Source of the DNA: a virus
Strand: one strand, 5' to 3'
Virus record (IMG/VR): IMGVR_UViG_3300033388_007451
Coordinates: 1-38,652 of that record
Length of the DNA: 38,652 bases
Positions 1 through 38,652 of the stretch are shown piece after piece. Under the pieces are notes generated by a model. It saw only the letters and a program-made list of their open reading frames with translations, did no database searches and had not been told where the DNA came from. A program made the position numbers and the translations under genes. How positions within the stretch are numbered: the stretch's first letter is position 1; each line of letters begins with the position of its first letter.

Positions 1-39
1 ACTTCAGACAATAAAAGAGGAGACTGCGAGAGCTCAGGA
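1..39. repeat. Direct terminal repeat, left copy
   Basis: The first 39 bases are identical to 38614-38652. The gene at the right end continues in frame into the left end through this overlap. This is what an assembler produces from a circular or circularly permuted molecule. A true short terminal repeat is less likely because it lies inside a coding sequence. Confidence 0.95.
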
Positions 40-1348
40 AGCAATTACCCAAAAAGGAGTTCAAGTTGGTGAAGAAACTCTTAGAATTAGTCCTACTGGA
101 AAACAAGAAAAATTGTTTGTTTCTGGACAAGGGAAGGAATTTTGGGCTGAGATTTATGCTCCTGAAGTGAAAGAGACAACACAACCCGTTATTAGAGAGA
201 GACCGCCAGAAGAGGAAACTCCTGACGCTTTTCGGGCAATGACAGGAGCTGGAGGAACTACTGCCTTGTTTCAGCAGTTTAGTCAGCAACTTCAAGAAAT
301 TTCCAAACAGAGACAGCAACTAATGGAGCAACAGCAGAAATGGTATGAGAAATTGGTTAAAAGAGAACCCAAACCAATGGAGGAAGTTTTAGAAGAGCAA
401 TTTGGTAAATGGGCAATTCCTGAAACCTTCCAGCAATTACAACAGATTACTCAACTAACTTTACCCTTACAGCAACAATTGGCTGACTTACAAACCCAAG
501 AGACAGCAGAAATAGAGAGAATTGAAAAACAAGCTATTCCTCAACCTGTAATAGACCAGCAAATAACTGCTACCAGAAACAAATATGCCAAATTGAGAGC
601 TCCGATTGCCACTCAATTGCAAGCTTACGCTGCTCAAATGGAAGCTTTACAAGGCAATCTGACAACCGCTCGTCAATTTGCCCAAATGGCTGTAAATGCT
701 GCAACTTACGATGAAGAACAACAGTACAACCGATTGAGAGATCTTATTCAAATGAACCAAACCTTCATTGACAGCTTGACTTCTGACCAACGATTTATAC
801 TTACTCAAGCTTTAGCTGAGGCAAGAAACCAACTTCAACTTACGAGACAAGATAAGTTATTTGTAATGAATTTAATGATTGACCCTGATACCGCTCCCGC
901 TTTTCAAGGAATTGATATTAACACTTTAACTGCTGAAGATGCTGCCCAAATTGCTCAGGAGTATTTAGCGGAGAGACCAGCCGAGGTGGGAGAATTGACT
1001 GATGCTGATAGAATTAATCAAATAACTAGTTTCATTAACTCAAGAAGAGGGCGAGATGGATTGATTTCTGCAGAAACTTATATTGAAGCTCAACGACAAT
1101 GGATAGGACTAGGAGGAACAGTAACTGATTTTAAAGCTGCTTTTCCACCTGAAAGTTTAATGCGACCTCAAGAATTACAGAGGCTACCTGCTTCAGTTTA
1201 TAAGCCGCCAACTACTGGTATATCTATGTTCTTACCTACTATCCCAGGAGGTTTTGGGGAACAGGAGGCAACTAGTATAGCTAATAAGATAGTTTGTGAA
1301 TGGAGTGGAGGGGTTTGGAATTCAGAAACTAATACTTGTGAAAGATAA
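2..1348 (+). CDS. Q-rich coiled-coil virion protein (3' part, continues from the right end)
   Basis: This is the downstream part of a gene that starts at ATG 38576 and crosses the circular join; the full product is 461 residues. The sequence is dominated by glutamine-rich heptad-like helices (FSQQLQEISKQRQQLMEQQQ, then LQQITQLTLPLQQQLADLQ), typical of elongated phage structural or internal virion proteins. The C-terminus has two cysteines (IVCEWSGGVW...TCER). It lies just after tail genes and two bases before the large internal virion protein, so a role in the tail or in DNA ejection is inferred. A TTG at 113 could be mistaken for a start, but the frame is open across the join and the ATG at 38576 is better. 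I do not recognise a named family. Confidence 0.8.
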   Translation, partial: LQTIKEETARAQEAITQKGVQVGEETLRISPTGKQEKLFVSGQGKEFWAEIYAPEVKETTQPVIRERPPEEETPDAFRAMTGAGGTTALFQQFSQQLQEISKQRQQLMEQQQKWYEKLVKREPKPMEEVLEEQFGKWAIPETFQQLQQITQLTLPLQQQLADLQTQETAEIERIEKQAIPQPVIDQQITATRNKYAKLRAPIATQLQAYAAQMEALQGNLTTARQFAQMAVNAATYDEEQQYNRLRDLIQMNQTFIDSLTSDQRFILTQALAEARNQLQLTRQDKLFVMNLMIDPDTAPAFQGIDINTLTAEDAAQIAQEYLAERPAEVGELTDADRINQITSFINSRRGRDGLISAETYIEAQRQWIGLGGTVTDFKAAFPPESLMRPQELQRLPASVYKPPTTGISMFLPTIPGGFGEQEATSIANKIVCEWSGGVWNSETNTCER

Positions 1349-1350
1349 AT

Positions 1351-4314
1351 ATGGCTTTAGAAGTTTTAGAAAAAATCCATAAGGGATTATATGGTTTAGC
1401 TACTCCAGTTAGAGAAACAATTCGGAAAATAACTCCCAAATGGTTTCCTTTTCCTTTTGCTCAAAAAATAGAGAGCTCAATGGAAGCTTTTGAGGAAAAA
1501 GTAGCTCCAATTACAAGGAAATTTGAGAGAGCTGGTTTAAAATTGATGGACACTTTTATTGAAAGTTATAAAGTAGCCGAAACAAAAAACAGAAGAATAT
1601 GGACTAATATATTAGACCCTACTTGGAAAATGGAAAAAGAAGGATATAAATTTGCTCCTGGAGAGAAAGAAAAATTTAGAAAACAAGCGGAAACTCTAGC
1701 TCAACATATTCCAACCAATCCTTTTGTGCCAGCGGGAGGACTAAAGGGGATTGACCCTCGAGTAGCGAGAATCCTTCAAAAAGCAGTTCAAAAAGGAGTT
1801 TCTGGAAAAACTCTTAAACAGATTTTAAAAATAAAACCCTCCCAGTTAAAACCTTTAATTCAAACCGCCAAAGAGCAAGCAAAAAGAATAACCAAAATAA
1901 AACCTCCTACCTTAAATCTTGATAGGATTCAAGCTCCTGAAGAGATTAAAACTAGAATTATTGATTGGACTAACAAACACGCCAAATACTTGGCTGACCA
2001 ATATCCTCATTATACCTTCCGAGAGATTCAATCTGAGTTAGAAAAAAGTGGTTTTGATATTTTAAAAGGAATGAGAACTTGGAAAAAAGTGTTTGGTGGT
2101 GACACTAAAAAAACTTTAGTTGCCATAAAAGGAATTAGAGATTCAGCTTTAAAAATTGAACAACAAATTGCCAATATTCAAAAAGCTCTTAGAACAACTA
2201 ACAATCCTGATAAAATATTGTCTCTTACTACCCGATTAAAAGATTTGCAGTTAGCTCACGATGGATTATTTGAGGCAGTTTTGGGTTCGGGGAGAATTTC
2301 TGGTCAATTACTGGCTTTTCGCAGAATGACCTCTAAAGCTCTAAAGGGAACTGTTTTAGAGAAAAGATTAGTCTTAGAAAGGTTATTAGGGAAACAATTT
2401 GAACCAGGGAGTGCTCCTTATCAGAAATTTATAACTTTATTGAAAAATATTGACCCTGCTGACCCCCAGGCAGTGATGCAATTTTTAAGACAAGCTCAAG
2501 CACCAAATATTACAGATTTTCCAGCTTCAATATGGTATAATGCTATTCTTTCGGGACCTAAAACTCATTTAGTGAACTTATTAGGAAATACCCTATTTGG
2601 AACAGTTGAGAGTTTTGTGGTAAGACCAATAGCTTTTCTGTTAGATACTCCTCTTTCTAAATTGAGAGGAGTGGCTCCCAGACACACTAGTAAAAGTATG
2701 GTTGGGTATTATGGAGGAATGTTAAGAGGGTTAAAAATCGGTATTGATAGATTTTGGCAGACAATGAAAACTGGTTTTGACCCTGAGGAGATATTATATC
2801 CTTCTAAATGGCAACAATTAAGACAAGTTCCTTGGGAGACTAAATTTGTTAGAATGCCCGGTAAAATTTCAGAAGTGCCGGGTTGGTTACAACCTTGGCT
2901 TAGGGGTACAGGGAAAGTAATTAATATACCTACTCGGCTTTTAAAAGCTGCTGATACTTTCTTTAAAGGAATTTTTGAAGAAGCAAGAAAATTTGAGTTG
3001 ATAGTGCCTAAAGTGTGGAGTAAAAACAAAACTCTACGCCAACTTATCTTAGAAGCTGATGAATTAGCAAGGTCTAATCCGTTAGAATGGTCAGATGAAG
3101 CAATACAGTTTGGTAGATGGATGACTTTTCAAGATGCTCCAGGGAAAATAACAAGTTGGGTAATTCGAGGAAGAGATACTGTACCTGGTCTAAGATATAT
3201 TATTCCTTTTGTAAATATCGCCTCAAATCTATTAAAACGGGGATTTATTGATTACTCACCTGTAGGATTAACAAAAGGGATTCAGGAGATTGTTATTAAA
3301 AATCCCAAAGCAGCCGAGACAACTGCAAGAGGGTTGTTTGGTACTCTTGTAATGTTAGGTGGAGTTTTAAAGTATCTTGATGGAAGTATCACTTTGGGTG
3401 CTCCTCCCAACAGAGCTGAGAGAGATGCTTTCTACCGACAAGGAAAACAGCCTTGGTCAGTAAAAATAGGAGATAGGTGGGTAGGAATTAGAAGATTGGA
3501 ACCTTTTATTTACCCCTTTCTTAGCGGAGCTTTAATTGCCGATGCTGTTCATAAAGGAAAGTTAAATGATAAGAACACTGAGGAGATTATAGCTGATGCC
3601 GCTCAGAAGATAGGACAGTTTGTTACTGATGCTTCCTACTTATATGGATTGAGTCGTATTTATCGAGCCCTGAATCCTTCTTGGGAAAGCGAGGGAAGTG
3701 AGTTTTTAGCTTGGTTGCAACAATTAGGAACAGGTTTTCTTCCTTATTCTAATGCTTTACGGTCTATTGCCACTGCTATCAATCCTGAAGTTCCTGCACG
3801 AGATTTATCTACCCAGGAAGTTTTTGAGTCAATTATTCCTTTTTTAAGAAAGAAAATAAAAAAACGGCTCACTGTTTGGGGTGAACCTGCTAAATATGTA
3901 ACTGGAGCACCTGGTACCTTTTTACCAGTGGCTACTTCAGAAATTACTACTGATGATACAGAAAACGAATTAATGAGATTGGATTATAGTCCTGGTTTTC
4001 CCTCAAAACCTTCTGGAATGGACGATAATTCTTATCGAGCTTATCTTGTTTTGTCAGGGAGATTGTCAAAGTTGGCAGTTAGTTATTTGATTCACCAACC
4101 AGCTTATTATCAGGCTGATGATAATACTAAGCGAAAAATGATAGCAAATACTATTTCTGCTGTCAGAAAACAAGTTAGACAACAATATTTTGGTTATTTT
4201 AAGTGGTATGACTATTTTTACAATCTTTTCAGAAATCAAGGATTTAATCGAGAAAACTCGGAAGCTATGGCTGATAAAGCTTTTGATATGTTATTGCAGG
4301 GAGTCACTCCCTAA
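1351..4314 (+). CDS. Large internal virion protein, putative DNA-ejection protein
   Basis: The product has 987 residues and is the largest in the genome. The mid-section carries NAILSGPKTHLVNLLGN (about residues 398-414), a motif that recurs in very large phage virion proteins thought to be ejected with the DNA. The N-terminal third is lysine-rich and helical. Hydrophobic stretches follow (around TARGLFGTLVMLGGVL and PFLSGALIADAV), as expected for a protein that enters or crosses a membrane. It starts two bases after the upstream coiled-coil gene and ends the virion operon. No transglycosylase or protease motif is evident to me. The last 24 bases overlap a leftward small gene. The function is inferred from size, motif and position. 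Confidence 0.7.
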   Translation: MALEVLEKIHKGLYGLATPVRETIRKITPKWFPFPFAQKIESSMEAFEEKVAPITRKFERAGLKLMDTFIESYKVAETKNRRIWTNILDPTWKMEKEGYKFAPGEKEKFRKQAETLAQHIPTNPFVPAGGLKGIDPRVARILQKAVQKGVSGKTLKQILKIKPSQLKPLIQTAKEQAKRITKIKPPTLNLDRIQAPEEIKTRIIDWTNKHAKYLADQYPHYTFREIQSELEKSGFDILKGMRTWKKVFGGDTKKTLVAIKGIRDSALKIEQQIANIQKALRTTNNPDKILSLTTRLKDLQLAHDGLFEAVLGSGRISGQLLAFRRMTSKALKGTVLEKRLVLERLLGKQFEPGSAPYQKFITLLKNIDPADPQAVMQFLRQAQAPNITDFPASIWYNAILSGPKTHLVNLLGNTLFGTVESFVVRPIAFLLDTPLSKLRGVAPRHTSKSMVGYYGGMLRGLKIGIDRFWQTMKTGFDPEEILYPSKWQQLRQVPWETKFVRMPGKISEVPGWLQPWLRGTGKVINIPTRLLKAADTFFKGIFEEARKFELIVPKVWSKNKTLRQLILEADELARSNPLEWSDEAIQFGRWMTFQDAPGKITSWVIRGRDTVPGLRYIIPFVNIASNLLKRGFIDYSPVGLTKGIQEIVIKNPKAAETTARGLFGTLVMLGGVLKYLDGSITLGAPPNRAERDAFYRQGKQPWSVKIGDRWVGIRRLEPFIYPFLSGALIADAVHKGKLNDKNTEEIIADAAQKIGQFVTDASYLYGLSRIYRALNPSWESEGSEFLAWLQQLGTGFLPYSNALRSIATAINPEVPARDLSTQEVFESIIPFLRKKIKKRLTVWGEPAKYVTGAPGTFLPVATSEITTDDTENELMRLDYSPGFPSKPSGMDDNSYRAYLVLSGRLSKLAVSYLIHQPAYYQADDNTKRKMIANTISAVRKQVRQQYFGYFKWYDYFYNLFRNQGFNRENSEAMADKAFDMLLQGVTP

Positions 4315-4452
4315 ACATAAATCGGGAAATATTCTGGCTATAGCTATTGCTAAAAGAAAACCACCGATTCCAGCCCAAAAAGCTTGATGAGTAACCCCTC
4401 CTCCTATTAACAAGAGTAATCCCGCAAAACCTAAAAGTTTATCCTTCCACAT
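4291..4452 (-). CDS. Small two-helix membrane protein
   Basis: The product has 53 residues: MWKDKLLGFAGLLLLIGGGV, a short turn (THQAFWAG) and a second hydrophobic segment (IGGFLLAIAIARIF). It was found by reading the reverse strand, and its reality rests on the promoter directly in front of it: TTGACA, 17 bases, TATAAG, placing the transcript start about two bases before the ATG. The mRNA would therefore be almost leaderless. The 3' end overlaps the end of the ejection-protein gene in antisense. Two helices and small size suit a holin, antiholin or superinfection-exclusion protein, but the sequence does not decide. Confidence 0.65.
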   Translation of the reverse strand: MWKDKLLGFAGLLLLIGGGVTHQAFWAGIGGFLLAIAIARIFPDLCLGSDSLQ

Positions 4453-4460
4453 ATTCTCCC

Positions 4461-4489
4461 CTTATACACCCTTCAAGTCGATTTGTCAA
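4461..4489 (-). promoter_or_regulatory. Sigma70-type promoter, leftward
   Basis: On the reverse strand: TTGACA (4489-4484), 17-base spacer, TATAAG (4466-4461). The expected start of transcription is near 4454, next to the ATG at 4452. A DnaA-box-like AGTTTTCCACA (4509-4499) precedes the -35 and is followed by CGGGGCTTGACAAAT, closely resembling the promoters at 10790 and 11204. Confidence 0.75.
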
Positions 4490-4509
4490 GCCCCGAGCTG
4501 TGGAAAACT

Positions 4510-4716
4510 ATGAAAAAAAACAATAAACAAGATATATTGATTGCCCGCCTAGAAGAAAGGGTAGGAAATCTTGAAGATAGATTTGAGGATTTTGTGTCCA
4601 ACGATTTTAAGCATTTAAGAGATAAGGTTGACAGTATTGAAAGTAAGATAATGTATGGCTTTGTGGTAATGATAGCAGCCAGTTTGATTTTACAGATAGT
4701 TTTGAAGTTCTTTTGA
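4510..4716 (+). CDS. XhlA-like small coiled-coil membrane protein
   Basis: The product has 68 residues. Residues 8-40 form a charged coiled coil (ILIARLEERVGNLEDRFEDF) and residues about 48-66 a single C-terminal membrane helix (MYGFVVMIAASLILQIVLKF). This arrangement matches XhlA/haemolysin-type proteins that assist holins in Gram-positive phages; the similarity is architectural. The ATG at 4510 is chosen over an in-frame TTG at 4483 because the TTG lies inside the divergent promoter. It is followed by a terminator-like hairpin. Confidence 0.7.
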   Translation: MKKNNKQDILIARLEERVGNLEDRFEDFVSNDFKHLRDKVDSIESKIMYGFVVMIAASLILQIVLKFF

Positions 4717-4719
4717 AAG

Positions 4720-4775
4720 AAAGGGACGCCCTCTCCGCAGACCCGCTAAAATCTAACGGATTAGCCGCCCCTTTT
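4720..4775 (+). terminator. Stem-loop with T tract after the XhlA-like gene
   Basis: AAAGGGACG (4720-4728) pairs with CGCCCCTTT (4766-4774) with one mismatch. A second helix inside forms between GCTAAAATC (4745-4753) and GATTAGC (4759-4765) with bulged A residues. The 3' arm ends in TTTT. It separates the upstream gene from the structured RNA. Confidence 0.5.
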
Positions 4776-4786
4776 ATTATAGCAAA

Positions 4787-4945
4787 TGTTCCGAGAGTTG
4801 GAAGCGGTTGACTGCTCGCAAAAATGGGCTTGGGGTATGAGGTCGGCTCTCATACCCGACAATCTCCAGAGGTGGAGGGCCCTTGGGCTCTGTTCGGGGA
4901 GTTAGCTGCCCCACAACCCCTAAAACACCGCTTCCAACTCTGGGC
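4787..4945 (+). ncRNA. Structured RNA of unknown class
   Basis: A perfect 15-bp closing helix joins 4794-4808 to 4927-4941. Inside lie at least four hairpins: GTATGAG/CTCATAC (whose GTCGG loop can also pair with CCGAC just downstream), CTCC/GGAG, AGGGCCC/GGGCTCT and GGGG/CCCC. The AGGGCCC helix uses a G-U pair only if the + strand is transcribed, which sets the strand. A -10-like TATTAT sits at 4775-4780; the -35 is weak. It is next to a convergent HNH gene. HEARO-type RNA was considered, but the gene orientation is wrong for that class. Confidence 0.6.
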
Positions 4946-4949
4946 ACAT

Positions 4950-5510
4950 TCACAAGATATTAGAGGAGATTTTTGGTTTATTTTTAAGAGAGTGAAATTT
5001 CAGATGAGCTTGAGAGGAGGGGAAAACATAAAGATTTTCTGGTCTATCATCGGTAATATCTCCGTTGATGTGATGCACAACCTCCTTCTTGGTTAAATAT
5101 CTATTGAGGTATTTTTCTGCCACTAACCGACTTCTACGAACATAACCTTGTTTATCAGCGAAAGGATGGTTAAGAGCACGAATCAAAATATATCCACAAC
5201 TATGCTTTTTCCAACCTCTTCCACTACCTCGAGGAGAATGATGTGTATGAGGTTTATAAGGTTTTTCTGATTTTCTGTGTTGTTGATAGTAAATTTTAAA
5301 ATAAGAAGGGTGTTTTTTTCGCCAATTTCGTGAAGCTTGAATTATTTTTTCTCGATTTTTCTGAGCCCACCTTTTCCGAGATTCTGTCCGAGATTCTGGA
5401 TGTAATTTATCCCATTTCCTTTTATAGGGAGCATCATAACAAGATTTACAAAGACCTTTTGTGTAATGAGGTTTGAGTTTATTACATTTTTTACAGATTA
5501 TTAGTTCCAT
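4950..5510 (-). CDS. HNH homing endonuclease
   Basis: The product has 186 residues. The N-terminus has a small zinc knuckle (CKKCNKL...CKSC), followed by a basic arginine/lysine-rich linker for DNA binding. The C-terminal 80 residues hold the HNH_3-type nuclease core: GYILIRALNHPFADKQGYVR, then VVHHINGDITDDRPENL with the HH catalytic pair and Asn/Asp metal ligands, and a final histidine in QAHLKFH. It reads against all its neighbours and is free-standing: I see no intron signature or split gene around it. It is probably a mobile endonuclease that spreads its own locus during mixed infection. Confidence 0.85.
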   Translation of the reverse strand: MELIICKKCNKLKPHYTKGLCKSCYDAPYKRKWDKLHPESRTESRKRWAQKNREKIIQASRNWRKKHPSYFKIYYQQHRKSEKPYKPHTHHSPRGSGRGWKKHSCGYILIRALNHPFADKQGYVRRSRLVAEKYLNRYLTKKEVVHHINGDITDDRPENLYVFPSSQAHLKFHSLKNKPKISSNIL

Positions 5511-5558
5511 ATATTAAGTTTAGCACATTAAAAATTTGAAAACAAGAGGAGGTTAAAA

Positions 5559-5738
5559 ATGAAAAGATATTTTGTCACTGAAATCCTGTATAACGGTATT
5601 GTCAGAAGCGAGGCAGATATAGAAACCTTAAAATGGCTTCTGGGAAAATGGACGAAAGAGATGAGAATTAGGGTAATCGTAGAGAAAGAAGAGAGAGAAG
5701 ACCAAATAAAGGAGGGAAAAAATGAAAAAGTTTGGTAG
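5559..5738 (+). CDS. Small hypothetical protein
   Basis: The product has 59 residues (MKRYFVTEILYNGIVRSEAD...). A strong ribosome site (AGAGGAGGTTAAAA-ATG) decides the start. The stop lies inside the next gene, a 17-base overlap that implies translational coupling. The sequence predicts strand-helix-strand with a charged tail. No family is recognised. It is the first gene of the SD-rich accessory operon. Confidence 0.7.
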   Translation: MKRYFVTEILYNGIVRSEADIETLKWLLGKWTKEMRIRVIVEKEEREDQIKEGKNEKVW

Positions 5739-6057
5739 GTGTTATGGGTGTAAGAGAATTGTTCCTATCGATGTTCTGAGACAGGTTGAATTCTACGATG
5801 GACATCTTCACTCAGGAAGTTTTCACCACCAGACAATGTGCCTGACCTGTATAAAGAAAGCGGAGGAATTGGGAGAATCAATGGAGGAAAAAATGGTCAT
5901 TTATCCCAAAAATTGGGAGATGACTGGGATAATTGAGAACACTGCTGACCTCAAGCAAGTAGAATTGATTATCTCAAAAGGGCTCGCAGCTGGCAGAAAA
6001 TATAGATTTCAAATTAAGGAGGTAAGAAATGAGAGTTTACATTTCAGGCAGGTTTAG
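5722..6057 (+). CDS. Zinc-ribbon hypothetical protein
   Basis: The product has 111 residues. Two cysteine pairs, CYGC (residues 7-10) and CLTC (residues 41-44), make a probable zinc ribbon; the intervening segment is histidine-rich (HLHSGSFHH). The C-terminal half is a short alpha/beta stretch with no motif I know. The start is set by AAAGGAGGGAAAAA-ATG. It overlaps both neighbours, as is usual in this operon. Confidence 0.7.
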   Translation: MKKFGRCYGCKRIVPIDVLRQVEFYDGHLHSGSFHHQTMCLTCIKKAEELGESMEEKMVIYPKNWEMTGIIENTADLKQVELIISKGLAAGRKYRFQIKEVRNESLHFRQV

Positions 6058-6448
6058 TAGTCCTGACCCAAAACAAAGAGAAAAGAATATCAGATTGGCT
6101 GACAAATACGCCTTGAAAATCTGGAAGCTAGGATTTGATGTTTTCTGTCCCCATACTATGACTCAGAGCTGGGTTGGTAAAGTAAAATACTGGGAAATGA
6201 TTTGTTCTGACTTAAACTGGCTTTCGGTTTGCGACATCTTATTCCTTTTACCTGGCTGGCAAAAGAGTAGGGGAGCAAGGGTTGAAGTGGAGGTAGCTCT
6301 GAAGTTAGGTATTCCTGTTTATCAGAGTTTTAAAAAATTAAAGGAGGTAAGAAAATGCTTAGGAAAATCAGGGAAATCCTTAAGAGAGTCAAGAGAGTTT
6401 ATCGAGAAAATCTCGAGGAGATTTTCGAGCAAGGAGATGGAACAGTGA
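6029..6448 (+). CDS. Nucleoside 2-deoxyribosyltransferase-like protein (DUF4406 type)
   Basis: The product has 139 residues. It opens with MRVYISGRFSSPDPKQREKN, the glycine-rich start of the nucleoside deoxyribosyltransferase/DUF4406 fold. CDILFLLPGWQKSRGARVEVEVAL follows, with the conserved W-x-S-x-G-x-x-x-E pattern holding the catalytic glutamate, and the domain ends with LGIPVY. The family handles nucleosides or nucleotides, and phages often encode it, possibly for nucleotide salvage. The last 40 residues are extra and overlap another frame. Start set by AAGGAGGTAAGAA-ATG. Confidence 0.75.
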   Translation: MRVYISGRFSSPDPKQREKNIRLADKYALKIWKLGFDVFCPHTMTQSWVGKVKYWEMICSDLNWLSVCDILFLLPGWQKSRGARVEVEVALKLGIPVYQSFKKLKEVRKCLGKSGKSLRESREFIEKISRRFSSKEMEQ

Positions 6449-6534
6449 TACCTCAAAACTATCAAAAGGGAGGTAAAAATGAAAAAAATGATGAAGTTCG
6501 AAAATCAAGACAAAATAAGAGGAAGACCCATTAA
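6355..6534 (+). CDS. Small basic helical protein, overlapping both neighbours
   Basis: The product has 59 residues (MLRKIREILKRVKRVYRENL...), strongly basic, an amphipathic helix followed by a polar tail. It overlaps the last 94 bases of the upstream gene and the first 56 of the next in a different frame. A near-perfect ribosome site (AAAGGAGGTAAGAAA-ATG) supports it, equal to the sites of the accepted genes around it. No family is recognised. Confidence 0.5.
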   Translation: MLRKIREILKRVKRVYRENLEEIFEQGDGTVIPQNYQKGGKNEKNDEVRKSRQNKRKTH

Positions 6535-7072
6535 GTTGAATAAGTTGAGATTAGAGCTCAAACCCGGTAAGGATTACACTGAAATTGTCTTTTGTGGAGA
6601 TTGGCACTATGGAGCAAGAGAGTGCGCTGTCAATAAAGTGAAGGATATGCTTGATTACTGCTTAAAGCATCGGATTTATGTTTTCTTAATGGGAGACCTG
6701 CTGGAAGCTGGACTTCGGACTTCAATCGGAGCTTCGATGTATCGTCAAAAGCTCAATCCTCAAAAACAGATGGAAGATGTAATTGAACTTCTCCGACCCT
6801 TAAGTGAAAACAATCTGATTCTTGGAGCTTTGGAAGGAAATCACGAGTTAAGAATAGAGAAAGAGACTGGGATTTCTATTATGAAAGTTATCTGTAGATT
6901 TCTAAATATCCCTTATTTGCACGGAGCTTGCTGGAACCTCTGGTATGTTAAAGATCAATCCTACAAAGTTTATACTCTCCACGGTTCTTCTTCTTCAAGG
7001 TATGTCTATACCAAATTGAAGGCACTGGTTGATATTTCTCATAATTTCAACGCAGACTTGATGGCAATGGGT
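6479..7072 (+). CDS. Metallophosphoesterase, exon 1
   Basis: The 5' exon gives the first 198 residues of a calcineurin-like phosphoesterase. It shows the metal-binding motifs in order: GDWHYG (D-x-H), MGDLLEAG (GD), LEGNHELR (GNHE) and YTLHGSS. The fifth motif, GHxH, is missing here and is completed by the second exon at 7978: MAMG + HVHELADTV. Read without splicing, the frame runs into a stop at 7124-7126 and gives a 215-residue protein lacking the last metal ligands. The likely role is a DNA/RNA phosphodiesterase or phosphatase, as in many phage members. Ribosome site GGGAGGTAAAA-ATG. Confidence 0.85.
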
Positions 7073-7221
7073 CAACGTGGCTCATATAAAATCTGGCTAT
7101 ATGCTGGAATACCCTTAGAGCCTTGAATACAAAACACTTATCTGAAAGGATAAGTGAAGTAAAAATTTCAAGGATTGGGCAATCAGCAGGGAAGATTCCT
7201 TAAATGGAAAACCCTCAGAGA

Positions 7222-7866
7222 CTATATGCCAGACAATTTGCCTTTATCAAAGAGACGATGACAGTTTGGACAAAGCAAGATAAGATTTTCTTCTATATAT
7301 TTCCCGTTCTTTCTACGAGGGATACGATGAGCAACGTCGCAAATATCCTTGTTCCATCCACAGACTTGACAAGTATGATTGTATTTTTTGTTCATATATC
7401 TACGCCAATAATCTTCACTGTGCTTTGTATAATATCTGCTTCGGTCGGTAGGAATTCCGTATTTCTTAATTCGTTTATGGATAGTTCCATATCCGCAATG
7501 ATATTTCTTGGCAATTTCCTTAATCTTTAATCCGTTTTCCAGATATTCTTTTCTCAGAACTTCTTCTGTTAATTCCTTAGCTACCTTAATCTCGTATTTT
7601 CTGGAATAAAGAGGAAATTGTTCTGGATGTTTACTTCTATATTCACCATAACATTTTATAGAGCAAAAATAATGTCGCATCGGCTTAGTATTGAATCTCC
7701 ATTTTGGACGGCGAAAAGTTTTCCCACAATTAGCACAAGTGAAAGAAACCCACTTAGCTCGTCGGTCTTTATTATAACATTCTCTTGAACAGTATTTCCC
7801 CCGTTTACCCTTATTGGGTCTTGAATAAAAACTTTGTCCACAAACTTTACACTTTTTATATGGCAT
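7222..7866 (-). CDS. Intron-borne HNH homing endonuclease
   Basis: The product has 214 residues. The N-terminus has two treble-clef zinc knuckles (CKVCGQSF...YCSREC and CANCGKTF...FCSIKC). A helix-turn-helix follows (IKEIAKKYHCGYGTIHKRIKKYG), and the C-terminus is an HNH nuclease core with paired cysteines (CQVCGWN...CDVAHRIPRRKNG...NLILLCPNCHRLFD). It lies within the P8 region of the group I intron but is encoded on the opposite strand. Its stop codon falls inside the intron's P7 sequence. It has its own consensus promoter and a nearly leaderless start. It likely drives homing into intronless alleles. Confidence 0.9.
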   Translation of the reverse strand: MPYKKCKVCGQSFYSRPNKGKRGKYCSRECYNKDRRAKWVSFTCANCGKTFRRPKWRFNTKPMRHYFCSIKCYGEYRSKHPEQFPLYSRKYEIKVAKELTEEVLRKEYLENGLKIKEIAKKYHCGYGTIHKRIKKYGIPTDRSRYYTKHSEDYWRRYMNKKYNHTCQVCGWNKDICDVAHRIPRRKNGKYIEENLILLCPNCHRLFDKGKLSGI

Positions 7867-7873
7867 ATAGTTT

Positions 7874-7901
7874 ATTATATCATCATCAAACTATATGTCA
7901 A
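7874..7901 (-). promoter_or_regulatory. Consensus promoter of the intron HNH gene
   Basis: On the reverse strand TTGACA (7901-7896), 16-base spacer, TATAAT (7879-7874), both perfect. The expected start of transcription is near 7867, one base before the ATG at 7866, so the mRNA should be essentially leaderless. Confidence 0.8.
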
Positions 7902-7977
7902 TAGGCAAATTGAAGATATAGTCCGAACTTATGGGAAACCATAAGAAGCAGGCAATAAGTCTGCGATAACAAAATTA

Positions 7978-8193
7978 CACGTCCACGAGCTGGCTGATAC
8001 TGTTCTGAAAGTTCAAACAGTTGATAAAATGCGAAAGCAGGTCGTGGAACATAAAAAGTTTCTCTTACTAACTGGACACTATTTGAGATATGAGCGTTCC
8101 TATGCTCAAGAAAGAGGTTATCCTATTGGTAAAATCGGCTCTCCGAAAGTTAAGTTATTCGGGAACAAAAAAGATATAAGAATTTCTTATTAA
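7978..8193 (+). CDS. Metallophosphoesterase, exon 2
   Basis: This 3' exon encodes the last 71 residues (HVHELADTVLKVQTVDK...). Joined to 7072 it gives a 269-residue enzyme with the complete GHVHE metal site. It has no start codon of its own. The tail (GKIGSPKVKLFGNKKDIRI) is typical of the C-terminal strands of small phage phosphoesterases. The next gene's ribosome site overlaps its stop. Confidence 0.85.
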   Translation, partial: HVHELADTVLKVQTVDKMRKQVVEHKKFLLLTGHYLRYERSYAQERGYPIGKIGSPKVKLFGNKKDIRISY

Positions 8194-8205
8194 AGGAGGG
8201 AGAAA

Positions 8206-8367
8206 ATGAAACTTGATTTAGTTAACTTGAACTATGTTTTAGAGGAAATCCGACAAGAATTGCGTCAACACCGAGATTGGCTCTCCAAAGAGATTGTCTA
8301 TATTGAATCAGTGGAAGCGAAAGTAGAAAAACTATTGGAGGAGTTAAATGGCAAAAAACAATCATAG
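8206..8367 (+). CDS. Small helical hypothetical protein
   Basis: The product has 53 residues (MKLDLVNLNYVLEEIRQELR...), almost entirely helical with a leucine/isoleucine heptad pattern, so it may dimerise. A strong ribosome site (AAAGGAGGGAGAAA-ATG) sets the start. It overlaps the next gene by 20 bases. No family is recognised. Confidence 0.7.
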   Translation: MKLDLVNLNYVLEEIRQELRQHRDWLSKEIVYIESVEAKVEKLLEELNGKKQS

Positions 8368-8641
8368 TTGGGTTGAGAATTTAAAATTAGAGGTTTTAGA
8401 GGAATCGCTGGCTTCCTTGAAAAGAGTAGATAATATGGTTTCTCTCTTAATGAAGGTTTTGGCCCAAGAGAATTTCAATACTAAAATCGCTAGCTTGTTA
8501 ACTCAAAACTATTGGAGATTGGGAGACAACTTATCCGATTTCCATTCAGCTTTTCAGAAATGGCAAATCCGACTTGCTTCTCTTATTCGAGAGCAGAAGA
8601 AAAAGGCAGGTTTCCAGACCAGAGAACCTCCACCAAAATAA
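8348..8641 (+). CDS. Helical hypothetical protein
   Basis: The product has 97 residues, mostly helical, with a proline-rich end (REPPPK). There are no cysteines or recognisable motif. The ribosome site is GGAGGAGTTAA-ATG, inside the previous gene. It closes the SD-rich operon, since a strong hairpin follows its stop. Function unknown. Confidence 0.65.
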   Translation: MAKNNHSWVENLKLEVLEESLASLKRVDNMVSLLMKVLAQENFNTKIASLLTQNYWRLGDNLSDFHSAFQKWQIRLASLIREQKKKAGFQTREPPPK

Positions 8642-8646
8642 AAAAA

Positions 8647-8722
8647 CGGGGTGTAGAGGTATAATTCTCCTCTCACCCCGACCATTTCATCGCTCAGAAC
8701 GCAAAATACGGCTTCTGAGAGC
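8647..8722 (+). promoter_or_regulatory. Two intergenic hairpins
   Basis: CGGGGTG-t-AGAGG (8647-8659) pairs with CCTCTCACCCCG (8669-8680), 12 bp with one bulge. A second hairpin joins GCTCAGAA (8692-8699) to TTCTGAG (8713-8719). Neither is followed by a T tract, so they look like mRNA-processing or stability elements more than simple terminators. They mark the change from AGGAGG-type to AATAAACT-type gene starts. Confidence 0.55.
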
Positions 8723-8732
8723 AAAATAAACT

Positions 8733-9047
8733 ATGACTTACTCTGAAAGAGAAAAACTAATTAAACAACTCTTAAAAGAGTGTAAAAAAATAAGGAAAAC
8801 TAAGGGAGCAGATTACTCTTTAGGAGATAAGGACGCCAATCGTAATTTTAAAAAAGTGGCTGAAGTTTTGGGAATTAGCCCTGAAATGGCTTTATTGGTT
8901 TATGTTCAAAAACATTTGGACGCTGTTTATAGCTTTGTTAAAAACGGACATTTAAAAGGAGAGGGGATAGAGGAGAAAATTAAAGATATAGTTAATTACT
9001 TTTTAATTCTTTACACCCTCTTAAAAGAAAATGGAAAAATTAGCTGA
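8733..9047 (+). CDS. Nucleotide-modification-associated (DUF1599-like, MazG-related) protein
   Basis: The product has 104 residues, all helical. The pattern KTKGADYS...NFKKVAEVLGIS...LLVYVQKHLDAV...KIKDIVNYFLIL resembles the phage nucleotide-modification domain 1/DUF1599 group. In that group K-x-x-DY, a downstream NF, K-H-x-x-A and D-x-x-NY residues line a nucleotide pocket related to MazG-like pyrophosphatases. A role in nucleotide metabolism is inferred from this pattern only. The start follows AAAATAAACT-ATG without a ribosome site. Confidence 0.6.
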   Translation: MTYSEREKLIKQLLKECKKIRKTKGADYSLGDKDANRNFKKVAEVLGISPEMALLVYVQKHLDAVYSFVKNGHLKGEGIEEKIKDIVNYFLILYTLLKENGKIS

Positions 9048-9144
9048 AACAATCGCTAAAATATTCTTTCCTTTTTGTTTGATGTTTTATGCGATTAAAG
9101 AAATTATTAAAAAAATTAAAAAAGGTCATAAGGCTTCCATATAA
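9031..9144 (+). CDS. Single-helix small membrane protein
   Basis: The product has 37 residues: MEKLAETIAKIFFPFCLMFY followed by a lysine-rich tail (IKEIIKKIKKGHK). It overlaps the end of the previous gene by 17 bases. One membrane span with a positive inside tail. No family recognised; it may be a lysis or membrane-anchoring peptide. Confidence 0.5.
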   Translation: MEKLAETIAKIFFPFCLMFYAIKEIIKKIKKGHKASI

Positions 9145-9168
9145 AAGGAGAAGTAAAAAGAATCATAT

Positions 9169-10347
9169 ATGGCAAAAAATACAGGGAAAAATAAACAAGA
9201 GAAAATAAATAGATTGGCTCGTAATTTCCATTTATTTCTATTAAAGATGGCAATAGAGGGACTTCGGAAGGACTTTCATTTGACTCCCAAAGAAATACCT
9301 GCTGAGAAATTAAGACAGTTCTTACGAGATATTACAAGCACTCAACAGATAAACTATATCTCTTTGGCAGATAGTTTTTATTATGTTATTCCTTGGAGTC
9401 AGTTTAAAGAAATATTGGATAGTTTGCGAGATTTCTTGAAGAAAATTCCCTATATAAAAGAGAAAATGGATTGTTATGTGCCTTCTGAGTTAGCTTGGAG
9501 TTGGGGATTATTCTTTGCCGATGGAAGTTGTGGTTTAGGGAAAAAAGGATATGGTGGAGCTTTTTGGAGGATAGTTAATACAAATCTCACTTATCTTAAG
9601 AGAGCAAAAAGAGCATTTGAAAAATATTATCCTAATTTAGAATTCCCAATTAGATTATATCCTTCATATCGGAAAGGAAATAAAACAAATTATGGAGCAA
9701 GGACAAAAAATACTTATTGCTTGGAAGTTAAACCAAAAAGAGAGGGACGGAGAGAGCCACATAAAAAATATATCAATGGAGGACAAAAGGAAAGGGGAAA
9801 ATTTATTGAGAAGTATATAAATTATTTTTATTGGTTAGGTAAAAAGAGAGTTCCTAAACCTATATTTGATAAATATTATTATCCCAGAAAATCATTTCTT
9901 AAAGGTGTAATAGCAGGAGATGGAACTAAAACACTGAGTAATAATTATATCAGTATAGGAAGAGATAACCCGATGGCAGAAGCAATGTTATCTTGGCTTA
10001 TGTATAGCTTAAAATGGAAGCAACGAACTCAAATAACGCCTAGGGAATTTAAACTTTATTTCAAAGATACGGGATTAAGAGCTTCAGAATGTCAATGTGC
10101 TTGTGATGACTTTGCTTATTTGTTTTCATCGTTGGTTAGTTGGATATTTCACTTGAATACCTGCGGAGTAGTTCACGGTAGGGTTAATATAGGACACTTC
10201 TGGAACGCAATAATAGCGGAAAAAGAAGGGAAGCTGAAACTTTTTTATTATGATGTTAAGAAAGGTGGTTATACAGAATATGAAAAAGGGAGGCCAATTA
10301 TTATAGGTAATTGGTCTTATACTCCTGATAGTTATCGATTCTTTTAA
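9169..10347 (+). CDS. Transglutaminase/cysteine-protease-like protein with embedded LAGLIDADG endonuclease
   Basis: The product has 392 residues in three parts. Residues 1-101 and 312-392 together read as one domain: joining KMD to CDDFAYLFSSL restores the motif DCDDFA, followed by GHFWNAI and the FYYD strand, a Cys-His-Asp pattern of transglutaminase-like cysteine proteases. Residues about 102-311 are a LAGLIDADG homing endonuclease with two motifs, WSWGLFFADGS and FLKGVIAGDGT. The insert sits exactly at the catalytic cysteine codon, which is duplicated at both ends. I see no intein splicing blocks (no classic N-terminal block, no terminal His-Asn) and no group I core, so whether the host protein is restored is unclear. 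Confidence 0.8.
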   Translation: MAKNTGKNKQEKINRLARNFHLFLLKMAIEGLRKDFHLTPKEIPAEKLRQFLRDITSTQQINYISLADSFYYVIPWSQFKEILDSLRDFLKKIPYIKEKMDCYVPSELAWSWGLFFADGSCGLGKKGYGGAFWRIVNTNLTYLKRAKRAFEKYYPNLEFPIRLYPSYRKGNKTNYGARTKNTYCLEVKPKREGRREPHKKYINGGQKERGKFIEKYINYFYWLGKKRVPKPIFDKYYYPRKSFLKGVIAGDGTKTLSNNYISIGRDNPMAEAMLSWLMYSLKWKQRTQITPREFKLYFKDTGLRASECQCACDDFAYLFSSLVSWIFHLNTCGVVHGRVNIGHFWNAIIAEKEGKLKLFYYDVKKGGYTEYEKGRPIIIGNWSYTPDSYRFF

Positions 10348-10505
10348 TGCTGAAAAGATGTATAAAATGTGAACGCCTCTTTACAGGCAGGAAAAATGGA
10401 CCAAATCTCTGTCCTGACTGTGTTTTGACAGAGTATTTGGCTTGGAAAAAACATAAAAAAAGGTCGTTAAAAAACAATAAAAACTATGAGAAAACTAACC
10501 AGTAG
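10347..10505 (+). CDS. Zinc-ribbon small protein
   Basis: The product has 52 residues with CIKC and CPDC pairs (residues 5-8 and 22-25) forming a zinc ribbon, and a lysine-rich tail. The start overlaps the previous stop (TAATG), so translation is coupled. Probably a small nucleic-acid-binding protein; no family recognised. Confidence 0.65.
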   Translation: MLKRCIKCERLFTGRKNGPNLCPDCVLTEYLAWKKHKKRSLKNNKNYEKTNQ

Positions 10506-10659
10506 AAAATTTCTCTTTACTTTAGGAACAGTTTTGATTGCTTTAGGTTCAGCTTTAAAAGGAGAAATAGAGTTTGGTCAAGCGATAATAGCAATTGTGG
10601 TGGCAGTGCTTGGATATTTAGGGGTAGAGGGTGCAATCGACTATGCCCGAGAGAGATAA
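10486..10659 (+). CDS. Holin-like protein
   Basis: The product has 57 residues. A basic start (MRKLTSRKF) precedes two hydrophobic segments, FLFTLGTVLIALGSAL and QAIIAIVVAVLGYLGVEGAI, with a charged end (DYARER). The pattern K-x-x-SRKF followed by VLGYLGVEGxxD resembles small phage holins of Gram-positive phages. The start has the AATAAAAACT-ATG leader and overlaps the upstream zinc-ribbon gene. The endolysin lies 5 kb away, so the lysis genes are dispersed. Confidence 0.65.
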   Translation: MRKLTSRKFLFTLGTVLIALGSALKGEIEFGQAIIAIVVAVLGYLGVEGAIDYARER

Positions 10660-10747
10660 GGTTTTTGCTGTTTTATTTGGAGTAATGATGGTGGGAACTT
10701 TTGTTTTGTGGGTTTATCTTCTGTTCCTTGCTTTGGGTAGTTTTTAA
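10643..10747 (+). CDS. Single-helix small membrane protein
   Basis: The product has 34 residues: MPERDK, one membrane helix (VFAVLFGVMMVGTFVLWVYL) and a short end. It overlaps the holin-like gene by 17 bases. It could be an antiholin or spanin-like accessory, but that is context only. Confidence 0.5.
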   Translation: MPERDKVFAVLFGVMMVGTFVLWVYLLFLALGSF

Positions 10748-10751
10748 TATT

Positions 10752-10789
10752 GCCCCTAGTAGGTTTTCTCCCTTTTTCCTGCTAGGGGC
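10752..10789. terminator. Inverted repeat at the operon end
   Basis: GCCCCTAG (10752-10759) and CTAGGGGC (10782-10789) are perfect complements, with an inner AGG/CCT pair and a T-rich loop. It lies between the last small membrane gene and the -35 box that begins at 10790. A terminator for the upstream operon is likely, though no T tract follows the 3' arm; alternatively it is an operator for the adjacent promoter. Confidence 0.5.
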
Positions 10790-10817
10790 TTGACAAATTT
10801 GGAAAGGTGTTTAAGAT
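10790..10817 (+). promoter_or_regulatory. Promoter of the HTH regulator gene
   Basis: TTGACA (10790-10795), 16-base spacer, TAAGAT (10812-10817). Its surrounding GGGGCTTGACAAAT is shared base for base with the leftward promoter at 4489. It points to the regulator gene at 10857. Confidence 0.65.
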
Positions 10818-10818
10818 T

Positions 10819-10855
10819 CTCCTATTAAAAGGTCGCAATAAAAGTTTAATAGGAG
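10819..10855. promoter_or_regulatory. 11-bp inverted repeat, probable operator
   Basis: CTCCTATTAAA (10819-10829) is the exact reverse complement of TTTAATAGGAG (10845-10855); the loop contains AGGTCGC. The repeat starts just after the -10 box and ends one base before the ATG. The expected transcript start lies within the left arm, so a DNA operator for the HTH product is more likely than an RNA hairpin. Confidence 0.6.
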
Positions 10856-10856
10856 T

Positions 10857-11183
10857 ATGTTCTTTCCAACTATAAAAATTCAAATAGAGAAAAAACAAAA
10901 ACCTATTATTCAGTATTTACAAGACATTGAAAAGAAGGTTGATATGCTTTTAGAAAGACGCTATCCTAAAGCGAAAGAAGATAAAACAATTGACTTGGAG
11001 ATATTTGACAAAAAATACAAGAAAAAAGGAGGAATTGAAAAGCTACGCTTATTTGTAGAAAGAGGGTTGACACTGGATATGATGGCTGCTCATTTTGGGG
11101 TTTCAAGAGAGTGGATAAGATTAGCTAAAAACACCTTGTTAAAACAACTGGCTGAGAAAAAACTTCAACAATCTCAAGGTTGA
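10857..11183 (+). CDS. HTH regulator resembling sigma region 4
   Basis: The product has 108 residues. The N-terminal half is a charged helix (IQYLQDIEKKVDMLLERRYP). Residues about 69-95, GLTLDMMAAHFGVSREWIRL, form a helix-turn-helix of the type found in sigma factor region 4 (the order L-x-x-A-x-x-x-GVSRExxR). It sits behind its own promoter and a large inverted repeat, so self-regulation is probable. It may redirect host RNA polymerase or act as the early repressor; the sequence does not say which. Confidence 0.7.
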   Translation: MFFPTIKIQIEKKQKPIIQYLQDIEKKVDMLLERRYPKAKEDKTIDLEIFDKKYKKKGGIEKLRLFVERGLTLDMMAAHFGVSREWIRLAKNTLLKQLAEKKLQQSQG

Positions 11184-11196
11184 GTTATCCACAACT
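11183..11196 (+). promoter_or_regulatory. DnaA-box-like 14-mer AGTTATCCACAACT
   Basis: Contains TTATCCACA, the canonical DnaA box, inside AGTT/AACT palindromic arms. It ends seven bases before the -35 of the promoter at 11204. The same 14-mer occurs at 19671, with a one-base variant at 19813 and a diverged copy at 4499. Confidence 0.65.
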
Positions 11197-11203
11197 TGGG
11201 GTC

Positions 11204-11231
11204 TTGACAAGGTTGCTTGGGGGAGTATAAT
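11204..11231 (+). promoter_or_regulatory. Consensus promoter of the rightward early region
   Basis: TTGACA (11204-11209), 16-base spacer, TATAAT (11226-11231), both perfect. It probably drives the small HTH gene and the long rightward replication operon. Transcription should start near 11238. Confidence 0.85.
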
Positions 11232-11237
11232 AGAAAA

Positions 11238-11355
11238 TAGAGGGGGTTCGCTTAAGTATAATTAAACTGAGTGTAAGGGATAAACTCTTCTGTAAACTAT
11301 TATTATTATACTAGGAATTTCAAGAGTTGACAAGTGAGCCCTCTCTGAGAGAGGG
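11238..11355 (+). promoter_or_regulatory. Untranslated leader with hairpin touching the start codon
   Basis: This leader of about 118 bases has no open frame. CCCTCTC (11339-11345) pairs with GAGAGGG (11349-11355) around a three-base loop, and the ATG follows with no gap. The only ribosome-site-like sequence, GAGAGGG, is locked in the stem, so translation of the downstream gene may be conditional. A second weak stem is GAGT/ACTC. Confidence 0.5.
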
Positions 11356-11505
11356 ATGTCTAAACCTAAAACCAGAAGAAATAAAAAAATCAGAGAGCTT
11401 TACCAGAAAGGAGTGAGTTTTTATTATATTGGGAAGATATTTAGTTTGAATCCCAAGACAGTAAAAGAGATTGTTAAAGGTTATAAAAAGAAAGCCCCAA
11501 AGTGA
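11356..11505 (+). CDS. Small helix-turn-helix protein
   Basis: The product has 49 residues. IRELYQKGVSFYYIGKIFSL followed by NPKTVKEIVKGY matches the helix-turn-helix of resolvase/Hin-type and transposase DNA-binding ends (E-L-x-x-x-G-x-S-x-x-x-I-x-x-x-x). The protein is highly basic (MSKPKTRRNKK at the start, KKKAPK at the end). It is the first gene after the strongest promoter, and its stop lies in the loop of a terminator, so it may be made mainly as a short transcript. A regulator role is likely. Confidence 0.7.
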   Translation: MSKPKTRRNKKIRELYQKGVSFYYIGKIFSLNPKTVKEIVKGYKKKAPK

Positions 11506-11519
11506 TTTGGGGTTTTCTT
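11495..11519 (+). terminator. Rho-independent terminator overlapping the HTH stop codon
   Basis: CCCCAAA (11495-11501), loop GTGA, TTTGGGG (11506-11512), then TTTTCTT. The stop codon TGA is in the loop, so ribosomes finishing the HTH gene would disturb the hairpin and could allow read-through into the replication operon. Confidence 0.8.
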
Positions 11520-11540
11520 AAAGGTCAAAAAAAGGGAATT

Positions 11541-11750
11541 ATGAAAAGAAGAATTAAAATTATTCAGGTTTTGAGCCAGCTTTTAGAAGGAGTGAATTAT
11601 GCTCAAAATGGTTTGCTTTCTCGAGGAGAGTGGCAGAGGTTGGTTAAGAAAACCTCTAACGAGTTAGACGCCTTGAAACTCAATTCTCAAGAGAAATCAT
11701 TTGTGAGAGAAACCCTTGAATATATTGAAGGTTATGTATCACAAAGATAA
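11541..11750 (+). CDS. Helical hypothetical protein
   Basis: The product has 69 residues (MKRRIKIIQVLSQLLEGVNY...), all helical and charged. The ATG at 11541 is chosen over an upstream in-frame ATG at 11502 that lies inside the terminator hairpin. It follows AAAGGTCAAAAAAAGGGAATT. It overlaps the next gene by 17 bases. No family recognised. Confidence 0.6.
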   Translation: MKRRIKIIQVLSQLLEGVNYAQNGLLSRGEWQRLVKKTSNELDALKLNSQEKSFVRETLEYIEGYVSQR

Positions 11751-12102
11751 CAAAGGTTTAATAGCTACCCAAAACAGAGACCAGCGAATGGCATTTGAAA
11801 ATGCTTTGAAATCCTATTCAGCCACCATCAATGGCTGTGGGGGAAATAAAGAATTTTTAAAACTGGTTTTAGGAGAAAAAGAGTATAATCTTTTAACTAA
11901 AATTGGTTTAACCCAGTTCTGTTATCAGAAAACCAAAGAGCTTTATGAGCGATTTCCTTTTCCTGATGATACTTCTGACTTCTTAAAAGAGAAAATGGCT
12001 CAAGACCATTTAGCTGAGCAAGGAGAGGAAATAGCTTATCGAGAAGCCGAAGCAAGGCGACAACAGGAGTGGGATACTCCAATTCTACCTCCCGATGAAT
12101 AA
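11734..12102 (+). CDS. Hypothetical protein of the replication operon
   Basis: The product has 122 residues from ATG 11734; an in-frame TTG at 11716 is a weaker start. It is helical, with an acidic proline-ended tail (WDTPILPPDE). Cysteines occur singly (GCGGNKEF, TQFCYQK). It overlaps neighbours on both sides, so it is part of a coupled operon. No family recognised. Confidence 0.6.
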   Translation: MYHKDNKGLIATQNRDQRMAFENALKSYSATINGCGGNKEFLKLVLGEKEYNLLTKIGLTQFCYQKTKELYERFPFPDDTSDFLKEKMAQDHLAEQGEEIAYREAEARRQQEWDTPILPPDE

Positions 12103-12436
12103 AAAACTACCAACTAAAGACGCTGAAGGAAACTGGAGATGTCCAGAGTGCGGAGCTCGGTTAGTTAGACGCAAAGGAAAGTTTGGAGAGTTTTGGGGTT
12201 GTTCTTTGTTCAGAGATACTGGTTGCACTTATGTCTGGGACGGCAAATTTCCTGAAAAAAAAGATATTTCTGATACCCCAGCTACTAAAAGGGATTTAGG
12301 AGTAATTAGAGGAGATATTAGAAAAGTTTTAGAGGAGGTTAAAACCTTGAAGAGGATTTTTGCCAAAATTTTCAGTGATGGGGTTGACGAATTTTTTAAA
12401 GAGGCAAATAACGAAAAGGTCGAAAAAGGGAGCTGA
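12095..12436 (+). CDS. Topoisomerase-type zinc-finger protein
   Basis: The product has 113 residues. Residues 15-46 (CPECGARLVRRKGKFGEFWG, then CSLFRDTGCTY) match the C4 zinc finger found at the C-terminus of bacterial topoisomerase I and related DNA repair proteins. The rest is a coiled-coil (GDIRKVLEEVKTLKRIFAKI). It contains no topoisomerase domain. It probably binds single-stranded DNA or RNA polymerase; directly upstream of the replication initiator. Confidence 0.75.
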   Translation: MNKKLPTKDAEGNWRCPECGARLVRRKGKFGEFWGCSLFRDTGCTYVWDGKFPEKKDISDTPATKRDLGVIRGDIRKVLEEVKTLKRIFAKIFSDGVDEFFKEANNEKVEKGS

Positions 12437-12448
12437 TTAAAAAGTAAG

Positions 12449-12955
12449 ATGAATATAGAGGTAAGAGACCTCAGGAGAAAGGATAATTTCCGCATTGATG
12501 ACCAATTCTTAAACGGCTATGCTAAATTTCTTGGTGTTTATGCTGTTGGTGTATATGTCTCTTTGTGCCGACACGCTGATAAGAAACAAAAATGTTTTCC
12601 CTCTATTAAAAGAATAGCTGAAGAGTTAGATATTGGTAGAAATTCAGTTATTGAAAGTTTAAAAAGATTAGATTTCTGGAATATTGTTCGCAAGGAGAGA
12701 GAAGGAAAACAATTGACAAACCGCTATTATTTAATTGATAAAAATCAGTGGAGAGCTATTAATGAGGTGAGTTTGAAGGAATATAGTGAAGTTTGCCACA
12801 TAAACTTCACTAGTTTACGAGATAAACTTCACGAGTTTATGAGACAAACTTCCATAGTAAGGATACACAATAGTAAGGATATAAAAAAGAAAGGAAGTAT
12901 TTTAGATTTATATCCTTCTTACGAGGAGCTTTTAAGAAAGAAAAAAATATCTTAA
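12449..12955 (+). CDS. Replication initiator with winged-helix domain
   Basis: The product has 168 residues. Residues about 24-95 form a winged helix of the DnaD-N/HTH_36 replication-initiator type (VGVYVSLCRHADKKQKCFPS, then IKRIAEELDIGRNSVIESLK and a wing ending NRYYLIDK). The last 55 residues are basic and partly unstructured. Its gene contains the iterons at 12786-12881, an arrangement like the lambda O gene, where the initiator binds an origin in its own coding sequence. No polymerase or helicase is encoded, so it presumably recruits the host helicase. Confidence 0.75.
   Translation: MNIEVRDLRRKDNFRIDDQFLNGYAKFLGVYAVGVYVSLCRHADKKQKCFPSIKRIAEELDIGRNSVIESLKRLDFWNIVRKEREGKQLTNRYYLIDKNQWRAINEVSLKEYSEVCHINFTSLRDKLHEFMRQTSIVRIHNSKDIKKKGSILDLYPSYEELLRKKKIS
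12786..12881 (+). repeat. Iterons inside the initiator gene, probable replication origin
   Basis: Direct repeats of 22-bp period start with AAACTTCAC at 12802 and 12824, and AAACTTCCA at 12846. An inverted GTGAAGTTT at 12786 forms a perfect 9-bp palindrome with the first. Two copies of ATAGTAAGGATA follow at 12854 and 12870, then an A-rich stretch. Repeats plus AT-rich flank inside an initiator gene are typical of phage origins. Confidence 0.7.
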
Positions 12956-12957
12956 CT

Positions 12958-13278
12958 GTGTTAAAAGCCAATAACAAAATCAGAGGGCTCTCTTACGAGG
13001 AGATATACTCAGATGGCATAATAATGTGGCTGGTTAGAATTCGCAACCCTTTCTTTAAAGAAGGCCGCTGGTGGTTCAGTTTAAACGATAAACTGTTTGA
13101 GGTCGCCAGAATGCGGGGAGTTAAAAAGTTTATTGTTCAAGTCGGGCAAAAAGAGGTAACCCTGCCAGTTTTAACGCCGTTAGAATTACAAACCAAAGAA
13201 ATAAAGGGTGAGGTTGAGAAAATACCAAGTAAGTTTGCGGGCTTGCCGCCTTGGAAAAGATATTTATTCCCTATTTAA
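12958..13278 (+). CDS. Hypothetical protein
   Basis: The product has 106 residues beginning at GTG 12958, two bases after the initiator stop. It is alpha/beta with many aromatic and basic residues (FFKEGRWWFSLNDKLFEVAR) and ends in LPPWKRYLFPI. No cysteine motif or known family. Position suggests a replication accessory protein. Confidence 0.6.
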   Translation: MLKANNKIRGLSYEEIYSDGIIMWLVRIRNPFFKEGRWWFSLNDKLFEVARMRGVKKFIVQVGQKEVTLPVLTPLELQTKEIKGEVEKIPSKFAGLPPWKRYLFPI

Positions 13279-13311
13279 AAGGTCGCTAACCCCTTAACTA
13301 AATAAAAAACT

Positions 13312-13443
13312 ATGGAAATCGAAACTAAAACCCTTGAAGAAGAAACCCCTGAGGAAGAAAAACCAGAGGAAACTACCGAAGAAACTCAAGAAGAAGCTCC
13401 CGCAGAAGAGGAAGCCACCCCAGAAGAGGAGGCTGGCGAATAA
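13312..13443 (+). CDS. Small acidic Glu/Pro-rich protein
   Basis: The product has 43 residues, almost all Glu, Thr, Pro and Ala (PEEEKPEETTEETQEE). The start has the local leader AATAAAAAACT-ATG and an AAAAGGTCGC element 36 bases upstream. It overlaps a highly basic open frame, which I take to be its shadow. Such acidic peptides can mimic DNA or coat basic proteins. Confidence 0.5.
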   Translation: MEIETKTLEEETPEEEKPEETTEETQEEAPAEEEATPEEEAGE

Positions 13444-13450
13444 CATCAAA

Positions 13451-20398: not shown

Positions 20399-20726
20399 CT
20401 CCGCACACACGCACAAAATAAACTCAAAAACCTAAAAAAACAAGCTCTTTATTTCAAATAACATACATTAAGCGAAGTATAACCAGAAAAACCCAAAAAT
20501 TAGCTTTAAACTTACCCTCTAAAAACCACGAGAAAGCCCCAAATTGCCTCTGAGAGCCACGAAAACCCCGAGACAATACTATTTTCCTATCAAAAAGGGA
20601 GAAAACGCCAAAAAAAGCGAATATAAAGAAAATAAAAGAAATTAAAAGTAGAGGAAAGAGAGCGAAAAAGGGGGAGGGAGAGGGAAAGTTGCGATTTTTT
20701 GCGAAACTTGATGAATAACTCTCCCA

Positions 20727-20822
20727 CACATTCTTAGAAAATAACTTTCATTATTACATATTCTTAAAATTTAACTTAATTGTCACATATTTTTAGAAAA
20801 TTAACTTATTACACATATTTAT
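20727..20822 (+). repeat. Tandem AT-rich repeats, 28-30 bp
   Basis: Three full units and a part: starts at 20727, 20757, 20786 and 20814, each opening CAYATTYTTA and continuing through a variant of AAAATTTAACTT. They end exactly at the ATG of the RGG protein. Candidate operator array, initiator-binding iterons or packaging site. Confidence 0.65.
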
Positions 20823-20975
20823 ATGCCAAGATACGGTTTAAAAAGAGGTTTGGGTCGAGGGAGAGGAATTAGAGGTGGTGGCAGGAGAAATAGGAATAGG
20901 GGTCCATGTAAGAGAGGAGGTCCTGGTTATAGTAGAGGCGGTGGTAGAGGTAAGGGTAGGTATCGGCTTGGATGA
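20823..20975 (+). CDS. RGG-rich small basic protein
   Basis: The product has 50 residues, nearly all Arg, Gly and Tyr (RGLGRGRGIRGGGRRNRNRG), with one cysteine. RGG repeats bind RNA or G-rich nucleic acid in many organisms and are unusual in phages. The stop overlaps the next start (ATGA), so translation is coupled. It could be packaged with DNA as a small condensing protein, or bind packaging-region RNA. No family recognised. Confidence 0.65.
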   Translation: MPRYGLKRGLGRGRGIRGGGRRNRNRGPCKRGGPGYSRGGGRGKGRYRLG

Positions 20976-21283
20976 TTATGTCTCTTTGGAAAGAGCAAAT
21001 TCATAGGTCGCAATATTTGAAGGATTGGTGGAAAGGAAAGCCAGGAAGGAGTAAGCACCCAGTTTTTGGCGATGTTGAGCCTTATGTTGTTAGGTGTCAG
21101 AAGTGCGGTAAGGAAATTTCTACTTTAGAGGTGGTGAGAGGCGTTAAAGATGGAAAAATTGAGTATCAATTATGTAAAAAATGTTATTTGGTTCAGTCTA
21201 ATGCGTTAGACAATGAAAGAATTAATAAAAAAATGGCAGGAAGTCGGAGATTTGTGGTTAAAAGGAAAACTGAAAGGAATTGA
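20972..21283 (+). CDS. Zinc-ribbon protein before terL
   Basis: The product has 103 residues. CQKCGKEIS (residues 43-51) and CKKCYLV (residues 70-76) make a zinc ribbon; both ends are basic. It overlaps terL by 71 bases. A role in packaging, or an HNH-like remnant, is possible; no histidine nuclease motif is visible. Confidence 0.65.
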   Translation: MIMSLWKEQIHRSQYLKDWWKGKPGRSKHPVFGDVEPYVVRCQKCGKEISTLEVVRGVKDGKIEYQLCKKCYLVQSNALDNERINKKMAGSRRFVVKRKTERN

Positions 21284-22691
21284 TTTTGGAACAAGGAAAA
21301 CATTAAAGTTTTTACCCTCTCAAAAGAAATTTATTGACGCTAAAAATTATCACTGCTTGTATTATGGGGGATTCGGCTGTGGAAAAACTTTAGCGCTCCT
21401 TATAAAAATGATTTTGTTTTGTCTCTGTTTTCCTGGCAATCGGGTTTTATTAGGCAGACAGTATTTGGCAGACATTGAGAAAATCCTTTTACCTGATTTA
21501 TTTGAACTTTTACCTAAGAAATATTACACCTACCGAGTAAAAGATGGTTTGATTCGCTTCTTTAATGGCTCAGAAATCATTTTATTCGGTTTGGACGCTT
21601 TACAATCGGGACCTTTAGCCGAAATCAAAAAAGCTCAACAGAAAGTTAAAGGTTTGAATCTTGGTGCTTTCTTTATTGACCAATTAGAGGAAGTTGAGTA
21701 TGAGGTTTTTGATATTTTGAATACCCGCCTAAGAAGGTCTGATGTTCCTTTTGTTCAAGGGAATATGACGTGTAACCCTGCCAATTTCTGGGCTTACCGC
21801 TATTTTCTGGAAAACCAGATTTGGACAGAACAAGGTTGGGCACCTTCCCAAAAAAAGAAAGATGTTTGTCTGGTTCAAGGCTCTTTATTAGATAACAAAG
21901 AAAATCTGCGTCCTGAATACATTGAAAGGCAAATGGAAGGGCATTCTGATGACTGGATTAAAAGATTTGTTTTAGGAGAGTGGACAAAAGATGTTTTGGT
22001 GCCTGGCACTGTCATAGACAAGTCCTACATTCAAAAATGGGAAATTTTAAGTAGACCACCTTTAAAAATAGAGCAAGGTTGTAAGATTTGGGAAGATTAT
22101 CTGCCTGGTCACCGCTATCAAATAGGCATTGACCCTTCAGAAGGAAATGTTGACCCTTCTTCTGTTAGTGTTGCTTGTGACAACGGAAAAAAAGTAGCTT
22201 CTTTTAACGGTTTCACCACCATTCCCCAACTAGCTGACAAGACACGGTTTCTTTACAAGAAATATCATCACCCTTTAATAATTCCCGAGGTTAATGGACC
22301 AGGTTTCGCTCTCTTGGAGCAAATTAAGGATTTAAGAATTTATTTAAGAACTGTTTTTGACCACCAAACCAAAAGAGAGACCAAAAAACTTGGCTGGAAG
22401 ACCAACGCCGCCACCAAACCAATTTTAATCTCTGATTTCAAAAAGAAGATTTTGGATATTAAAATTTTTGACCAACACACCATTGAAGAGTTTAAAACTT
22501 TTGTCTGGTCTGACGAAGCAAGAATGCAGGGAGCGGGAGCTGAAAAAGGTTTTCACGATGATGATGTTATCTCAACCTTACTAAGTTTTTATGGTTTAGA
22601 AATTCAAAAGGGAGATGACTCAGCTCGGCAAAAAGCCATTAGAAAGAGATTTGAGTCATTAAAAGGTCCTTCTGTATATTCACCAATCTAA
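21213..22691 (+). CDS. terL: Terminase large subunit
   Basis: The product has 492 residues. ATPase: Walker A GGFGCGKT (residues 53-60), Walker B LGAFFIDQLEEV (about 150-161), and a coupling motif near GNMTCNPANF. Nuclease (RNase H fold): IGIDPSEG (about 307-314), IIPEVNGPG and the metal-binding HDDDVIS near the C-terminus. It pumps DNA into the prohead and cuts it. The length is normal. It follows the zinc-ribbon gene with overlap and precedes two small basic head-region genes and the portal. Confidence 0.95.
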   Translation: MKELIKKWQEVGDLWLKGKLKGIDFGTRKTLKFLPSQKKFIDAKNYHCLYYGGFGCGKTLALLIKMILFCLCFPGNRVLLGRQYLADIEKILLPDLFELLPKKYYTYRVKDGLIRFFNGSEIILFGLDALQSGPLAEIKKAQQKVKGLNLGAFFIDQLEEVEYEVFDILNTRLRRSDVPFVQGNMTCNPANFWAYRYFLENQIWTEQGWAPSQKKKDVCLVQGSLLDNKENLRPEYIERQMEGHSDDWIKRFVLGEWTKDVLVPGTVIDKSYIQKWEILSRPPLKIEQGCKIWEDYLPGHRYQIGIDPSEGNVDPSSVSVACDNGKKVASFNGFTTIPQLADKTRFLYKKYHHPLIIPEVNGPGFALLEQIKDLRIYLRTVFDHQTKRETKKLGWKTNAATKPILISDFKKKILDIKIFDQHTIEEFKTFVWSDEARMQGAGAEKGFHDDDVISTLLSFYGLEIQKGDDSARQKAIRKRFESLKGPSVYSPI

Positions 22692-22693
22692 AT

Positions 22694-22903
22694 ATGGCTT
22701 GGAAACCTAAAGTAAAAATTCAAAAAGGCAGATTTACTGCCTGGTGTAAAAGACAGGGATTTGGCGGTCCGACTTTAGCTTGTATCCGAAAAGCTTTGTC
22801 GGTGGCTAAAAAAACCAAAAATAAATCCCTGCGAGGTATGGCTCTGTTTGCCTTACGAGCTAAAAAGGGCTGGAGAAAGAAAGGTTTAACCAAACAGGTT
22901 TAA
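22694..22903 (+). CDS. Small basic protein of the packaging region
   Basis: The product has 69 residues, very basic, with the pattern FTAWCKRQGFGG...ACIRKALSVAKKTKN...MALFALRAKKGW. Similar short proteins sit between terminase and portal in many uncultured phages. Starts two bases after terL. Function unknown. Confidence 0.65.
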   Translation: MAWKPKVKIQKGRFTAWCKRQGFGGPTLACIRKALSVAKKTKNKSLRGMALFALRAKKGWRKKGLTKQV

Positions 22904-23067
22904 TGCCTGCCAAAAATAAACAGCAAAAAATAGCGGCTTGTTTAGCTTTAGCAGCTAAAGAAGGCAAAATTCCCGTTCGCAAACTTAAGGGGCCTGCTTT
23001 GAGTATGTATAAATCAATGACTAAAGAACAACTCCGTGATTATTGTAAATTACCCATAAAAAAATGA
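22903..23067 (+). CDS. DUF3008-like small protein
   Basis: The product has 54 residues: MPAKNKQQKIAACLALAAKE, then GKIPVRKLKGPALSMYKSMT and KEQLRDYC. This matches the MPAKSKxQQ...KLKGxAxxMxxSMSxxQLxDF pattern of small DUF3008-type proteins. Both ends overlap neighbours (TAATG and ATGA). Function unknown. Confidence 0.75.
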   Translation: MPAKNKQQKIAACLALAAKEGKIPVRKLKGPALSMYKSMTKEQLRDYCKLPIKK

Positions 23068-24812
23068 AACTTGAAGAATACATTTCAAATTGTTTGGAGC
23101 ATTACCAGAAAACTACTTTGGATTGTAATCCTCCCTTTGCTAAAACTCAAAGAGAAATTGTTGAGTTAATTGACCTTTACCGAGTTGATAAGTTCCGAGA
23201 TAACGATTATGACGAGCTTGGTTTTTTGAAACCTTTTTACAACATTACCGAAACCCCAGTTCAGGTTGCTGCCAACTGGATGGATTTGGATGTCCGAGAT
23301 ATTCAGTTTGTGGCTGAACAAGGACAGAGTTATTATCCTGTTTGGTTACTAGAGAAGGATGCTCGCTTGTGGATGAAAGACAACAAAAACTGCTATGCTG
23401 ACGCCAGATTTATGAGTTTTGGAGCTTTTCTAAATAGCTTTATTCCTTCTTGGGTAAGATACGGACACGCTGTTCTTAAAAAAGCTGACAATAAAATATA
23501 TCTAATGCCTATCTCCAATTTGATTGTTGAACCAGGAGCAGAGAGTTTAACTAATGCTAACTACATCATAGAAAAGCACGATTATTCTCCTTTTGAGCTT
23601 CGGAAAAAGAATTGGGACAACATTGAGAAAGCTATTGAGGAGTGCGAGGATAAAGGTCATATCTTTGTTTATGAGCTATTTGGAGAGGTTAAAGGATTAG
23701 AAGGCAACTATTTCATTGTCGCTGTCCGACCTCACAAGTGGTACAAAGATGTCGGCAAAGGAATTCTTTTACACTCGGATACTTTAGATGACCTTCCTTA
23801 TAAAGAACTTCCCTATGAGAAAATTCCCGGCAGGTGGTTAGGACGAGGAAGGGTTGAGCAGTTGTTCCACTCTCAAATCTATCAAAATAGAATTGCTGAA
23901 TACAAAGCAAAAGGTGCTCATTGGACTTCCAAACATATTTATCAGACCAGAGATGAAACAATTGATAAGAATTTAATGACCGAAGTCAAAGATGGAACAG
24001 TATTAACCCCTTTATCAGAAATTACTCCAATTGCGGTTGAGGAAAGAAATCTCCACTTTTATCGAGAGGAAGAACAAAGATACGACTTTCTAGTTGATAA
24101 GTTGAGTTTTGCTTGGGATGTTACTCGGGGACAAAGACCGCCAGCTGGTTTGACTTTAGGGCAGTCAATAATTCAATCCCAAACCGCTGGTTCTTACTAC
24201 AAAAGAAAACAGGAGGATTTGGGATTATTCTTGAAAGATGTCTTATATGATTGGATTTTACCTCTATTTAACAAAGATAGGAACATTGCTCACCGCTTGC
24301 CTTTAAGTGAGTTTGAGGAAGATGAGTTAGAAAGATTGAGAAATTTGGTGGTTGTTAACCGAACCAATCAAGAGGTTGTCAATTTCATTGCCAGAAACAA
24401 AAGAATCCCCACCTCTCAAGAGTATGAAGTTTTGAGAGGGATTGTCAAAGAACAAATCAAAAGAAAGAAAGATATATTTATTCCCAAAAACTTCTACAAG
24501 AACCTGAGATACAAAATCAACATTGTTATTACTGGTGAGCAGATTGATTTAGCTTCCAAGGTAACCACTTTACAGACGGTTTTAGTGATGATTTCCCAAA
24601 ATCCCACTATTCTCCAAGACAAAAACACCAGAAAAGTATTCTTTGAGCTTTTGGACAGCCTAGGGATTTCTCCCCTGAAATTCCAACAAATAGAACCTTC
24701 AGAACTTGAGAGAGCGATTGAGGTGCCTGTCCGAGCCCAAAGAGGAGGTTCAGTTCCCAGAATTCCCCCCTTAACCAGACCAACAACTCAACCAACAGCA
24801 GCTAATTTATGA
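23064..24812 (+). CDS. Portal protein
   Basis: The product has 582 residues, the length of podovirus-type portals. Its position is after terL and before scaffold and capsid. The middle contains WVRYGHAVLKKADNKIYLMP with ISNLIVEP, and PPAGLTLGQSIIQSQTAGSY, the helical wing and crown typical of portals of this kind; the C-terminus is proline-rich. Twelve copies form the DNA channel and connector. It overlaps the next gene by four bases. No domain is missing that I can tell. Confidence 0.85.
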   Translation: MKLEEYISNCLEHYQKTTLDCNPPFAKTQREIVELIDLYRVDKFRDNDYDELGFLKPFYNITETPVQVAANWMDLDVRDIQFVAEQGQSYYPVWLLEKDARLWMKDNKNCYADARFMSFGAFLNSFIPSWVRYGHAVLKKADNKIYLMPISNLIVEPGAESLTNANYIIEKHDYSPFELRKKNWDNIEKAIEECEDKGHIFVYELFGEVKGLEGNYFIVAVRPHKWYKDVGKGILLHSDTLDDLPYKELPYEKIPGRWLGRGRVEQLFHSQIYQNRIAEYKAKGAHWTSKHIYQTRDETIDKNLMTEVKDGTVLTPLSEITPIAVEERNLHFYREEEQRYDFLVDKLSFAWDVTRGQRPPAGLTLGQSIIQSQTAGSYYKRKQEDLGLFLKDVLYDWILPLFNKDRNIAHRLPLSEFEEDELERLRNLVVVNRTNQEVVNFIARNKRIPTSQEYEVLRGIVKEQIKRKKDIFIPKNFYKNLRYKINIVITGEQIDLASKVTTLQTVLVMISQNPTILQDKNTRKVFFELLDSLGISPLKFQQIEPSELERAIEVPVRAQRGGSVPRIPPLTRPTTQPTAANL

Positions 24813-25048
24813 AATTAACTGACCGCCAAAAAAGGTTTATTAAAAACAACCAAGATATGTTGAAAGGTTTGTTTGAGGCAAGAGTGGAAGAATTAGAGAG
24901 GCTAGCTGGTAATTTAGACCCGAATTTAACTGCTGAGGAATTTAAAATCAAATATCTTGGCTACAAGAATTTTATAAACGAAATGCGAGCTTGGTTAAAA
25001 ACAATAAAGATATTAACCCAGAAAAACAAACCCGATAGCGGGGTTTAA
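24809..25048 (+). CDS. Small helical head-region protein
   Basis: The product has 79 residues, all helical (MKLTDRQKRFIKNNQDMLKG...). It lies between portal and scaffold and overlaps the portal stop (ATGA). The stop is embedded in a hairpin (ACCC/GGGT). Possibly an assembly factor. No family recognised. Confidence 0.6.
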   Translation: MKLTDRQKRFIKNNQDMLKGLFEARVEELERLAGNLDPNLTAEEFKIKYLGYKNFINEMRAWLKTIKILTQKNKPDSGV

Positions 25049-25104
25049 AGGTTGGGAGCTCAGCACCTCCGAAAACTGCTTTACAAGCTAAAAAGCTTGG
25101 AAAA

Positions 25105-25683
25105 ATGGAAAAAGAAACAGAAAAAGAGGAATTAGAAGAAGAATTGGGCGAGGAAGAAACCTCGGAAAAAACTGAAGAAGAGGAGGGAGAAACCTCCGAA
25201 AAAGACGAGGTTCAGTCGCAAAAAAAAGAGCCAGATTGGAAAGCCAAAGCGGACGCTATGTATGCCAAATACAAGGAAGAACGAGAGAAAAGAAAAGAAT
25301 TGGAGGCAGTGTTAGCTGAATACGAAAAAGAGAAAAAAGAAGTTCCAAAAAAGACAGCAACCGAAACCGAAGATGAGTGGCGACAGAAGATTGAGTTTTT
25401 GTTGGAACACAAGGATTATACCGAAGACGAATATGACCACATAGCGACCGTGGCTAAAAAGTTTGACATCTCTTTAGAAGAAGCGGCTGAACTCGAGAAG
25501 GATTATATCCAGTATCATAGAGAAAAGGTCGCCCAAGAAAAAAAAGTCCCCGAGCCCAGTTCTCCTTCTCGGGAAGGAAAGAAAATAGCTCCCGAAGACA
25601 TTGCCAAAATGTCTGAGGAAGAACACCGAAAACTTTTCGAGGAGGACCTTAAAAAAAGAGAAGGATTGGGTCAGGGGGTATAA
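25105..25683 (+). CDS. Scaffold protein
   Basis: The product has 192 residues. The first 45 are almost all Glu with Lys/Thr/Ser; then a coiled coil (YKEEREKRKELEAVLAEYEK) and a basic-acidic end ending GLGQGV. Highly charged, Glu-rich coiled coils directly before the capsid gene are typical of head-assembly scaffolds. The leader 25049-25104 contains small hairpins (GGGAG/CTCC, AAGCT/AGCTT). No protease motif is present. Confidence 0.8.
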   Translation: MEKETEKEELEEELGEEETSEKTEEEEGETSEKDEVQSQKKEPDWKAKADAMYAKYKEEREKRKELEAVLAEYEKEKKEVPKKTATETEDEWRQKIEFLLEHKDYTEDEYDHIATVAKKFDISLEEAAELEKDYIQYHREKVAQEKKVPEPSSPSREGKKIAPEDIAKMSEEEHRKLFEEDLKKREGLGQGV

Positions 25684-25688
25684 GATAG

Positions 25689-26543
25689 ATGACGAAATCC
25701 CAGACATTTACCGTTTTCAATCCTGAGATTTGGTCTCCCCGAGTTACTGAATACTTTAAAGAGAAGCTGGTAGCTGCTAAATTCTTCAGTGATTACTCAA
25801 GCGAGTTGGCTGGAGGTGGAGATGTTGTTCACATTCCTCAATACACCCAGAGGTTCAGCGTTAACGACATTAACACAACCAGTGGTGATGTTACAGCAAC
25901 CAATGTAAGCGACACTCAAACCAGTTTGACTGTTAACAAGTGGAAAGGTACTTCTTTCTACATTACTGACTTTCAAGCTCGACAGATTGGAAAGCAGTAT
26001 AAAGTAATTAACACTCACGCCAGAAATGCTGGTCACGACTTGGCAAAAACATTTGACACTGCTTTGTTCACTTACACTTCCGCTTCCAATGTTACTGACA
26101 GTATCGGAGATTCAGCCACTGATATTCTGGCAACTACTTTGGAAAGAGGTATCTCCATCTTAGAGTCCAACAGTATTCCTGTTAACGAGTGTGCTTTCTT
26201 CTTCCACCCATACGCTTGGTATAGAGAGGTTCAAAAGAATTCTGATTTGAGGCAAGCAACAATTTATGGTGAGTCCCGACTTCCTAACTTAACCAAGTTA
26301 GCAAGTATTTACGGTATTCCTGCTTATGTGACTCCCCAAGTTCCTGCTGGAACTGCTGGCACTGAAGGTGGACACCGAAATGGACTTTACCACCCAGAAT
26401 TGATTGCTTTTGCTATGCAATTACCTCTCAGAATTTCTGAGAAAGAGGGTGAACATTTGAGAAGGAAAGTGATTGTTGATTTAGCTTACGGTATTACCAA
26501 TCTCAGGGCAGACGCTGGAATTAGGATTATCTCTAACAACTAG
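25689..26543 (+). CDS. Major capsid protein
   Basis: The product has 284 residues. The start (FNPEIWSPRVTEYFKEKLVA), IPQYTQRFSVNDI, an INTTSGDVTATNVSDTQTSL stretch and the central FFFHPYAWYREVQ segment fit HK97-fold capsid proteins of the P22/N4-gp56-like group. The C-terminus ends NLRADAGIRIISNN, a usual P-domain ending. Hundreds of copies form the shell. It follows the scaffold by five bases and is followed by an unusual set of inverted repeats. Confidence 0.85.
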   Translation: MTKSQTFTVFNPEIWSPRVTEYFKEKLVAAKFFSDYSSELAGGGDVVHIPQYTQRFSVNDINTTSGDVTATNVSDTQTSLTVNKWKGTSFYITDFQARQIGKQYKVINTHARNAGHDLAKTFDTALFTYTSASNVTDSIGDSATDILATTLERGISILESNSIPVNECAFFFHPYAWYREVQKNSDLRQATIYGESRLPNLTKLASIYGIPAYVTPQVPAGTAGTEGGHRNGLYHPELIAFAMQLPLRISEKEGEHLRRKVIVDLAYGITNLRADAGIRIISNN

Positions 26544-26549
26544 TCCTTG

Positions 26550-26611
26550 CGCTAACTTACTCGGCTTTAGTGGGCTCTCCCCTTTAGCCGAGTAGGGAGA
26601 GCCAGTTAGCG
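26550..26611 (+). promoter_or_regulatory. Interleaved triple inverted repeat between capsid gene and sugar cassette
   Basis: Three perfect stems in 62 bases. C: CGCTAACT (26550-26557) with AGTTAGCG (26604-26611). A: TACTCGGCT (26558-26566) with AGCCGAGTA (26586-26594). B: GGCTCTCCC (26573-26581) with GGGAGAGCC (26595-26603). A and B are interleaved and, at full length, mutually exclusive. The last base touches the ATG at 26612. No T tract. Confidence 0.75.
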
Positions 26612-26914
26612 ATGAAAGAGATTCAAAAAGAAATAAAAACTTCTAAAGGATATTGTCATTACAGGATTACTGACGAAAATGTTGAGATTACTGACATTTT
26701 TGTAGAGCCAAAATTCAGAGGGCAAGGAGAAGGAAGAAAGATGGTTGAAAAAGTAATCAAAAAAGCCGAAGGAAAAGCTTGTGTTTATCTCTTTACTAGA
26801 AAAAGTAATGAGGGAGCACAAAAATTCTATGAGGCAATAGGGTTCAAGAAGGTTTGCGAAATTGAAGGATTTTACAGGTCAGAGTCAGGGATTATGTATA
26901 TCAAAAGACTATGA
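26612..26914 (+). CDS. GNAT acetyltransferase
   Basis: The product has 100 residues, short but complete. It shows the acetyl-CoA site VEPKFRGQGEGRKMVEKVIK (Q/R-x-x-G-x-G/A) and the ending GAQKFYEAIGFKKVCEIEGF. It transfers an acetyl group, perhaps to an amino sugar made by the aminotransferase in the same cassette, although protein or antibiotic substrates cannot be excluded. The ATG directly follows the inverted-repeat element. Confidence 0.85.
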   Translation: MKEIQKEIKTSKGYCHYRITDENVEITDIFVEPKFRGQGEGRKMVEKVIKKAEGKACVYLFTRKSNEGAQKFYEAIGFKKVCEIEGFYRSESGIMYIKRL

Positions 26915-27843
26915 AAATAATATATTTGGGTCAGTTTAATAATCCATTTTCTGACACAACCGAAAAGCACATTAAAAAAGCATTTGAGATGTTGGAACAT
27001 CAAGTAATTCCGATTGATGAAACCTATTTTCACCAAGAGAGAAATAGGATTTTAGAGGAAATCTATTATGAGAACGCTGATTTATTCTTTTTTCACAAAG
27101 GAGGTTGGAGGTACAAAATGACTCCCGAACAATTGGTAGAGTTTCTGACTTATGTGACAATTCCCAAGGTCTTTTGGTGGTTTGATAAAATTTCTGACAA
27201 AACTCCTGAAGCTTTACCTGATGGCAGATATGTTTTAAGAGAGCATTGGATGGATTTGATTCTCTCTTATGTTGATTATGGCTTTGTTACTGATGGAACC
27301 TTTGTTAGAAGGCACAAATACAAGAATTTATATGTTCTAAGGCAAGGAGTTGGCGATGAGTTCGTCAATTATAAAGGTCAATTTCGTCCAGAGTTTGCCA
27401 GAGATATTGTATTTTTAGGCAGGGTTTATGGAGGGAGAGGAGAGTGGATTGCTGACTTAAAAAAGGAGTTTGGCGATAGGTTTGAGGTTTTCAACAATGT
27501 TTTTGGGAGAAATCTTAAAGATTGTCTGAAATCTTGCAAGATTACCCTCTCTCCTTTGTATCCAGCCAATGAGTTTTATTGGTCTTCCAGATTTTATCAG
27601 ATGGTAGGAAACGGCGGCTTCTTAATTCACCCAAGATTAGAAGGATTAAAAGAGGAAGGTTGGATTGATGGCAAGCATTATGTTGGTTATAGAACTTATC
27701 CTGAAATGTATGAAAAAATTAACTATTATTTAGAACACGAGAAAGAACGAGAAAAAATCAGGAAACAGGGTTATGAATTCTGTATCAAGAATTTTAAGTA
27801 TTCAGACCGAGTTAAAGAGTTATTGGAGAAAATAAATCTATGA
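26911..27843 (+). CDS. Glycosyltransferase, GT-B fold, CgeB-like
   Basis: The product has 310 residues. MKIIYLGQFNNPFSDTTEKH opens the first Rossmann half. IVFLGRVYGGRGEWIADLKK starts the second, and TLSPLYPANEFYWSSRFYQM with GNGGFLIHPRLEGLKEEG is the donor-binding, receptor-like segment of CgeB/GT1_2 transferases. Overlaps both neighbours by four bases. It adds a sugar to an unknown acceptor. Confidence 0.85.
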   Translation: MKIIYLGQFNNPFSDTTEKHIKKAFEMLEHQVIPIDETYFHQERNRILEEIYYENADLFFFHKGGWRYKMTPEQLVEFLTYVTIPKVFWWFDKISDKTPEALPDGRYVLREHWMDLILSYVDYGFVTDGTFVRRHKYKNLYVLRQGVGDEFVNYKGQFRPEFARDIVFLGRVYGGRGEWIADLKKEFGDRFEVFNNVFGRNLKDCLKSCKITLSPLYPANEFYWSSRFYQMVGNGGFLIHPRLEGLKEEGWIDGKHYVGYRTYPEMYEKINYYLEHEKEREKIRKQGYEFCIKNFKYSDRVKELLEKINL

Positions 27844-28442
27844 TGATGATTATAACTGGTTGTGGACATTCGGGAACATTGTTTGTGGCAACTTTGTTTC
27901 ATATTCCTCACGAGCCCCCACACAGAGATTTATATATTCCCGATTATCCCGCTTATCTAAAAGCTTGGGAAGATAAAGATTTTGCCAGAGAGTGGGTGAA
28001 AGGAAACCTGATAGGTATTGAAAGAGAAAGCAACTCTTTCCTTGTTCCATTTGTTGAAGCGATTTTAGAGGAATTTTCCAATTGTAATGTCTTTCATTTG
28101 GTTAGAGACCCCAAAAAAGTTATTCGTTCCCTTTTGTCTAACGGGTTATACATTGACCGAGCTGGCTATCACAACATTAAATTGTTTGATAAAAGCCCAA
28201 ATGGAGAGAAATGGGAAAACCTAACTCCTTTTCAAAAAACTTGCTGGTATTGGAGAATAATTAACGAAAAATTGAGAAAACTGGGTTGTCCCCTGATTAA
28301 ATTGGAAGAATTGAGAGGGAAACCCCTTCACCAGAAACTTCATCGTATTCCTTCTCATCAGGAGTGGTTAAAAGAACAAAAAGATTATTTTAACAAAGTC
28401 GTTTATCCAGAAGCTAAATTTTATGGCTACCAGAAAATATAG
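27840..28442 (+). CDS. Sulfotransferase-like protein
   Basis: The product has 200 residues. IITGCGHSGTLFVATLF is the 5'-PAPS loop (P-loop variant G-x-S-G-T), and VFHLVRDPKKVIRSLL is the 3'-phosphate motif (R-D-P-x-x-x-x-x-S). Together they mark cytosolic sulfotransferases, which move sulfate from PAPS to a hydroxyl or amine. An APS kinase that would supply PAPS lies 330 bases on, which makes true sulfation plausible. It overlaps the next gene by 20 bases. Confidence 0.8.
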   Translation: MMMIITGCGHSGTLFVATLFHIPHEPPHRDLYIPDYPAYLKAWEDKDFAREWVKGNLIGIERESNSFLVPFVEAILEEFSNCNVFHLVRDPKKVIRSLLSNGLYIDRAGYHNIKLFDKSPNGEKWENLTPFQKTCWYWRIINEKLRKLGCPLIKLEELRGKPLHQKLHRIPSHQEWLKEQKDYFNKVVYPEAKFYGYQKI

Positions 28443-28773
28443 TTTGTTTATTGGCAGATGGCAACCTTTTCACGAGGGACATAAAACCTTAATTGAGAAA
28501 GTGTTGAAAGAAGGAAAATTTGTTTGTGTTGCTATTCGAGATACTGAAATTTCCAAAGATAATCCTTTTTCAGTGGAAGAAAGAAAAAAGATGATAAAAA
28601 AAGCCCTGAAAAAATGGGGAGAGAGGGTAAAAATTATCACCATTCCTGATATAACCGAGGTCTGTTATGGAAGAAAAGTAGGTTGGGGGATAAGAGAAAT
28701 TAGGTTAGATAAGGAAACAGAAAAAATTTCAGCAACCAAAATTCGTGAGATGTTTACAAGTAAAAAACTATGA
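28423..28773 (+). CDS. Adenylyl/cytidylyltransferase-like nucleotidyltransferase
   Basis: The product has 116 residues. SLFIGRWQPFHEGHKTLIEK has the HxGH nucleotidyltransferase signature, and ISATKIREM is the second ATP-binding motif. It is smaller than NMN adenylyltransferase but of that kind. ATP sulfurylase belongs to the same superfamily, so it could make APS for the adjacent kinase; that is inference. Overlaps the kinase by four bases. Confidence 0.8.
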   Translation: MATRKYSLFIGRWQPFHEGHKTLIEKVLKEGKFVCVAIRDTEISKDNPFSVEERKKMIKKALKKWGERVKIITIPDITEVCYGRKVGWGIREIRLDKETEKISATKIREMFTSKKL

Positions 28774-29102
28774 TTTTGTGGATAGTTGGTCAATCTAAAT
28801 CAGGAAAATCTACCTTGGCTCGAAAAATCAGTCAGGGAACTTGGATAGTTTTAGATGGAGATGCGATGAGAAGAAGTATATCAGCAGATTTAGGATTTTC
28901 TAAAGAAGATAGATGGGAGAACAATTTGCGAATAGCTAGGTTATCCAAAGAATTAGACGCTCAAGGATTTGATGTGGTAGTAGCTACAATTTGTCCTTAT
29001 AAAAAACTCCGCCAAGAAGTTAAACGAATTACAGGTTGTAAATTTGTTTATCTCGATGGCGGATTAATAAGAGAAGATTACCCTTATGAAGAACCAAATT
29101 AA
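28770..29102 (+). CDS. cysC: Adenylylsulfate (APS) kinase-like protein
   Basis: The product has 110 residues, shorter than usual CysC (about 170-200). WIVGQSKSGKSTLARKI is Walker A; VLDGDAMRRSISADLGFSKE with DRWENNLRIARLSKELD is the CysC signature (LDGDxxR...DLGFSxxDRxEN), followed by VVVATICPYKKLRQE. The usual lid and C-terminal segment is abbreviated to YLDGGLIREDYPYEEPN. It phosphorylates APS to PAPS, the sulfate donor for the sulfotransferase upstream. Confidence 0.85.
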   Translation: MILWIVGQSKSGKSTLARKISQGTWIVLDGDAMRRSISADLGFSKEDRWENNLRIARLSKELDAQGFDVVVATICPYKKLRQEVKRITGCKFVYLDGGLIREDYPYEEPN

Positions 29103-30105
29103 AATAGGTTTAGTAGCCAGAGCTGACAATTCAGGTCTGGGTACTCTCTCGAGGAGTTTTTATAAAAATTTGCTCATAGACAAAGTTTTAGTTGTTTACA
29201 ATAACGCTTATCCATTTGAACCAGAAATTTATCAGAACCCAATAGTTTGTCAGCACGGAATGGCTCCCTCTTTAGAGGAAATAAAAGAATTTTTGAAAGA
29301 TTTAGATTTAGTGATTACTTTTGAAACTCCTTACAACTGGAATTTGTTTTCTGAAGCCAGAAAAAGAGGAGTGAAAACAGTTTTAATTCCCAATTATGAG
29401 TGGTTACCCCAAACCTTGCCAGTAGTTCCTGATTTATTTCTTTGTCCTTCGAAATTAGATTATGAGGAAGTTAAAAACAACACAGCGACAGTTTCAGAAG
29501 TTAAGTATTTGCCAATGCCGATTGATGATGAGTTAATCCCTTACAAAGTGAGAGAAAAAGCAGAGGTATTTCTCTTTAACAACGGACACGGCGGACATAT
29601 GGGTAGAAATTCAGCTAGAGAATTATTTGAGGCGATTTCCCTTGTAAAGGAAGATGTAAAATTCAAGATTCACTCTCAGGTTTATTTTGATTCAGTAATA
29701 AATGATTCAAGGGTAGAGATTATTTATGGTGAAATTCCTTATGGGGAGTTATTTCAAGAAGGTGATGTTTTCTTGTATCCTCACAAGTTTGACGGTTTAT
29801 CCTTACCGATTCAAGAAGTATTGTTAGCGGGAATGCCAGTAATTTCAACTGATATTTATCCTCACAACGAATACTTACCAAAAGATTGGCTATTTAAACC
29901 AGAAGCAATGACTAAGATTTATGTTAAAAGGCAGATTGATATGGCAATTATAAATCCTGTTAAACTGGCTGAAAAAATAACTGAGTGGTGTCATCGAGAC
30001 ATTAAAAAAGAATCAGAGAAAGCAAGAAAGATTGGTGAGCAGTTTTTATGGAAAAAACTCAAACCAAAATACTTACAAGTTTTCCAATCCTTATGCCAAA
30101 AATAA
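29086..30105 (+). CDS. Glycosyltransferase, GT4-like
   Basis: The product has 339 residues. The second domain has the GT4 signature FDGLSLPIQEVLLAGMPVIS (E-x7-E type) and a typical ending. A N-terminal segment ARADNSGLGTLSRSF contacts the acceptor. It likely adds the second sugar of the phage-encoded glycan. Overlaps the kinase by 17 bases. Confidence 0.85.
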   Translation: MKNQIKIGLVARADNSGLGTLSRSFYKNLLIDKVLVVYNNAYPFEPEIYQNPIVCQHGMAPSLEEIKEFLKDLDLVITFETPYNWNLFSEARKRGVKTVLIPNYEWLPQTLPVVPDLFLCPSKLDYEEVKNNTATVSEVKYLPMPIDDELIPYKVREKAEVFLFNNGHGGHMGRNSARELFEAISLVKEDVKFKIHSQVYFDSVINDSRVEIIYGEIPYGELFQEGDVFLYPHKFDGLSLPIQEVLLAGMPVISTDIYPHNEYLPKDWLFKPEAMTKIYVKRQIDMAIINPVKLAEKITEWCHRDIKKESEKARKIGEQFLWKKLKPKYLQVFQSLCQK

Positions 30106-31040
30106 AAAACATAGTAGTTATTGGTGGAGCAGGATTTATAGGTTCGCATATTGTAGATAAATTAGTGAGTCAAGGACACAATGTTCTGGTTTTAGACAAT
30201 TTCAGTTCGGGTTCTTTAAAAAATATAAACAAAAAAGCAGAGTGGCTGGAGTTTGATATTAGAAGCAGTCCTGAAAGTTTGGCACAGATTTTAAAGAATG
30301 CGTGGATTGACGAAGTCTACCATTTAGCAGCAGAACCTTATATCCCAGAGTGTTATGAGAGACCAAAAGAATTCTTTGAAGTAAATGCGGTGGGAACAAT
30401 GAATGTTTTGCTAGCTTGTAAAATGGCAGGAGTAAAAAGAGTTCTCTATTGGTCATCAAGTGAGGTTTATGGAACTCAGGAAGGATTGATTTCCGAACAA
30501 ACCCCAACAAATCCTCAATCCACTTATGCGGTCTCAAAATTGGCGGCAGATAGATTATGTTTTACCCTTTACAAAGAGCAGAAAATTCCAGTAATTATTT
30601 TGAGGCAGTTTAACTCTTATGGCGAGAGAGAAACCCACGAATATGTTATCCCTGAAATTATTTCTCAGTTAGCAAAGTCTAACACCGTTAGATTGGGCAA
30701 CATAAAAGCTAAAAGAGATTTCATTTATGTAGGAGATGCGGCTGAAATAGCGGTTGAGTTAATGGAAAAAGGTAAGGCGGGAGAGGTATATAATTTAGGT
30801 TCTGGCAGTTGTTATTCAATAGAGGAAATTGCTTACAAAATAGGGGAAATTATGGGAAAAGAAATAAAGATAGAAATTGACAAAAAGAAATTGAGACCTT
30901 TTGATGTGGAAAAATTGCAGGCGGACAATTCAAAAATTTACAAAGTTGTTTCTAAAAAGCCGACTACTTCCTTTGAGGAAGGACTTAAAAAAACAATTGA
31001 TTGGTTCTATGAAAACGGGCAGAAGTGGGGATTTGAATAA
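30093..31040 (+). CDS. NAD-dependent sugar epimerase/dehydratase
   Basis: The product has 315 residues from ATG 30093; a 5' extension to 30048 overlaps the upstream gene and lies before the Rossmann start, so it is rejected. IVVIGGAGFIGSHIVDKL binds NAD. YWSSSEVYGTQEG and STYAVSKLAADR supply the S-Y-K triad. LRQFNSYGE and DFIYVGDAAEIAV are substrate motifs. An extended SDR such as UDP-glucose 4-epimerase or a related 4,6-dehydratase. Confidence 0.9.
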   Translation: MPKIKNIVVIGGAGFIGSHIVDKLVSQGHNVLVLDNFSSGSLKNINKKAEWLEFDIRSSPESLAQILKNAWIDEVYHLAAEPYIPECYERPKEFFEVNAVGTMNVLLACKMAGVKRVLYWSSSEVYGTQEGLISEQTPTNPQSTYAVSKLAADRLCFTLYKEQKIPVIILRQFNSYGERETHEYVIPEIISQLAKSNTVRLGNIKAKRDFIYVGDAAEIAVELMEKGKAGEVYNLGSGSCYSIEEIAYKIGEIMGKEIKIEIDKKKLRPFDVEKLQADNSKIYKVVSKKPTTSFEEGLKKTIDWFYENGQKWGFE

Positions 31041-31464
31041 AATTGTAGCAGTTTCAGGATACTTTGCACCACTTCATAGGGGACATTTAAATTATTTTAA
31101 AGAAGCGAAAAAGTTAGGAGATTTGTTGGTAGTTATTGTTAATAATGATTATCAATTAGCGAGATTTAAAAATAGAAAATATCCGATTGAAGACAGAATT
31201 GAAGTTATAAAAGAATTGAGGTGTGTAGATAGGGTCATGGAAAGTATTGATAAAGATAGTAGTGTTTGTAGAACCTTGGAAAGATTAAAACCCGACATCT
31301 TTGCTAATGGTGGCGATAGAACAGAGAAAAATATTCCTGAGGTTGAAGTCTGTGAGAAATTGGGGATAAAAATGGTTTTTGGGGTTGGAGGAGAAAAAAT
31401 TCAATCTTCAACTAATCTTTTGAAAAATTATGAAAATTCCAGTTTGTCGTCCTTCAATAACTAA
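31009..31464 (+). CDS. Cytidylyltransferase-like sugar nucleotidyltransferase
   Basis: The product has 151 residues from ATG 31009, overlapping the epimerase; a TTG at 31033 is possible. IVAVSGYFAPLHRGHLNYFK has the HxGH signature, YPIEDRIEVIKELRCVD is typical of RfaE2/TagD-like cytidylyltransferases, and FANGGDRTEKNIPEVEVCEK is the usual substrate segment. It makes a CDP- or ADP-activated sugar or polyol. Overlaps the aminotransferase by 35 bases. Confidence 0.85.
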   Translation: MKTGRSGDLNKIVAVSGYFAPLHRGHLNYFKEAKKLGDLLVVIVNNDYQLARFKNRKYPIEDRIEVIKELRCVDRVMESIDKDSSVCRTLERLKPDIFANGGDRTEKNIPEVEVCEKLGIKMVFGVGGEKIQSSTNLLKNYENSSLSSFNN

Positions 31465-32524
31465 AACTGAAAAAAGGTGGGTTAAAAAAGCACTGAAAGA
31501 AAACAGGATTTCTTCTACCGGAGGATTGGTAGAGTTGTTTGAGGAGAGATTTGCCAAAAAAGTAAATCGTAAGTATTGCGTGGCGGTTAATTCTGGGGGT
31601 TCAGCATTATTTCTAACCTTATGGGCTTTGGGAATAAGAAAAGGAGATGAAGTGATAGTTCCCGATTTTACAATGGTAGCTACCCCTAACGCTGTCAGCC
31701 AGTGCGGAGCGAAACCAGTTTTTGTGGACGCAGAATACGATACTGGGAATATAGAAGTTTCAAAAATTGAGGAAAAAATTACCAAAAAGACGAAAGCAAT
31801 TATCCCAGTTCATATTTACGGACATCCCTGCGATTTGGATAAAATTTTCCGTATTGCTAGCAAGTATAAAATACAGGTTATTGAAGATGCTGCCGAAGCC
31901 CACGGAGCACTTTACAAAGGAAAGCCAATAGGTTCTTTTGGGAAAGCAAGTTGTTTCTCTTTTTATGCCAACAAAATTATAACTTGCGGGGAGGGGGGAG
32001 CGATTTGCACTGATGATAAATCTTTGGCTGAGGAATTGAGAGAGTTGCGAGCTTACTATTTCTCACCCGTTAGACATTTTGACCATAAAAAAATTGCTTG
32101 GAACTTGAGAATGTCATCTTTAGAAGCAGCAGTGGGATTAGGACAACTGGAAAGATTTGAGGAGCTTGTTTCCAAAAGACAAATGAATGTTGGTTATTAC
32201 TCCCGAAACTTAAAAGAGTTGGAAGAAAAAGGATTTTTAGAGAGACCAATAAAGAAAGATTACGCTGAACCTGTTTATTGGATGTACTGGATAAAAGTCA
32301 AAAAAAGAGACCAGTTAATGAAGTTTTTGGAAAAAAAAGGAATTGAGACCAGAACAGGATTTTTCCCAATGCACTGGCAAAAACCTTATAAAAAACCTTA
32401 CAAAAAATATCCAGTGGCAAATAAATTAGGAAAGAATTCTCTTTATTTGCCTTCAGGTTCAGATTTAACAAATAAAGAAAAAGATTATGTTATTGAAAAA
32501 ATTAAAGAGTTCTACCAAGTGTAA
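31430..32524 (+). CDS. DegT/DnrJ/EryC1 sugar aminotransferase (perosamine-synthase-like)
   Basis: The product has 364 residues, full length. It starts MKIPVCRPSITKTEKRWVKK; SSTGGLVELFEERFAKKVNR and VAVNSGGSALFLTLWALGIR bind PLP phosphate. IEDAAEAHGALYKGKPIGSF has the Asp and His around PLP. FSFYANKIITCGEGGAICTD holds the catalytic lysine. HIYGHPCDLD is close to GDP-perosamine synthases. It converts a 4-keto nucleotide sugar to a 4-amino sugar, which fits the GNAT and epimerase. Confidence 0.9.
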   Translation: MKIPVCRPSITKTEKRWVKKALKENRISSTGGLVELFEERFAKKVNRKYCVAVNSGGSALFLTLWALGIRKGDEVIVPDFTMVATPNAVSQCGAKPVFVDAEYDTGNIEVSKIEEKITKKTKAIIPVHIYGHPCDLDKIFRIASKYKIQVIEDAAEAHGALYKGKPIGSFGKASCFSFYANKIITCGEGGAICTDDKSLAEELRELRAYYFSPVRHFDHKKIAWNLRMSSLEAAVGLGQLERFEELVSKRQMNVGYYSRNLKELEEKGFLERPIKKDYAEPVYWMYWIKVKKRDQLMKFLEKKGIETRTGFFPMHWQKPYKKPYKKYPVANKLGKNSLYLPSGSDLTNKEKDYVIEKIKEFYQV

Positions 32525-33188
32525 TTCGGTAATTATTGGAGCAGGTGAGGTTGGTCGAGCATTGTTTTTCTCTTTAATAACCCATTATCAGGTCTTCTGT
32601 TTTGATAAAAAATATCAACCTTGTAAAGCTACCTATTTACATATTTGCTTTCCTTATTCCAAAGATTTTGTCAGGGAAGTTAAAAAATACCAGCGAATTT
32701 ACAAACCCAAATATACTATTGTGCACTCAACCGTGCCAGTGGGAACTTCCAGAAAGTGTGGAGCAATCCACTCACCAGTAAGAGGAATTCACCCATTCTT
32801 ACAAGAGGGATTAAAAACCTTTATTAAGTATTTAGGGGGAGAGAAAGCAAGCGAGGTGGCTGACTATTTCCGAAGAGCAGGATTTAGAGTTTATCTCTTT
32901 GATAAACCAGAAACCACCGAGTTAATGAAAATTCTTTCAACAACCTTTTATGGAACTTGTATAGAATTTACCAAAGAAGTTAAGAGATTGTGCCAGAAAT
33001 ACAAAGTTCCTTTTGAAGCTTGGACGATTTGGACAAAAGATTACAACGAAGGATACAAAAAACTTGGTTTTCCCGAATTCCAGAGACCAAATCTTGTGCC
33101 AATAATGAAAAAAACTGGCGGACATTGTGTCAGACCGAATTATCAACTTCTCAAGTCGAAATTTACTAACTTTCTTAAAAAATTATGA
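32487..33188 (+). CDS. Compact UDP/GDP-sugar dehydrogenase-like protein
   Basis: The product has 233 residues. SVIIGAGEVGRALFFSLI is the NAD fold. IVHSTVPVGTSRK and ETTELMKILSTTFYGTCIEF match nucleotide-sugar dehydrogenases (STVPxGT, ETAELxK). KKTGGHCVRPNYQLL near the C-terminus holds the catalytic Cys of the GGHC motif. The C-terminal nucleotide-binding domain of the usual 400-450-residue enzyme is absent and the N-terminal domain is short. It may oxidise a sugar to an acid. Overlaps both neighbours. Confidence 0.75.
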   Translation: MLLKKLKSSTKCNSVIIGAGEVGRALFFSLITHYQVFCFDKKYQPCKATYLHICFPYSKDFVREVKKYQRIYKPKYTIVHSTVPVGTSRKCGAIHSPVRGIHPFLQEGLKTFIKYLGGEKASEVADYFRRAGFRVYLFDKPETTELMKILSTTFYGTCIEFTKEVKRLCQKYKVPFEAWTIWTKDYNEGYKKLGFPEFQRPNLVPIMKKTGGHCVRPNYQLLKSKFTNFLKKL

Positions 33189-33910
33189 GATATAACGATA
33201 CCTCAACCAGACAAGGAATAATTCAAGAAATTGAAGGTCTTTTGGCTATGAGCGATGGAGAGATTTCGGGAGATACTTCTAAACTGAAAAATTTTACCAG
33301 AAGGGTAAACAGAAGATACTCAGAGATTGACCATATCATTTTTTCAGCTCACGGGACTTGGGAATACGATGATTCCAACAAAACTACCTTACCAATAGCA
33401 ACCGCTGACATTGTCAATGAGCAACAGGACTATGAATTGCCCGATGAAGCTTTACAGGTTGACAGAATTGAGATTAAAGACACCAACGGAGAGTGGGCAA
33501 AACTGATACCTATGGACAAAAGTATGGTTAGGGACGCTTTGACTGAGTTTTACAAAACCGCAGGTATCCCCAAATACTATGATTTGGCTGGTCGCTCAAT
33601 AATTTTATACCCCAAACCAGATACTTCCCGGTGCGGAGTTTCAGGAGCTTTAAAAGCTTATTTCACCAGAAGTTCTACTGCTTTTGATTACACTGATACC
33701 TCTACTGAGCCAGGATTTGCCAAACCCTTCCATTATTTGTTAGCAGTTGGAGCAGCTCTTGATTACGCTATCAGTTATGAGGAGTGGAATAAAGCCAATC
33801 AATTGAGAGCTGAATGGAACAAAGGAATTGAGGCTCTGAAAAGTTTTTATGGTTTGAGACACCGAGAAATGCGTCCTCGTATTATTCCTTATGAGCAATC
33901 TTCCATCTAA
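33185..33910 (+). CDS. Head-tail connector (adaptor) protein
   Basis: The product has 241 residues. It is helical at both ends, with GRSIILYPKPDTS and LPDEALQVDRIEIKDTNGEW in the middle, the usual make-up of phage connectors that dock on the portal, and a final LRHREMRPRIIPY. It resumes the structural operon right after the sugar cassette. The assignment rests on that composition and on position; no close family named. Confidence 0.7.
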   Translation: MRYNDTSTRQGIIQEIEGLLAMSDGEISGDTSKLKNFTRRVNRRYSEIDHIIFSAHGTWEYDDSNKTTLPIATADIVNEQQDYELPDEALQVDRIEIKDTNGEWAKLIPMDKSMVRDALTEFYKTAGIPKYYDLAGRSIILYPKPDTSRCGVSGALKAYFTRSSTAFDYTDTSTEPGFAKPFHYLLAVGAALDYAISYEEWNKANQLRAEWNKGIEALKSFYGLRHREMRPRIIPYEQSSI

Positions 33911-33933
33911 AACAGTTCAGAACTTCATAATTT

Positions 33934-34617
33934 ATGGATAAAGCAAAGACTATTTACTTAAGTATACTTAATCAGGGCTGGATAAGGGCTGAGTTGATGT
34001 TTTTGGTAACCAAATGGGTAAGAGAAAGTCCTTATAATCTTTATCTCTCTTTACCTGCAAAAAAACCAATTCAGCACAACCGAAATGAAATTGTAAAGAA
34101 ATTTTTAGAAACCGATTTTGATTATTTGGTAATGCTTGACTGTGATATTATTCCCCCTTTGAATTTTCTAAGCTTGGTTGACTTTGATAAAGATATTATT
34201 GGCGGTTTGTGTTTTGCTTGTAAAAACAGGCAAGGGAGAGACATAATTTTACCTTTGGCTTTGGAGAAAAAACCCTCAGAAAGAAAAGATGTTGACTGGA
34301 AATACAAACCATTGAAACTTAATGGAAATGAAGGTCTGATAGAAGTTGATGCGGTTGGGACGGGAGCAATTATTATTGCTCGGAGAGTATTGGAGCACCC
34401 GAAAATGAAACCTGCTTTCATTGATTATTACGATGAAAATGGTTTGAGAATTGAAGGACTTGACCTTTCATTTTGCCGGAGGGCAAAAGAGGCAGGGTTT
34501 AAGGTTTATACCCACACAGATTTTCCTTGTTCACATTGGACACCTATGGATTTAATGCAAATTTATTCTGATGAAATCAAAAAGGGAGAGATAAAGGTCG
34601 CTAATAACAACCAATAA
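33934..34617 (+). CDS. Glycosyltransferase, GT-A type
   Basis: The product has 227 residues. FDYLVMLDCDIIPPLNFLSL holds the DxD metal-binding motif, and IEVDAVGTGAIIIARRVLEH followed by GLDLSFCRRAKEAGFKVYTH is the common second half (with the ED-like acid) of GT2-type phage transferases. It stands alone between connector and tail genes, away from the main cassette. Such genes often glycosylate virion or host surface components. Confidence 0.8.
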   Translation: MDKAKTIYLSILNQGWIRAELMFLVTKWVRESPYNLYLSLPAKKPIQHNRNEIVKKFLETDFDYLVMLDCDIIPPLNFLSLVDFDKDIIGGLCFACKNRQGRDIILPLALEKKPSERKDVDWKYKPLKLNGNEGLIEVDAVGTGAIIIARRVLEHPKMKPAFIDYYDENGLRIEGLDLSFCRRAKEAGFKVYTHTDFPCSHWTPMDLMQIYSDEIKKGEIKVANNNQ

Positions 34618-34623
34618 AAAACA

Positions 34624-35094
34624 ATGAAACTACAAGGAGCAATAACATTAAAAGGTAAATTCATTATTCGCCATTTTAGAAATGGACAGCTTTTGAGTGA
34701 GGAAGAGATTGATAATACTGTTACCAACGCTGGGAAGGCAGAAGTAGCTGGCTTGATAAACGAGGTGACTTCTGGAGGTTTCAAATGGTTAGCAGTTGGT
34801 TCTTCTTCAACTGCAGCTTCAGCCTCTGATACTGGTTTAGCTTCTGAGATTACCGCCAACGGTTTAGGAAGAGCAGCGGCTACTTGCTCGAGGGTTACAA
34901 CTACGGTAACCAACGATACTGCTCAATTGGTTCACACCTGGACAGCTACTGGAACCCAAACTGTAAAAGAAGCAGGATTGTTTGACACCTCCACTGCTAA
35001 TCAAGGAAATATGCTGGCAAGACAGACATTTTCTGCAAAGAATATGGAGAACAATGATACTCTTGAACTGACTTATAAGGTGAAGTGCGCATAA
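34624..35094 (+). CDS. Tail or virion decoration protein
   Basis: The product has 156 residues, beta-rich, Thr/Ser/Ala-rich: ITLKGKFIIRHFRNGQLLSE, NAGKAEVAGLINEVTSGGFK, WLAVGSSSTAASASDTGLAS, EAGLFDTSTANQGNMLARQT. This is a widespread phage structural module of unknown exact place, usually near tail fibres. Starts six bases after the transferase. Confidence 0.75.
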   Translation: MKLQGAITLKGKFIIRHFRNGQLLSEEEIDNTVTNAGKAEVAGLINEVTSGGFKWLAVGSSSTAASASDTGLASEITANGLGRAAATCSRVTTTVTNDTAQLVHTWTATGTQTVKEAGLFDTSTANQGNMLARQTFSAKNMENNDTLELTYKVKCA

Positions 35095-35099
35095 TTAAA

Positions 35100-35195
35100 A
35101 TGAGGTTTCAACAAACCTGGCATAAAGAGGTTATAGTTGCAATTCCTTGGATGGTAGCAGTTTTGGTGTTGCTGGTTTTAATCTACTTAAAATAA
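35100..35195 (+). CDS. Single-helix peptide
   Basis: The product has 31 residues: MRFQQTWHKEVIVAI then a membrane helix (PWMVAVLVLLVLIYLK). It fits exactly between two structural genes. Very short, so its reality rests on the fit and hydrophobicity. Confidence 0.45.
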   Translation: MRFQQTWHKEVIVAIPWMVAVLVLLVLIYLK

Positions 35196-35196
35196 T

Positions 35197-36750
35197 ATGG
35201 CTTGGCTTTCTGGATACAATACAAGACGAAAAATAACAATAGACCACACCAAGATAGATTCTGACCTAACCGATTTTCCAGTCCTTGTAAAACTTACAAG
35301 TTCTAATTTTGATTTCTCGAAAGCAAACTCAGATGGATATGATATTAGATTTACAGAAGATGATGGCACCACCCTATTAAAATACGAAAGAGAAAGGCAC
35401 GATTCTGCTAATCAGATAGCGGAATACTGGGTAAAAATTCCCTCGGTTTCAAGTTCAGCAGATACGGAGTTTTATATTTACTACCGAACGACAGACACCG
35501 CTGATGGGGCTGACCCGACTAATGTTTGGGATAGCAATTATGAGTTGGTTACCCATATGAAAGATGACCCAGATACTTCTCATGTGGCTGATAGCACTGC
35601 TAATAATAATGATGGGACAAAAAAAGCAGCTAATGAACCGATAGAAGCAGATGGGAAGATAGCAAAAGCACAGGATTTCGATGGTAGTAATGATTATATT
35701 AGTTGTGGAACTGATATAGGATTGACCCGATGGACTCTTGAAGCTTGGATAAAAAAGACAGGGGCCTTTAATTGGGATGCAATCATTACCAAAAGACCAA
35801 CTACAAATTCGGATATGAATTATTATTTCCAGTTAGGGGATGAATCTGCAACTTTTAAAAATGAAATTGGTGGTGGATTTTATGATGGTGATTGGAGGAA
35901 TGTTTGGACAGATACAGACCCAATAGCATTAGATACTTACTATTATGTAGTTCTTACTTTTGATGGAACATATCTAAAGATTTATGTAGATGGAGTTTTA
36001 AAGAAAACTTCTTCCGACCTTTCTGCATATACTCCGAATTCAGCAAGCACTACACCCGTAAGAATCGGAGCCGAAAAAGACGGTCCATCTGATTTTTTTA
36101 ACGGTATCATTGATGAAGCCAGAATATCAGATATAGCTCGTTCTGCTTCTTGGTTAAAAGCTACTTACAATTCTGGAAATGATACTTTGGTAAGTTATGG
36201 GAGTGAGGAACACGGTTATTTAGAAACCCTAACAGAAACTCTTGGTTTAACTGATACTCTTCAAAAAACAACAATTTTTTCTAAAGTATTAACAGAAAAT
36301 CTCAGTTTGTCTGACACCATTCAAAAAGTAACGAGATTTTCGAAAACATTAACAGAGGATTTAACACTGACAGATGTTGTAACAGTACTTAAGAAATTTA
36401 TTGTTAATTTGATAGAGACGCTGAATTTGTCTGACGCATTAGACAAGCTCACAAATTTTAAAAAAACAATTTCTGAGACCCTTAATTTGTCTGATACGGT
36501 TTCAATAATTAAAAAGTTCTTTGTTAGTTTATCAGAAACCTTACACTTATCAGACGCAGTTTCTCGGGTTACCAAGTTCAAAAAAACAATTATTGAAACC
36601 TTACATTTATCAGATATTGTCAGTATTGCTGGTGGCTGGTTCAAACAAATAAAACATACAACTTCTTGGAGCAAACAAACTAAACACTCCACAGCTTGGA
36701 CAAAACTAACCAAACACTCAACTTCTTGGACTAATCAAACTAAACACTAA
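35197..36750 (+). CDS. Receptor-binding tail protein: DUF2341, LamG and repeats
   Basis: The product has 517 residues. Residues 1-95 are a DUF2341 domain (GYNTRRKITIDHTKIDSDLT). Residues about 150-330 are a concanavalin/LamG lectin domain (AQDFDGSNDYISCGTDIGLT, then DGVLKKTSSDLS and FFNGIIDEARISD). Residues 345-484 are seven 20-residue repeats of the type LSETLxLSDTVSxxxKFxKT. The last part has three 10-residue repeats (KHSTSWTNQT). Such carbohydrate-binding domains on a repeat stalk suit a host-recognition fibre. Confidence 0.8.
   Translation: MAWLSGYNTRRKITIDHTKIDSDLTDFPVLVKLTSSNFDFSKANSDGYDIRFTEDDGTTLLKYERERHDSANQIAEYWVKIPSVSSSADTEFYIYYRTTDTADGADPTNVWDSNYELVTHMKDDPDTSHVADSTANNNDGTKKAANEPIEADGKIAKAQDFDGSNDYISCGTDIGLTRWTLEAWIKKTGAFNWDAIITKRPTTNSDMNYYFQLGDESATFKNEIGGGFYDGDWRNVWTDTDPIALDTYYYVVLTFDGTYLKIYVDGVLKKTSSDLSAYTPNSASTTPVRIGAEKDGPSDFFNGIIDEARISDIARSASWLKATYNSGNDTLVSYGSEEHGYLETLTETLGLTDTLQKTTIFSKVLTENLSLSDTIQKVTRFSKTLTEDLTLTDVVTVLKKFIVNLIETLNLSDALDKLTNFKKTISETLNLSDTVSIIKKFFVSLSETLHLSDAVSRVTKFKKTIIETLHLSDIVSIAGGWFKQIKHTTSWSKQTKHSTAWTKLTKHSTSWTNQTKH
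36229..36648 (+). repeat. Seven 60-bp coding repeats in the adhesin
   Basis: In-frame repeats of 20 codons, consensus (L/I)(T/S)ETL-x-LSD-x-V-x6-F-x-K-T. They diverge at the DNA level but keep period and hydrophobic pattern, so they are maintained as protein structure. Three 10-codon repeats of KHSTSWTKxT type follow to the stop. Confidence 0.8.
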
Positions 36751-36752
36751 AT

Positions 36753-38234
36753 ATGAAAAAACCTTTAATAGAAATAAATGATTTTAAAGGGGGAATGACC
36801 CTCAACGAAAAACTGGGGAGAGAAGACCAATTTCATATTGGTTACAATTTAGATTTTCTAAGTAAACCCGGAAAACTGACTGTTGGGAGAGGGACAACAA
36901 GAATGAAATTTAATGGTTCTTATGACATACCAACTGAATTTCCTTGGATTGTTCAAATTAGTACCGATATTTATTTCGGAGGTGAGAATGGCAAGATTTA
37001 TAAACAAGATGGTATAAGTAGTATTGTTGAAGCTCATCAAGACAGTAATGGTAACCCAATTAGGGGAATGATAGAATATAAGGGTTATCTTATTTGGGCT
37101 GCTAATACTACCTTAGGAAGATTTGATTTATCTTCTACCTGGACTGACTCTTGGCAAACCGGGTTGGGTTATAGTGATGTTCATCCAATGATAGTTTCTG
37201 CGGACAATAAATTGTATATTGGACACGACCAATATATAGCTTCTTGGGATGGTACCACATTTACTTCTCAGGCTCTTAATTTAGGTGATGGCTGGGAAGT
37301 AAAAGCTTTGGCAAATTTTGGTTACAGATACTTGGCAATTGGAGCAGATTTTGAAGATGGTTTAAGTGGTGCTGCCAGATACAGCAAAGTTTTTCTCTGG
37401 AATAGGACTTCGGGTTCTTGGAATGATGAAATTTTTATTCCCGAAAACACAATTCACGCAATGATATTTAGTGCTGGTTATTTGTGGATTTGGGCTGGTT
37501 GGACAGCTAACATTTATGTAGTTCCCGAAGATTCAAGAAAGGCTACTCAAATATGGAGTTTTTCCAAAGAGAAAGAAAAAGCTCTGCGAGTTTATCCGGG
37601 GGCAGTGACTCGCAAAGGAGAAATGGTATATTTTGGTTTGTCGGATGTTGCTTCAGATACAGATAATGAGTATATCCACCCTCAAAACCCAACCGGAATT
37701 TATAGTTTCCCCGCTGCACCAGATAGGTTTTCTATAAATATTCCTTATAAGAATAGAGGATACAGAGAGGGGTTTAAAGGAGTTCAACAAATACAAATGG
37801 GGTATTATGATAGTCGTCTTTGTTTTTCAGAACGTAGTTATTCAGGCACAGCTTGGGAGACTCGATTAAGGAGAGAATTAACTTATAGTAATAACGAAAA
37901 ATTATATAAAGATTATGGCGTATATGAGAGTTTTAAATTTGAAACTCCTCCTGATAAGAAGATGGTTACAGAGAGATTTGGAGTAGAGTGTGAACCCCTA
38001 CTTCCCGGAACAAGTATTGTCCTCGCTTACAAAAAAGACAATGATACTTCTTGGAGTAATATATGGGAAAGTTACGATTTTGATACTGCTAATGCCACTG
38101 AAAAACTAGTTAAGAAGAAAGTAGTCGCTAATTCTCTTAAATTAAAATTAACCCTACAGGGAAGTGTTTCTTCTGATTATCGTCCCTATGTTAAAAGAAT
38201 ATTTGTAACTGGCCATCTAATAAATAAACACTAA
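36753..38234 (+). CDS. Beta-propeller-like tail protein
   Basis: The product has 493 residues. Repeated blade-like strands with aromatic/Asp ends appear about every 40-50 residues (IYFGGENGKIYKQDG, LIWAANTTLGRFDL, LYIGHDQYIASWDGT, YLWIWAGWTANIYV). These suggest a propeller, followed by a beta-sandwich (FESEP-like end). Phage proteins with such architecture form tail hubs or virion spikes. Starts two bases after the adhesin. No named family. Confidence 0.7.
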   Translation: MKKPLIEINDFKGGMTLNEKLGREDQFHIGYNLDFLSKPGKLTVGRGTTRMKFNGSYDIPTEFPWIVQISTDIYFGGENGKIYKQDGISSIVEAHQDSNGNPIRGMIEYKGYLIWAANTTLGRFDLSSTWTDSWQTGLGYSDVHPMIVSADNKLYIGHDQYIASWDGTTFTSQALNLGDGWEVKALANFGYRYLAIGADFEDGLSGAARYSKVFLWNRTSGSWNDEIFIPENTIHAMIFSAGYLWIWAGWTANIYVVPEDSRKATQIWSFSKEKEKALRVYPGAVTRKGEMVYFGLSDVASDTDNEYIHPQNPTGIYSFPAAPDRFSINIPYKNRGYREGFKGVQQIQMGYYDSRLCFSERSYSGTAWETRLRRELTYSNNEKLYKDYGVYESFKFETPPDKKMVTERFGVECEPLLPGTSIVLAYKKDNDTSWSNIWESYDFDTANATEKLVKKKVVANSLKLKLTLQGSVSSDYRPYVKRIFVTGHLINKH

Positions 38235-38235
38235 A

Positions 38236-38568
38236 ATGCCAGAAGAAAAAGAAAAAACTAAAAAAGAGGAAAAGGAAGAAAAGAAAGAGGAAGGGGAGAA
38301 GAAAGAAGAAAAAGGGGAAGAACCACAAGAACCATTAAGGGTCCCAGAACCGACTCCTCCTAAAATTCCCCAACCAGAAAAGGTTAGAACTTCTAACCTT
38401 GAAGATGACTTAGATTTGTTTGGAACTGTAACAACTACCTCTACTGATTTAAGTACTCCCCCTAAATCAAATTTAGAAAGAATAAAGGTTTATGTTTCGG
38501 GAACAACATATCGTCTTTATGTCTGGGATAACGTGAACAAGACTTGGCGATATGTAAATTTAACTTAA
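38236..38568 (+). CDS. Virion protein with charged N-terminus
   Basis: The product has 110 residues. The first 32 are Lys/Glu repeats; a proline-rich linker follows; the last 30 (LERIKVYVSGTTYRLYVWDN then VNKTWRYVNLT) form the small beta module that recurs near phage tail and fibre genes. It probably joins the tail complex. Starts one base after the previous stop. Confidence 0.7.
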   Translation: MPEEKEKTKKEEKEEKKEEGEKKEEKGEEPQEPLRVPEPTPPKIPQPEKVRTSNLEDDLDLFGTVTTTSTDLSTPPKSNLERIKVYVSGTTYRLYVWDNVNKTWRYVNLT

Positions 38569-38575
38569 AAGGTCT

Positions 38576-38652
38576 ATGACAAAAGAAGAAAAACTAAAAC
38601 AAATAGAGAGCCAACTTCAGACAATAAAAGAGGAGACTGCGAGAGCTCAGGA
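38576..38652 (+). CDS. Q-rich coiled-coil virion protein (5' part, continues at position 40)
   Basis: ATG 38576 begins MTKEEKLKQIESQLQTIKEE and the frame passes through the duplicated 39 bases to position 40 and on to 1348. Total 461 residues. Leader is AAAAGGTCT-ATG, seven bases after the preceding stop. See the entry at position 2 for the body of the protein. Confidence 0.8.
   Translation, partial: MTKEEKLKQIESQLQTIKEETARAQ
38614..38652. repeat. Direct terminal repeat, right copy
   Basis: Identical to 1-39 over 39 bases. The coding frame is preserved across the overlap, so the molecule closes to about 38,613 bp. Confidence 0.95.

Follow-up and report, generated by a model that had tools for sequence, protein, structure and literature searches.

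Group I introns of phages that encode endonucleases face a common constraint, in that the endonuclease must be expressed without ribosomes spoiling the folding of the ribozyme. The answer in phage T4 consists of timed promoters plus RNA hairpins: the endonuclease genes of the td, nrdB and nrdD introns (I-TevI, I-TevII and I-TevIII) have a separate promoter and lie in the sense orientation (PMC2988022), with a Shine-Dalgarno sequence sequestered by a hairpin. Reversing the gene and giving it a promoter of its own would meet the constraint in another way. Group I introns in the rDNA of Didymium carry antisense endonuclease genes, and expression from the opposite strand has been demonstrated in Didymium squamulosum (PMC9548176, PMC3073962, PMC3679873). 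For I-DirII, encoded in intron Dir.S956-2, an internal promoter of its own is reported (PMC3073962, PMC9548176), and antisense interference has been named as a potential problem of such layouts (PMC9548176). We found no description of antisense endonucleases in phage introns in the open-access literature, outside of which most subscription papers lie; the words antisense, opposite and orientation are absent from a review of bacterial group I introns (PMC3984707). A reversed layout with its own promoter has thus far been described for slime-mould rDNA, and the phage case presented here, as read from its sequence, would be a new setting for it.

The DNA analyzed, here called the window, is the whole of a 38,652-base contig from an uncultivated virus, with terminase and capsid genes present. 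As in Dir.S956-2 / I-DirII and Dsq.L2066 / I-DsqI, an endonuclease gene in the window runs antisense to a ribozyme. The Didymium systems belong to nuclear rDNA, with RNA polymerase II, His-Cys endonucleases, spliceosomal introns, polyadenylation and, for Dsq.L2066, a location in P9, whereas the window has a phage protein gene, a sigma-70-type promoter, an endonuclease of the HNH family and a location in L8. As an HNH gene within a phage protein gene, the element works like the Didymium antisense type but is not a member of it. With the T4 introns it shares a phage group I ribozyme and a separate, here predicted, endonuclease promoter, but the window gene is antisense and has no Shine-Dalgarno sequence, so regulation of the T4 type, by a sequestered site on the sense strand, is not what is found. 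Intron 2 of Twort nrdE also encodes an HNH enzyme, I-TwoI, and its sequence resembles the 5' half of the window intron (76% over 60% of the 173 bases queried); I-TwoI is encoded in the sense direction with an annotated ribosome-binding site, unlike the antisense gene here. Leaderless initiation has been proposed for out-of-frame HNH insertions in phage methylases such as that of ShiLan (PMC11855218). These resemble the window in hiding an HNH gene within an insertion, but are sense, in an alternate frame, and no ribozyme was found in them.

The interrupted metallophosphoesterase gene

The elements of the host gene and of the ribozyme are as follows.

6479 to 7072, plus strand: 5' exon of a metallophosphoesterase gene (PF00149, E = 6e-7), ending ATGGGU|
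7073 to 7977, plus strand: group I intron of 905 nt, with partial RF00028 matches, P1/P10 and a junction taken from homology
7978 to 8192, plus strand: 3' exon, starting CACGTCCACGAG (HVHE)
7080 to 7085, plus strand: internal guide sequence, forming P1 with exon bases 7067 to 7072, including the pair U7072.G7080
7075 to 7079 with 7978 to 7982, plus strand: P10, contiguous with the guide sequence
7092 to 7097, plus strand: P3 5' strand, UCUGGC, with its partner GCCAGA at 7228 to 7233
7219 to 7224, plus strand: P7 5' strand, AGACUA, whose CUA (7222 to 7224) is complementary to the HNH stop codon TAG
7915 to 7923, plus strand: P7 3' strand, GAUAUAGUC, in which UAGUC pairs with GACUA (7220 to 7224)
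7234 to 7242, plus strand: P8 5' strand, CAAUUUGCC, with its partner GGCAAAUUG at 7904 to 7912 and the HNH insert in L8

The intron splits the metallophosphoesterase gene at MG|HVHE. Two viral contigs, L003 and L004, encode the same gene uninterrupted, with the intron absent at that site; their best segments show 75% and 67% amino-acid identity, respectively, to the window gene. The spliced window DNA, ...GCAATGGGT|CACGTCCACGAG..., aligns with both across the junction without a gap, and the intron is therefore assigned to 7073-7977. An alternative junction at 7082/7963, by which the intron would end in G, was rejected; it would insert QRGSITKL within the GHxH motif, and L003 and L004 favor 7072/7978.

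Two partial matches to RF00028 occur on the plus strand in the correct order, one to the 5' side of the core (7089-7234, E = 8e-8) and one to the P8/P7/P9 side (ending at 7945, E = 5e-5). The best single score is 40.7 bits, and both matches fall short of the 50-bit gathering score since the HNH reading frame, within an L8 of 0.66 kb, splits the match. Through these partial matches the core (P3/P4/P6/P7/P8) fits RF00028, and the pairings P3, P7 and P8 are all found. P1 has six base pairs, AUGGGU/GCUCAU, with U.G at the splice site; P10 has five, ACGUG with the initial five bases of exon 2, and both helices are fully paired.

The homology-derived junction, which comes from a single contig, makes A7977 the last base of the intron, while G is the final base of the introns that L300 and L301 carry in the same gene family. 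A7977 represents either a lost terminal G or an assembly error. Genuine loss would impair exon ligation, and with a terminal A in place of G the splicing competence of the intron, judged from its sequence, is not certain. The 3' ends read ATTAG|C in L300 intron 2 and ATTA|C in the window. Group I introns in homologous phage metallophosphoesterase genes are inserted at conserved motif codons that differ from case to case: SD|LHYG and HGSGGS|R in L300 (1300-2890, reverse complement), MGD|LLE in L301 (1347-2828, reverse complement) and MG|HVHE in the window (after 7072). Endonuclease reading frames of L300 intron 2 and of the L301 intron have the sense orientation.

The antisense HNH gene and its candidate promoter

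The HNH gene and its associated features are the following.

7222 to 7866, minus strand: HNH endonuclease reading frame of 214 amino acids, with Cys pairs, an HTH-like region and a C-terminal HNH
7221 to 7231, plus strand: one arm of an 11-bp inverted repeat, ACTATATGCCA, the other being 7872 to 7862 at the HNH start
7896 to 7901, minus strand: -35 box TTGACA, perfect
7874 to 7879, minus strand: -10 box TATAAT, immediately preceded by TG at 7882 to 7881
7866 to 7868, minus strand: expected transcription start, placed by spacing and leaving a leader of 0 to 2 nt before the AUG at 7866
7135 to 7156, minus strand: weak hairpin resembling a terminator, located beyond the HNH stop, of a kind that occurs at chance number

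An uninterrupted frame of 214 codons lies in loop L8. It runs on the strand opposite to the intron, as the original prediction had it; the span 7222-7901 then given has to be divided, since only 7222-7866 is coding and 7867-7901 is promoter. The protein is recognized by PF01844 (E = 9e-10) and by the HNH family PHROG 1271 (E = 8e-24), and the aligned residues of the HNH catalytic motif are also present in relatives (L010 and the crAss-like phage cr55_1). A search of IMG/VR proteins with exact peptide seeds found no HNH relatives. Single-sequence structure prediction for the HNH protein was poor (pLDDT 62, pTM 0.29, with the HNH part below 50).

The C-terminal coding sequence overlaps the ribozyme core. 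The stop codon TAG (7224-7222) lies opposite CUA of the P7 5' strand, to which it is complementary; this placement within P7 had likewise been predicted correctly. The final codons, GKLSGI, lie opposite P8 5' and P3 3'. The protein shares an ending of the L010 type, HRLFDxxKLS, and then stops; the L010 and cr55_1 relatives extend further, so that the window protein ends earlier than they do, at the P3/P8/P7 elements.

A ACTATATGCC-like sequence occurs three times, at 7221-7231, 7862-7872 and 7889-7900, and the first two copies make up the 11-bp inverted repeat, one arm at each end of the HNH gene. A match as long was reached by 3 of 1000 random placements, for a repeat noticed post hoc. In the sense RNA, a 12-bp hairpin over the promoter, built from the ACTATATGCC-like sequence, could compete with P7. 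A history in which the HNH gene once lay in sense and was then inverted between the 11-bp repeats was rejected, as inversion would remove the P3 3' and P8 5' strands.

The sequence TTGACA-N16-TATAAT at 7901-7874 on the minus strand has both boxes perfect with the 16-base spacer originally claimed, and carries TG at the extended -10 position. It is the top-scoring site on either strand of the 38.6 kb window under a simple sigma-70 matrix. Shuffled sequence gives 0.023 perfect TTGACA/TATAAT sites (spacers of 16 to 18) expected per window; three are observed, all with 16-base spacers. Seven bases separate the -10 box from the HNH ATG. No Shine-Dalgarno sequence precedes that ATG (duplex energy -1.8 kcal/mol), while the neighboring starts at 5722, 6029 and 6479 have strong ones, at -12 to -13 kcal/mol. 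A missing Shine-Dalgarno sequence is by itself weak evidence for leaderless initiation, because other genes of this phage lack one too; several reading frames from about 21 kb on, late genes included, start without one. Translation of the HNH gene from a leaderless message, as first proposed, is nevertheless probable given the start point predicted: the expected leader of 0 to 2 nt and the missing Shine-Dalgarno sequence both agree with it, but the start point itself comes from promoter spacing.

The -35 region, 7886-7905, matches exon sequence left of the junction at 14 of 20 positions, a level equaled by 1.5% of random placements. The match is reminiscent of the operator of I-TevI, with 15 of 20 (PMC2988022); in regulation of the T4 type, a copy of the homing site overlaps the promoter and serves autorepression. 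The other two perfect promoters in the window, at 11185-11231 (+) and 19681-19639 (-), share TGGG.GAG in the spacer. Upstream of both, in opposite orientations, lies AGTTATCCACAACT, containing the DnaA-box sequence TTATCCACA, which is found in the window only at these two promoters.

Proposed working of the reversed arrangement

The reading we favor, and consider reasonably probable, is that of a mobile group I intron whose L8 carries an antisense HNH homing endonuclease gene, for which a strong sigma-70-type promoter of its own would yield a leaderless or nearly leaderless mRNA. Only on the sense transcript would the ribozyme core be read, with splicing restoring the metallophosphoesterase, and the endonuclease would be made only from a separate, leftward transcript. 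The enzyme would cut intron-less alleles at ATGGGT|CACGTC, by which homing would begin. Ribosomes would never translate the antisense frame on the pre-mRNA, and for that reason HNH translation could not disturb ribozyme folding. The cost of reversal would be that the two transcripts might collide or base-pair with each other.

That cost might itself be put to use: by pairing or colliding with the intron RNA, the antisense transcript or its polymerase might make splicing and endonuclease production mutually exclusive in time. P7 5', P3 3' and P8 5' all have their complements in the HNH mRNA, the best-scoring promoter of the window faces the sense operon, and antisense interference is the problem already named for slime moulds (PMC9548176); it is possible, on these complementarities, that antisense HNH RNA blocks intron folding or splicing. 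The message would cover more of the core if it extended to the terminator-like site at 7156-7135, but that site is no better than chance, and we hold control of this kind to be unlikely. By a different account, which we judge quite unlikely, the HNH gene arrived recently in inverted form, or is a passenger in decay, and is little expressed within an intron already degenerate at its terminal A. Its terminal G is missing by comparison with the L300 and L301 introns, and the HNH protein is shorter than its crAss and L010 relatives, ending at P3/P8/P7; yet the 214-codon frame is uninterrupted and its motif intact, the promoter is perfect, P1 and P10 are fully paired, and the antisense architecture recurs elsewhere.

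It is far less probable that the promoter match arose by chance and that the HNH gene either depends on another leftward transcript for its expression or is silent. The locality is AT-rich (27% G+C), which would favor fortuitous matches, but the number of perfect sites expected in a whole window is very small, and this one is placed exactly where the reading frame needs it. Almost all long reading frames near the HNH gene run rightward, which argues against another leftward transcript as its source.

Antisense endonuclease genes in other phage introns

Group I introns were drawn from IMG/VR by P7 patterns, and bacterial and archaeal genomes were added. The pattern GAAGATATAGTCCA is too short to be used alone, as most of its matches lack a P7 partner, and the comparison was restricted to loci with both P7 strands. 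Motifs in reading frames were assigned by eye and with phmmer, non-exhaustively, and the counts are small and biased by the patterns. Among the long-L8 introns with both P7 strands that were sampled, endonuclease-like reading frames all lie in sense except in L114. In this IMG/VR phage locus (L114/L299), a MoxR-type AAA gene (PF20030) carries a sense intron, matched by RF00028 at E = 1e-6, with an antisense HNH-like frame of 164 amino acids in L8 whose TAG stop comes from P7. On sequence evidence, then, the same antisense build is found in at least one other uncultivated phage. The L114 frame has a GGAGG Shine-Dalgarno sequence before its ATG, and no consensus sigma-70 promoter was found for it. 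A homolog of the L114 protein (phmmer E = 9e-26) occurs in L8 of L024 in the sense orientation, where it reads through P7 3' as EDIVRT. Homologous HNH proteins thus occupy the same loop in opposite directions, and the costs and benefits of orientation become testable, because sense and antisense layouts can be compared between these phages.

The closest relative of the window HNH protein in the phage record collection, at 29% identity, is KNV27_gp049 of the crAss-like phage cr55_1, also of PHROG 1271. Like the window gene, it is antisense to a group I intron and overlaps it; the intron scores 58.7 bits, above threshold. It differs in lying on the 3' side of the core rather than in L8 and in not being annotated as intron-borne. 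The same antisense build is probably present, to judge by this overlap, in this gut phage. A promoter scan before the cr55_1 HNH start found no promoter; as L114 and cr55_1 both lack a promoter like that of the window, the promoter and leaderless part of the arrangement does not generalize. An antisense reading frame of endonuclease VII type immediately precedes an intron core in L020, and also in L298, where it occupies 1801-2625 (-), with the group I core at about 2770, and may belong to the 5' periphery of the intron. Antisense motif matches in L028, L057 and L109 were set aside as apparent chance matches of the regular expressions.

Within the small, pattern-biased counts of this survey, antisense endonuclease genes in phage introns appear to recur and look uncommon. 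Any wider class of prokaryotic group I introns, in which reversal of the endonuclease gene, together with a promoter of its own, would uncouple endonuclease expression from splicing, opposing transcripts would regulate each other, and the conserved CUA of P7 would supply a ready-made antisense stop, is doubtful. Annotation restricted to the sense strand will miss endonucleases borne by introns, and cr55_1 is an apparent example, its HNH gene being annotated and its intron not. Two stretches of the cr55_1 record (L435, NC_055869.1), 1426-2107 and 2763-2963, take in the unannotated intron overlapped by the antisense HNH gene and, some 650 bases upstream of it on the same strand as the intron, a RAGATH-22 RNA.

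Follow-up and report, generated by a model that had tools for sequence, protein, structure and literature searches.

A LAGLIDADG endonuclease reading frame inserted at the catalytic cysteine codon of a phage MOA-type protease gene

RESULTS

The interrupted gene and its surroundings

The stretch of DNA analysed here (the window, 38,652 nt) is a whole IMG/VR virus record, IMGVR_UViG_3300033388_007451. Its first 39 bases recur at its end, and therefore the window is probably a complete, circularly assembled tailed-phage genome. The features at the locus of interest are as follows.

9169..10347, plus strand: interrupted protease gene, 392 codons and a stop; open frame, the sole match to the protease-family profile in the window
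9169..9471, plus strand: N-terminal protease segment, 101 aa, ending in PYIKEKMD; has its own profile match (31.0 bits, profile columns 13-72) and aligns with 51 homologues
9471..9474, no strand: TTGT, left copy of a 4-base repeat (last base of GAT, then TGT)
9472..10101, plus strand: in-frame LAGLIDADG homing endonuclease insert, 210 codons; missing in all insert-free homologues; LAGLIDADG profile 19.7 bits
9490..9528, plus strand: first LAGLIDADG motif, LAWSWGLFFADGS; profile domain 1, ADG, with the catalytic acid at D17 of the insert
9892..9927, plus strand: second LAGLIDADG motif, SFLKGVIAGDGT; profile domain 2, GDG, with the catalytic acid at D150 of the insert
10101..10104, no strand: TTGT, right copy of the 4-base repeat (last base of GCT, then TGT)
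10102..10344, plus strand: C-terminal protease segment, beginning with the catalytic motif CDDFA (CDDFAYLF...); has its own profile match (26.7 bits, profile columns 73-128)
10195-10197, plus strand: catalytic His codon (GHFWN), within the C-terminal protease segment
10486..10659, plus strand: hydrophobic 57-aa ORF, a small membrane (holin-like) protein; lysis context by inference

A first-pass annotation, made from the letters alone, had described 210 in-frame codons whose removal joins KMD to CDDFA and gives the motif DCDDFA, and this is what we found in a 392-aa ORF that is open throughout. It had placed the end of the insert at 10104, a position that takes in the Cys codon itself; the insert ends at 10101, with an ambiguity of a few bases. 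The boundary is uncertain by up to 4 bases, given the exact TTGT at either end; two random positions equally far apart would share 4 or more bases in a row with a probability of ∼3%. The Cys at the start of the insert and the Cys after it, both reported earlier, are present (C102 and C312). They stand there because the insertion lies at the protease's own catalytic Cys codon and is bounded by the 4-base repeat, rather than as a matter of intein chemistry. GC content by codon position is consistent across the insert, the other plus-strand frames are rich in stops and the frame is kept across all 392 codons.

Elsewhere in this 38.6-kb phage, a sugar-related cluster (glycosyltransferase-like protein, nucleotidyltransferases, epimerase and DegT-type aminotransferase) occupies 26911-33188, within the structural region. 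A 233-aa ORF with no family match lies on the minus strand at 18340-19041, among plus-strand genes.

Homologues of the flanking segments

Used directly as queries, the whole ORF, the insert and the two halves joined together returned nothing useful from PDB, NCBIfam, PHROGs or phage records; homologues surfaced only through degenerate DNA patterns for DCDDFA. The pattern Y-x5-DCDDFA, run over viral contigs, produced 93 stretches, mostly from one coherent family with the hallmarks D..Y, DCDDFA, a conserved His and EPQ. About 80 phage homologues from this family are free of the insert and align straight over the junction. The first-pass annotation had named a search for insert-free homologues with DCDDFA as a check, and had taken a failure of such homologues to align at the junction as evidence against its reading; the homologues exist, and they do align there.

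Against a profile of 79 insert-free homologues the joined halves (182 residues) scored 74.0 bits, with 5.3 bits for the best of 200 shuffles; as the family was gathered by a pattern that fixes Y and DCDDFA, scores at those columns are inflated. The match of the N-terminal part alone (31.0 bits) extends over 60 columns, and the pattern had fixed just two of these, Y and D; the C-terminal part (26.7 bits) still scores 9.4 bits when its own CDDFA is left out. The two matches abut at columns 72/73. In the unspliced protein C102 and C312 each align with the catalytic Cys of the family; the 51-member alignment places the insert between C102 and D313. Thus the active-site motif is not in one piece, with the 210-codon insert standing between D101 and C312. 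On these alignments the joined halves are one protein domain.

The family profile matched PDB entries 3phz (E 2.3e-19) and 2iho (E 5.9e-16) in the C-terminal domain of the Polyporus squamosus and Marasmius oreades agglutinins, and the family Cys aligns with Cys215 of the Marasmius oreades agglutinin (MOA). Residue 215 serves as the catalytic Cys in MOA, whose protease is papain-like and depends on calcium (PMC4764322). With E 0.1 as the limit, Pfam Agglutinin_C matched 45 of 52 members, and the catalytic His is kept, H343 being an invariant column of the family alignment. By these matches, the host protein is a MOA-type (Agglutinin_C) Ca-dependent papain-like protease domain. As the split codon corresponds to the catalytic Cys215 of MOA, the insert breaks the catalytic motif itself.

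This protease domain, found in fungal lectins, is widespread in uncultivated phage contigs (∼80 distinct members, L036-L128). It is almost absent from PHROGs, and two of its members, used to query the GenBank phage collection, found no match there.

Insert-free relatives

The closest relatives are two intact, full-length and insert-free proteins, L048 (187 residues, phmmer 6.8e-24) and L040 (184 residues, phmmer 2.2e-16). Both have the C-terminal IGxWxY stretch in common with the window protein, and the genes neighbouring L040 follow the same order as in the window, so that this insert-free homologue is syntenic. The segment after the insert is 44% identical to L040 and 39% identical to L048, the two relatives being 38% identical to each other. 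The catalytic C, the DDFA and the H are all retained in the window protein. The post-insert segment thus appears free of relaxed constraint or decay, which may mean that the insertion is recent, that the fusion is functional or that the insert is removed by an unrecognised route.

In the L048 record, genes for a small membrane protein and a lytic transglycosylase come after the protease homologue. Judged from the neighbouring genes, a lysis role for the protease is likely. In a related genome with an 85% identical terminase (G002), the same neighbours flank a papain C1 peptidase with a peptidoglycan-binding domain (L018 17534-17722 and L017 1-915), so the comparison with the window reads as a swap between two different cysteine peptidases at one locus.

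The endonuclease insert

A LAGLIDADG profile, built from the LAGLIDADG domains of archaeal intein-bearing ORFs, matched the insert with 19.7 bits over both motifs, while the best of 500 shuffles reached ∼4 bits; Pfam LAGLIDADG_3, with its match at the second motif, would by itself be weak evidence (E 0.014). The motif acids of LAWSWGLFFADGS and SFLKGVIAGDGT are 133 residues apart and both are kept. The endonuclease identity proposed earlier is borne out by this two-motif match: by its motifs, the insert is a two-motif LAGLIDADG homing endonuclease, a monomer of about 200 aa. The retention of both acids makes enzymatic activity plausible.

In none of the collections searched did a close relative of the endonuclease appear. 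The insert was sought in the relatives' records and in 193 genomes of the phylum of a Woesearchaeota genome and was not found; a LAGLIDADG-motif pattern run over viral contigs gave no match, and tblastn of the insert against a phage collection gave nothing beyond one match at E 8. AlphaFold models were too poor to interpret where the insert is concerned (pLDDT 63.8 for the full protein, with the insert region below 50, and 40.7 for the insert alone), and Foldseek matches of the insert derived from the poor model are meaningless.

A candidate internal start for a separate endonuclease, ATG at 9466, has a ribosome-binding-site match of at most 3 nt; most genes of this phage are likewise without one. 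A hidden out-of-frame HNH ORF of the ShiLan kind was considered and rejected, as no other ORF of at least 50 aa lies inside the insert.

Search for splicing elements

Profiles of the intein C-terminal blocks recovered left-out real inteins with 34-80 bits and gave the window protein about -1 or no score; for the N-terminal blocks, scores of about 29-42 bits on genuine-looking TxxH blocks compare with about -1 or no score on the window protein. Blocks A/B (TxxH), blocks F/G and a terminal HN or Asn were sought in the insert and none was detected; the insert has a single His and ends in GLRASECQCA. With positive controls that work, we therefore agree with the earlier claims that N- and C-terminal splicing blocks are missing and that there is no terminal Asn. 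Moreover, the endonuclease motif starts at insert residue 7, and therefore there is no room for a splicing domain ahead of it.

Group I and group II intron covariance models (Rfam) had no match in the insert, and RF00028 had none in 9380-10180 at E up to 10. The same model found a group I intron 1.5 kb upstream (6977-7286 at E 2.4e-8, and 7911-7943), which served as a positive control. Neither a DCDDFA-preserving join nor any TTGT-shifted version of it has both of the ends expected for group I (U before, G at the insert end). A canonical archaeal bulge-helix-bulge was not seen at the in-frame junction, the best nearby motif being equalled by 15% of random region pairs.

Other homing-type elements in the phage and its relative

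The upstream group I intron interrupts the metallophosphoesterase gene of the window (6479-8193) at 7074-7977 (RF00028, E 2.4e-8) and contains an HNH ORF in the opposite orientation, 7222-7866 (minus); the corresponding gene of G002 is uninterrupted. A stretch of ∼0.9 kb with a minus-strand HNH ORF (window 4787-5704, ORF 4950-5510) is missing in G002, where the flanks are nearly contiguous (33374/33380). It looks to be a third homing-type insertion in the phage.

The record of L040 (IMGVR_UViG_3300031746_001495) has an arrangement of another kind. There the protease ends in DTSSARYF with a stop at 13236-13238, and a separate HNH ORF (13243-13752) follows, whose last eight residues and stop repeat that ending. 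The 27-base stretches concerned, 13212-13238 and 13726-13752, have five differences, all synonymous. A WHO-like element brings a diverged host 3′ end, and the old end comes to lie behind the ORF of the element (PMC7282813). The L040 arrangement looks WHO-like: it is what such an element would leave, here with a recoded 3′ end in a phage. This element supports the view of the protease gene as a repeated target of splicing-free homing endonucleases.

DISCUSSION

The nature of the insert

We consider it probable that the insert is a naked LAGLIDADG homing endonuclease gene, without a splicing partner, which lies in frame in the catalytic motif of the protease and is expressed as a fusion. The endonuclease would cut the conserved DCDDFA motif of insert-free alleles during co-infection, and repair of the break would copy the insert into the cut allele; the 4-base TTGT repeat would fit the 4-nt LAGLIDADG stagger at the original insertion. 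The insert would probably be transcribed and translated within the host ORF, its product staying a fusion. The insert emerges from the active site between Asp and the nucleophilic Cys, for which reason the fusion would probably be an impaired or inactive protease. Homing would be expected to place the insert at a highly conserved motif, as seen here; besides, a second, different splicing-free endonuclease is seen on the same gene family in L040, and the actinophage methylases discussed below offer a precedent. On the other side, there is one insert-bearing genome, from a single metagenomic assembly, and mobility is something that we infer; the searches brought up nothing closely related to the endonuclease; the catalytic Cys is the site where an unspliced insert should harm most; and conservation of the flanks is undiminished, whereas a dead enzyme from an old insertion might show relaxed constraint.

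The first-pass reading thus stands in part. Its anatomy, its catalytic motif and the missing splicing machinery hold, while a degenerate or novel intein-like element received no positive support, with no blocks A/B or F/G, one His and no HN or Asn. Its other suggestion, a permanent domain insertion, is close to the reading given above, for which a splicing-free homing endonuclease gene is the better term.

The unrelaxed conservation of the flanks and the retention of C, DDFA and H could also be explained by a stable chimera, in which the endonuclease domain is tolerated or co-opted, the protease folds around the insert with C312 as nucleophile and both functions persist. The authors of the methylase case argue for tolerance of this sort from predicted structures; still, with the insertion at the active site, between Asp and the nucleophilic Cys, we regard a chimera as unlikely here. 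We think it less likely again, by about half, that the gene is simply broken by a recent dead insertion or that the assembly joined two molecules. The element is known from one metagenomic record, and G002 has a different (papain C1) peptidase at the same place, so that the gene may be dispensable or replaceable; however, the frame is kept over 392 codons with both endonuclease motif acids intact, codon-position composition is coherent, and one would hardly expect a chimera to land in frame on precisely a homing-type site.

That some unrecognised route (an intron of unknown type, protein splicing without a Hint domain or ribosomal bypassing over a very long distance) takes the insert out and so restores an active protease of 182 residues keeps a small probability, hardly above that of a broken gene or a misassembly, because the catalytic residues are intact and both flanks are undiminished in conservation. 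Each single route is more improbable still. Compact LAGLIDADG genes occupy archaeal introns, and a group I intron does lie in a gene 1.5 kb upstream, as one might expect if an intron type missed by the models (diverged group I or II, or bulge-helix-bulge) were removed at the RNA level. We nevertheless give this little credence: the covariance models have no match in the insert, the endonuclease domain takes nearly all of it and leaves no space for a ribozyme core, no exact-DCDDFA join has the U before and the G at the insert end that group I requires, the in-frame junction has no canonical bulge-helix-bulge (the best nearby motif being at chance level) and the peptidoglycan-enzyme genes of the window and its relatives suggest that the host is a bacterium. 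Just as doubtful is an intein of a novel or degenerate kind, which would splice the protein with C102 and C312 as nucleophiles and no Hint domain. The Cys at insert position 1 and at position +1 after the insert would suit it, but no block profile matched despite working positive controls, one His, no TxxH and no terminal HN are present, and with the endonuclease motif from insert residue 7 no preceding splicing domain is possible. Least credible, with a probability close to nil, is that the ribosome bypasses 630 bases, taking off at TGT (9472) and landing at TGT (10102), as in T4 gene 60 but over a far longer distance. The take-off and landing codons are identical, and bypassing in T4 gene 60 does occur beside a homing endonuclease gene; however, the codon identity results from the insertion itself, known bypasses skip tens of bases, and no take-off stop codon or structure was identified.

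Either the phage lives with a split, probably inactive enzyme, or it removes the insert by unrecognised means. According to the usual view, splicing hides homing elements and so lets them persist in conserved genes. A splicing-free LAGLIDADG endonuclease at a catalytic nucleophile is a stringent case, in which the host enzyme would be lost, tolerant or restored by something unrecognised. The MOA-type phage protease looks to have been targeted repeatedly by different splicing-free endonucleases, and could thus be useful for studying how damage to hosts is limited.

Comparison with known systems

The protease domain is homologous to the papain-like domain of the MOA and Polyporus squamosus (PSL) agglutinins (2iho, 3phz), with DCDDFA around the catalytic Cys in both. 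MOA and PSL are fungal chimerolectins with a ricin-type lectin domain, while the phage proteins are without the lectin. The window protein differs further in that the EPQ motif of the family reads D-V-K, and in that it bears the insert.

As for the insert, the nearest parallel is the lone LAGLIDADG domain in the DNA methylases of cluster F actinophages (Taj_79 and eight others), for which no intein or intron was detectable and for which tolerance of the insertions was suggested on the basis of predicted structures (PMC9957025, PMC11855218). Both cases have a phage host gene, an in-frame LAGLIDADG, a conserved insertion region and no detectable intein domain or intron. The window insert, known from one insert-bearing genome, is thus of the methylase type: an in-frame endonuclease in a conserved motif, with no detectable splicing element. 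The methylase element is about 139 aa long and common to nine sequences, whereas the window insert has 210 aa, two motifs and one genome; the host genes are different, and the window insert sits at the catalytic nucleophile.

The ShiLan domain (PMC11855218) is similarly inserted in a conserved motif of a phage gene and read through in frame, with no detectable splicing element; its endonuclease is an out-of-frame HNH, while in the window the endonuclease is the in-frame reading. In Aeh1 nrdA and in T4 gene 60, the host genes are split by MobE and MobA, respectively, neither of which has a splicing element (reviewed in PMC2988022). MobE and MobA too are homing endonucleases within phage coding sequence, but their host genes make separate polypeptides that reassemble, in contrast to the continuous reading frame of the window. 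The WHO elements in yeast FBA1 (PMC7282813) also home into conserved coding sequence without protein splicing; they replace the host gene 3′ end and the window insert does not. The mark of the WHO type, a duplicated and diverged host 3′ end beside the endonuclease, was sought and is absent from the window and present in L040. A splicing-free, lone LAGLIDADG insertion was thus already known; what is new here is the host gene and an insertion exactly at its catalytic nucleophile.

Follow-up and report, generated by a model that had tools for sequence, protein, structure and literature searches.

The window, i.e., the complete viral DNA stretch of 38,652 nt analyzed here, encodes a major capsid protein followed on the same strand by a GNAT acetyltransferase, the latter being the first gene of an enzyme cassette that continues with glycosyltransferase-like, cytidylyltransferase-like and APS-kinase-like ORFs. 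Between the capsid and GNAT genes, three inverted repeats are found, and the features of this region are as follows (all on the plus strand):

25689–26543, +: major capsid protein gene, 284 aa, stop codon TAG at 26541–26543 (PHROG 267/283 major head protein, E values 5.9e-23 and 4.6e-13)
26550–26557, +: A, 5' arm of the outer stem, CGCTAACT, pairing with 26604–26611 (8 bp)
26558–26566, +: B, 5' arm of the inner stem, TACTCGGCT, abutting A and pairing with 26586–26594 (9 bp)
26573–26581, +: C, 5' arm of the pseudoknot stem, GGCTCTCCC, within the loop of B and pairing with 26595–26603 (9 bp)
26586–26594, +: B', AGCCGAGTA, partner of B
26595–26603, +: C', GGGAGAGCC, abutting B' and containing the Shine-Dalgarno-like GGAG 12 nt before the ATG
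26604–26611, +: A', AGTTAGCG, partner of A, abutting C' and the ATG at 26612
26612–26914, +: GNAT acetyltransferase gene, 100 aa (Pfam Acetyltransf_1, E value 1.7e-15)

As read from its sequence, the element at 26550–26611 is an H-type pseudoknot (stems B and C) enclosed by the outer stem A, starting 6 nt past the capsid stop codon and touching the next start codon with its 3' end. A preliminary description had noted three perfect stems of 8–9 bp in 62 bases, almost free of other sequence and abutting a start codon, which is borne out: stems of 8, 9 and 9 bp are arranged in the strand order A B C B' C' A', 52 of the 62 bases are paired, the 10 unpaired ones lie in two loops (6 nt from B to C and 4 nt from C to B'), there is no spare base at the A/B, B'/C' and C'/A' junctions, and A' ends at 26611 directly before the ATG of the next ORF. 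The parser score of 66.5 lies above those of all 15,200 dinucleotide shuffles of 76 homologous regions (maximum 54.7), and folding z-scores, considering nested folding only, are −2.73 for the plus and −3.07 for the minus strand. Elsewhere in the window, group I intron-like matches (RF00028) at 6986–7284 (+) and 7911–7943 (+) do not attain the gathering score of 50 (40.3 and 20.9 bits), weak matches to several microRNA families at 19371–19466 (−) probably just reflect a long inverted repeat, and direct repeats of 30 and 60 nt are found at 36230–36750 inside a large ORF belonging to the structural region.

A search with the capsid protein gave two loci, one of which (L001, capsid 29% identical to that of the window) shows the A B C B' C' A' order at the same site in a sequence unrelated to the window's. 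Alignment of the terminase contributed 80 loci and of the capsid protein 80 more, many on shared contigs, while L096 was taken from genome contigs and L179 from a single-protein query. After dropping 18 capsid loci cut at the contig end, one that was too short and repeats of the same first 75 nt, the final set comprised 76 distinct regions 3' of the capsid stop, each at most 135 nt long and two originating from named pelagiphages, with capsid proteins as low as 16% identical to the window's in the alignment. The element is present in both L096 (capsid 80% identical, same GNAT gene) and L179 (capsid 61% identical), each time with stems largely different from those of the window. In line with an element sequence that is not kept, an exact-match search of viral contigs with 31 nt of the element gave no hit. 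The phage collection searched did not contain any cultured near relative. Genome matches were limited to an archaeon bin, a Portnoybacteria bin and one further bacterium, and the Portnoybacteria contig was rejected as a terminase relative lacking a capsid match, its distant element-like match not being preceded by a recognizable capsid gene. Among the capsid loci, L066 bears an interrupted capsid ORF (5286–5630) followed by sequence that by eye appears homing endonuclease-like, perhaps belonging to an intron or intein. Sigma-70-like promoters were also spotted by eye, TTGACT-N17-TATAAT after the element of L071 and TTGACA-N17-TATAAT between capsid stop and element in L023.

The absence of conservation, together with an even transcript level, had been named beforehand as what would refute the proposal; what is found is an architecture that is kept in the absence of a kept sequence. 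With a strand-symmetric parser, 55 of the 76 capsid-flanking regions score at least 45, a level reached by 22 of 15,200 shuffles and by 2 of 511 ends of other genes, and at a threshold of 50 the corresponding values are 51 of 76, 5 of 15,200 and 2 of 511. An earlier asymmetric parser applied to the first 47 regions had given 32 with at least 45, versus 3 of 9,400 shuffles and none of 436 controls. The two high-scoring controls, a 25-bp inverted repeat in L087 at 4669 and a structured stretch in L035 at 3104, both lack the canonical junctions. The latter stretch (3104–3235) is a second pseudoknot-like structure, located directly 3' of the terminase gene. When scanning whole loci with stricter loop settings (176 loci with 1,209,239 bases, overlapping contigs included), six matches of at least 55 were obtained away from the capsid stop. 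Excluding L064, L137 and L072, which are of a kissing type, from the 55 high scorers leaves 52 canonical elements with median stem lengths of 9 (A), 11 (B) and 8 bp (C). The A/B gap is zero in 46 and the C'/A' gap in 50 of these, the bulge from B' to A' amounts to 8–11 nt in all 52, loops L1 and L2 vary from 0 to 15 nt (median 3 each), and the capsid stop precedes A by a median of 9 nt.

Within this fixed frame, the bases themselves are exchanged almost completely. When comparing the first 7 nt of the B arms, 48 of 52 differ. Covariation was counted on stems anchored at the junctions, since the stems appeared misaligned when 11 elements were aligned with MAFFT. Own arms pair at 97.7, 99.7 and 100% (A, B and C) compared to 56, 43 and 47% with arms from other loci, percentages that are partly circular due to the parser selecting for pairing, so that the weight is carried by the shuffles and the other-gene controls. 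Odd pairs within stems are G.U in 30 and A.C in 3 cases (G.U-blind parse, 26 loci), and the plus (sense) strand has the higher score in 54 of 56 when G.U is allowed on both strands, both counts being given without p-value since related loci are not independent. Such a bias is as expected for an RNA of the sense strand and not for a DNA element. Hence, the excess of G.U over A.C, the sense-strand advantage and the pairing kept despite sequence replacement mean that the element acts as RNA, and the near-total base exchange under a kept fold represents unusually clear evidence of selection on shape alone.

The complex form is not universal. On a capsid tree of 75 rows, omitting L066 with its 114 aa, 52 loci were labeled as pseudoknot, 7 as kissing hairpin (L057, L061, L064, L072, L076, L136 and L137) and 16 as other or plain hairpin, with at least 12 changes between forms, the labels being partly assigned by hand and the kissing parse also reaching 45–51 in some pseudoknot loci. 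Thus, the complex form is missing from about one in five capsid loci (16 of 75, among which L094, L121 and L023 are ambiguous rather than plain hairpins). In 13 named phages with related capsids, the element is in no case found directly behind the capsid gene, the one parser score of 45.0 (L189) lying well inside the next ORF, and 9 of the 13 have a plain hairpin no more than about 30 nt from the capsid stop, as judged by eye from folds. A plain hairpin apparently suffices in these phages, a point against the barrier reading in that it gives no reason for keeping a pseudoknot. The genes next downstream vary as well: a GNAT gene in the window and L096, an ORF of 121–145 aa in L001 and L019, one of 301 aa in L031 and small proteins of about 60–80 aa in most loci, with the capsid gene as the constant neighbor. 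Given these several different downstream genes, the element is no leftover of the enzyme cassette; the earlier suggestion of a recombination scar left by cassette insertion is not supported, as the element also occurs where the next gene is not a cassette gene and compensatory changes maintain its pairing.

Directly downstream of the main capsid gene, uncultured phages of a wide group keep a small knot-like RNA, which probably forms a physical barrier separating capsid output from that of the next gene. Its exchange for other structural forms, the lack of a retained sequence and the constant association with the capsid gene are suggestive of a mechanical role at the capsid 3' end. Judging from position, form and evolution, we give an even chance to it being an RNA barrier that acts in cis and independently of sequence at the capsid cistron's 3' end and raises capsid output above that of the next gene. 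Another point in favor of this reading is that capsid ORFs avoid TGA (1 of 76, the interrupted L066, versus 124 of 427 other ORFs). In this mechanism, the RNA would fold as soon as it is transcribed, the fold would stop or slow down exonucleases arriving from the distal polycistronic mRNA, allowing the capsid part to outlive the rest, and post-termination ribosomes would be prevented from drifting on towards the following start codon. With a start codon directly adjacent to A', the next initiation site would additionally be covered, possible only in 31 of 48 loci. Concerning the initial view that expression must fall from capsid to enzyme levels exactly here, a real RNA element under sense-strand selection at the boundary between capsid and next gene can be affirmed, while the expression step itself is only plausible. 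Should the element determine how much capsid is made relative to other proteins, it would represent a portable device of general use for adjusting gene dosage inside operons, besides offering a testable mechanism in uncultured phages.

Alternatively, A' and C' might act as a translational gate covering the next initiation site, with the terminating capsid ribosome opening A and thereby rendering downstream translation proportional to capsid termination. With a median distance of 9 nt from the capsid stop, A begins about where a terminating ribosome would touch it, the GGAG of the window lies within C', and in 31 of 48 loci, including the window, the next start codon is located not more than 10 nt from A', so that it is likely covered there. 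In the other 17 loci, however, the start is farther away, and Shine-Dalgarno-like words are found in just 17 of the 48 (11 wholly in C'/A'). By the word list used, such words are rare in these phages (81 of 515 other ORFs). Moreover, the hairpin-type loci L017, L018, L030, L073 and L086 expose a Shine-Dalgarno-like word after the hairpin. Given the variable start distance and the few Shine-Dalgarno-like words, gating through a Shine-Dalgarno sequence cannot be what the element generally does, and coupling of this kind is considered rather unlikely. Stimulation of stop-codon readthrough was also tried and rejected, as another in-frame stop follows after 0–4 codons in 29 of 55 loci. A second stop within two codons past the capsid stop is found in 18 of 55 loci and 95 of 511 controls.

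The barrier has also to be weighed against a processing site of the RNase III type, in which A stacked on B would give a duplex of about 20 bp whose cutting separates the capsid mRNA. Stems A and B together indeed amount to a median of 20 bp (IQR 18.75–22) with a one-sided bulge of 8–11 nt, and may resemble the T7 processing sites. As this would leave unexplained both the conserved C/C' pairing and the plain hairpins of less than 20 bp in relatives, RNase III processing appears improbable.

The preliminary description considered two of the stems mutually exclusive and named an RNA switch as one possibility. Such a switch would alternate between A+B and A+C. B and C are indeed interleaved, and the nested folds A+B and A+C compete. 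In a coarse rigid-helix closure model, which takes neither chain threading nor real loop energies into account, however, all three stems close without residual strain in the window and L025, so that full exclusion is not borne out there; in this model it does hold for the untrimmed L078, whose near-zero loops result in a residual of 97.6 that drops to 0 once 4 bp of B are frayed. Coexistence as a pseudoknot would accordingly be the simpler reading. While the close energies of the two folds in the window (−21.5 kcal/mol for A+B and −25.0 for A+C) and the failure of relatives such as L078 to close all stems might favor switching, the window is one of two exceptions, A+B being more stable in 50 of 52 elements. 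A conserved, aptamer-like sequence for ligand binding was not seen, and the kissing and plain-hairpin forms at the same site would not alternate in this way. A bistable switch is, hence, very improbable.

Least probable is an intrinsic terminator or a DNA-level element such as a recombination remnant or cruciform, since ATGAAAGAG follows A' in the window and at least 5 T within the 9 nt after A' are present in only 3 of 52 elements, although a hairpin with T run behind the capsid gene of Deep-sea thermophilic phage D6E demonstrates that the site can bear a terminator-like element, and since the G.U excess speaks for RNA and conserved position and compensatory change speak against a remnant.

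With respect to known RNA classes, Rfam 15 gives no match at 26550–26611 even at E values up to 5 and no match above the gathering score in 16 related loci, and by eye there is no fixed loop sequence, i.e., the conserved unpaired core that is a hallmark of riboswitches and ribozymes. At the level of nucleotide sequence, strand order A B C B' C' A' and compensatory change place the element among enclosed H-type pseudoknots. A report of this element was not found in literature listings and the opening parts of abstracts. The leader pseudoknot located 67 nt upstream of gene 32 in phages T4 and T2, the operator for the gp32 protein encoded by the same gene, is likewise of the H-type, resides in a phage mRNA and is tied to translational control (PMC3014915), whereas the capsid element is intercistronic, lies behind the capsid gene, is surrounded by an outer stem and shows no sequence conservation. 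The dicistrovirus intergenic IRES, a triple pseudoknot recruiting ribosomes, is also an intergenic pseudoknotted RNA beside a start codon (PMC12221177), while the capsid element varies in its distance to the start and conserves no sequence. At the same position, pelagiphages HTVC026P and HTVC111P as well as phage D6E bear a plain hairpin, in D6E with the T run, instead of a pseudoknot. A terminator, T-phi, is located behind the capsid gene of T7, and these post-capsid hairpins and terminators probably share with the pseudoknot element the task of creating a step in expression after the capsid gene. Exoribonuclease-resistant RNAs of flaviviruses are compact and pseudoknotted and mechanically block the nuclease. 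The capsid element resembles them in its compact pseudoknot, blocking being only a proposal here, and differs in strand order, as the flavivirus RNAs have the partner strand of the pseudoknot outside the enclosing stem and the capsid element has it inside. Tentatively, the latter might represent a novel class of phage RNAs, namely a knotted barrier not bound to any sequence and interchangeable in evolution with kissing and plain hairpins, which would confer exonuclease resistance on capsid mRNA and be the equivalent, in viruses of bacteria, of the nuclease-resistant RNAs known from RNA viruses.

Follow-up and report, generated by a model that had tools for sequence, protein, structure and literature searches.

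A phage glycan cassette with a candidate miniature PAPS synthetase on an NMN adenylyltransferase-like scaffold

An APS kinase gene inside a phage structural operon raises the question of where the substrate of this kinase would come from and what its product would be used for. We analysed a 38,652-nt viral record (IMGVR_UViG_3300033388_007451, hereafter the window), for which a first-pass annotation had described a ten-gene glycan synthesis and sulfation cassette. Ten ORFs were confirmed at 26612-33188, all on the + strand with overlapping or abutting ends, and the cassette indeed lies between the major head protein gene (MCP; 25689..26543, +; phrog_267, E 5.9e-23) and the next head/tail genes.

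The cassette opens with a 100-aa RimI-like GNAT acetyltransferase (26612..26914; PF00583, 57.8 bits), possibly a sugar N-acetyltransferase, followed by a glycosyltransferase (26911..27843; PF13524, Glyco_trans_1_2, 65.5 bits), a 44% identical relative of which lies directly 3′ of the MCP gene at another locus (L114). Next come a sulfotransferase-like protein (27840..28442), a 116-aa nucleotidyltransferase (NT; 28423..28773; CTP_transf_like, 50 bits) and a 110-aa APS kinase (AK; 28770..29102). Further downstream are a group 1 glycosyltransferase (29086..30105; GT1 26.6 bits, just below the cut-off; phrog_2170, E 1.9e-17) and an SDR sugar-nucleotide enzyme (30093..31040, the likely start of an ORF that opens at 30048; PF16363, GDP_Man_Dehyd, 214 bits; LegB TIGR04180 220 bits, below its cut-off). 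The latter had been taken for a sugar epimerase and turns out to be closer to 4,6-dehydratases of the LegB/GMD type with their SSSEVYG motif. An HldE-C/TagD-type sugar-phosphate nucleotidyltransferase (31012..31464, with the ORF opening at 30901 and a likely start at 31012; CTP_transf_like, 56 bits; phrog_7878, E 1.3e-22; TIGR02199 85 bits, below cut-off) precedes a LegC/PseC-like DegT/DnrJ/EryC1 sugar aminotransferase (31430..32524; PF01041, 375 bits; TIGR04181 309 bits, below cut-off). The last gene encodes a short UDP-glucose/GDP-mannose dehydrogenase-like protein (32487..33188; weak PF00984; TIGR03026, E 2.6e-5) that comprises an NAD domain and a central domain with a GGHC motif and has 53–55% identical relatives in three viral contigs. 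The two glycosyl transfers ascribed to the cassette are thus both found within it, but one more glycosyltransferase (33934..34617, +; phrog_12406, E 5e-9) is encoded beyond its end, 3′ of the next head gene.

All ten genes are also present, 3′ of its own MCP gene, in a sister contig (IMGVR_UViG_3300033149_003758). Identities, in window order, are 49% (GNAT), 63% (glycosyltransferase), 58% (sulfotransferase), 75% (NT), 61% (AK), 61% (GT1), 67% (SDR), 60% (HldE-C), 66% (DegT) and 46% (UGDH-like), with 60% for the MCP and 55% for the counterpart of the glycosyltransferase at 33934..34617. Gene order is near-identical, except that HldE lies 3′ of DegT in the sister phage and 5′ of it in the window. 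Because all ten genes are kept as a block, the cassette is not a chance grouping.

AK matches the APS kinase family well (PF01583, 78.9 bits against a cut-off of 21.1, profile positions 4–102 of 152), and it also matches 7yq0 (E 9.9e-14). Aligned with full-length kinases, it retains Walker A, DGD, R34, F43, R48 and the ‘ICP’ positions, and the APS kinase motifs FSxxDR and CP/SP are found as well. The LID helix (RDxKGLY...FTGID), which in APS kinases normally closes over the nucleotides, is deleted; the LID motif is present in only 14 of the 103 kinases scanned. An ordinary 180-aa APS kinase is encoded by jumbo phage LR756500. Three other candidate sequences (H21, H22 and H23) were dropped as phage evidence since they carry full-length cysC, and H21 and H23 look bacterial.

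The nucleotidyltransferase had been assigned to the ATP-sulfurylase superfamily, and a plain homologue of Sat could be ruled out. The Pfam scan gave no PF01747 match, the ATP-sulfurylase motifs QxRNP (QxRNPxHxxH) and GRDHAG are absent, and a profile comparison (hhalign) with eight Patescibacteria Sat proteins, which carry QTRNP and/or GRDH[AT]G, aligned only 22 columns around HxxH with a probability of 40. In place of these motifs NT has GR[WYF]QP.H.GH and [YI]GR.VG[YW]; across 73–76 sequences the family signature consists of invariant GR.Q, H..H and GR..G plus ISATKIR, with H17, H20 and R108 being invariant residues. The AlphaFold (AF2) model, predicted from an alignment without three rows from phage records, has a pLDDT of 92 and a PPAT/NMNAT fold, matching PPAT 5h16 (Z 11.7) and NMNAT 4yp7 (Z 10.9, 30% identity), with no Sat chain among the 50 matches listed, which by itself does not rule out such a match. 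HxGH and ISxTxxR in a predicted alpha/beta nucleotidyltransferase fold place NT in the HIGH superfamily, and its closest profiles and folds are those of NMNAT/NadM and PPAT. When NT was aligned with ten NMNATs (hhalign), about 25 NMNAT columns between the fourth strand and ISATxIR, which we take to carry the NMN site, had no counterpart: the ATP-side residues are kept, and a conserved GR..G loop occurs where the NMN-binding segment is missing. Judged by sequence and model, NT belongs to an undescribed family that is neither Sat nor CysDN and has an NMN adenylyltransferase-like scaffold lacking the NMN site.

We then considered the genomic company of NT. An APS kinase adjoins or is fused to NT, in either order, at 75 of 80 viral loci and on 16 of 18 genome contigs (counts of related, not independent, records), and in the 380 Patescibacteria genomes searched it is linked to all nine full-length NT matches. 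A Patescibacteria fusion of the two is represented by L097. The partners are exchangeable. NT is paired with LID-containing APS kinases at six loci (L027, fused, 155.7 bits; L032, L035, L042, L064 and L105), while in one Patescibacteria genome (L141) a LID-less kinase is fused with CysN and has CysD and a sulfotransferase as neighbours. In Rhizobium sp. BK376 a single 555-aa ORF combines a sulfotransferase with APS kinase and NT; its scores for Sulfotransfer_2 (31.3 bits), APS_kinase (55.1 bits) and CTP_transf_like (22.3 bits) all exceed the respective Pfam cut-offs. Canonical Sat-type ATP sulfurylase (PF01747) is missing from 17 of 18 cellular genomes with NT, the other (L106/G061) having both NT-AK and Sat. 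Among the 380 Patescibacteria, 8 have Sat and 9 have NT with no overlap, which is weak evidence alone because an overlap of only ~0.2 genomes is expected by chance.

The sulfotransferase-like protein of the window scores below threshold against Sulfotransfer_3 (17.1 bits, E 0.007, cut-off 27), and we keep the assignment as a probable one because its orthologue in the sister phage (L014, about 58–60% identical) exceeds that cut-off with 29 bits. It has a P-loop-like GxGHSGT motif (GCGHSGT) and the 3′-phosphate motif VRDPxxVxxS. Two scans found one close relative, and the AF2 model, built from two sequences, reached a pLDDT of 45 and was not used; no match was obtained in cultured phages by tblastn. 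Of the Pfam families matched by 130 ORFs lying within ~1 kb of the NT-AK module, sulfotransferases rank highest; the families listed for 130 ORFs more than 2.5 kb away include none of them. A sulfotransferase lies within 3 kb of NT in 18 of 50 records against 6.9 ± 2.1 expected, and in Patescibacteria it is found in 5 of 9 NT-bearing genomes versus 23 of 371 others (P = 1.6e-4). By Pfam, 20 of the 50 NT records have none, and some NT-AK pairs, such as L002, stand alone.

The APS kinase linkage, the sulfotransferase neighbours, the triple fusion and the partner swapping together place NT in the ATP-sulfurylase slot. Comparative genomics thus gives good support to the core of the earlier proposal, that the APS kinase, the sulfotransferase and the nucleotidyltransferase together account for PAPS use. 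From gene content, order and conservation, this linkage and the predicted fold, we infer the following chemistry. NT would adenylylate sulfate with ATP to give APS, AK would phosphorylate its 3′-OH to give PAPS, as its family and residues suggest, and the sulfotransferase encoded just upstream of NT would use this PAPS to sulfate an acceptor. The 4,6-dehydratase, C4 aminotransferase, acetyltransferase, UGDH-like oxidase, sugar-phosphate nucleotidyltransferase and three glycosyltransferases would build and attach a sugar, which, on the virion or host surface, is the likely acceptor. We give a probability of about 70% to NT and AK being a miniature PAPS synthetase that feeds a sulfotransferase decorating a phage-directed glycan. 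A plausible candidate product is a sulfated amino or acidic sugar carried by the capsid or the host surface.

The rival reading that survives best, though we consider it improbable, is that NT activates another small anion or phospho-compound, AK 3′-phosphorylates that conjugate, and a sulfotransferase-fold enzyme transfers a different group to the sugar. The sulfate-binding motifs of Sat are missing from NT, and LID-less kinases are unusual. A precedent exists in Campylobacter Cj1415, which resembles APS kinases but serves another substrate. Together with Cj1416-1418, it supplies CDP-phosphoramidate 3′-phosphate for the capsule in O-methyl-phosphoramidate synthesis (PMC11800397). As proposed for AK, it makes a 3′-phosphorylated nucleotide donor for decoration, but the Cj1415-Cj1418 system has no sulfotransferase or CysN context. 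The nucleotidyltransferase of the phosphoramidate pathway differs from NT, and general family scans recognised no Cj1416-Cj1418 homologues among the cassette ORFs, nor was an amidoligase or amidohydrolase partner noticed. Moreover, the same kinase type occurs with the real ATP sulfurylase CysDN, full-length canonical APS kinases also partner NT, and the neighbours match sulfotransferase Pfam families.

It is very unlikely that the AK gene is a conventional cysC by which a virus boosts, as with other auxiliary metabolic genes, the assimilatory sulfate reduction of its host, the heading under which surveys file viral cysC without validation (PMC12713726; PMC9789665). No reductase is seen in the cassette, the kinase gene sits among glycan genes adjoining a sulfotransferase, and PF01507 (PAPS-reductase/CysD family) matches are missing from most Patescibacteria with the NT-AK module. 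We give slightly less credence still to a module for NAD+ salvage or for counter-defence against NAD depletion, in which NT would be a truncated NMN adenylyltransferase and AK would act as a nucleoside-type kinase. NadM is carried by phages, NT is closest in fold and profile to NMNAT/NadM and PPAT, and a NADAR-annotated gene adjoins the kinase-NT fusion of Stenotrophomonas phage Bhz60; yet the NMN-binding segment has given way to the GR..G loop, NT is partnered by an APS kinase rather than a ribosylnicotinamide kinase, and the sulfotransferase fusion and CysN context point elsewhere. Co-location of unrelated host-derived glycan genes with no joint product is the least credible of all, for although single members belong to common phage cargo families, the ten-gene block is kept in the sister phage at head-gene-like divergence.

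The proposed miniature PAPS synthetase resembles the bifunctional Sat/APS kinase enzymes (PAPSS) in combining a HIGH-superfamily adenylyltransferase with an APS kinase, often in one polypeptide, and in adjoining sulfotransferases. It differs in that NT (~110 aa) has neither QxRNP and GRDHAG nor the PUA-like N-domain and is NMNAT-like by profile, the kinase has no LID, and the pair totals ~225 aa against ~550–600. With CysDN/CysC it shares the LID-less kinase seen at L141, whereas NT is neither a PP-loop (CysD) nor a GTPase (CysN) protein. NadM/archaeal NMNAT and PPAT (CoaD) have the same fold and HxGH + ISATxIR ATP site, but in NT the acceptor-binding segment is replaced by the [YI]GR.VG[YW] loop and the partner is an APS kinase. 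NT and AK each match one half of phrog_10255, a ‘kinase’ with no substrate assigned; cultured phage DLP_6 and Casjensviridae encode kinase-NT fusions of this type, whereas the window has two genes. The label ‘unusual’ given earlier to the sulfated-sugar scheme is deserved by the enzyme but not by the module, which recurs in ~200 viral contigs (218 related stretches). The open-access literature yielded generic lists of viral auxiliary metabolic genes but no paper on the NT-AK pair or on phage PAPS synthesis, which is itself no proof of novelty; papers on DUF2061 were uninformative.

On balance, with somewhat less assurance than for the pathway, we lean towards NT being a third, independently evolved ATP sulfurylase, which arose when an NMN/pantetheine-phosphate adenylyltransferase scaffold lost its former acceptor site. 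Together with the LID-less APS kinase it would form a PAPS synthetase far below known sizes, serving sulfation rather than sulfur assimilation in phages and the ultra-small Patescibacteria. If so, PAPS, the universal sulfate donor, can be reached by a hitherto unrecognised route that is compact enough to fit into phage genomes. Such a route would account for the supply of PAPS to sulfotransferases in Patescibacteria without Sat, and would provide a donor supply for phage sulfotransferases, the role of which has been described as unclear (PMC10580990). It also suggests that some viral cysC genes filed under assimilatory sulfate reduction belong to sulfation modules.

An ORF scan of the window, a 38,652-base IMG/VR virus record, revealed ten plus-strand ORFs with overlapping or abutting ends at 26612-33188, flanked by the major head protein gene (MCP; 25689-26543; phrog_267) on one side and more structural genes on the other. 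In order, they encode a GNAT acetyltransferase, a glycosyltransferase, a sulfotransferase (a weak sequence match, for which fold prediction gave no usable model), an NMNAT-like HIGH nucleotidyltransferase (NT; 28423-28773), a short APS kinase (AK; 28770-29102), a second glycosyltransferase, an SDR resembling 4,6-dehydratases, an HldE-C-type nucleotidyltransferase, a DegT aminotransferase and a short UGDH-like dehydrogenase. An additional glycosyltransferase lies beyond the cassette end (33934-34617). Family profiles agreed with most calls of the first-pass annotation; its sugar epimerase became a 4,6-dehydratase-like SDR, and its ATP-sulfurylase-superfamily enzyme, NT, proved NMNAT-like. Virion-type genes occupy both contig ends (2-4314, with an internal virion protein match at 1351-4314, and 33185-38568), which suggests that the window is circularly permuted and perhaps a nearly whole genome.

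The cassette is conserved in a sister phage (IMGVR_UViG_3300033149_003758; 55% identity in portal, 60% in MCP), where all ten genes follow MCP and the sole change of order places HldE after DegT. Identities, in window gene order, are 49, 63, 58, 75, 61, 61, 67, 60, 66 and 46%. The cassette has thus diverged as much as the head genes and has been kept over a long time. Extra genes in the sister phage are a HAD phosphatase, small cupin-like and membrane-protein-like ORFs, and an HNH endonuclease. By eye, an HNH-type endonuclease separates NT and AK in two phages (sister phage locus L014, 5556-6398; L005, 1123-1668), and in the former its ORF runs in frame into AK. A LamG-like (by eye) structural protein at 35197-36750 of the window, possibly an adhesin, carries C-terminal repeats (LTETLNLSDTV..., WTKLTKHSTSW...), more numerous in its sister-phage counterpart.

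Searching with an NT alignment gave 218 related viral stretches, of which 80 were retained, together with 18 genome contigs, most of them from Patescibacteria MAGs. Local HMMs placed NT beside or fused to an APS-kinase domain, in both orders, in 75 of the 80 viral loci and 16 of the 18 genome contigs, related contigs not being independent samples and genes beyond contig ends being hidden. Full-length NT (≥92 bits) occurs in 9 of 380 Patescibacteria genomes, with AK adjacent or fused in all nine; one pair (L144) is flanked by groEL and pyruvate-kinase-like genes and is thus chromosomal. The 230-residue phage 'kinase' phrog_10255 matches AK in its N-half and NT in its C-half, and cultured phages with such a fusion include Stenotrophomonas phage DLP_6 and the Casjensviridae phages Bhz60 and AhaSv. 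Bhz60 has a sulfotransferase-like ORF two genes upstream of the fusion; an annotated NADAR-like gene adjoins it (L007, 5148-5591). Another NADAR-like gene (by eye) lies near an ordinary cysC in a jumbo phage (L010, 4071-4547). The few NT genes without a nearby APS kinase include those of L040, L051, L073 and L045 (2056-2685); the last forms a fusion with a MazG-like region (by eye), and a sulfotransferase lies alongside. One Patescibacteria contig carries both an intact NT-AK pair and, 2 kb away, an 87-aa NT remnant (L143, 2739-3002) that adjoins a sulfotransferase.

The AlphaFold model of NT (pLDDT 92) has, by structure comparison, a phosphopantetheine/NMN adenylyltransferase-type fold (5h16_A: Z 11.7, 3.3 Å over 113 residues; 4yp7_C: Z 10.9, 30% identity). 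Across 73 sequences, G11, R12, Q14, H17, H20, G83, R84, G87, S103 and R108 are invariant. The NT profile aligned with ten Patescibacteria NMNATs over 106 columns (E 1.1e-29); the stretch of NMNATs where the NMN site lies has no counterpart in NT. Against eight proteins of the Sat type of ATP sulfurylase only 22 columns aligned. Together, these comparisons indicate that NT is no relative of Sat beyond the superfamily and that its acceptor site is new.

Alignment showed that AK retains Walker A, DGD and the CP motif, as well as the arginines and phenylalanine of APS-binding positions, residues with established roles in APS kinases; the LID helix (RDxKGLY..) is absent. The LID motif was found in only 14 of 103 kinases scanned, NT-paired examples including those of L020, L027, L032, L035, L042, L064, L105 and L109; that of L027, a fusion with NT, scores 155.7 bits as a full APS kinase. 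The small membrane domain DUF2061, possibly a membrane anchor or sulfate-related transporter, is fused to or adjoins NT-module APS kinases in L032 (7035-7775), L035 (5338-6054) and L004 (7783-8061). In the Patescibacteria genome G392 (L141), a LID-less kinase is fused to CysN immediately after CysD (both named by eye), with a sulfotransferase adjoining; its context is a real ATP sulfurylase. Since a LID-less kinase occurs with CysN/CysD and NT with full-length APS kinases, each half is replaced in some loci by a known PAPS-synthesis part. The Sat family PF01747 was not found in 17 of 18 cellular genomes with NT, and matches to PF01507 (CysD/PAPS-reductase family) are missing or weak in most NT-bearing Patescibacteria. 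By elimination, these observations suggest that the sulfate-activating step falls to NT.

Pfam sulfotransferase families are present in 30 of 50 NT records, and lie ≤3 kb from the module in 18, versus 6.9 ± 2.1 expected when positions were redrawn inside the same records (20,000 trials, maximum 15). Among 130 ORFs lying no more than about 1 kb from the module, drawn from 51 non-redundant loci, Sulfotransfer_3 (8) and Sulfotransfer_1 (7) are the top families, followed by glycosyltransferases and DUF2061; no sulfotransferase family was among those listed for 130 ORFs >2.5 kb away. These counts are low estimates, as some motif-bearing neighbours escape Pfam (e.g. that of L015, with P-loop and RDP-like motifs). 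PF13469 likewise missed an ORF in the Patescibacteria genome G334 (L146) that looks sulfotransferase-like by eye and runs divergently from NT. A single ORF of Rhizobium sp. BK376 combines Sulfotransfer_2, APS_kinase and CTP_transf_like, each above cut-off. Sulfotransfer_3 occurs in 5/9 NT-bearing Patescibacteria genomes versus 23/371 others (Fisher P = 1.6e-4), and canonical Sat shows the same link there (4/8, P = 1.4e-3).

No paper on the NT-AK module was found in the open-access literature; surveys place viral cysC in assimilatory sulfate reduction, without tests (PMC12713726; PMC9789665). Less probably, the pair acts on an alternative substrate like that of Cj1415, the Campylobacter phosphoramidate-pathway kinase (PMC11800397). 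Judging by sequence, a route through APS and PAPS to a sulfated sugar via NT, AK and the sulfotransferase is most likely. Partners and residues suggest that NT would convert ATP and sulfate to APS and AK would convert APS to PAPS, from which the sulfotransferase would modify an acceptor. For that acceptor, gene neighbourhood points to a sugar that the nearby dehydratase, aminotransferase, acetyltransferase and dehydrogenase would build and the glycosyltransferases would place. In some relatives (L002) neither sugar genes nor a recognised sulfotransferase accompany the pair, so the acceptor may vary.
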